From Eublepharis macularius (lineage: Eukaryota > Chordata > Lepidosauria > Squamata > Eublepharidae), in the NCBI RefSeq assembly GCF_028583425.1, contig NC_072801.1:16202001-16266000 (forward strand): a DNA stretch of 64,000 bases, in the 5' to 3' direction. Under the pieces are notes generated by a model that saw nothing but the letters and a program-made list of their open reading frames with translations, did not search any database and had not been told where the DNA came from. A program made the position numbers and the translations under genes. Below, one piece after another: positions 1-64,000 of this stretch; position 1 is the first letter of the stretch; each line of letters opens with the position of its first letter.

Positions 1-189
1 GTGTCAGGATGATGCTCAGCTTCCTGCTTTGGCCATCTAACAACAGATGGGGGGGGTGGCCCTTACCCCTTTGAGTGGACCAATTAATCCTTTTACTAGA
101 TTTCATTTTAAACCAGCCTCTCATTGTAATACTCCCCCCTCCCAATGCCTTTCTGTTGTCAATATAGTAACATTGACCCTAGTGGATGT

Positions 190-275
190 ACTCTCCACTA
201 CATCTGAGGTCATGAAAAGCTTATGCTGGAATAAATTTGGTTAGACATTAAAGATGGCCCTAGACTCCTGATGTG
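190..275 (+). repeat. Old interspersed repeat end, hammerhead-related family
   Basis: The stretch with CATCTGAGGTCATGAAAAGC and GGAATAAATTTGGTTAG matches a repeat common in amniotes whose intact copies read CTGATGA, short hairpin, GAAA. Degraded copy; no boundaries resolved. Confidence 0.4.
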
Positions 276-336
276 ACTTTGCTGCTACAGACCAACGTGG
301 CTGTCCACCTGAATCTGAATCCTGACATGAACTTAC

Positions 337-21231
<20,895 letters not shown>

Positions 21232-21293
21232 TTCTTGTTCTCTTGGTCACTGCTGGAAAACAGCAACAAAAGTGGTTAAGTAAAAACAGATGC

Positions 21294-21351
21294 ATTAATT
21301 ATGGTATAGCTGGTTGCTACTAATTAATTATGGTATAGCTGGTTGCTACTA
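21294..21351 (+). repeat. Tandem duplication, 29-bp unit, two copies
   Basis: ATTATGGTATAGCTGGTTGC occurs twice in direct order 29 bp apart just upstream of the TELO2 start-codon exon. Confidence 0.85.
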
Positions 21352-22039
21352 TCCCTGGAATGGAGGAAAACACACCCAGTTCAGGAAAGCCAGCACAATA
21401 ATGACTGAGGCAAGAAGACCCATTTTAAGGGTCCCAAACAGTTAATAGTCTGCAAACAAATCCCCAGGCATATGAATTTTGAAATCTATGTAGCACAATA
21501 CAGTCCTTTAACAGTTGTGCTTCTTTTATGTACAGTCCACAGTGTGTTCAGTTTCCTGATGTAGCCACTAGAGCCAAGGTGAAACTCTTTAACTAGGACA
21601 GTATAAACACTGGAACAGTCTGGAACAGTGTTAAAGACACACGGCAGCATTTTTTTAGAAAGGAAAACCTGGCAGTTTGATACTTCTATTAACCCGCTCT
21701 CAGCTAGAATGGATCTGGAACAAGTCAATGTGGGCATTTTACAGACCATAACAAACACTAGGACATATGAGAACAATATTCTAGAAAATACTGTTTCAAT
21801 TTCATTCCATTTCTTCCTAGCCAAAACTCACTTGTAACAAAAACACATGAGAATGCCACGTTCTAAGGCAGGTAAAACAGTCAAGTTCAAGTATCATTTA
21901 GGACTATGTGGGAGCAGGGCTCCGAGGATTTCACTGTATATATGGTATGTATAAGCTGTTTGTTGTATGTACTACCCCTACTCTTACTGCATTATTTTTT
22001 AAGTCTGCAATACCACTTGTTTGACATACTGTGACTAAT

Positions 22040-22930
22040 ACTTTTTGCTTTGTGTCAGCCTTCGGCCTGGGCGTTGCTGCGCATGACGCCGGTGCGCCTG
22101 AACTGCGGCTCTTGGCCCCGGACAGGGACAGCCCAGGTCCTGGCTTTGTGGAAGGAGGGGAGGTAGACATCGCCCTTGCTCCCTCTCTACCACTCACAGG
22201 CCTGCTCAACCCGTCAGAGACCCTGCGGCCTCCTCTTACTTCCTGCATTCCAAAGCTTCCACCCTCCTTGCTCGCTCTTCCTTCTCTCCTTCGTTTCTCT
22301 AGCTCGTCCTCCTTCCATCCTTTCTCTCACGCTCCTAACTTCCTCCTCGCTCCTACACAACACACCCCTGGCTCCCCAAATGAGATTCCTTATATAGGGC
22401 TTCTTGCTCGGCTCTCTGCCCTTCTTCTTGTGGGCTGATTGCTCCTGACTTGGTCCAGCTGGGGGGGATACCAGGTGTCTCTCCCTGCTCTGATTTCCAC
22501 CCTTCCTTCCCTGGGTGATCGCTCCTGACCTGAGTCAGCTGGGGAGGCTTCCTCCTTTCTACCTACTTGGAGGATAGGGCTGGCAGGACCTTTCCAGGTA
22601 AGACAGTCTGGTAGCCGTTTTCCCCTGAGCCCCCTTGCAGCCAGTCCAGTCCCCAGGCCAGGTGGCACCTCTATGGCCTTGATGTCTGGCTGGTCTGCCC
22701 GACTCTGGGGTTGTGTGGGGGCAGGGGCACCCTCCATCTGCCTGCCTCGTCCTTTGGAGCCTGGCACCAGGGGAGGCACCTGTGGCTCGCCGGTGGCCAC
22801 TCCCAGGTTGCTCAGAGACTGGGGGCTGCCTTCTCGCAGTTTTGAGGCTGGCATCTCACCCCTCTCTACCTTCTGAGGTGGCAGCACGCTCCTCGAAGTT
22901 GTAGCTGTGGCCAGTCCAGGGTGTGCGTAC
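22040..22930. repeat. GC-rich block of unknown origin in TELO2 intron 1
   Basis: GC-rich with long frames on both strands (for example minus 22887-22390), Pro/Gly/Arg-rich, without a domain I recognise. It looks like part of a mobile element but no ends were found. Confidence 0.35.
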
Positions 22931-23089
22931 AGCTCATCCGCACACTTTGTTTCAAATTTTTATAATCCCAGTCCTATAGTGTTGCTGATTTAGATTTCTC
23001 CTCATATTGAGTTGATTTACATGGTTAATCCACACTGAGTTTCAGTGAGAAAGGTGGACCATAAACACACAAAATGGAAATATTGTGTT

Positions 23090-23470
23090 GCATTTATTTA
23101 TTTAACTCTGTTTACAGTCTGCCTTTCTCACAGACTCAAGGCGGATTACACAGTGTGAGTCAATGATATAGACAGGAGGAGACATCTAATAAGCGATGGA
23201 CTAGGACTACAGAAATCTGAAATAAACATAGGATATTAGACATGATTCAGAATGCAGAAAAATGGTATTATATCAGTAGAAAATAATGTAGCAACAGCAG
23301 GATAATACGTAAAGCAAACAGATAATGCATCCTATGCCCAGTGGTATAATCCACAGCCCCTTCCCTTTTTAAAAGACTACAAATAACAAATCAATAAATG
23401 AAATAAGTGCCTTTCATGTCACAGCTGGCTTACATTGACCTTGCAGGGTTTTTACAGCAATAGACAAATG
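23090..23470 (-). repeat. L2-type LINE 3' UTR fragment
   Basis: TTACAGTCTGCCTTTCTCAC and GACTCAAGGCGGATTACACA at the left end are the reverse complement of the common L2-like 3' terminus. Confidence 0.6.
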
Positions 23471-23509
23471 GTTGATTTGCCATTCCGTCTTCTGTGTGGC
23501 AACCCTGGC

Positions 23510-23588
23510 TTTTCCTTGGTGGTCTCCCCTCCAAGAACTAACTGAAGCCAACCCTGTTTAGCTTCTGAGATCAGCCTCGCCCGAGCCA
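23510..23588 (-). repeat. 5S rRNA-derived sequence
   Basis: On the minus strand, GATCTCAGAAGCTAAACAGG, GTTAGTTCTTGGAGG and GGAGACCACC follow the 5S rRNA order (GATCTCGGAAGCTAAGCAGG, TTAGTACTTGGATGG, GGAGACC). Diverged and partial, so a 5S-derived SINE or pseudogene, not a working rRNA gene. Confidence 0.7.
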
Positions 23589-23744
23589 TTCAGCTTAGAT
23601 CATAGCCCTATTACCTTTATAGAAATGCCCTCCTAACAGTTGCTGTACACAGTTCATGTGTCTAAGAAATGTTGGGATTTTTGAGCTGCCTTGAGGAGGT
23701 GTCCCAGAATGGCAGCCTAGAAATTGGTCCAAATAAATAACCAA

Positions 23745-24510
23745 TACGTGGATTGAAAGAGACTGCAATGAAGAAATCAGAAGATTGAGACTTGGAAGAG
23801 TGGCTGTAAGGAAACTAGAAAAGATCTTTAAAGGTAAAGATGTCTCTCTGGGGACCAAGATAATCCAAACTATGGTATTCCCCCACTATGTATAGAGGTG
23901 AAAACAGACAGGGAAAAAATTGATTCATTTGAAATTTGGTGCTGGAGGAGAGTTTTACTGATACCATGAATGATCAAAAAGGCAAATAAGTGGGTACTAG
24001 ATCAAATCAAATCTGAATTCTCCCTAGAAGCTAAAATAATGGGACTGAGGCTATCATGCACTGGTCACATTAGGAGAAGAAAAGACTCACTGGAAAAAGA
24101 CAATAATACTAAGAAAAGTGGAAGGCAATAGGAAAAGAGGAAGACCCCAAATGAGATGGATGAGATAGAGCTACCCTAGCACAGTGGTTAAGTAGTTCAG
24201 CTGCAAATCAGCACTCTGCTGGTTCGAATCCCACTACTGCCATGAGCTCAGTAGGTGGCCTTGGGGCAGCCACTCGTCTCAGCCCCAGCTCCCCAGCTGC
24301 ATTGTGGGGATAATAATAACACTAACTTGTTCACGGCTCTGGGTGAGGCACTAATCTGCCTAGAAGAGCTGTATATGAGCGCAGTTATTATCTCAATAAA
24401 GGAGGCCACGTCTGAGCAGGGCTATTAATGATAGGACGTTGGGGAGGTCTTGCATTCCTAGGGTCGCCATATGTCAGAAGCGACTTGGCGGCACATCACA
24501 CACACGGATT
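23745..24510 (+). mobile_element. BovB (RTE) LINE 3' end, interrupted by a SINE
   Basis: The C-terminal ORF and tail follow the BovB pattern: ATTGATTCATTTGAAATTTG, GGCAAATAAGTGGGTACTAG, GGAAAAAGACAATAATACTA, then GTCGCCATATGTCAGAAGCG and GACTTGGCGGCACATCACAC with a CA tail. A SINE splits it at 24166-24391. Decayed. Confidence 0.88.
24166..24391 (+). repeat. MIR/CORE-like SINE nested in BovB
   Basis: AGCACAGTGGTTAAG (A box) and GGTTCGAATCCCACTAC (B box), then GGCCTTGGGGCAGCCAC and TGTGGGGATAATAATAACAC; the same family as 2079-2337 in opposite orientation. Confidence 0.8.
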
Positions 24511-24868
24511 GAAAATGGGGCAGGATCCTGACGGTGCGGCCAGTAGGCAAAAAGGAGCAGGGCCGCTCGGTTGTCTGCTACGGCGAAGGAAGGGCTGCAG
24601 CTCTCCACCAACCCCTTGTGTAGAACCAGAGCCGGGTGGGTGCCCAGGAGCATCCAAAGACCCGCAAGACTTCCAGGGCAAAGGCGGCCGGGAGCCCGAG
24701 CTCCCTTCGGCGGCCACTGTCCGAATCAGTCGCCCGGATTCCCGAAGGCGTCCACGCCCGGGCAGCCTCGCTGGTCCGGAAGGCGCTCCGGGCTGGCCTC
24801 CTGCCCTTCCCGTCACCGGCTGCCCCTTTCCCGCCCGTCTGCGCCGGGCCTGGGCCGCCGCCGCTCAC

Positions 24869-24990
24869 CTCTCCTTCCCGCCGGGCAGAGGCGCCTCTCG
24901 CCGTCCCGCAGCCGCCCGGCCGCCTCTCCGGACGAGTGTCATCGGCCGTGCGCGGCGCCCTGATTGGTCGCCTTTGCCGACGTCGCCACC
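24869..24990 (-). other. TELO2: Candidate TELO2 non-coding first exon
   Basis: On the minus strand a GGAGAG/GTGAGC donor sits at 24868-24867 in the CpG island, upstream of the start-codon exon. The 5' limit is a guess; transcript data would decide. Confidence 0.4.
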
Positions 24991-25199
24991 TCCGTCCCCG
25001 CCCTCCCCGCCCGCGGCTGGCCAATGGGGCGCTGGGCACGGAGGGGGCGTGGCCGGCGCGCCCCGCAGAGCCGGCTGTTCGCGCGCCCCGGCTCCGTCCT
25101 TCCCGCCCCTCGCCTGTGCACCGCGGCGGATGCGACGAGGAAGCGGAAGCCGCCTGATTGGTGCCCGGCGTGCCGGGGGGGGGGGGGGAAGGGGCCGGG

Positions 25200-25329
25200 G
25201 CCGGCGCCTTGAACGCAAGCGCGGGGGGAGGAAGCAGCCGCCCTCCGAGGGGCCGCGAGGGGGGTGCCGGGGATAAGCGCAGAGCCCTGCCGGCCCGGAG
25301 CGAGAGCGGCGCCCGCCCCCATGCAGCAG
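25200..25329 (+). other. CRAMP1: Candidate alternative CRAMP1 first exon (distal)
   Basis: A GCAGCAG/GTACGG donor ends a GC-rich stretch at 25329. It carries an ATG at 25321 that would read out of frame with the main CRAMP1 start if spliced to 27817. The 5' end is unknown; predicted only from the donor and island position. Confidence 0.3.
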
Positions 25330-25780
25330 GTACGGGCGCCCGCGGAAAGGGGGAGGCGGCGGGAGAAAGGCGAGGGGGGGGGGGCTCCCCGATCCGCTTT
25401 ACTCCCGAGGAGGATCCGCGGGACCTGCCTGGATGGGGTTGCAAGCTCGGGGTGGGAGGCGGTTCCTTCAAACGGGGGGCAAGAGAAGCAAGGGCAGGAG
25501 CGCCCAGCGGCGCGCTGGAAGAGGGGAGCGAGACCCGCAGCAAAGCCGGTCCAGTGAAACAAGATCGGGACCGGGGCGGGGGGAAGGGGGAAGAGACCAT
25601 CACGAAAAGTGGAGCGTTTCTGACAGAGGCGGGTGCACAACGGTGGGGGGGGGACCGGGGGGAGGTGAGCAGGCGGGGGGAGGCTCTGCTGTCACGGCTG
25701 TTGGAAACGACCGTTAAATCCCCCGCCTCTTTGCAGGGCGAGCCCTCCGCCCCTGCCTGTCTCAGGGCTGCCTCTCTTAC

Positions 25781-27170
25781 GGCACATCTGCATTAGTTAC
25801 CTTTGCTTTTCTGGAAGCGTTGCAGACTAATTGAAAAATATACAATCTCGGGTCATAGGAAGGGCGCCTTTTTGTTTGGCCCTGGAGGTGGGCGATCCGC
25901 TTTGGTAGAGCGGTTGGCTGTAAAATCACGTTTTGTTTCATCGCCTTTCTCTGGTTGTACGCACTTGCGCAGACTGCTCACAAAATATCCCGTAGGGCCC
26001 CCCCCCCCAACTGCTCCAAGGGCTTTGATGGCAAACAGCAGGACCCCCGTCGTTTTCCGGCGCATGAATTCCCCTGGGCCTTACTTTCAAGCGAACATGT
26101 TTAGGACTGGCCGTAGAGGAATAAATTAAAAAAAAAACAAACAAACCAGGGAGCAATTTTACTCCCCTGGTATCAGAATTGTTATGAAATATTTGTGTGG
26201 TCACCTGTGTCCTAAACCATACTGATGTTTTCTTTAAGGCATGTGCTGAATTTTTAGCTTGAGATTAATTTTTGCTCTGGATTACTCTTTAAAGTTTTGT
26301 TGTTGGCAGTGGTTGAATTTTGTTGTGAAAAGGTAATTACACTGGATCCAGTGCAGCAAAACCCATATGCCTGTTCACCTATTTGTATGTCCCACTATGT
26401 AAAAAGATTAATCCTATGAGGGACTTGAGACACTGTCTCAACTGCCTTTTGTTTGGGTGTTTGTTTTTGCAATTGAGAGTGTGTTTTCCTGGCCAGAAAA
26501 GAAGATGCCCGCACTTCGTTTCAAATTTAGTGCTATGATTAAAAAAAATACTACAGGTATAAAGATCTTTTAACCCCAGTTCCATCAGTGGAGCTTTCTG
26601 CTTGGCCATGGCCAGAGGTTTGGCCTTGCCTATTTGAAGGGTCTTGCAGCCAAAGGGTGGGTGTTAGAAAGGTGTTTTGAATCTCGGGATGTTTTGGTGG
26701 GCCACTAAAAATGTTGCAGGCAGGGGACCAAAGAGCCAGGAATCTCAAGTTTGGGTGGCTGCTGGTTTGGCTCCCTGAAATACCTTGTTGTTGCTAGTGT
26801 TTGCATTGAACAAGTGTGAAAACCTGACCAAAGCAGAAGCCAGAATTTGCTGGTACAAATATTTAAAAAGTTGATGCCATATGCACCATAGAGCACACTT
26901 TTTGCAAAAAAAAATATGCAAAAAAGTAAGAAAGAAAAGTTGATCAAAGAGCAAGGGGGCGGGTGGTAAGCTTTGGGGTTGTTATTTTGCTTGTTGCCCC
27001 CCAAAGGGAGTTTGGGTGTTCCTTTCTCTTTTCGCCCTGGCTGCTCTGCCTCTCTTTCCAGGGGGGGAAAAGAAAGTGAATCAGAAAAGGTGTGTAGCAA
27101 TTTGGTAGGTTTGGGGGGGGTTTGAAAATCTTTGTAGCCTTGGCCAGTCCCAGCCCCAGAGAGAGGGAAG

Positions 27171-27201
<31 letters not shown>

Positions 27202-27230
27202 CGGAGAGAGAGAGCGAGCGAGCGAGGAGG
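25781..27230. other. DNA between the two CpG islands
   Basis: No coding exon, gene or named repeat seen. It ends with an (AC)n microsatellite at 27171-27194. Confidence 0.5.
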
Positions 27231-27239
27231 AGGAGGAGA

Positions 27240-27308
27240 GGCAGCGGCGGCTGCATCTAGGAATATGAATTTCGCCCCCTCCGTCGGTCGGATCCGCTCG
27301 GCTCCATG
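27240..27308 (+). other. CRAMP1: Candidate CRAMP1 first exon (proximal)
   Basis: CTCCATG/GTGAGG gives a strong donor at 27309. An ATG at 27265 would read 14 codons plus two bases and join the next exon in frame, extending the protein by MNFAPSVGRIRSAPW. Whether this ATG is used is unknown; the human protein I recall starts at MTVKL. Confidence 0.5.
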
Positions 27309-27817
27309 GTGAGGCGAAAGAAGAGCCCCCCCGGCCCAGAAGAAGCGCGCAATGGGTAGGCTGGGCTGGGGGAGTCACTTGGGGGCCCCCGGCTGGGCTG
27401 GGGCGGGCGTGTGTCTCCGGCTGCCTGCTCTCCTCCTCTGCTCGCCGTGCGCTTTCCCAAAACGCCTCGAGTTTTCCGCTCCTTCTCCCCCTTCCCCGCG
27501 CCCGGAGGCGCCCCCGAGGCGGCCGGGGGTGGCCTGGCGGGGCGGGCGAGCCCCGGGGGGCTCTTTCGGAGGGGTTCCCGGGCCCTCGGCCCCCTCCCCG
27601 CCCCCGGCACAGGTTGTTGGGTCGGGACAAGCGAGCGAAAGGGGATTTAGTCACAAACAACGGCGGCCATGTTGAGAGGAATTTTCTGCTGCCTAAACTT
27701 CTCCCCCTGCTCCGAAGCCTCTCGCCCCCCCCCCGCCTCGCCTGCCCTGGGGGGCCCCTCTGGGCCTGGCGTGGTGCCCCCCCCGTGGCTCATCTGTGCC
27801 TCTTTCCCCCCCACAGG

Positions 27818-28148
27818 ATGACAGTGAAGCTGGGCGACGGCAGCGCCGAGGAAGGGCTGAAGAAGCTGGGCAAGCGAGCGGCGGGTGAAGAGGAGTCCCT
27901 GACAGAAGAAGGGGCAGGCGAAGGAGCTCCCGGCAGCAGCACAAAGAAGGACGAGGGGGCCCCCCCTGCCAAGGCCGGCGACCCCCCAGCTCTGCCCCCA
28001 GCGCCAGCTTCCCTCCAGCCGGCCCACGGCCACGACCAGCATCATTTCCTCCGGTCCAGCGTCAGGCCTCAGAGCAAGAGGTTGAGGAAGGATTCTCAGG
28101 CATCCTGTGCAGCTGGCAGTGCCAGCACCGCGCCTGCCAAGGGGAAAG
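27818..28148 (+). CDS. CRAMP1: CRAMP1 coding exon 1
   Basis: The acceptor CCCCACAG ends at 27816, one base before the ATG. It encodes MTVKLGDGSAEEGLKKLGKR, an acidic/Pro-rich region, then HHFLRSSVRPQSKRLRKDS, a likely nuclear-localisation patch. Donor GTATAC. Confidence 0.96.
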
Positions 28149-31100
28149 GTATACAATATTGATCACCCCCACCCCGAAATACACACCGACACACTGGGCT
28201 AAAAGGGGGAACGTTTTCTGCATTTGTTGCCAGCAAACGCTGGTGGCCTTTTTGTGGGGGGATTTTTTAAAAAATTCTTTTGTGGAGATTTCTCCTGATC
28301 TTCAGGTTCTTGAGTCCTCCCAAAGAAGTCTTCTGATGTGTGCCCAGCACACAAAACAGTGTTGGGCGCCTGTCTTTTATGATTTAAAAGCTTCCTTCTG
28401 CGCCTCCTGCCAGTCCTCTTTCCGCCTCAGTCAGAATCTTTTGTTTGAGTTGCTTTTTATTAGAATTGAGCCAGAGTTGTCATTGCACCTAAAGGAGCTG
28501 ACGTGATGGCAGTTTCGGTAGATCGATAGGTTGTTATTAAACAAAATGGGGGAGGGGGTTGCCTTCCTGCCCTTATCATGTGGTTTGTGATGCTGGCACA
28601 ATAACAAAAGCTGGGCAGCTGGAGCATGTCTCAAATCCATGCTCTGTCAGTACTCTTAACCACGCTACCTTGGGCTCTGTGTGATTGCCAGAGTGGCTCT
28701 GTGGATAGTTGAGGACATTTTTATGCTGTTGATGTGTGGCCTTTGTTTATCAGTTTCTAAGCCCAGCTCAGCTGCTTGGAAGTACTTTTACTAGGCCTTC
28801 ACTGTGTAGCTGCTTTGAGATGTTCAGTGGATTGTGACATTTCAGTTTGTTTTTTAAAACTTCTCTATTGGGAGAATGGATTTGGTGAAAACTTTCAAAA
28901 TATGAATTGACTCTCACCCCTGTTGCTTCCCTCCCTGATCCTAGCATATTAGGTGATAGAGTAAAGATGCTAAGGAAAGGATTAATGGTATTATTGTCCT
29001 ATAATATAATAATTAATAATACTGTTTTGCAGCACCTTTCATAATGGGCATCCCATTTAAGCAAATCTTCCATTGCCTTGGAAGATTGCTAACAAATAAG
29101 AATGATAAAATATTTATATACTAAAAATGCTCTGGGAGTTTTGACTGAAGGTGATGGTGATGGGAATCCACCCAGAGGGTACCAGCTTTTCAAAGTCTGT
29201 GGGATTTACGGCTCTGTGTTTTCTCATCACGTGATCGGTTCTGATCTGGTTTACTCTGAATTGTGCGGCAGGTCAGGTTGTTGATGGTGCAGGTTGGCAG
29301 ATTGCTTTGCTCTTCAGTGAGAGGTACTTAAGTCGCTGAAAAAGATGCATCCTGACTTGTGCATCTGGTAAAAGGGAAAAGATTCACCCAGGCTCAGCTG
29401 TTTTTAAATTTACCGTACTTTTACTTTTCCACTATTAGGTACCCATCTATTCTCCCCTTGAAATCATTGGACCTATTCCAGCCCTAGTCATGCTTAACAG
29501 TCCTATGCAGTTCTGTTGATTGAAATAAATGGGATTGGGCTGCCAGTAATGAGTACAGCAAGACTGGGGGGCCGGCTTTATTATCCCCATCTTGCAAGTG
29601 GGTATGGGAAGCATTCTCATATTAGTATGCATTGATATATGCATACTTTTTAGTTTGTGAGAGTCTGGATTCCCAATGGAAAGAGTTTGGATTCCGAATA
29701 GATCCAAAATGCAGTATGAAATCCAGACTAGATTCTCTGACAGATACACATTACTAATTCCTGTGTTAGGTGTGTGGTACAACCATGTCAGAATCAACAA
29801 AATGATAGTGTTTTAATGTGCCTTACTGTCCTCTGAATCTTTGATTAAATTCTATTGTTCAGTTTTAGCAGATGGCCTTTCCCTTTTGATAGGCTGCTAA
29901 CTATCCAATGGAGTTGCATTCTTTGAAGATGTTGGAGACTGAGCCACCCCTGGTTGCACACAAGAGACAGTGGCTCCTACTTGGGGATGTATGTCTTTAT
30001 CTTCATAAGAAGACTCCCTTAGACATTTGCATGGGGCCAGGATGAGTGTGGTGATACGGATATGCATCTAGAAGTGTTTAACTCCTTGCAAGGAAACCTG
30101 CATTCACAAATGGATTTCCCTTTTTGGATTAGGGTGGGGTTTTTCCAATTTGTTTAGCTTTCAGATTCCCAGAAACTAGATCTAGTCAACTGGATGTTGT
30201 CACGCTTCATCATATGCTACAGCTTCCACTTTTGTAACGTATACCTGACTTTGCCACACTTCCCACTGTAGCTGGGAGAGATTAAAAATGTGTTGAAGCT
30301 TCCAGTTTTATTTGAAGCATTCTGGCGTGAGTTCCAGATAGATAAAGAATCCGATGAAGGGAAATCACATTACAAACAGATTGTAAGACAGGATCTGTCT
30401 CTGTTTCTTAGCTATCATCTTGTACAGTACTGCAAAACTCAAAGTCTCGCCTGCTCTGCAGTTTATGGGGAAGCTCATTGTATCATATGCATTGTTGACA
30501 AGGCAGAAGTACATGGCCTATAAGCAAACAGGGCTTTAGAACCCTCGTCTTGCCCCCGTGTTTACGGTGGGATTAGATGCCACTTTTGTGCCCAGTTGCC
30601 AGGATAAATGTTTGGGAAGATTGCTTTGCGTTACTCTTCGGGGAGCACTCCTCTCAAAAATCCCTAGAAATCTCTTCTGGGAATGTTTGAGAAAGGTGTC
30701 AGGAGAGAAATTATCCACACACTTGTTAAACCTGCTACTTATTTTTAACTTGTTCCAGCCGAATACCACTGGAGCTGTATAATGAACAGCCTTCCCCATG
30801 ATCTGCTTTTGTCAGCTTATAAATTGGCTTTATATTTAGAACATCTGATGAGTTTGATGCTCTGTTGTAAGCTCTGAAACCCCCAAATTCTAAAAAGTTC
30901 CGCTTGTTAGTTTGTTTGTTTTTAGTTAGACTACAGTGGAGTTAAATAAGGGGTGCTGCTGAGATGTAAGCAGGAGATGATGGATTGGACCCTGTGTGAC
31001 GCCAGTGGAAGGCCTTCCCACAGCATCCACGTGTGAACCTTCAAAATGTCATGCTAAGGGCTGGGAAACCCACATAGATGAAAATCCAGGCAATGTGCGT

Positions 31101-34100
31101 AGCTGCATTCAACAGAGCCTCTGCCCTCAACAGCAGGAGGGGTGATCATCCCATTTTTTTCTCAGTGCAGCTATACATATTCTTGGCTTTCTGTCTACCC
31201 CAGCACTGCCTTTTCGAGGCTTTGATGGTGATGGTGGGAATCAGCTTCCGCCATCTTTTTCTGCTGGGGTTGCATTGGATCCCAACCCCCTTTAGGCTTC
31301 CTTCCATTGATGACTTTTATTTAAGCATTTTTGTTTCCATTCTTCTTCATTGGTTTCTTTATGCTAGTTGGGGGAGTAGATAGTCTCTTGACCCTTTAAA
31401 CATTTTAACTTGGTGGCTTGTTAAAAGTCAATAACTGCAATGGATCTGTTCTAAGATGGAAAGGTGAATAAAGCAACTGAGCTCTTCTTAGCTTGAATGT
31501 CCTGGTTTCTAAGCTTGAAGTAAAAAGTCTGTAGAAAGTTGCAGATTGTTGCAGTGGTCAGGGCCCGCTTTGGACGACATGGCCCTTTGCAGTCCTTGGC
31601 TGCGAGAGAGTGGTTGTTACTCCTGGATTTTTTAAATAGGTGATATGTAAGCTAGTCGAGTACTTTTCTTATGGCGAAACTTGCCAATAGCCCAACTTGG
31701 ACAAGTCTCTTCTGTTCCTGGTTTGGTGTTTTAGTGGAGTATTTTGTATAACTATACTAGCACAACATCCATGTTGGCTACATAGCCCATAACCAGCTTG
31801 AAATTTTCTCTGGTCTGCTCTGTGGATGTGCTCGACACCTGGGCGAACAAATCCTTGACGTTGCCTAGCCTGCAGACCCTGAGCACCCTGAAAGTGTGCA
31901 CTGAAGTCAACAAAAAACATCTATGCAAAGAATCCCGTGGAGAAAATAATCCAAGTTGTATGCTCCTATGGCACATAACGAAGCTGCAGTCCTAGAAACT
32001 GGGGCTTTTGTTCAATCCATTGACAGAAATGGCAGTGTGCAGGATTGCAGCCGTAATCTTTAATGATGATGCTATATGTTAAGGAGGAGGGTTTCCGAAT
32101 TCCAGATATCAAATGTAATACTTTCATTTTGTAGTTCTTGAGATGGAGCATCTGTGAAATTGCTCACAAATTGGAGTGTCTTGCAAATCCACTGACATAT
32201 CCATAGGTGGAGAGTGGTATCTTATTTGTATATTTATTGCAAGCCACTAACATTTGCATAAACACGTTGAACACCAGGCAAAATTGGCAGTGGGCAAGTC
32301 CTCTCATTGCCAGCACACTATGCCAGCCTTTTGGGGGTGTCTGAAGAACCCCTTTCTATGTTATTCCCCTCCCTATAATGAGGCTGTGCTCCACAAAGCA
32401 GCTATGTAATATTTTAAAAATGTTCCCTGCACAGTTGGACCTAACAGCATGGAGACCCTTCCTCCCTGGCACCGCACAGTTCTGGCCATCACTGGTGTGG
32501 AACGTTTCCACATTGGTCAAAGCATGTGGGGCATGTCTTTAATATGTTAGTAACACTGTGTGAATTGTCCCTGCTACAGATGTATGGAAATTTTAAAGTC
32601 GTGGTGGGTAAGATACATGCTTGATTTCTTATCACGCCTCAATTTATTCTACTTCTTTAACAACATGAAATACATTGTCTGTAGCTTAGTTTGTATATTG
32701 CATTGTAATATTTACAATGAAAAGAAGTATGAAGACCATAGTTTTCTACAAGCAAAATTGTGAGTGTACCCAGGGCTAAAGAGAGACAGCTGTGAACTGC
32801 TGCACTTTCTGCTACCTTAGCATGCATCCTTTGTTTGGATGACTGTGGAAACTTTATATGGATTATTAAACATCAGTTATCAGTGATGTTAATATGTATA
32901 GCTTCCGTTATCCAAACGGCCTTTTATAGACTGGTTGTTGATCTCTTGCTCTGAATTTTGATGTAGTTTGGCTCTTTTGTTGTAAAAGACTGTAAAACCC
33001 CTGTATATACAAAGATGATCATTCTCTAATTCTGTAGATTGCCTTGTGTACAAATATTCATAGTTTGGGGGAAACCTTAATTTAAAAAGGATTCCACTCA
33101 TTGCTAAAGAAAATATTTCATAGTAGTTTTTTTCCACTGCTCCTAAAATGTTCCAAATTTTCTATTGGAAAAGGTTGGGAAAAGGTCCTGGGGTAAGAAG
33201 GTAGGTGTCCCCCCTGAGAATTTTTCTGTATTTCGTTGACATCTCTAGTCTCCACATGGAAATAGTTTGGGGTAGGCTTCCTAAGGCATCATGAGCTCTT
33301 CATCACATTCTCCAAATATTTTTTTTAATGTGATGTTTGGAAATCTTGAGCTTACCTAGAGGTTAAATGTACTTTGTTTGCGTGTTTGGTTGTTTATTTA
33401 CTTTTACTCTTATTTCTTCTCTTGGTGGAGTTTGCCTGGCGTGAAGTGTACCATAAAAAAGTTTTGGGGGGAGTACTAGGCCAAATGGTTTTGCTTAAGG
33501 ATTTGGAAAGATTTTATTTTAAGAGTGGTGACTAGTTGTGTAAATGGAACAAAATTGGGAATCATCTAGGAAAACCTCTGGTCTAGAAGTGGATTGGGGC
33601 GGGGAGTGTTCTTATGCACTGGTATTGCTTTGGTGGTCCTCTGCTCATTGCTGGTTTTTTTAAACTCAAGATGTGAACTACAAAGTGGTCTTTGTGACTC
33701 TTAAATGTCACTATGCATGGAAATTCTCGTTCTGTTAGCTTAGGAGGGTTTTTTTTGGAATTCTTACCTTGGAAAAGACGGGAAATTATATTAGTGGCGG
33801 TATAGGGTTAGGTGGAAAGATCCTTGGTAGGCCATCTAGTCTAGTAGGATATGTACCACTGGTGAGAGGCAGGGTTTTCATAACAATTGTAAATGGATAT
33901 GGAGTGCAAATGCTTAGTAAGTGAGATGTGTCATCTCCTGCTGACCCTATGTGCTACAGATTATCTATTTGTGACCTTTAGGTATGCTAGTAGTAACTTT
34001 GGACGCTCAAGTATTTCTCCTAATCCCCTATTCCCCCTGCCCACCATCAAGTGTCTTTGATTTTCCCCTTCCTGTTGACCTTACCTACCATTATCCATGG

Positions 34101-37100
34101 TGCTTCTGCAGTTTATGTCCTTAAAGCTTACTGTAAATGATAAATATAATAACAGGATGCATCTCGTTCTTGGGTTAAACGGGCTTTTTATTTCTATTTT
34201 GATGGGTTTCAGGTTCTTGACTAGAGTGATTGGGTGGGTTTTAAGAGACAAAAGATTGAGGCCCATTGACCTAGTACAACCAGCCACATGCCGTTCCTTT
34301 CAGATGCCATTCCCATGAGCACTTCCCAGTTCTGCCACTTGCTCATACCTCTCTTCACCCAGTTACATGCCATGCAGCATCTTTATGTATGGTGCCATAC
34401 TTCCCCACTGACAACAGTTGCCAGCCCAGCATCTGAGGCACGGCTGGAGCTTCCGGACATTTGCACAGGTTGTGGAGTTGAACTGGCACAGCTGTGGTTG
34501 CACTTGATCGTAACATTTGTTTGCTCTTTATAATGGTAAGCTTTAAACTTCTTACGTGGTTTCAAGTCTGTAATGCTTTTTTTCTCCCATCCTTCTGTAG
34601 TACTTAGGATCTAAGTACCATTTGACTATGTTCTCCAGTTAAGTTCTTGCCTGGCTGCCAGGGCCGGATCAACGGGGGGGGCAGGGGGGGCTGCCCCTGG
34701 CGCCGCCAAAGAGGGGCGCTGGGCACAGCTGCCAGCCCCGGGAGTGTACCTGGGGAAAGGCGAACGGCGCAGGCGGCCTCCCAGCCACCCGTGCTGCCTT
34801 TTGCCTTTCCCGCAGGACAAGGGGTGGCCGGCTTGCTGTGCGCCCCTTGTCCTGAGGAAAGGCGAACGGCGTGGGCGGCCTCCCAGCCACCCGCACTGTC
34901 TTTTGCCTGCCTCTGGAGGCTGGGAGGCCGCCTGCGCCGTTCGCCTTCCCTCACGGCAAGTCAGCTGCGCGAGTGGCTCGGAGGCCGCCCGCGCCGTTTG
35001 CCTTTCCCTGGGACAAGGGGTGCGCGGCAAGCCAGCCACCCCTTGTCCTGCGGGGCAGGTGAACAGTGCGGGCAGCCTCCTAGCCACTCACGCTGCCGCC
35101 GCTGACAGCTCCGCAGTGCGTTGGGACAGCCGGCTTGCCGCGGGGGTGGGGGGCGCCCAGCATGATGACATCACAGGAGTGATGTCATCACGCAGCACCA
35201 GGAGCGCGCGCGCGCAACGAGCCTGACTACGGTTGCCCTGGGTGCTGGCAACCGTAGATCCGGCCCTGCTGGCTGCCATATATCTACAGTTACCTTGTCT
35301 CAAGAAGGCTAGAACTGCTTATTAATGGCAACCGAGATGAAAAAATGTGTTGTTGTTTTCTTAAGATGTCTCAGTGGAAGTCTCAAGTGTCAATAACAGC
35401 AGCAGGTGTGATGCTGCTAAATGGTAGGGACAGGGCTGAAGAGACCCCATTTTAAATCTTGCAGATTTTGTCCTTCCAAACTCTGGTGGGTTTGGGTTTG
35501 TTTTTGGGGGGGAAAGATGGGAAGTATGATTGAGACGTCATTTTTTCATGAGTACCTGTCCAAAGCACAAGACATTTGCATGAAATTCTACATGTCTGTC
35601 TTCAGCGTGGAATTAACAAATGATTTTTTTTGTCTATTAATAAGACACTGAATGGGGCTACAGGAATAGGACGTGTTTGCCCAAGAGAGTGATTGTAAGG
35701 GCTCTGCACATCTAATTAAAGCTTCCAAACGGTCCAGTTCTGAGATTTTATATCCCAAATTCTGAACATCTTGGAGAACTTCAGATAGGATGGAGTTCTT
35801 TCTTTAAAGAACCTGTTGCTTACTACAAATAATTTCTGTGAGCTGTTCTAGTTTAACCCTTTCCGTCAAGGCACAGAGACTTCTTTGAGAATTTTATTAT
35901 TTTTTCTTAATTGAAATAAATTCTAATATTTTAAATCAAGATACTAAAATGTAAAGGCTTATTAAAATGAAACCAATAATTGATTAATGTATGCATGCAA
36001 TAAAAGGTACTTTTCCTAACATTTCTCAATTAAATCTATGAATGATTTAAAATCATACTCAGTCTTACTATGAAATGCATTGGATTTTCAGTAAACAAAC
36101 ACACAAATTCTCACCTAAACCTTCATGAAATTTCCTTCTTTAAAAGTCTAACTTACCTGGGTGACATATTTCATGCTAATTAACACGTGCTTTCTATATA
36201 GACGTCTCTAAGATCTTTCACATGCGAAAATAGTATAAACATATGATTGGTCTTAAATTTAGCTGGTTCTTTAGATTTTCAGTAATGTGACATTCTACCA
36301 AAGCCGAGTGTGATGTTATCATGAAACTGCTTGAAAAACTATAAATCTTTAAAAGTTGTCAAAAGGTTAGATGAGCGGATTATTGTTGGTCCATTCTAGC
36401 AATTAAAGAATCATTAATCTATCTTTGTTCAACTACTTTTAACTGGTTGTCAAAAGGTAAAGGAACGGTTGTGTTTTACACAGTCTGCTAACAATCTACA
36501 TTAAAGTTTATACAAAGTTCACTAGAATACTTGGGTATAACCAGAATATATTGTGATTTAATCTGTACCTCTGTTATACGATGATAGTGAAAAAAGGTTG
36601 CAGACCTAAATTGGATCTGGTTTCCTTATTCAGCTGAAGGAAAAGAGACACTGTCAAGGAATATGACAGACCAGAAGACAGCTCCATTTGCTGATGGGCT
36701 TAGAGTTCCATTGCTTTATGTAGAAGCATGAGCTTTCAGTGACGGTAGTAGCATTAGTACTTTTGGCTCTGTTTGTTCCTGGCACTGCCTGATTATTAAG
36801 AGAGAGGTGTTTGCTGCAATCGTGTGTAGGCTAAGGACCAGTTAATGGGAATATCTTGTTATCAGTGCCTCGTCAGTGCCACCCATGAGAGTAAACGGGT
36901 TGGAGGTGTGCTTGGCTGCTCTCCCTAAATGTACTCACCTGGTTCTTTTGGGGTGTCAGCGCCTCTTCCTCAATTTGTTCCTTTTCAGCACAGCTCTTTA
37001 ACTCACCCTTCTCTAATTTGATTTCACTTAGGCCGTAGGTAACGCCCATGGTAAATGTTCCAACAATTCATACCTCTTCTTGCAATGCGAGAGTCTGATG

Positions 37101-40100
37101 GGAATTTCATGGGTTTTTAACATTATTTTATGTGGTTCTTGTAAACAGTAAATTGTCAGTTGAAGTACTGTTAATGACTGTGTAGCATGACCATCTTCAG
37201 GAAATTTTGCTTCCCCACCTTCCAAATGTCATGAGAGATGTGGGTCTCTTTCATACCATCGTTTCTGGCCCATTTTCATCTCGGGTTATATTAACCTGGC
37301 CCAGTGTTGGATTCCTTTAAATGCCATTGCGTTGTGAAATGTGAATGGAATCTCCTACCAGAAGTGGGTGGGCATATACTCCTGAAAGAATCTCATTCCC
37401 CTTGAGCATCAAAGCCTACCAGTTTAAAAGGAATGTGCAGATGAGTCTATGGTTAACTAACCACGGTGAGACTCTCAACGCTCTTCTCCTTAGCCACCTT
37501 CCAGGGTTTGTTTGTTTGTTTTTACTTGTGGAATCTTTTTTTCAAGGTCTAGTGGGCTGGTACAATAAAAATATAAGCTACACATTTTGAACGGAAAGTA
37601 TCTTCCTGATAGTAGACATATAGTGGGCATCCTGGCAAACTGTGACGGGTGGTTCCCAAACCGTGGTTTCTGATTTACCAACTGTTTCCATACCATAGTT
37701 CAGACCACTCCAACCCTAGCTGAGCTAAGGGGTCACTTGAGGTCTGAATTAAGCCAGGAATACCCAAAGCAATACAGAATAAGAGTTCTTCCTTTCAGAC
37801 AAGCCAGAAGTGATTTTAATCATTCGTTCTTACTGTGTTTCAGCCTGCTGTTCAGTTTTGCTGAGATTTTTTATTTCCCCGCCCGGTAAACCAATCATTA
37901 ACTTGCCTGAAATATATAAAGCTGAACTCATTGGGTAGGCTTTAGAAACTATTATTGCAAAAGCTATTGTAGCTTGGAATAGGTAAATCAAAAACTGACT
38001 TCTAAAAGCTTTGATTGTTTTAAAAAGAAGGTTTTGTACAGTAGTGAGATGCTTGCAGTACTAGTGGGGGTTTGCCCTTCTCCAATTTATGGATGTGTTC
38101 TGAAATACTTTGTATTGGTCGCTGGCTCAGGATTCCTGGATTGAAAATGTGATGTTTGTTTAAGGTGCAGATAATGGAGGGGCTTCGTCAGGCAACTCAT
38201 CAGGAATCCCTTCCAGCACCCCGGCTGGAAGTTCGAAATCTGCCACAAGAAACTTGGGCTCTTCGGCTGGAGAAAAAGAGGAAGGCAAGAAGGTTAGGCG
38301 TCAGTGGGAGTCATGGAGCACAGAAGATAAGAACACCTTCTTTGAGGGCCTCTATGAGGTGGGTATGTCCTGGCGTGGACCATTGCCATTCCAGAGATCA
38401 GCAACCATCTCCCTGCCTCTCAAAAGTGTATTGCAGATGAAGAAGTCTGTAATTTACAAGTTGTGTACATATTTCTGCCTTGGAATTGATAGCATTTCCA
38501 GGGATGTACCCTGGGGCAAAAGTCCCTGGAGCCTGGTGTCTTCCTAATCGTCCATGTGGGGAGGGGAAGGAAGGGGCCATCTGCTTGCGTCCAAACGTTT
38601 GGTGGTTTGCAGACCCAAACAATTCTGAAATGACTAACACCTCCTGGAAACTGCTAAATCCGTAGGTTTCTGGCTTTTTGGAAACTGGCTGCTGCAATTA
38701 ACATCTTGGTCTGATTTTTACATTCTGGAGACAAAGCATTGCCCAAATATAGACATGACTAAACAAAATCAAGACATGAAGTAAAGAGACCTTCCTCTGT
38801 AAACAAAGAAATTTATCCAGCGGCCCCTTTCCCAAAGTCATTTTAATTTTGATATTGGTTCCTCTGACAACTGGCAGAGAGGCGGGAACAGTAGGCCCAC
38901 AGAACTACATAAAGTATCTTGTTCTTGTCCTGTCTGCAGTTTTCTGTTTTTCAGTCTGTTTGAATTGTATTGCTCACCCACTCCCATTTTCTCCAGCATG
39001 GAAAAGATTTTGAAGCTATTCAGAACAACATTGCCCTGAAATACAAGAAGAAGAGCAAACCGGCAAGTATGGTGAAGAATAAGGAGCAGGTCCGGCATTT
39101 CTACTATCGCACCTGGCACAAGATTTCCAAATACATTGATTTTGATAATGGTGAGCAAGATTGCTGGATCTGACTACATTTTTTATGCAAGGCTTGAAGC
39201 CATTGGGTAATTTCTTTGACAAAAGTTGATGTCTGACCAGCCCTGTAACATCCACTGATGTATATCTCTTGCGTTATGAAAAAGAATGCTGAGGCCATAC
39301 TTGTGCATGACTTCAAAGGGCTCTGACTGAGTGCATCAGGTTGCTGTGAGCCACTAGGCCCACCTGTGTGCATATGGTCATTGTATGTGGCAGACCTGGG
39401 GAATACACAGAATCTGTAACAGTGGTGCAGTCAACAGGGAAAGGATGCATAGCCACTGTATTTGACCCACCCCCATACAGAGGTGTTTATCTTTACATCT
39501 GTAATTTTGCACTAATACCAGGTAGGAGTTATGCAGCTTAAGGTGGCCAGCTCACAATGGCCATTTTGGATGACCAGGCTAACACGATCAGTGCACTGAG
39601 AGTCATGGATGCTTGTTTTCTTTATGCAAAGGGATAACACCCTGCTTTTCTCTGTGTGTAAATTGCACAAACAGACCATCCAAAATGTTGCAATGAGAAC
39701 TAGGGGTATGCACCTGAAAAAATATTCGGGTAAACCCGAAGCGGGAAAAAGCTTCAGAAAAACCTGAAATCCAAAGTGGCATGCTGCTTTGGATTCAGGT
39801 TTCTAAGTCGCTTCGGTATGCTCCGTAAAAATTTGGAGCATACTGAAGTGACGGGGGAGGGGGGAGGCCCACCCCATCCTTAAACTCCCCCCCTCCTCAC
39901 CCCACTTACGTGGCCAGGTGGAAGGCTGGAGCCAACACCGCGCTGGCCGGGGGAACAGACCATCTCTGCCGCCACCGCGCAGCCATGGCTGTCATGGCCA
40001 GCTGGCCGGCAGAGAGCCCTCCCTGTCACCGTGCTGGCACGGCCAGCTGGCCGGCAGAGGGGGCCGATGCCACTGGAGGCCAGCGGGGAGGCAGGAGGGC

Positions 40101-43100
40101 TGCCTCTTCCAGCACAGTGCCAGGTAAGTGGGGGGGGGGTAAGGGTACGGAATCGGAAAGTTTAAAGGGCCCTGCCGCTTGCGAAGGGGCCCTTTAAACT
40201 TAACCCCTGGGGCCCCAAAGCTTCCCGAAGCATTACGAATGCTTTGGGAAACTTTGATTCGGGATTTCTGAATTGGGCCCGATTCGGGTATTTTACCCAA
40301 ATCGGATACCCGAAGCACACACTCCTAATGAGAACATTTCCCAAAAATCACTCAGCCAGCCTGAACACACAACAGTGAGCTGCAGGATAACTAAAATCAA
40401 GCCTTCTTGAATAAAACTTGTGTTGCCCAGTGAACATGGCCCTTAAATGGGAAATGGCACCCCAGAGCTTGCCAGGCTAGAACAGTGAAAGTTCTGCTCA
40501 GTTTATCCTTTGCTTCTCTCCTCGATCGGGACAACTGCAGGATGTAAATAGTTTAAAATAAATAGATGGTTGCTCTGACCTTCATAGAAGAAAACTTGAG
40601 ATCCTTCAAAAGGCCACATACTGGAATTGGTGTCTTTGAACACTGAAATGTGTTCTTGAATGTGATTAATGAACTCCTGATGTTTTGGAGTAGTGATGGA
40701 AACAGGTCATGAATGCATGTTAAATGCGTGAATATTTTCAGAGGCATCGGCGTCTCGATTGTTTGCCTCCCCCCTCCCCCCCGCATAAAATCTGGTTGTA
40801 AGCTAGGATACCAGGGAGATTGCACTTTCCGTTTGTTACAGGCCCATTGGATCTTGAATTTTCAGCTGTGGTTACTGGTCTCATGTTGTGCAAACTGTAG
40901 GGAGATCTTGGGTTGTGTCAGTTAAATAAATGTTGATATTTGTTTAGTTCTCTGAGAACTCTAAAATCGGGTGGTTCTGTGGTGGTTGCCTGAATCATCC
41001 TGAGTACAAAGAGTGTTTTCTCTCATTTCGAACACCTGTGGGTCTTTTTGTTGCTTTTTGCAGTGTTTTCTCAAGGGCTGAAAAAATCCTCCCTGGAGCT
41101 CTATGGCTTAATTTGTTATGGGGAGCTAAGGAAGAAGATTGGGGGCTGTGAGTATACGCTACTTTTGATACCATAATATTAGGGAATGCTGGTGTCGGGA
41201 AGGCCATGTCCCTTCCTCCTAACTCTAAGCACTGATCACAGCCACTTCAGCAGACAGGCAGGTGGGACACATTCCTTTTTTGTTTGTGAGACCATAAGCT
41301 CTCCCTTTCCCAAAAGCCTTGGCTTTCCAATCTCTGGGTTCATTCTGAGGTGTAAATCATGAATTCCAGACTCAGCTTAAATAAAAGTTAAGTTTATTAG
41401 CTTTAGGAGCAAAAAGCATAAAGCACTCTTACACAGGCAATAGACATTAAATAAGAAAACCTTACTGTTGGTACATTAAACTTGCCTCTCTAAAAACTTG
41501 AAAGCTAGCTATCTAGGCATCTCTGTTTGGCATCCATTTGTTGCTCATCTCACCCGTCCACTAGAGTGCAAGCCCCCTCCCATGCCTAGTTGATTCTCCA
41601 TAGGGGCATGCTGAGGTGAGGAATAGCATGCGGCTTTCAGCTTCTCTCTGGCATACTTGCATCCTGGTCTGAGCTTGGTCAAAGAAAGCTAGCTCAGAGA
41701 AGAAGGGAATGGAGCTGGGTGAGCTGAGAAGCCATCTTTTTCCAGCACTCAGTGCATCACCCGGCAACTCCAGAGCCAGTCAGGGCTGAGCTGTTAATTA
41801 GCATTTCAGCTGTGCGAAAATCTAGGGAGTGAACATGGAGCCTCTCTGAGCACAGCCTCCCAAGGTCGAATCACTGGGGAACTCGGAGGCTGCTCTGTGG
41901 GTATTATTAATCAGTCCAGCCGCCACATAAGTTCAAAACGTTAATTTAAAAGAGCTAAAGGGCGAAGTTGAGTATAATATTTACCACTTCCACGTAGTCT
42001 GTCGATTTGATTCTGTTGCCCTTACTTTGCAATTCAGCTTCCTCTTCGGCATTTGTGGTATTTTACTTCATTCACACCCTGCCTTTCTCCCCGCTGGGAA
42101 CCCAGAGTGGCTTACATAATTTGCTTGTCCTCCATTTTATCCTCACAACAACCCTGTGAAGTAAGATAGGCTGAGGGAGTGTGGCTGACCTAAGGTCACC
42201 CAGCAAGCTTTCATGGCGGAATGGGGATTCAAACCTGGGTCTCCCAGATCTTAGTCCACCACTCTAACTGTTACACCTCAGTGGCTCTCTAATTTAGATG
42301 TGCATTTTTATTTTTATTTTTGCTTCGTTATTTGCAAACATGGTGTTTGCAAGCATGACAATTTCCCTCGATTTTAAACTGCTGACACCATTTTTAATTG
42401 ATTTGTAGGTTTTTAAATACAGAGCGGTGAGGCTGCAACCCTAATCAAGTGGGCTTGCTGTCTGACCGGTTTGTCTGAGGAAGGCGGTGGCCTGGCTGCC
42501 CCTCTCTCCAGGTCTCTCCGATCGTAAGGGGGGGGGGATGTGCGCTGCCTGCCCTGCTTCCCCTTGCTCACCCTAGCACTGAATCTGTGCGCAGGAAGGC
42601 TCAGGCTTGGCTTTGGCAGCACTTCTTTGCCAAGGGGCCAGGAAGAGGGAGGGCAGGACAGACCTGCCGGGCTTCAGCAGGCACCTGGAACTGGAGGCGT
42701 CTCGTCCCCGTCCCCCATCCCGGCTTCTTCCCGTTTGGAAAGTTCCCCGAGTCCATTTCTGTCAACATTTACAGGACCCTGTGCAGGGCCTGTACGCCGG
42801 GGCAGAATCTGTGCTTTCATGTGGGCATTTTCTCTCCCCCTTCCAGGATACTTAAGTGCTCAGGAATCCCTCTGCACTATTCCTGGGGGACACTTCAAGC
42901 CTGCTTTTCAAAAGAAAGAAATACGAGGGAGCTCATAATACAAAATCTGTTCATTTTTGTACTCGGGGAGTATTGCCAAGTGACACCCCCCAGGCACACC
43001 GAACAGCCTGGCAGTCTCTTGCGCCTTGAACACGTTTGGTGGGTGCAGTTAACAGCCGAGAGGCAGTGATGGGGCCGGCCGGCCAGGTCACAATCTTCCT

Positions 43101-46100
43101 CCTGTGAAAGGAAGTGGGAGTCCCGCTGTGTGCCTGTTCTGGGGTGGGGCCTCATGACTCTGTGTTTAAAGTAACTATAAATCAATTAAAAATGGTGTCC
43201 GCAGACACAGGTTTAAAATCCAGGGCAGCTGTCACTTGTAGCTTGGGTCATAGGAAAGTGATTTCCTACGAGCGAGCCGGGGCAGTGAACAAGGTGTGCC
43301 GTTCTTTAAATGGAAGAGAACTCCTGCTCCTACTGTTTTTTCAGTCACGCCTGCTTAATGGCCCACTGGGATCCAGCTTCCTTCTCTGGTGCCACGTGCA
43401 CCGTAAATGGTGGTGGCAAACCCCAGGTAACCTGTTAGCTTCTTCCAGCATTCCCTAGAGGGAAGGGTCATTTCTTTGACAAACCGGCTACCGTTGTGAG
43501 CGCATGTCTTCCTGGCAGGCTCCCCTTTCACTGCACTGACTTCGGAAAGCTGCAGGCTTTTACGCGGTGCTGTGCTGCCTTGGTAACCGAGGTCTGGTGC
43601 GTGGTGTTCAAGAAGACCTCCCTGTTAATGTTGCAGCACCGTATTTGCAGTTGGCAAGCTTGGCTGTTAAGACACAGACAATTCCGTCTCTCCCTCCCGT
43701 CTGCAAATTGAAATGTGACCTGCATGGCAGATGGGAAATTTCTGCCCTGTGGCACCAACCCAAGTGGGGAGGCTCTTTACCTACCCAGATTTTATCCCAC
43801 CTGGCCATTCCCCCCCTCCCTCGGCCCCTCAGTTTTCACTGAACTCTGCACAGGTGCAGTTGTCTTTGCTTTCTGCAGAAAAGGGATCTCCTGGAAGTAT
43901 AGTCTGAGGAACTGAGTGCGAAGGACATGGTGTTATGCATGCTCTTCAAGTGGGTTTTGTTTATGCTTTCCTGAAGGGATCGCTTTAGCGGGCTCACTCG
44001 GCAGGATAGCTGGTGTTCAGTCCAAATGGGAAATCATCAGAGAGGCTGACAGGCATATCAGGTCTCATCCGGCTATATTTCATTCTGACTATGTTGTGTG
44101 TGCTTTTTCTGTTTCGCTTAAAGGTATGGATGACAAAAATGCAGCTAAACTCAACGAACTCATCCAAGCCGGGTAAGTTGTTTTTCCCTCTCTTCCCTCC
44201 TGACCTGTGAGCATTAGAAATGGTTTTGTGAAAGCAAACTAGGCAGCCCAATCTATAGTTGAAGGTGAAAGGCACCGGCTGCTTTTCATGAGCCGTTTCC
44301 TCCTTTAAAATGTATTAAAATGCAACAAGACCCACTCGGAACTAGTAAGCAGAGCAAACAGCATGTCAGGTTTGCAAGTTTAAAAGAGGGAAGATGCAGA
44401 ATGTACATGGGTATAGCTTTTCCTTTTTTTAATCTGTTCCTTTCTAACAGCTTAAAGGTTTTTTTAAAAAAATGCAACTGATTGCTGCCAGTTTTCGTCA
44501 TCTAAAATATTCCGGGAACTTTGGATTGCTCTGTTTTCAGTGTCATATGATTTTGATGGGCTTAGAAGGCTAGAACTCTGCTTAGGACTGTGCAGTTGTT
44601 TTCATTATGACCGTCAGAAACTGTATACCTGGCGCTTTTGAAGATGCCTTTTTTTTTTTACTTGAATGAATAACGACTGCCAGTAGGTGGAAAGAAAAGG
44701 ACAGTTTTTTGTGCCTGAGCCAGTTGGAGAGACACACATCGCACCCATTACAGTGAGGAATACTACATTTCTCTGTGTGTGGAGGAGTGTGTTGAGCTGC
44801 CTGCTCGCTGGTGCCATGTGGCTGGTTCTCTCCATCCGCCCACAGCCACCGTTGGAGGCAGCACAAAAATGCACCTTCTATTTCGGCAGCTCTCCGCGTC
44901 GCAACATTGTTCGGCGTGGCCTTTGAAGAGATGCTTTGTGCTCATTGCAAATGCTGGGGTTGTGCTGGTGTACGGCTCCTCTCCCCGCTGTTTTCCAGCA
45001 AACGGCATCAAGACTCATTTTGGCAACTGGCGATGCCAAAGGATCACAATGGGATATGTTACATTCACTTCCAAAATTGTTACCTGAGTAAAGTACATTT
45101 CGAGAGATTTATAATGTGTAAATTAATCTAGCACTAATGGGAGTTTTATATGCTTTGGAGGAGACAAACCTGCCCATTGCCCAGACTTTCCTTCAAAATT
45201 GTGCTTTGTGAATTTCCCCTCGGGGCATGTAAGGCTTTATACGCCTGTCCAGAAGGTTGCAATAGGCTGCAATCTTAATCACACGCACTAAGGAGCAAAT
45301 CAGATTGAACTAAGATTTACTGCTGAGTTTACATGATATGGCTTGCTCTGTTGTTCTAACAGTGTAAACAAACACCTTATGTTTTGTCCACTTAGCTAGC
45401 AGAAGCTTTGATTCGTGTGTGTGTGTGTCTGGATGGCGCAATAGCATTGAGACCATTTTAACCTGTGGCTTTCAGTGAAAACTCTTTAAAGCTGATATGA
45501 TTTTTTTGATTTCTGAACACTATTTATGAGCGATTTATGGATGTGCACTCTCTGCCATTTATTGGAAGCTGTTGCTATTGGAAAGGTGTCTCTGTGGGAA
45601 TTCTATACCCTGATGACTCAGCCAGATATGAAAAAGCATTGTAGTTGTGATCTATCAATACAACATTTTAGTGGCTTGGAGCTTACTCTTTGCTTATTTA
45701 CTCCACTCTGAACCCATTGATTTGAACAGGCTTCTGGTGCCTCCAAATCTCTAACTTTTATAAATCTCTAAAACTTTTCTAGGGCTACGACTGTTCGCTA
45801 CAAAGGGAGGAACCTTCGCATCAAAGCTCCAATGTGCAGGGCTCTAAAGAAGCTCTGCGATCCAGATGGTACGTCAGGAGGACCTGGGAAGGAGGGAGGG
45901 GCCAGGGAGTTGGCCAGGGAGAAAGAAGCAAGTGAGAACTCACTTAGGCATCCAAAACAGGGCCCCAAGATCACGGTGCCAGTGAATTCTGTGCCAAAGT
46001 CAGCATTTGCCAAAGCTTTTGTGCTGTTGGTAGAATTGTGAGCCACACGTGTCCACCGGCTCACAAACATTTGTGCTGATATGCAGCTAGCAGGCAGATT

Positions 46101-49100
46101 TTGAGAAGCAGCGTAATCAGTGTTGTGGCTATTTTGGCTCCATGTGGAGGAACCGTAGTTAGTTTGGTTCTTTCCAGTTTAGCTGTTTGTATTAGCCTGT
46201 ATGATAAGGCAGTCTGCCGTCTTAGGAGACTGGAATATTTATCTTGTCTTTTTTAACAAAACATAATTATAGATGTTGCTATAAGGAAATATTTTAAGCC
46301 CTTTGCCCTTTCTCGCCTTCCACCTGTGCTGTTCCCAGAGGCAGCCTCTCATACATGCTTTCCCAGATGGGGTAAGAATCCCTCCCCCCCGCCCCCCGTT
46401 TTTTCAGTCCTTGTATCATGTTTGCCTACCACTGATCCCATTTTTTGAAAGTCTACACCAGCCATTCTAGTTCTTCCTGCCCCACAATTCCATTCCTCAG
46501 AACACCTGTACAATGGCTCTTAGTGGAGCTGTTTCTGCTGCTTGTTATGACCCTGCCTACCATTTTGGTGTGGCTGGACATAGGATTTTTAACTCCTAGA
46601 ATGTATTTTCAAGGCATCCTCACCTGTCACTCCTTCATTTCAGGAGTCTTTCCCTGCTTTTTCCTCTCCCCCAGGAATCAGCGATGAGGAGGATCAGAAG
46701 CCCGTCCGTCTTCCATTGAAGGTCCCCGTGGAGCTGCAGCCAAGGAATAACCATGCTTGGGCCCGCGTGCAGAGTTTGGCCCAGAATCCACGACTCAGGT
46801 ACCCTAAGGCCAAGAATCTTAGGATAGAGAGGCGGGTGCGAAACTGAACCAAAAAGTTGGTTTTAGAATAATATCTGCAAAAGTAAGCAAGGATGAATAA
46901 ATTGCAGTGTTTTTGTTGAAGCGTGGAATTCCGGATTCTACTAGCACAAACTATTATAATTGCTAGCAGGCATCATCTCCTCCCCCTCCCTTCATGCCCG
47001 AAGGTATAGAAGAACTTAGTTTACCCAAAATGGTTCAAATCCCAATCTAGCGTTTGCATGCATTGAATGGTTCATTCATGGCCCGGTATTTTTTCCCCTC
47101 CTTCTCTAGGGTAAATTAGTCATTTTAAAACTGTTTCTACTCTGCCTTTTTCACTACTTCAGGCCCTCGCCCCAGCAAGTTGCAGTCAACTTAAAAAGTA
47201 ACAAAAATGTCTAATTAAAAAGAGAAAACAACAGCAAAGTTACTCAACCCTGACGCCACCAGCAGAAATCCACAAAATAAAAGGAATTGCACGTTACTAA
47301 AGGCGTGAGCAAATAAAATAAATGTTCAATAAAGGAGACATATGACATGCTGCAGCTCAGAAAGGTGCCCCTTCCCTGAAAGCAACCCACCTTACATAGA
47401 GACGGGTGGAGTACCGAGCTCAGGGCCGCAGCTGCTGATCTTAAACCACAAGTGGGTTTGTATGGGAATGGTCAGTCCTTGAGATACGTTCCATCCCTGA
47501 CAGTTTTAGGGCTTCAAATGCCAACACTCTGCATTGAGCTTGCAAACAAACTCGTAGCCAGCTGTGTCAACATTTGCTGAAAGAAGATCAGTACAGCAGC
47601 ATCCACTGGACAGTCTCACTGCCGTATTTCTGAACCTGTAGAAATCTCCCAAACACTTGTGTAGAGAGCCCCTATGTATGTCATATCAGAAGTTAGCAAG
47701 GTGTAAATAACTGATGAAACCAGGCTTTTTTCCAGGAAGGGCTGTAGGAAGAAAGCGAGGAATAGCAAGACCATTTCAAGGGGAGTGAGTGAGTGAGACG
47801 ATCATTGCTGTTGGGTTCACATACGTTTTCTTTCCCCCACTGTGACTGGGGCATCACATGCTGACCTCTCCCCCATCTTTTTTGCACGGTTTGCCAGAAT
47901 GATCGTGGAACTACATCGCAAAGTCTCCAGCCTCATCGAGTTCCTGAAGCAGAAGTGGGCTCTCCATGAAGTGCGCATGGTATCCTTTACTGGGTCCAGA
48001 AGAGAGGCAGTCTCTCTTGGATTTACGCAACTTGGCGAAAATTCTTCAGGTGGTTGGCAAGATATGGTGCATATTTGGGGGGAGTCATTCCAGCGTTTGT
48101 TTGGAGATTATTAGTGTGCCTTTTTATTTTCTGAATACCGACAGAAATAGAATTAGTCATACAAGAACCAAAAAGAGCCACAGCTCTCTGGTGGAGCCTC
48201 CAGTTAGTTTGTAGAAAGTTCCAAATTCAGTGCCTGACATTTACAGTTCAAAGGAATATGGTAGCAGTGATTATATGAAAGATCTCTACCTGAGGCCCTG
48301 GAAAGGCACTGCCTGTCACAGTACACAGTCCTGACCTTACTGGACCGGTGGTCTGACTCTGCATTAGGTAGCTTCATGTGTTTACTTTGGAAAGAATTAC
48401 TTGTTGTGAAGGGATAGTGGGGGAGGTGTCAAGCCTTGTGTTAGCATGGCCGTATTCCTTAATGTCTCGTGCTCAGCGCAAAACACTAGCAGAAAGGCAG
48501 CTACAAGACTCCAGAGACTCTGAAACAAGTGGCAGCTGTTCAGAGGAAAAAATGATGCTCCATCTCTTCCCAGGAGAGAACTCTACCCTGACCCCGCTCC
48601 CTGGGGTTGCCCGAGTCGTACACTCCAAAGCTTTCTGCACGGTGCACTGGCAGGAGTCTGGCCGATGCAAGCAGAACACGAAGGACTCGCACCTGTTGCC
48701 TCCTGCCCAGATTCTAGGCATTCAGAGTGGCCAGGGGACAGCCAGGGGGCAGGTCAAATACCCACGGGGAACAGAAGGCAGGGGCGGGGCCAGGGCAGAG
48801 AGCACTGCAGAAGCAAGTAGAAACACTCAGCCCACATTTGATGCAACTGTAAATGCTGATGAGGGCTCTCCAGAGGCAGGGGTTATGGAAGGAGTCTCCC
48901 CAAGTCTCGGCGTCTCAAACTCTCTGGATAAGCCACCTTCTGGACTTCAGGACCCGGGCGGGCATCTGGAGAAGCCAGTTCCCACAGCTCAATGTGCCGA
49001 GGGAAGGGAGGCACCAGTCACCGAAGTGGACGCCCGGTTGCCACCCAGCAGCGTAAACTGCGATTGTGGCCCTATCCCCGATTTGGAGGAACTCTCTTTG

Positions 49101-52100
49101 CTTGACCCGTTTCCTCGGTACATGAAGTCTTGCCAGGATCTTATTGTCCCAGAGAAGTGTCTTTGCACAGACAGACTGAACAGGAAAGAGTTGGCCCCTC
49201 TGGGGAGCCTGTCGTCCAGGAGCACAGAGGCTGGCAGTCTCAGTGCGGTGCAGCTGGTGAGAGACCAAGGGGCATCACCCAGTTGTGGCCCATCCCCATC
49301 GGAAACTCAGGCCCTCTCCTGCTGCGGGCCACAGGCAGAAACTTGTGGCAAGGAGCTGCCGGATGCAGTAATGGAAGACTCTCAGGAGAAGCTCAGCACC
49401 TCACTGCCACCGCCGCCCCCTCAGGGACAATCCGTCGCCAAGTCTCTCAAGGATGACCCAAGCCGTCTTGTGCAACAGGTCAGAGAGGAGGGATGGAGCC
49501 TGCGAACCTCCGAGAGCCTTACCTTGGCTGAAGTCTACCTCATGATGGGCAAACCGAACAAGCTGCAGCTAGAATATGATTGGCTGGCTGTCTTGGGGCA
49601 GGAAACCCAGGAATCCGGAGAACAGGTGCCCCAAACGAAGTCTGTTTCTCCATCAGCCACTTTTCACAAACAGAAACTCCTCAACTGCCTCCTAAAACTC
49701 ATATCCACTGAAGTGAACCCCAAGCCGGTAAGTATTTATTTTTAAGGCTTTCTGACCCACTTTCCAACAGAGGTTCTCAGTGAGGGACGGGTGGGGAGCA
49801 AAAACAATGAAATGAACTTAACAACTCAGGCAGTAAATTACTGCAAAATTGAGCCTGAGAGCATGTGACTGTCCATGTGACTGGTCCAGGATTATCCAGA
49901 GAGCTTCCATGGTAGAGTGAAGATTCGAACCTGGGTCTCTAGTACTCTAATCACAACACCACACTGTCAAGCTGGTTCCACAGTTTTCAGGCTGCCCCTG
50001 AAACAGCCTGTTCAGTTGTTATTTAACACATGGTGGAATTGCTAACACTGTCTGGAGCTGATCTGCTGTGCATCTGCTTACTGAGAAGTGCTGTTTTTAA
50101 ACTGATATTTAACCTGTACATCTAAACCACTCTAATTGTCAAATGTGGATGTTAGTTTTTGAACTGTCTTCAAGGGCATCTCTGTGCAAAGAGCATTTTA
50201 GGTAGTCAAAATGGACTACATGGACCTGCTATAGAGGCACATCTATGACTGATAGATTTGCAACTGAGAGCCACTGTTGTCTGCATGGACATTAGAGTAC
50301 AAAAAGAGGGAGTTTTTCTCTCAGTTTGGGATCTGTGGAATAACATATAGCCTGCTTTTTTATTCTGTGGTAAAATATAGGAAAGAAAATAAGCAGGAAG
50401 GAGAAAATTGCCCTCACTGTAAAAACACAAATGGTCCTTCGCTGCAACTGATAGGCAGAACATTTGACAGAATAGAATCAGAGGTGAAGAGCGTAAAGGA
50501 AGAACTGTAACCACAAACATGACAGTGCCTAGTGCTTTCAAATGTTAAAACACATTTTATGTGAAAACCCCGCAAGGTGTAGGTCAGAATTATTCCTATA
50601 TTGAATACATGGAGGTGCCGACAGTGACCTTGCTAGCAAGTCCCTAAAGGGCTTCCAGATCTATGGCTCAGTGTCTCTGCTGCCCACTGAGTGGGGATTT
50701 GCAGCCATTTCTCCTGCCTTGCCCAGTAAATGACAACGTCGCATTGAATGCCATGGGACCTGCTTCCAAGCAGTCATGCAGCTAGCTAATTGCAGGCCAG
50801 CAGTGACTCAGCAAGCAGGAAAGGGTAAACCAAAGGGGATGAGAGAAAGTCATCCTTTGTTGCAATCAGAAGGAAAAATGGCTGCTGTCTCTGTAAAACA
50901 AAGTTAGGGACCTTCTGTTGGGAAAGTCACTAGTACTGGAATATCACAACTGAGCAAGATCAGTGGATTTTTTTAAAAAATTCATTACTATTTTAAATAG
51001 CCAGATATATAGAGAGAGGGGTCACCTGGAGGCAGTTTCAAGTCGCCATTGGCAACCAGACAACCTGTTAATGACAACTCTTGTAACGAGCCACTTTTTA
51101 CTCTGCTAAAAAGCGGGGCTTAAATTAAACAGCCCTTTTTTAATTTGTTTAAAGCTGTAGCATTTCTTATGTGTTTGTGTACTAGAAAATGGAAAAGGAA
51201 CTATGATGTGGCCTTTTTTCTAATCATATTATATTAAATTGGATTGTCGACCAGAAGTAACATAAAAAATTTAGAGCAATACTTTTAAAAAGGCTGGGGC
51301 AGAAAACGTAGTCTTTGTGGTCCATAGGGGATCATTACTGAGCATAAACAAATGGGAAATTTCGCTCTGATCCAAATCTGCCCTTCTAGGATTCCGTAAC
51401 CTAAGCAGACCAATTTTCCTTCCCCTTCTGGTTTTGTTTTTGATCTTGAACCTCCTTCAATATCCATACCTTGTAGGGTCGTGAACATGCTCAGCAGTTT
51501 GAGGGTGTAAATTAAACAAAGTCCATATTTTTCTGCATTTCTGTCTCCTGAGTATGTAAGAAATGCCAGCTTGTCTGTAGTTGCCCCTGTTTTGCCATCA
51601 TCTTTATGGGCACAGCATCATCAGATTTGCTTTTAGGAGCATTTAAAAAAAAAAAAAGGACAGTAAATTCCTTGTTAGATTGATGCTACCAATTGGTTGG
51701 AGAAGGTTGACTTTTCATTGTTAGCATCCTGGTTGCACTTATTCCAGAGGCATCACTCTGGCCATTGTCTGGAGAAAACATGCAGAACTACAAAATTCAG
51801 TGCTGTGTGCAGCCTGGTAATTTTTCAAATTAAGGTTGGATCAACTTCTATTCAGTAGGAGCTTCTGAGTTCCGTGGAACACTTCCTCCGCTATAAGGCA
51901 AAAGGGTGCTTCCAACCTAGGCCCAAGCTTGTTCTCTTGGAAGCTTCTGTTGGGTGTGCCACCAAGAAGGCAGATCTTCAAGAGGCCTGATTTTTTCCCC
52001 CAGCCATATGAGCTGTTTCTGACAGCAACTGGGACTCAGACTCCTGTTCTTTTCAGGCTCCAGAAACTAGCACTGTTGCAACATCCCCGATCAAGCCCAT

Positions 52101-55100
52101 GCAAGAGGAGCACACGCTGACCCCTCCAGGGAAGGTCATTGCGATTAGCACCCGAAGTCCAGGCTGTACACGCAATCAGCCCGCCCTTCGCAACAAAACC
52201 TTTTCTCCTGGAACCACTTCCAGCCCCTCAGGTGAGTAAGTCATGGAGAAAAAAAATCACAAGTGAGTAGCAGCCAAGCTGATTTGCTTTGGGTTTTTTT
52301 CTTCCAGGCACCACTACCAAGCATGGCATTAAAACCCTCTCCAGATTCTGAAACATAACACACTTATGGAACCATGGCAGGGTTTTTGGGGTTTTCTTTT
52401 AGCCGAGAGCAGTGACTTTCTGACTTCTGAAAGCCTGTTTGAAATCCAGTTGCAGAGTCTCTGCCTGCCTGCCTGCCACAGGATTGCCCTGTGCTGCTGA
52501 GGATTCTGGGGACGGGGAGATGTTTTGCGGTTGCCCTTGCCCTATGCGAGCATGGCAGTGCACCACAGAAGCATGTCTGAACTTCCCCTGCCCTGCCACT
52601 GTACATGGGAGGGAAGAGCTATACAGCTTGCCTTTCCTTGCTGATCTTTTGAGTGCCCGCTGCATTGCCATGGCAGTTCGTGTGACGCTCAGCCTGCCCT
52701 CCCCTTCCCTGAAGAAACTGTTAGCGGGTTTCAGGCCATTTTTTCAGGTGTGGTTTCCTCTGTTGGGAGTTGCCTAGGCTATGGAGCCGTCTTTGCTGCT
52801 GGCCCACATGGTAAATTACAAGTTGGAGTGTTCCCTGGGGAAATAAAATATGTCTTGAGTCCGGCATGACCCAACCCAGGCTAGCCGCTCAATCTACCTA
52901 ACCTGGGAGAACCAGCAAGTATCCATCGTGTCTGATTCCTGGTTCACAGTTCTTGCTCCACAGTTACCTGCAGCCCAGCACTAGCGCTGCTGCACCGGTT
53001 CTTCCGAAACATAGGAACAAAGGCAGGTTTGGGCGGAGGGGGGGGGGAGTGACCATCAACTTCTAAAGAATGTCTCTGGTGGAAAAATCAGGTCTGGCTT
53101 CTCATTGAACACCAATATTTTTGTATTCTTTCAGGTTTGAGAAACCCCTCTAGATCGCTGTTGGCTGGCCCTTCCAGTTCCAGAGGCCCCGATGCTGACG
53201 GTGGGCTCTTTGCAGTTCCCACAACCCTCCCGCCCAACAGCAGGCACGGGAAGCCTTTCTTGCCTAGCAAAGAAACGGAGCTGACCATCCGGCAGCACTT
53301 GGACACAATCAGTGTAAGTTACTCTGAAGGATCTCAAAGTACCAGAATGCACCCATTGTGTGTCCGGGATACTCGTAAAGAATCAGTCCAGCTTCTCTAA
53401 GGCCGGGCGGCTAAAAATGGTTTCATTCCATGTCACACCACCATTTTCCAGGGATCCCATTTGAAAGTGGAACTTGCAAAGTCCAAGGTGACATTGAAGA
53501 GTGATTGGCTAAGGCTAAAGATACGGAGATTTGGACGACTAAAATGCTTCCTTTCTCTTCCCATCTGAGAGGAAGCACAGTGTGTGTGTGTGTGAGGTGT
53601 GAACAATCTTGTATGACATAAATGTTATCTTTTGGAATGAGTAAAAAAATAAATCAAATTTTACTTGCTCATACTGTGAGAATAACGCAGATTGTCATGT
53701 AAGATAATCTGTGGCGTTAGAGAGCGATTGCTGCTGTGGGTATTGTAGACAAATACAATATTTTAAATCCAGGGTATGTTTCTAGACCCAGAGGGGCAGT
53801 GCCTTCTTCATGAGAGGAGCAATCGGGGTCCTCTTTCCCTTGTGGATAGCTGCTTGCTTTTCTCTGGTGATGTTTAAAACAAAGATTGTGTACTTGGGTT
53901 GCTTTCAGTGCAATCCTATGGAGAGTTACTCGTCTAAGGCCATTGACTTCAATGCGCTTAGACTGGTGTAACTCTGCATAGGATTGCAATGTTTGAGTGC
54001 AGAAGTTAGCATCATGTGCTCTCTTTCTCTAGTACTGGGAATATTGTAATTTTGCCTGTAGGAAATGAAGGCATTAATATTTGTAATTTTTATAAATATG
54101 CCAAATACTACAGTTTTACAATCCATAATGTATTTTATGTTGTTAAAGCAGGAGAATTTGTTTAGGTTCAATAAGAAAACAAATACTGCATATATTCTGC
54201 ATATATTTCAATTTTTCTCAGCCTTTTCTGGTAGAATTACCCACCCACGGCTCCAAAATTTAAGGCACTGTTAGGTCTGTGGCTACAGCTGAGGAGATTG
54301 TACCCAGGGTCCTGAAACATGGATTTTGTCCTACTTAAGCCGTCAGTTGGACTTTGCGATAAATGCAAGTCTGTCCTGCAGGCATAACCTATTCCATAAT
54401 AGCATCCACCTTCTTCACGGCCTCAGTGTAGTCGCATGGATGAAGTCTGCACCTGTGCAGGGCTAATTCTGAAACAGCCTGTAGCCTTCTATACTGGATC
54501 AGACCCAACGTCTGTTGAGTCCATCATCCTGAGCTACAGTGATCAGCTATGTGCTCCCAGAGGGGCATACAAGCATGGCATGGAGGTCAAAGCCCCTTCC
54601 TTTTTTCTTTTTCTTTGACCCCTCTAAAAATTGGCATTTGGAGGTCTCACCGCCGCTGAATGTAGAAACTCCATTTAGACATCATGGCTAACAAGCCACT
54701 GATGGATCTCTCCTCCATGAGTTTGTCTTAATCCCTTTCACAGCCAATTAAACTATGATTTGTGAATTCCACAAATTGATTAGTTACCAAGTGAAAAAGT
54801 GATTCCTTTTTGTCTGTTTTGAGCAGTGGGAAAAGAAGATGTCAGTACTTCTTGAAAAGGTGCTTTTGTTGCTTTATTTTCAGATGCAGTCTGATTTCTT
54901 CTTGCCAAAGCCAAAGAAATTGCGTAACAGACACCTGCGAAAACCGCTAGTAGTACAGGTCAGAGAAAATGACTAACTGGAATATATGTTCTGGGTATCA
55001 AGTTGTGTTTGTGAACAGATTTGACGTGGCTTCTCTCTTTCCTTGAAGCAGACCGTTGCAAACTGGTTCCTGCTCTGGTTTGGATTCCCAACCATACTTC

Positions 55101-58100
55101 CGTTTTGTGTTGTAGAGGCAGTCCTCCACTGAGGAGCACCTTTCTGCAGCATAAAGCACAGAGAAATGCTCTCATCAGTGGAGGACTCACAGAGCACAGG
55201 TGGAAACAGTGCTTAGGATCCCAATTTATGTGACCAAATTCTCACGTTAAAACTTTTCTGCAGTGCTTGGCTGTTACTCGCTGCTTCAGCGTTAGTTGAG
55301 GACAGTTTTAACAAGCACTTAAAATGGGGATTCTTGCAGGGGAAAAGCCAACAACCAAAGATGCTCTTCTTAAGAAGAGCACTGCTGGATCAGACCAGTG
55401 GTCCATTGACACTAACAATCTGATTCACACCTCTGTTGTGTCCCCCTTCAGTTGTCCTTTTTCTATTTCAAATCTGAAAACTCCTAGGCTCTGTAGCCTT
55501 TTCTGGTAGGAAACATGCTGCAGCCCCTTAATCATCTGGGTTGTTCTTTTCTGGTCTTTTTTCAAGCTTTTCTGTGTAATATCAGATGAATTTGATTATG
55601 AGGCATCCATCTGTGTCGAGGCTGGGGTGTTCTCAGCCTCTCTGGTGATAAAATGCATGCCTTTTTCTTTACCCTTCTTAATGTGAGATGAAAAACATAA
55701 TGGTAACAGTCTTGAAATACCATTTTTTAAAGTTTTCAAAGTCCCTTTGTTTTGCTTCCTTTCTCAGAGAACCCTGCTCCCCAGGCCATCTGGAAATCCC
55801 TCCCAGCATGTCTGTTCCTTCTCCATCTTGTCTAACTCATCTGTAGCAGGTAAGGCTCCATTGGGCACATACTCTGTATTGGGTGTTCAGTCCGCCGTGA
55901 GCAAGTGACAGAATGGGAAGATGCCCCTTCAACCCATTATATCTCATTTTGTCTCAGGGGCTCATCTTTGGTTCTGAGCCAAAGTAGTTAAATCATCCAG
56001 TAACTCATTTATCAGCTTAACTAATGGTGCATTTTAAGATTTGCCTTAAAATGTGAGATAGACTAATTTAAAACCTCACTCGCTTTGCAGCAGTAACTAG
56101 ACATCACTGTTTGGCAGAACATGTCTGTCTGTCTCTGTCTTGTCTGTCAAGAGGAATTTTATCCAGCCTTTCTGCCCTCATAGGGCCACCAAGCGGCTAC
56201 CCAGAGGCCTGCATGCTTTGTAGCTTTACTTTCCGCACAGAAGTTAAACAACCTCCTGTTTACCTTATAACTCAACAACGTCTTAATCTTAAACATAAAC
56301 TTTTCATGCAGAAGTATTATTTACACACTGTGTGTGTATGTTTGTGTGTGTGTGTGTGTGTATAAATATAAATTATATTTATAATTTCAGTGTTATACAA
56401 GATTTGTATAAGATGTATCTGTATAGTCTTTGTTCTTCCATGCCACCCAAAGTGCTCTCATATTTGGCAGCTTCTAACCTGAAATTCTTTATTTGCAGGA
56501 AGAGGATCTTTCCGGCCGATCCACTCCTCCCTTACTAAAGCTGCCGTGTCCCGCCCCATCATTCCAAAGGTTCTTCCAGCGCAAACCACCAACCATCTGC
56601 CTAGTAGGTTTCTCTTCGGAAACGGGAGAGCCAGAGAGAGAGTGTTATGGTTGCCGTGAAGAAGAAGAAAGCAGCTTCTGATGGCATTCTCCAGTCTTGT
56701 TCCATTTGTAGGGCGCTCTGAGCAATAGATACAAACTACGGGTTGGATCTAACCAGCTTTTCTGCTGGTGAAAAAGGAAGGGGGCATCCTCTTTGACCAC
56801 CCAAAAAGGCTGTGCAGAGCATCCTGGGATCTGCATGTCAGCTTTTATGGGGGGAGTGTCTGTGATGCGACAAGGTCTACTGTTTTGCTGTTCTGCTGTT
56901 GTTAAGTCTTCTCTAACTTTCCCTTCTTCCGTTCAAAGGCACGATTGATCTGGCAGCCCAAAGTGCCGGTATTATCCCAAGCAGCCCTCTGCCTGTCCTA
57001 GACACTGAAGGCTTATCTGGCGTTTCCCCATTGTCTCCAGATGCTGTGGCCGCAGTGGTCACAGGGCAGGACTCAACAGTACATCAGAACGGAGGCACCT
57101 TGGCTTCTGTAACGGTCAGTTCTTTTCCTCTGGCTCGTCTAAATATTTTAATGTTGCTCACAAACTATAACCAGATGGACAACCTTACTCAGTAAGATTT
57201 TAACTTGGGGCCCAACTTCTCCTTTCACCTTTTTCACCTATTTTACCATATATGGCTTCTCTGTACCTAGTGGGCACACATTCCCCTCCCCAAGTCATAC
57301 TCCGAATATTTAACTGGTTAGTTTAAACCAAGATGTAAAATTTTACCCTTCCCCACAGGATGACTTTTTTGCTCCCACCCCTTCCTGTTCATTCATTCAT
57401 TTTCATTTCATTTATTATGATCAAAGCTCAGCCAGCATCAGCTTAACAGTACGATCTACACACAAACACAAAGTCTGTATGAAGGCAATAACATTTATAG
57501 CCTCATCATAGTCTAATTTCAGTAATACGTGCTGATTAATAAAAGATTTTGAGTATCTGCGTCTTTGTTAACCTAGCCAAAGCACAGCGTTTAGCCACTT
57601 TGAAGATGGTCTCATTAGAACAATCTGTGAGGATTTTTTGATCCCCGCTCTCTTGCTGTCAAGAACATATTGCCATTGTCATCCCAAGGCTTGCGTGTGA
57701 GATTATCTCTTGCAAACATATTATTCCATTGCGCCTCTAACTGTTCAGCAGTAACAATGTGAGCAAACATCTGAATAAGCTCGAAGATCCATGGTGGGGA
57801 GGGGAATCCTTGAATGTGTGAAAGCAGCCCGTTGAAAATTCAAGAGAGCTCCAAAGCTGGGTTTCCAGTGGTAGCACATCAGGGTTCCTGGTGGGTCCCA
57901 AGTCAGCCCCAACCGCCTCCTCTTCCTTGTGTTCCAGCGCTTGGAATTTTTCAGAGGTTTTTCGGAGTGGTGGGCGGGGAGATCACCGAAGGAATGATGA
58001 ATAAGGCAGAATTAAAATAGGAATAAACACACAGTATTTGATGCAGTGTATTTGCTTCCACAAGCTTCTCCTATGCAGGCAGTCACAGGGTGGCAGACTT

Positions 58101-61100
58101 GATCACAGCCCTTTCCTGCAAATTTTTCACTCTGTGAACATGGAACTTAAGCATTTTGGACTGGCTTTTTTTTCTAGGGCTCAGGCACTGAATGTCGAGT
58201 TCCTTTCCTTGGTCTCCCATCACAACCTGATCAAGAGGCAATCCCTGATGGCTTCCAGGTTAGTGTATGAATCCATTGAGTGGCAGCCACTCTAACTACA
58301 TAGTGATGTCCTGCTTTCATTCATTCATTAACCTTTCATTAACATCTGCCTCCATTCCTGAGGACTGGAAGGTAGCTAATGTCACCCCCATCTTTAAAAA
58401 GGGTTCCAGAGGAGATACGGGAAATTACAGGCCAGTCAGTCTAAAGTCAATACCGGGTAAGTTGGTGGAAACCGTTATTAAAGATAGAATTAGTAGGCAC
58501 ATTGATGAACAAAAGCTATTGAGAAAGACTCAACATAGATTCTGTAAGGGAAGATCTTGTCTCACGAACCTGTTAAGAGTTCTTTGAGGGAGTGAACAAA
58601 CATGTGGACAAGGGGGAACCAATAGATGTTGTCTACCTGGACTTCCAGAAAGCTTTTGATAAAGTTCCTCATCAAAGGCTGCTAAGTAAGCTCAATAGTG
58701 ATGGGGTAAAAGGACAAGTCCTCTTGTGGATCAAAAACTGGCTAATGAATAGGAAGCAGAGAGTGAGTATTAATGGGCAATATTCACAGTGGAGGGTGGT
58801 AACAGTATTGGGTCTGGTGCTTTTTAACTTGTTCATTAATGATTCGGAGTTTGGAGTAAGCTGTGAAGTGGCTAAGTTTGCGGATGACACTAAATTGTTC
58901 AGGGTGGTGAGAGCCAGGGAGGATTGTGAGGCACTCCAAAGGGATCTGTCGAGGCTGGGCAAGTGGGTGTCAATGTGGCAAATGAGGTTCAATGTGGCCA
59001 AGTGCAAAGTAATGCACATTAGGGCCAAAAATCTTAAACAGTGATGGGGGCCAAACTGGCAGAGACTGACCAATAGAGAGATCTTGGAGTCGTGGTAGAT
59101 AACTCACTGAAAATGTCAATACGGTGTGCGACAGCAATAAAAAAGGCCAATGCTATGCTGGAGATTATTAGGAAGGGAATTGAAAACAAATCAGCTAGTA
59201 TCATAATGCCCCTGTATAAACTAATGGTACGGCCTCATTTGGAATACTGTGTACAATTCTGGTCACCACACCTCAAAAAAGATACTATAGCGCTGGAAAA
59301 AGTGCAGAAAAGGGCAACTAGAATGATTAAAGGGATGGATCACTTCCCCTATGAAGAAAGGTTAAAGCGCTTGGGGCTCTTTAGCTTGGAGTAACAATGA
59401 CTGAGGGGTGACATGATAGTGGTTTACAAGATTATGCATGGGATAGAGAAGGTAGAGTAAGAAGTATTTTTCTCCCTTTCTCACAATACAAGAACTTGTG
59501 GGCACTCCATGAAATTGCTGAGCAGTCGGGTTAGAATGGATAAAAAGAAGTACTTCACCCAAAGAGTGATTAAGACATGGAATTCACTGCCACAGGAGGT
59601 GGTGGCAGCTTCAAGCATAGACAGCTTCAAGAGGGGATTTGGATAAAGATATGGAGCAGAGGTCCATCAGTGGCTATTAGCCACAAGGTATAGATGGAAC
59701 TCTCTGTCTAGGGCAGTGATGCTCTGTACTCTTGGTGTTTGGGGGGGGGGGCAATCAGTGGGAGGGCTTCTAGTGTCCCTTCCCCACTGGCAGACCTCCT
59801 GAGGACACTTGGTTTTTTGGGCACTGTGTGACACATTGGCCTGATCCAACATGACTTCTCTTATGTTCTTATGCTTTACCTGAGCGTATCTTGCACAGGC
59901 TGCACTGGAAGGTTTTTATTATATCATTGATGGATGTAACTCATCTGTATAAATATCTGCAGTTTGGCTTAGAACAATAAGAGTTGTTACAGAACATCAG
60001 AAAAAGAAAACAAGATAAAAACAGCAACTAAAGAAGAGGAAGCAAATGCATTAAAACTGGAGCCAAGTATAAATGTAGGAAACTCTTTAAAAAGCAGCCA
60101 GGATAAGCCCATTAAAAGAAACAATACATTGAACAAAGGAGAATCTGATGGCAAAAATTAATAGAACTCAAAACTACATTGGGGTGTGTAGACCATCCAA
60201 CTTCCTTAGGGCCTGTTGCAGGACTAATGAAAGGTCATTCAATTGTGAAGGCCTGTGGCTTAATGAGAGAGCATCTGCTTAGCATGCAGAGGTTCCCTGG
60301 TTCAATTCCCGGCATCTCCAGTTAAAAGGATGAGGGAGTAAGTGATGTGAAAGACCTCTGGCTGAGACCCTGGAGATCCACTGCCAGTCTGAGTAAGCAA
60401 TACTGAACTTGATGGACTGATAGCCTGATTCAGTATAAGACAGCTTCATGTGTTCATGCCAGGAGCCCCTGCAGTATCAACTCAGGAACGGGCTTAGAGC
60501 CAGGAGACCTGGTTTTAGCTGCAGCCTTGAAGAAGAGAGAGTTGTGAGCAACACTTCCGATTGTCCAAAAAATGGAATTGAGCAGGTCAAAGACAAGGGT
60601 TTGGTCAGTCGTGCAGTGCAGTGGATAACTTTTATTCCCAAGCCAAGTATAAAGTTTCTTAGGTTTGCATTGCTGGTATCCCATCTGTCAAATTGAGCAT
60701 ATCCGGGTAGGACTGCACAGGGAAGAAATGATTGGCAAAGAGTTGCAGACGCGCAGCCTGATAGGAGCATTTCTGTGCATTTAAAAGCAAAGTGCCATTG
60801 CAAAAGCATCAGAAAATGTATACCAACTTCCGTGTTGTGCTTGTTAAACAGGGAACACCGGTTCTTTCTCTGCCTGAACTTCCCAAAACTACTCTCCAGA
60901 ATGGCCTTCCCACTCCTCCACTTTCCTCCTCTGAAGCCTCCACCACTCGCCTGTCTCCTCCAAATGTCTCCGCCCTCCTGGATATCTCTCTTCCTGGACC
61001 CCCTGAGGATGTGCTGTCTCAGGGAGAGCCCGCCACTCAGATCAGCGACTCGATCATTGAAATTGCAATCAGCTCTGGGCAGTATGGTAAGAGGATAAAC

Positions 61101-63479
61101 TGGGTTGAATGGACATTTCTGGTTGAAACTCCAGAATCTCAGCACAGTTGTGGTTTGGTGACTCCACACTCTTCTTCTTCTTTACCTTGAAGAATTTGAG
61201 TGGAAGAATGTTCTCTTGAAGGACAGCTGAGTGTTTAAAACCCTTGATTGACTCAGTTTGCTGAATAGAATTCCATTGTTTTAGGATGGAGGAAAATTCC
61301 TAGGAAGATGCTTGGATCTGCCTCGATATTTCTGTGAGACTTAGGAGACAAAAATGCTTAGGCTATATAAGAATGAGATGATTCAGACATTTTAGTGAGC
61401 ACATTGTTCAGCCCTTTGTGCAACTTTAGTGCTTTAAAATGCACACACTTTTCTGCAAATGGGAATTTTACAGGGAGGAAAAGCAACTTTAGAGAGGCAA
61501 GGCAAGGCTATCTTAGGGTGCTTTTGTCCAAGCAATCCCTCATGTACATGACAAGATAGTATGGTCATACAGAGGACTGTACCATAAAAATCTTCTGAAT
61601 GAATTGCTTGCAGATTGTAAAAAAAAAAAAAAAAAAGTCAAGCAGAGCTTTGCTGGTTAGGATAATAAAGAGCATCAAGTTGGGCAGCTTTTAAAGGTGA
61701 TGTTGGGGGAAGATACTACAAGCTAGGGGTGTACGATTCCGGTTTCCGATGTGGGAAAAATACCCGAATTGGACCCGATTCACAAAGATTCAGGATTTCC
61801 TAAACGGTCCCAGTGTACTGGAGCCATTTCAGAAACACCGAATCAAAGATTCCTGGAGCAATTTGTATAGCTTCAGGAAGCTTTGGGTCAAGGGATTTAA
61901 ATGCCCCTTTCCGTGCTGCTGTGCAGGGGCACAAAGGGGGCATTTAAACCCCGAATCAGCTGCTTGTCAGGGGTTTCCCCAACAAGCGGCTGAGTCCAGG
62001 CTGTGGGGGTGAAATGCCCCTTTCCGAGCTGCTGCCCTGCTCGCCGGCGCACGGGGAGCGCTTTACAGTTTAATACCCCCTCCCTCCAGCTGACTAGCTT
62101 TAGTCAGCTGGAGGGAGGGGGTGCCCCTCTTCGCCTGGGAATTCCCTCGCGCTTCTCACACCGGGTGAAGCAGGCGCACCAGCAAGGCAGGTAAAACTAC
62201 CTCGCCGCCACAGGCGCTTACTCATACACTGTGAGAGGGGTGAGGGAATTCCCTCGCTCCTCTCGCATTGGGTGAACAGGCGCCGGTGCAAGAGGGGCGG
62301 GGAGATTCTCTCATCCCTCTTGCATTGGGCAAGTGGGCACCGCTCAGCTGCTGCACCCTGTGCGAGAGAGGCGGGGGAGATTCCCTCGTCCCTCTTGCAT
62401 CAAGTGAAGGGGACAGCGGGGCGGTAGGCTTAAGCCTGCACCCTGCCGCCTGGTGCTCCATTTGCCTGCTGCAGAAGGGTCCAGGGAATGCCTTGGCCCC
62501 TTCCACAGCGCGCAAAAGGAACAGTAGGGTGGTAGGTTTAAGCCTGCAGCCCCGTCGCCTTCTTTGCCCGCTGCAGAAGGGGTTCAGGATTCCCTGGCCT
62601 CTTGTGCAGTGGGCAAAGGGAGCACTCCACGGTGCGGCTGCACGCTTAAGCCTGCCGCCCCCTCACTTCTCCAGCTGCAGAGGGGGCCGGGGGGGCCTTT
62701 GCTGGCTGCAGAAGGGGCCATTCCAGCAGCAGGCCAAGTGAGCGGGGATAGGATTGTAAACCTACACTTTTCTAGCCGCTTGCTAGAAAAAGGTTTAAAC
62801 TTCCAGCATCGCTGCTTATTTTACACGGAAAACCTTTCCTCTCCCCCCCCCCCATTGGATGAAGGTAAGTGGCTGGGCTGGAAGTTTAAAAGCTTTTCAG
62901 TGTTCTCCGAATCTTTACGGAGCATACCAAAGCCGGACAATTATCAATTTCTGAAGTGGCTTTTTTTTGAAATCTAAAAAAAATATTCTTACACACCCCT
63001 ACTTCAAGCCATTAACATTCCTCAGGAAGGACAACAAGGAAAGCAAAAAGAATAAAAAGTCATATTTTTGGCTGCCGGCAAACACTGTTGTCATCTCTAT
63101 AAGCAGGTAACTACTGTTGTTGAACAGATAGAGAGGGAGTAATTTGGAACTCCACCTCTTGTGATGTCCACACCAAAGGCTTGGCTGCAAGGGGGTTATT
63201 TTTTCCTTAGCAGGTGCTGCTCTCTCTTTAAGGATGCCAGCCTTTCATGAGAACCCTGGCTGTGTGTCTATTTGCGTCAGTCTTCTTAAATTTTTTGCTG
63301 CTTTGCATTTACAGGTGAAAATGTTTCTCTGTCTCCGGCAAAGCTGAATGGCAGCGATAGCTCCAAAAGTCTTCCGTCCCCTTCCTGTAGCCCTCAGCAA
63401 AACTGGATCGCTTCTCCCACCCACGACCCCCAGTGGTACCCCAACGACTCCACCGACTCTTCCCTCAGCAGTTTATTTT
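27818..63479 (+). CDS. CRAMP1: CRAMP1, cramped chromatin regulator homologue, 3'-partial
   Basis: CRAMP1 is the vertebrate homologue of Drosophila cramped, a Polycomb-group nuclear protein linked to linker-histone H1 gene expression. Eighteen coding exons (331, 194, 154, 84, 49, 86, 124, 82, 1251, 175, 179, 75, 82, 105, 176, 81, 235 and 165 nt) are all in phase, giving 3628 nt or about 1209 codons against about 1269 in human. A SANT/Myb-like domain covers roughly residues 154-222 (VRRQWESWSTEDKN through YYRTWHKISKYIDFD), split between exons 2 and 3. A conserved block at about 227-370 follows (GLKKSSLELYGLICYGELRK, RNNHAWARVQSLAQNPRLR, LIEFLKQKWALHEVR). The rest is long, Ser/Pro-rich and probably disordered. 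The start MTVKLGDGS matches human and follows an acceptor one base upstream. One intron is U12-type. The last exons are off the right edge; the gene looks intact. Confidence 0.97.
28149..34658. other. CRAMP1: CRAMP1 intron 1 of the coding region, left part
   Basis: 6.5 kb without an exon or strong repeat. A weak MITE-like piece with AGTCCTATGCAGTTCTG lies near 29500. Confidence 0.45.
34659..35268. mobile_element. hAT-like non-autonomous DNA transposon (610 bp)
   Basis: Terminal inverted repeats CAGGGCCGGATC (34659-34670) and GATCCGGCCCTG (35257-35268), flanked by a perfect 8-bp target duplication CTGGCTGC (34651-34658 and 35269-35276). The interior is GC-rich, with repeated GGCCTCCCAGCCACCCG and GGACAAGGGGTG blocks in both orientations. 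No transposase. The short duplication and exact ends suggest modest age. Confidence 0.9.
35269..38164. other. CRAMP1: CRAMP1 intron, AT-rich stretch
   Basis: 35880-36620 is clearly AT-richer than its surroundings and lacks repeat signatures. No exon seen. Confidence 0.45.
38165..38358 (+). CDS. CRAMP1: CRAMP1 coding exon 2 (SANT, first half)
   Basis: After a 10-kb intron, the acceptor is TTTAAG and the donor GTGGGT. It encodes a Ser/Gly linker, RNLGSSAGEKEEGKK, then VRRQWESWSTEDKNTFFEGL, the first SANT helices. Confidence 0.97.
38359..38996. other. CRAMP1: CRAMP1 intron, nothing recognised
   Basis: No repeat or gene recognised. The same holds for 39151-39692 in the next intron. Confidence 0.4.
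38997..39150 (+). CDS. CRAMP1: CRAMP1 coding exon 3 (SANT, second half)
   Basis: It encodes HGKDFEAIQNNIALKYKKK and VKNKEQVRHFYYRTWHKISK, completing the SANT domain. The acceptor is CTCCAG and the donor GTGAGC. Confidence 0.97.
39701..40327. mobile_element. hAT-like non-autonomous DNA transposon (627 bp)
   Basis: Ends TAGGGGTATGCAC and, at the right, the complement of TAGGAGTGTGTGC; an 8-bp duplication ATGAGAAC at 39693-39700 and 40328-40335. Subterminal AT/CG-rich words (ACCCGAA, GGGTATTTTACCC) are shared with 61724-63001. GC-rich core, no transposase. Confidence 0.9.
40336..41063. other. CRAMP1: CRAMP1 intron, nothing recognised
   Basis: No repeat or gene recognised. Confidence 0.4.
41064..41147 (+). 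CDS. CRAMP1: CRAMP1 coding exon 4
   Basis: It encodes FSQGLKKSSLELYGLICYGE and LRKKIGG, bounded by TTTGCAG and GTGAGT; matches human almost residue for residue. Confidence 0.97.
41193..41927 (-). mobile_element. Candidate solo LTR fossil
   Basis: On the minus strand the segment starts TGTGGCGG, carries an AATAAA signal (near 41389) and ends CCCGACA, the TG...CA layout of a long terminal repeat, about 735 bp. No matching target duplication was seen and no coding part is present. Family uncertain; if an LTR, it is an old solo copy. Confidence 0.4.
42060..42290 (-). repeat. tRNA-derived SINE with L2-like tail
   Basis: On the minus strand: AGCCACTGAGGTGTAACAGT (A-box side), GGTTTGAATCCCCATTC (B box), GGTGACCTTAGGTCAGCCAC, CACAGGGTTGTTGTGAGGAT and a GCAGGGTGTGAATGAAGT 3' end. 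Confidence 0.8.
42291..44123. other. CRAMP1: CRAMP1 intron, nothing recognised
   Basis: Several short open frames without family similarity; no repeat named. Confidence 0.4.
44124..44172 (+). CDS. CRAMP1: CRAMP1 coding exon 5
   Basis: A 49-nt exon encoding MDDKNAAKLNELIQAG. The acceptor is CTTAAAG and the donor GTAAGT. Both split codons agree with the neighbours. Confidence 0.95.
44173..45240. other. CRAMP1: CRAMP1 intron, nothing recognised
   Basis: Short frames only; no gene or repeat named. Confidence 0.4.
45260..45340. repeat. Short palindromic MITE remnant
   Basis: GGCTGCAATCTTAATCACAC and TTTACTGCTGAGTTTACATG match a squamate palindromic repeat whose ends read GCAATCCTA. Diverged. 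(GT)n follows at 45416-45428. Confidence 0.45.
45783..45868 (+). CDS. CRAMP1: CRAMP1 coding exon 6
   Basis: It encodes ATTVRYKGRNLRIKAPMCRA and LKKLCDPD, identical in pattern to human. The acceptor is TTTCTAG and the donor GTACGT. Confidence 0.96.
45869..46674. other. CRAMP1: CRAMP1 intron, nothing recognised
   Basis: No gene or repeat named; a C run lies near 46383. Confidence 0.4.
46675..46798 (+). CDS. CRAMP1: CRAMP1 coding exon 7
   Basis: It encodes ISDEEDQKPVRLPLKVPVEL and RNNHAWARVQSLAQNPRL. The acceptor is CCCCCAG and the donor GTACCC. Confidence 0.97.
47120..47640 (-). repeat. Probable L2-type LINE 3' fragment
   Basis: CTACTCTGCCTTTTTCACTA at its left and later CAAATGCCAACACTCTGCAT resemble the reverse complement of an L2-like 3' region. 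Old and partial. Confidence 0.4.
47898..47979 (+). CDS. CRAMP1: CRAMP1 coding exon 8 (before U12 intron)
   Basis: It encodes MIVELHRKVSSLIEFLKQKW and ALHEVRM. The donor immediately after is GTATCCTTT, the U12-type consensus. The final Met replaces Val of human. Confidence 0.97.
47980..48476 (+). other. CRAMP1: U12-type (minor spliceosome) intron of CRAMP1
   Basis: The 5' splice site GTATCCTTT (47980-47988) is a perfect match to the U12 RTATCCTTT consensus. A TTCCTTAAT branch motif lies at 48455-48463, about 14 nt before the acceptor AG at 48475-48476, with no polypyrimidine tract between. It is a phase-0 GT-AG subtype. A degraded tRNA-Ala-SINE 3' end lies inside (48250-48390). Confidence 0.9.
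48250..48390 (+). repeat. tRNA-Ala-type SINE 3' fragment
   Basis: GATCTCTACCTGAGGCCCTG and TAGGTAGCTTCATGTGTTTA match the 3' half of the SINE at 60240-60458. Lies in the U12 intron. Confidence 0.6.
48477..49727 (+). CDS. CRAMP1: CRAMP1 coding exon 9 (large exon)
   Basis: A 1251-nt exon, open throughout. It encodes RKTLAERQLQDS, LFPGENSTLTPLPGVARVVH, KAFCTVHWQESGRCKQ, LPPAQILGIQSGQGTARGQV, a variable Ser/Pro-rich region, LSLLDPFPRYMKSCQDL, then TSESLTLAEVYLMMGKPNKL and LLKLISTEVNPKP. Conserved islands match human; spacers differ. Donor GTAAGT. Confidence 0.97.
49728..52056. other. CRAMP1: CRAMP1 intron with SINE remnant
   Basis: 49850-49990 is a minus-strand tRNA-type SINE piece (GATTCGAACCTGGGTCTCTA). 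The rest is unassigned. Confidence 0.5.
52057..52231 (+). CDS. CRAMP1: CRAMP1 coding exon 10
   Basis: It encodes a Thr/Ser-rich stretch with MQEEHTLTPPGKVIAISTRS, matching human SMTPPGKVVTVSSRS. The acceptor is TTTTCAG and the donor GTGAGT. Confidence 0.95.
52232..53134. other. CRAMP1: CRAMP1 intron, nothing recognised
   Basis: No gene or repeat named; a G run near 53040. Confidence 0.4.
53135..53313 (+). CDS. CRAMP1: CRAMP1 coding exon 11
   Basis: It encodes LRNPSRSLLAGPSSS and GGLFAVPTTLPPNSRHGKPF then LTIRQHLDTIS. The acceptor is TTTCAG and the donor GTAAGT. Confidence 0.96.
53909..53988. repeat. Palindromic MITE (copy 2)
   Basis: TGCAATCCTATGGAGAGTTA at the left and TAACTCTGCATAGGATTGCA at the right are inverted copies, centred on CATTGACTTCAATG; 80 bp in all. 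Core shared with 12806-12857. Confidence 0.8.
54470..54830 (+). repeat. CR1-like 3' UTR repeat (copy 1)
   Basis: TGGATCAGACCCAACGTCTG, then CTCCATTTAGACATCATGGC and GATGGATCTCTCCTCCATGA, follow a squamate repeat I recognise as CR1-related. Decayed. Confidence 0.55.
54884..54958 (+). CDS. CRAMP1: CRAMP1 coding exon 12
   Basis: A 75-nt basic exon encoding MQSDFFLPKPKKLRNRHLRK and PLVVQ, a likely nuclear-localisation segment, nearly identical to human. The acceptor is TTTTCAG and the donor GTCAGA. Confidence 0.96.
55375..55590 (+). repeat. CR1-like 3' UTR repeat (copy 2)
   Basis: TGGATCAGACCAGTGGTCCA, then CTCCTAGGCTCTGTAGCCTT and TCATCTGGGTTGTTCTTTTC, are a separate truncated copy of the family at 54470. 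Confidence 0.55.
55768..55849 (+). CDS. CRAMP1: CRAMP1 coding exon 13
   Basis: It encodes RTLLPRPSGNPSQHVCSFSI and LSNSSVA. The acceptor is TCTCAG and the donor GTAAGG. Confidence 0.95.
55850..56498. other. CRAMP1: CRAMP1 intron with TG microsatellite
   Basis: (TG)n at 56328-56360; otherwise nothing named. Confidence 0.5.
56499..56603 (+). CDS. CRAMP1: CRAMP1 coding exon 14
   Basis: It encodes GRGSFRPIHSSLTKAAVSRP and IIPKVLPAQTTNHLP, matching human. The acceptor is TTTGCAG and the donor GTAGGT. Confidence 0.95.
56939..57114 (+). CDS. CRAMP1: CRAMP1 coding exon 15
   Basis: It encodes TIDLAAQSAGIIPSSPLPVL and DTEGLSGVSPLS, then a Gln/Thr-rich tail. The acceptor is TTCAAAG and the donor GTCAGT. 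Confidence 0.94.
57390..57800 (-). repeat. Unassigned LINE-like 3' fragment
   Basis: The minus-strand translation includes NETIFKVAKRCALARLTKT, and the segment ends in a CATAATAAATG-type tail. LINE-like, but the clade was not identified. Confidence 0.35.
58178..58258 (+). CDS. CRAMP1: CRAMP1 coding exon 16
   Basis: An 81-nt exon encoding GSGTECRVPFLGLPSQPDQE and AIPDGFQ. Conservation is weaker here (human SRPEQEPVADSFQ). The acceptor is TTTCTAG and the donor GTTAGT. Confidence 0.88.
58310..59878 (+). mobile_element. CR1 LINE, 5'-truncated RT half
   Basis: The RT core is readable: SIPEDWKVANVTPIFKKGS, TGNYRPVSLKSIPGKLVE, DVVYLDFQKAFDKVPHQRLL and KFADDTKLF (FADD catalytic box), then KKANAMLEIIRKGIENKS, LEYCVQFWSPHLKKDTIA and RLKRLGLFSLE. 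The 3' end is near TTCTTATGTTCTTATG. Broken by several frameshifts and stops. In the intron between CRAMP1 exons 16 and 17. Confidence 0.93.
59879..60239. other. CRAMP1: CRAMP1 intron, nothing recognised
   Basis: A-rich; no gene or repeat named. Confidence 0.4.
60240..60458 (+). repeat. tRNA-Ala-derived SINE
   Basis: GTGGCTTAATGAGAGAGCAT (A box), TGCTTAGCATGCAGAG with an AGC anticodon-like triplet and GGTTCAATTCCCGGCATC (B box) copy a tRNA-Ala. A tRNA-unrelated body ends GACAGCTTCATGTGTTCATG. Confidence 0.85.
60852..61086 (+). CDS. CRAMP1: CRAMP1 coding exon 17
   Basis: It encodes LSLPELPKTTLQNGL, STTRLSPPNVSALLDISLPG and ISDSIIEIAISSGQY, matching human closely. The acceptor is TAAACAG and the donor GTAAGA. 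Confidence 0.97.
61087..61723. other. CRAMP1: CRAMP1 intron, nothing recognised
   Basis: Contains an A run at 61619-61636; otherwise nothing named. Confidence 0.4.
61724..63001. mobile_element. hAT-like non-autonomous DNA transposon (1278 bp)
   Basis: Left end TAGGGGTGTACGATTCC and right end complement TAGGGGTGTGTAAG; 8-bp flanks CTACAAGC and CTTCAAGC, one mismatch. Relative of 39701-40327. The interior holds a perfect 21-bp palindrome (62076-62096 and 62101-62121) and GC-rich tandem blocks with GGAGATTCTCTC and TCTTGCATTGGG. No transposase. Confidence 0.85.
63315..63479 (+). CDS. CRAMP1: CRAMP1 coding exon 18 (last one inside the window)
   Basis: It encodes LSPAKLNGSDSSKSLPSPS, NWIASPTHDPQWYPNDSTDS and SLSSLF. 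The acceptor is TTTACAG and the donor GTGAGT, phase 1. About 60 further codons lie off the right edge. Confidence 0.95.
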
Positions 63480-64000
63480 GTGAGTGTCTCCCTGGGAAAA
63501 CCGGCTGATCTTGCGCTGCCTCCCTCAGCATTAAAGCTCCCCACCCCACAGGCAAGGGTAGATCGGGGGTGTTTGGGAACCAGAACACTTAAGTGGAATC
63601 TTTCTCAACGAAATGTAATGTGCTGTTTTTATGAAAACAAGTGGATGTTGGACTGAGATTGTTCGCAAACTCTCTGCCGCCTTTGTGCCAAACATGGGGT
63701 CCAAGACTGCTTTGGAGCAATTGAGAAAACAATCAAATAAAACCAATTAGTATAAACTGATAAGTATTATAAATTTGGGCTGGAAACCGTGCAGCTTTCA
63801 AATTAGTGAAGGTTGAAGCGGGGGGGGCGGGGGTGGCCTTGCACACCAGTAGTCTAGGCAAACAGGGCGTCTTTTTCTGTGGTGCCTGAAAGCCATCGGA
63901 AGCGGTGCCAGGAGAGATCTTCTCTTCAGAGGCAGTTCCATAGACAGAGTGCAGCTGTAGGGAAATGCCCTCCCGTTGGTTGCTGCCTAGCTGATCCCCA
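63480..64000. other. CRAMP1: CRAMP1 intron, cut by the window edge
   Basis: No exon seen after 63479; the next CRAMP1 exon should follow outside. Confidence 0.6.

Follow-up and report, generated by a model that had tools for sequence, protein, structure and literature searches.

TELO2 and CRAMP1 stand head-to-head in the leopard gecko, in a gene order that differs from that of mammals

IFT140 is one of the ciliary genes, and CRAMP1 encodes a chromatin regulator. In the mammalian region that holds both, we take TELO2 and IFT140 to be tail-to-tail with TMEM204 nested; the other mammalian strands used here, and RNPS1's neighbours in human, which served for comparison, are likewise assumed. Gene pairs with a bidirectional promoter are usually defined by start sites that lie within ~1 kb of one another. 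In print, the order CLCN7, PTX4, TELO2, IFT140, TMEM204, CRAMP1, JPT2, MAPK8IP3 is given for goat and human, and part of it for cattle. The legend to a figure in a fish paper has IFT140 and TMEM204 beside NTN3 and METRN, and a legend in a bat paper refers to a dot plot of chromosome 16 (frog/chicken/human), which may or may not take in the TELO2-CRAMP1 region.

Here we analysed a window of 64,000 nucleotides from the leopard gecko, Eublepharis macularius (contig NC_072801.1, hereafter C12, positions 16,202,001 to 16,266,000; positions given without a contig are those of the window). In this window TELO2 (minus strand, coding start 21,231) and CRAMP1 (plus strand, coding start 27,818) are arranged head-to-head. 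The original prediction had the two genes facing each other in an order different from human; tblastn exon matches on both strands bear out the first point, and the human and goat order in print, in which IFT140 and TMEM204 lie between TELO2 and CRAMP1, the second. The gecko thus departs from human, goat and cattle at the head of CRAMP1, and does so because a gene-rich region has been reshuffled. The gene-order change is genuine but of a common kind.

TELO2 was traced by tblastn with a human TELO2 query, which gave minus-strand exon matches from 21,219 down to ~337. Within the window the gene model (337..21252) extends from exon 2, which carries the ATG (21231), to the exon whose translation ends in FHADA; the coding start was set by the exon-2 acceptor and ATG, read by eye. 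Two further coding exons, the final ones, fall outside the window on its left side, near C12:16,201,563-16,201,790 and 16,199,222-16,199,392. When two of the exons were joined, the resulting 198-residue peptide hit three TELO2 chains of solved structure (best E 5.8e-61), and Pfam found no family in three short TELO2 pieces. CRAMP1 (27306..64000, plus, continuing past the window to the equivalent of 65877) was matched from 27,818 onwards and past the right edge of the window, with 18 matches spanning 1,209 of the 1,269 residues of a human query, the last at window-equivalent 65,716-65,877. It is this match to the human sequence that points to CRAMP1; joined CRAMP1 pieces found no PDB match up to E 1, and neither Pfam nor NCBIfam found a family in the SANT-region exon.

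The DNA across the junction is continuous and single-copy. A 264-kb stretch around the junction contains no N, and IFT140, TMEM204, TELO2 and JPT2 are all placed in it; these gene places and strands, and the N-free sequence, are direct observations. The 1.4-kb spacer between the two CpG islands described below, taken with the island edges (25801..27200), returned its own place in the window alone when searched against the genome (1 of 1 candidates). We therefore weighed the possibility of an assembly join error at this point against a stretch without N, a single-copy spacer that therefore offers no repeat to cause a false join, and an 81-Mb contig from a species whose published contig N50 is 80.1 Mb; such an error is extremely improbable. 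The head-to-head arrangement on C12 is very probably a real chromosomal rearrangement junction. An Rfam search gave a single tRNA-like match, at 60,249 and away from the junction, and ARAGORN found no tRNA.

Between the two coding starts the original prediction saw only CpG-rich DNA. In fact, the interval also holds TELO2 intron 1, a repeat that begins at ~22,053 and stretches of low GC content (37-47% at 23.0-24.5 kb and 41-43% at 26.0-27.0 kb). A query ending at 22,231 located this intron-1 repeat at 39 other sites in the genome when 40 of 948 candidates were scored. Two CpG islands flank the spacer, ~1.25 kb apart. Island 1 (24401..25850) carries CCAAT boxes at 24963, 25021 and 25157 and holds a putative non-coding exon 1 of TELO2 (24869..24960, minus, upstream end approximate), read by eye, with a candidate donor GGAGAG/GTGAGC at 24869/24868. 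Island 2 (27101..27750) holds the predicted coding part of CRAMP1 exon 1 (27306..27355, plus; ATG 27306, donor after 27355), whose in-silico splicing to the known start keeps the reading frame and gives MVRRKKSPPGPEEARNG-MTVKLGDG. CRAMP1 exon 2 (27817..28148, plus, end read by eye) carries the mammalian-type start ATG at 27818. A further candidate for CRAMP1 exon 1, at 25,321–25,329, was rejected; it is out of frame when joined to exon 2 and could therefore only be an untranslated alternative exon.

The two islands had been proposed to be promoter halves brought together. Each instead holds its own predicted first exon, and they look like two separate promoters, one for TELO2 and one for CRAMP1, rather than halves of one. 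The pair resembles divergent genes with a bidirectional promoter in its head-to-head layout and CpG islands, but differs from them in having two islands and predicted first exons (~24,869-24,960, minus, and 27,306, plus) that lie ~2.4 kb apart. TELO2 and CRAMP1 are probably transcribed independently.

Extension to the left placed IFT140 directly beside the window, on the plus strand at C12:16,104,489-16,198,311, where the original prediction had expected it. IFT140 and TELO2 are tail-to-tail, with stops ~0.9 kb apart, and TMEM204 is nested in IFT140 in antisense, an arrangement that we take to be that of human, goat and cattle. Upstream of IFT140 lie a CpG island (16,100,101-16,100,650) and its neighbour RNPS1 (plus, C12 16.0906-16.0942 Mb); RNPS1 does not occupy this place in the three mammals. 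The identities of IFT140 and RNPS1, like that of TELO2, are backed by solved-structure matches. On the right, CRAMP1 is followed by JPT2 and then MAPK8IP3 (plus, C12:16.334-16.396 Mb), so that the order and direction of these three genes are kept as in human, goat and cattle. Since IFT140 is on the plus strand and tail-to-tail with TELO2, and CRAMP1, JPT2 and MAPK8IP3 stand as in mammals, the TELO2–TMEM204–IFT140 unit is flipped relative to CRAMP1–JPT2–MAPK8IP3.

To account for the flip, it had been proposed that TELO2 and IFT140 were turned together by a single local inversion that cut into the CpG promoter shared by IFT140 and CRAMP1. The relative orientation and the position of IFT140 agree with this mechanism, as do its tail-to-tail contact with TELO2 and the unchanged right flank; the left flank, however, does not fit. 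One inversion would bring the CLCN7/PTX4 side to the head of IFT140, where RNPS1 is found instead, while CLCN7 is 13 Mb off and a six-frame search of the 264 kb found no pentraxin signature of the kind expected in PTX4. In addition, both junction genes have their own predicted first exon and CpG island. On these data a single inversion does not hold as the whole history; it could be one step among several, but the model is quite unlikely.

The wider surroundings are reshuffled as well. Unlike in human, goat and cattle, CLCN7 (C12:29.36-29.38 Mb, ~13 Mb off), HAGH (C12:3.49 Mb), MLST8 (C12:2.02 Mb), ABCA3 (C12:14.73-14.75 Mb, minus) and CCNF (C12:14.84-14.85 Mb, minus) lie megabases away, the last four at 1.3–14 Mb from the junction region, and ECI1 is on another contig, C4. 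All five genes on C12 have their best match there; weaker matches elsewhere are taken as paralogues. The UNKL query matched C4:33.14 Mb alone, which may be the paralogue UNK, and therefore nothing is drawn from UNKL. ABCA3 and CCNF, presumably on opposite strands in human, are both minus here, so no simple scenario captures the whole history. With both genes on the minus strand and 1.2–1.4 Mb from RNPS1, a reading of TELO2–IFT140–RNPS1–CCNF as collinear with human was dropped.

As to polarity, in the literature searched no bird or reptile gene order with strands was found for this region, and the comparison rests on chicken coordinates. Judged by title, the 12 papers listed as naming at least two of TELO2, IFT140 and CRAMP1 include no work on birds or reptiles. 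These place JPT2/CRAMP1L in one 40-kb window at chr14:13.70-13.74 Mb and CCNF at chr14:14.28-14.32 Mb (both Galgal5), and a SNP annotated to TELO2 at chr14 14.169 Mb (GRCg6a). As in the gecko, JPT2, CRAMP1, CCNF and TELO2 thus share one chromosome by published coordinates, but whereas gecko TELO2 adjoins CRAMP1, chicken TELO2 is separated from CRAMP1 by ~0.4 Mb and from CCNF by ~0.1 Mb, distances that are approximate because the positions come from two assemblies. A chicken trait region (GRCg6a chr14:13.96-14.47 Mb; PMC11686186) comes from a paper whose reference list includes a JPT2 paper; if JPT2 lies within this interval, TELO2 would be nearer CRAMP1 than 0.4 Mb. The available parts of four other chicken papers (PMC11061962, PMC5785814, PMC10325862, PMC12806048) hold no usable coordinates for these genes.

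Chicken TELO2 is nearer CCNF than CRAMP1 in these coordinates from two assemblies, and the mammalian order is therefore not clearly ancestral. RNPS1-IFT140-TELO2-CRAMP1 could then be an older sauropsid or amniote order, with RNPS1-IFT140 common to sauropsids and the IFT140-CRAMP1 junction derived in mammals. Yet the published chicken coordinates do not put TELO2 beside CRAMP1 either, and the heavy reshuffling of the gecko region favours derived junctions; we consider the older order rather unlikely. The ~0.4 Mb distance in chicken weakly favours a junction that arose on the squamate or gecko branch, towards which we lean.

Two small units that mammals share, {TELO2-IFT140 with nested TMEM204} and {CRAMP1-JPT2-MAPK8IP3}, are joined in the gecko in a relative orientation opposite to that in mammals. 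This presumably took at least two rearrangements; along the same chromosome the human 16p13.3 genes are widely reshuffled. The breaks would have fallen between genes, upstream of TELO2 and of CRAMP1, each of which would have kept its own CpG-island promoter. That a squamate-line rearrangement broke a divergent IFT140-CRAMP1 promoter region kept by mammals, and that the new upstream neighbourhoods changed the expression of CRAMP1 or IFT140, is an unlikely proposition. The known biology of TELO2 and CRAMP1 themselves is unchanged by the finding. In sum, TELO2–TMEM204–IFT140 and CRAMP1–JPT2–MAPK8IP3 are tiny units that stay intact while their 16p13.3-type surroundings reshuffle over tens of megabases, and the junction between them, with its single-copy spacer and sequence free of N, is a clean marker for placement on the squamate tree.

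TELO2 and CRAMP1 stand head to head at this locus, as the original prediction had placed them: coding starts at 21,231 on the minus strand for TELO2 and at 27,818 on the plus strand for CRAMP1. With human proteins as queries, TELO2 matches run from 21,219 down to 337, and CRAMP1 matches from 27,818 onward, the last ending at C12:16,267,877 (C12 and C4 are contigs of the gecko genome). Independently, a 198-aa peptide joined from two gecko exons matches three solved TELO2 chains. Because a search of solved structures with CRAMP1 found no relative, we take this gene to be CRAMP1 on the basis of the human protein (18 matches, 50–97% identity, 1,209 of 1,269 residues covered).

We also observed several other elements. 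A degraded partial second copy of the CRAMP1 C-terminal exons lies on the plus strand at C12:16,283,374-16,284,925 (window-equivalent 81,374-82,925), about 15.5 kb beyond the CRAMP1 match end, with three matches at 59-65% identity to human CRAMP1. A TELO2 intron carries, at 4523-6216, two 451-base arms that are 99% complementary and 792 bases apart, their near-identity suggesting a recent insertion; the open stretch that they enclose resembles, by eye, a Penelope-like element at its GIY-YIG end. Reverse-transcriptase fragments of a non-LTR element, also recognized by eye, occupy 58264-59391. Some 860 bases beyond them, a tRNA-like Rfam match at 60249-60320, where ARAGORN called no tRNA, is probably a tRNA-derived SINE.

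The window lies at C12:16,202,001–16,266,000 on the plus strand and, together with 160 kb to its left and 40 kb to its right, makes up 264 kb that contain no N. IFT140, whose joined gecko pieces match solved IFT140 chains, runs on the plus strand from C12:16,104,489 to a stop near 16,198,311, with TMEM204 antisense within it (C12:16,171,103 down to 16,132,554). Since the last open stretch of TELO2 ends at C12:16,199,222, the two stops are ~0.9 kb apart, and IFT140 is thus found where it had been predicted, just left of the window on the plus strand. Further left is RNPS1 (C12:16,090,606–16,094,237, plus), whose RRM matches the solved RNPS1 structure 4a8x. No pentraxin signature, which PTX4 should carry, was found in any of the six frames of the 264 kb. 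Left of RNPS1, exons at C12:16,042,352 and 16,055,989 encode two related units, 48% identical, with a lamin-tail domain that looks secreted. The Pfam LTD match scores 35.1 bits, for a cut-off of 34.3, and we know of no named mammal counterpart.

For comparison with mammals, gene order is taken from publications and gene strands are assumed. The published orders are UNKL, C16orf91, CCDC154, CLCN7, PTX4, TELO2, IFT140, TMEM204, CRAMP1, JPT2, MAPK8IP3 in goat (PMC9902602); UNKL, C16orf91, CLCN7, C16orf38, TELO2, IFT140, TMEM204, CRAMP1L, HN1L, MAPK8IP3 in human (PMC2780722); and PTX4, TELO2, CRAMP1L, ascending, on cattle BTA25 (PMC5702100). The gecko right flank keeps the mammal order of CRAMP1, JPT2 (C12:16,298,839–16,301,422, plus) and MAPK8IP3 (C12:16,334,118–16,396,257, plus).

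The genome (2,236,738,225 bases, 72 contigs) was searched for eight further 16p13.3-type genes, six of which match best on C12: MAPK8IP3 within the cluster beside CRAMP1 and JPT2, CLCN7 at 29.36–29.38 Mb (minus), CCNF at 14.84–14.85 Mb (minus), ABCA3 at 14.73–14.75 Mb (minus), MLST8 at 2.02 Mb (minus) and HAGH at 3.49 Mb (plus). Weaker matches of these six on other contigs are taken as paralogues. ECI1, which we take to be a 16p13.3 gene in human, matches best at C4:168.38 Mb, and the UNKL search matched C4:33.14 Mb only, possibly a paralogue. The single TELO2–IFT140 inversion originally proposed fails here, because it would leave the CLCN7 side next to IFT140, whereas CLCN7 lies some 13 Mb away. 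Compared with mammals, both CRAMP1 and IFT140 have changed upstream neighbours; RNPS1, which in human presumably sits between ECI1 and ABCA3, is parted from both. We infer that two or more rearrangements separate this locus from the mammal order.

Between the coding starts lie CpG island 1 (24,401–25,850) and CpG island 2 (27,101–27,750), separated by a 1.25-kb gap and once proposed to be halves of a shared promoter broken by the inversion. Sequence features point instead to a separate promoter for each gene. The TELO2 exon 2 acceptor (21,253/21,252) and a candidate donor (24,869/24,868, minus) place a predicted untranslated TELO2 exon 1 in island 1, with three CCAAT boxes beside it. In island 2, a predicted exon from an ATG at 27,306 to a donor at 27,355 splices in frame onto the mammalian-type CRAMP1 start (MVRRKKSPPGPEEARNG-MTVKLGDG), which supports island 2 as CRAMP1's own predicted promoter. 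A candidate at 25,321, inside island 1, was ruled out as the coding CRAMP1 exon 1, being out of frame with exon 2. A further CpG island lies upstream of the IFT140 start (C12:16,100,101–16,100,650). Most simply, each gene would have kept its own predicted promoter through the rearrangement. TELO2 intron 1 contains a repeat (39 other genome places among the 40 scored out of 948 candidates); the 1.4 kb at 25,801–27,200 has its own place as sole genome match, and therefore no repeat marks that stretch or could cause a false join there.

The same TELO2–CRAMP1 order in chicken would have marked it as ancestral; it does not appear in the published coordinates, as far as these sources give them for two assemblies. 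On Galgal5 chr14, JPT2 and CRAMP1L fall within 13.70–13.74 Mb and CCNF at 14.28–14.32 Mb (PMC6508745), and on GRCg6a chr14 a SNP at 14,169,463 is annotated to TELO2 (PMC10311847). The resulting TELO2 to CRAMP1 distance of 0.4 Mb is approximate because the coordinates come from different assemblies, and a GRCg6a trait region at chr14:13.96–14.47 Mb, in a paper that cites a JPT2 paper, would count against it if JPT2 lies in that region (PMC11686186). At face value, these partial records show no gecko-type and no mammal-type junction at CRAMP1 in chicken, and they fit either order being the older one. We lean towards a junction derived in squamates or geckos, and consider it unlikely that a gecko-like order is older.

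In sum, the observed arrangement and the main prediction drawn from it were right and the one-step mechanism was not. The TELO2–CRAMP1 junction is an ordinary kind of evolutionary gene-order change.
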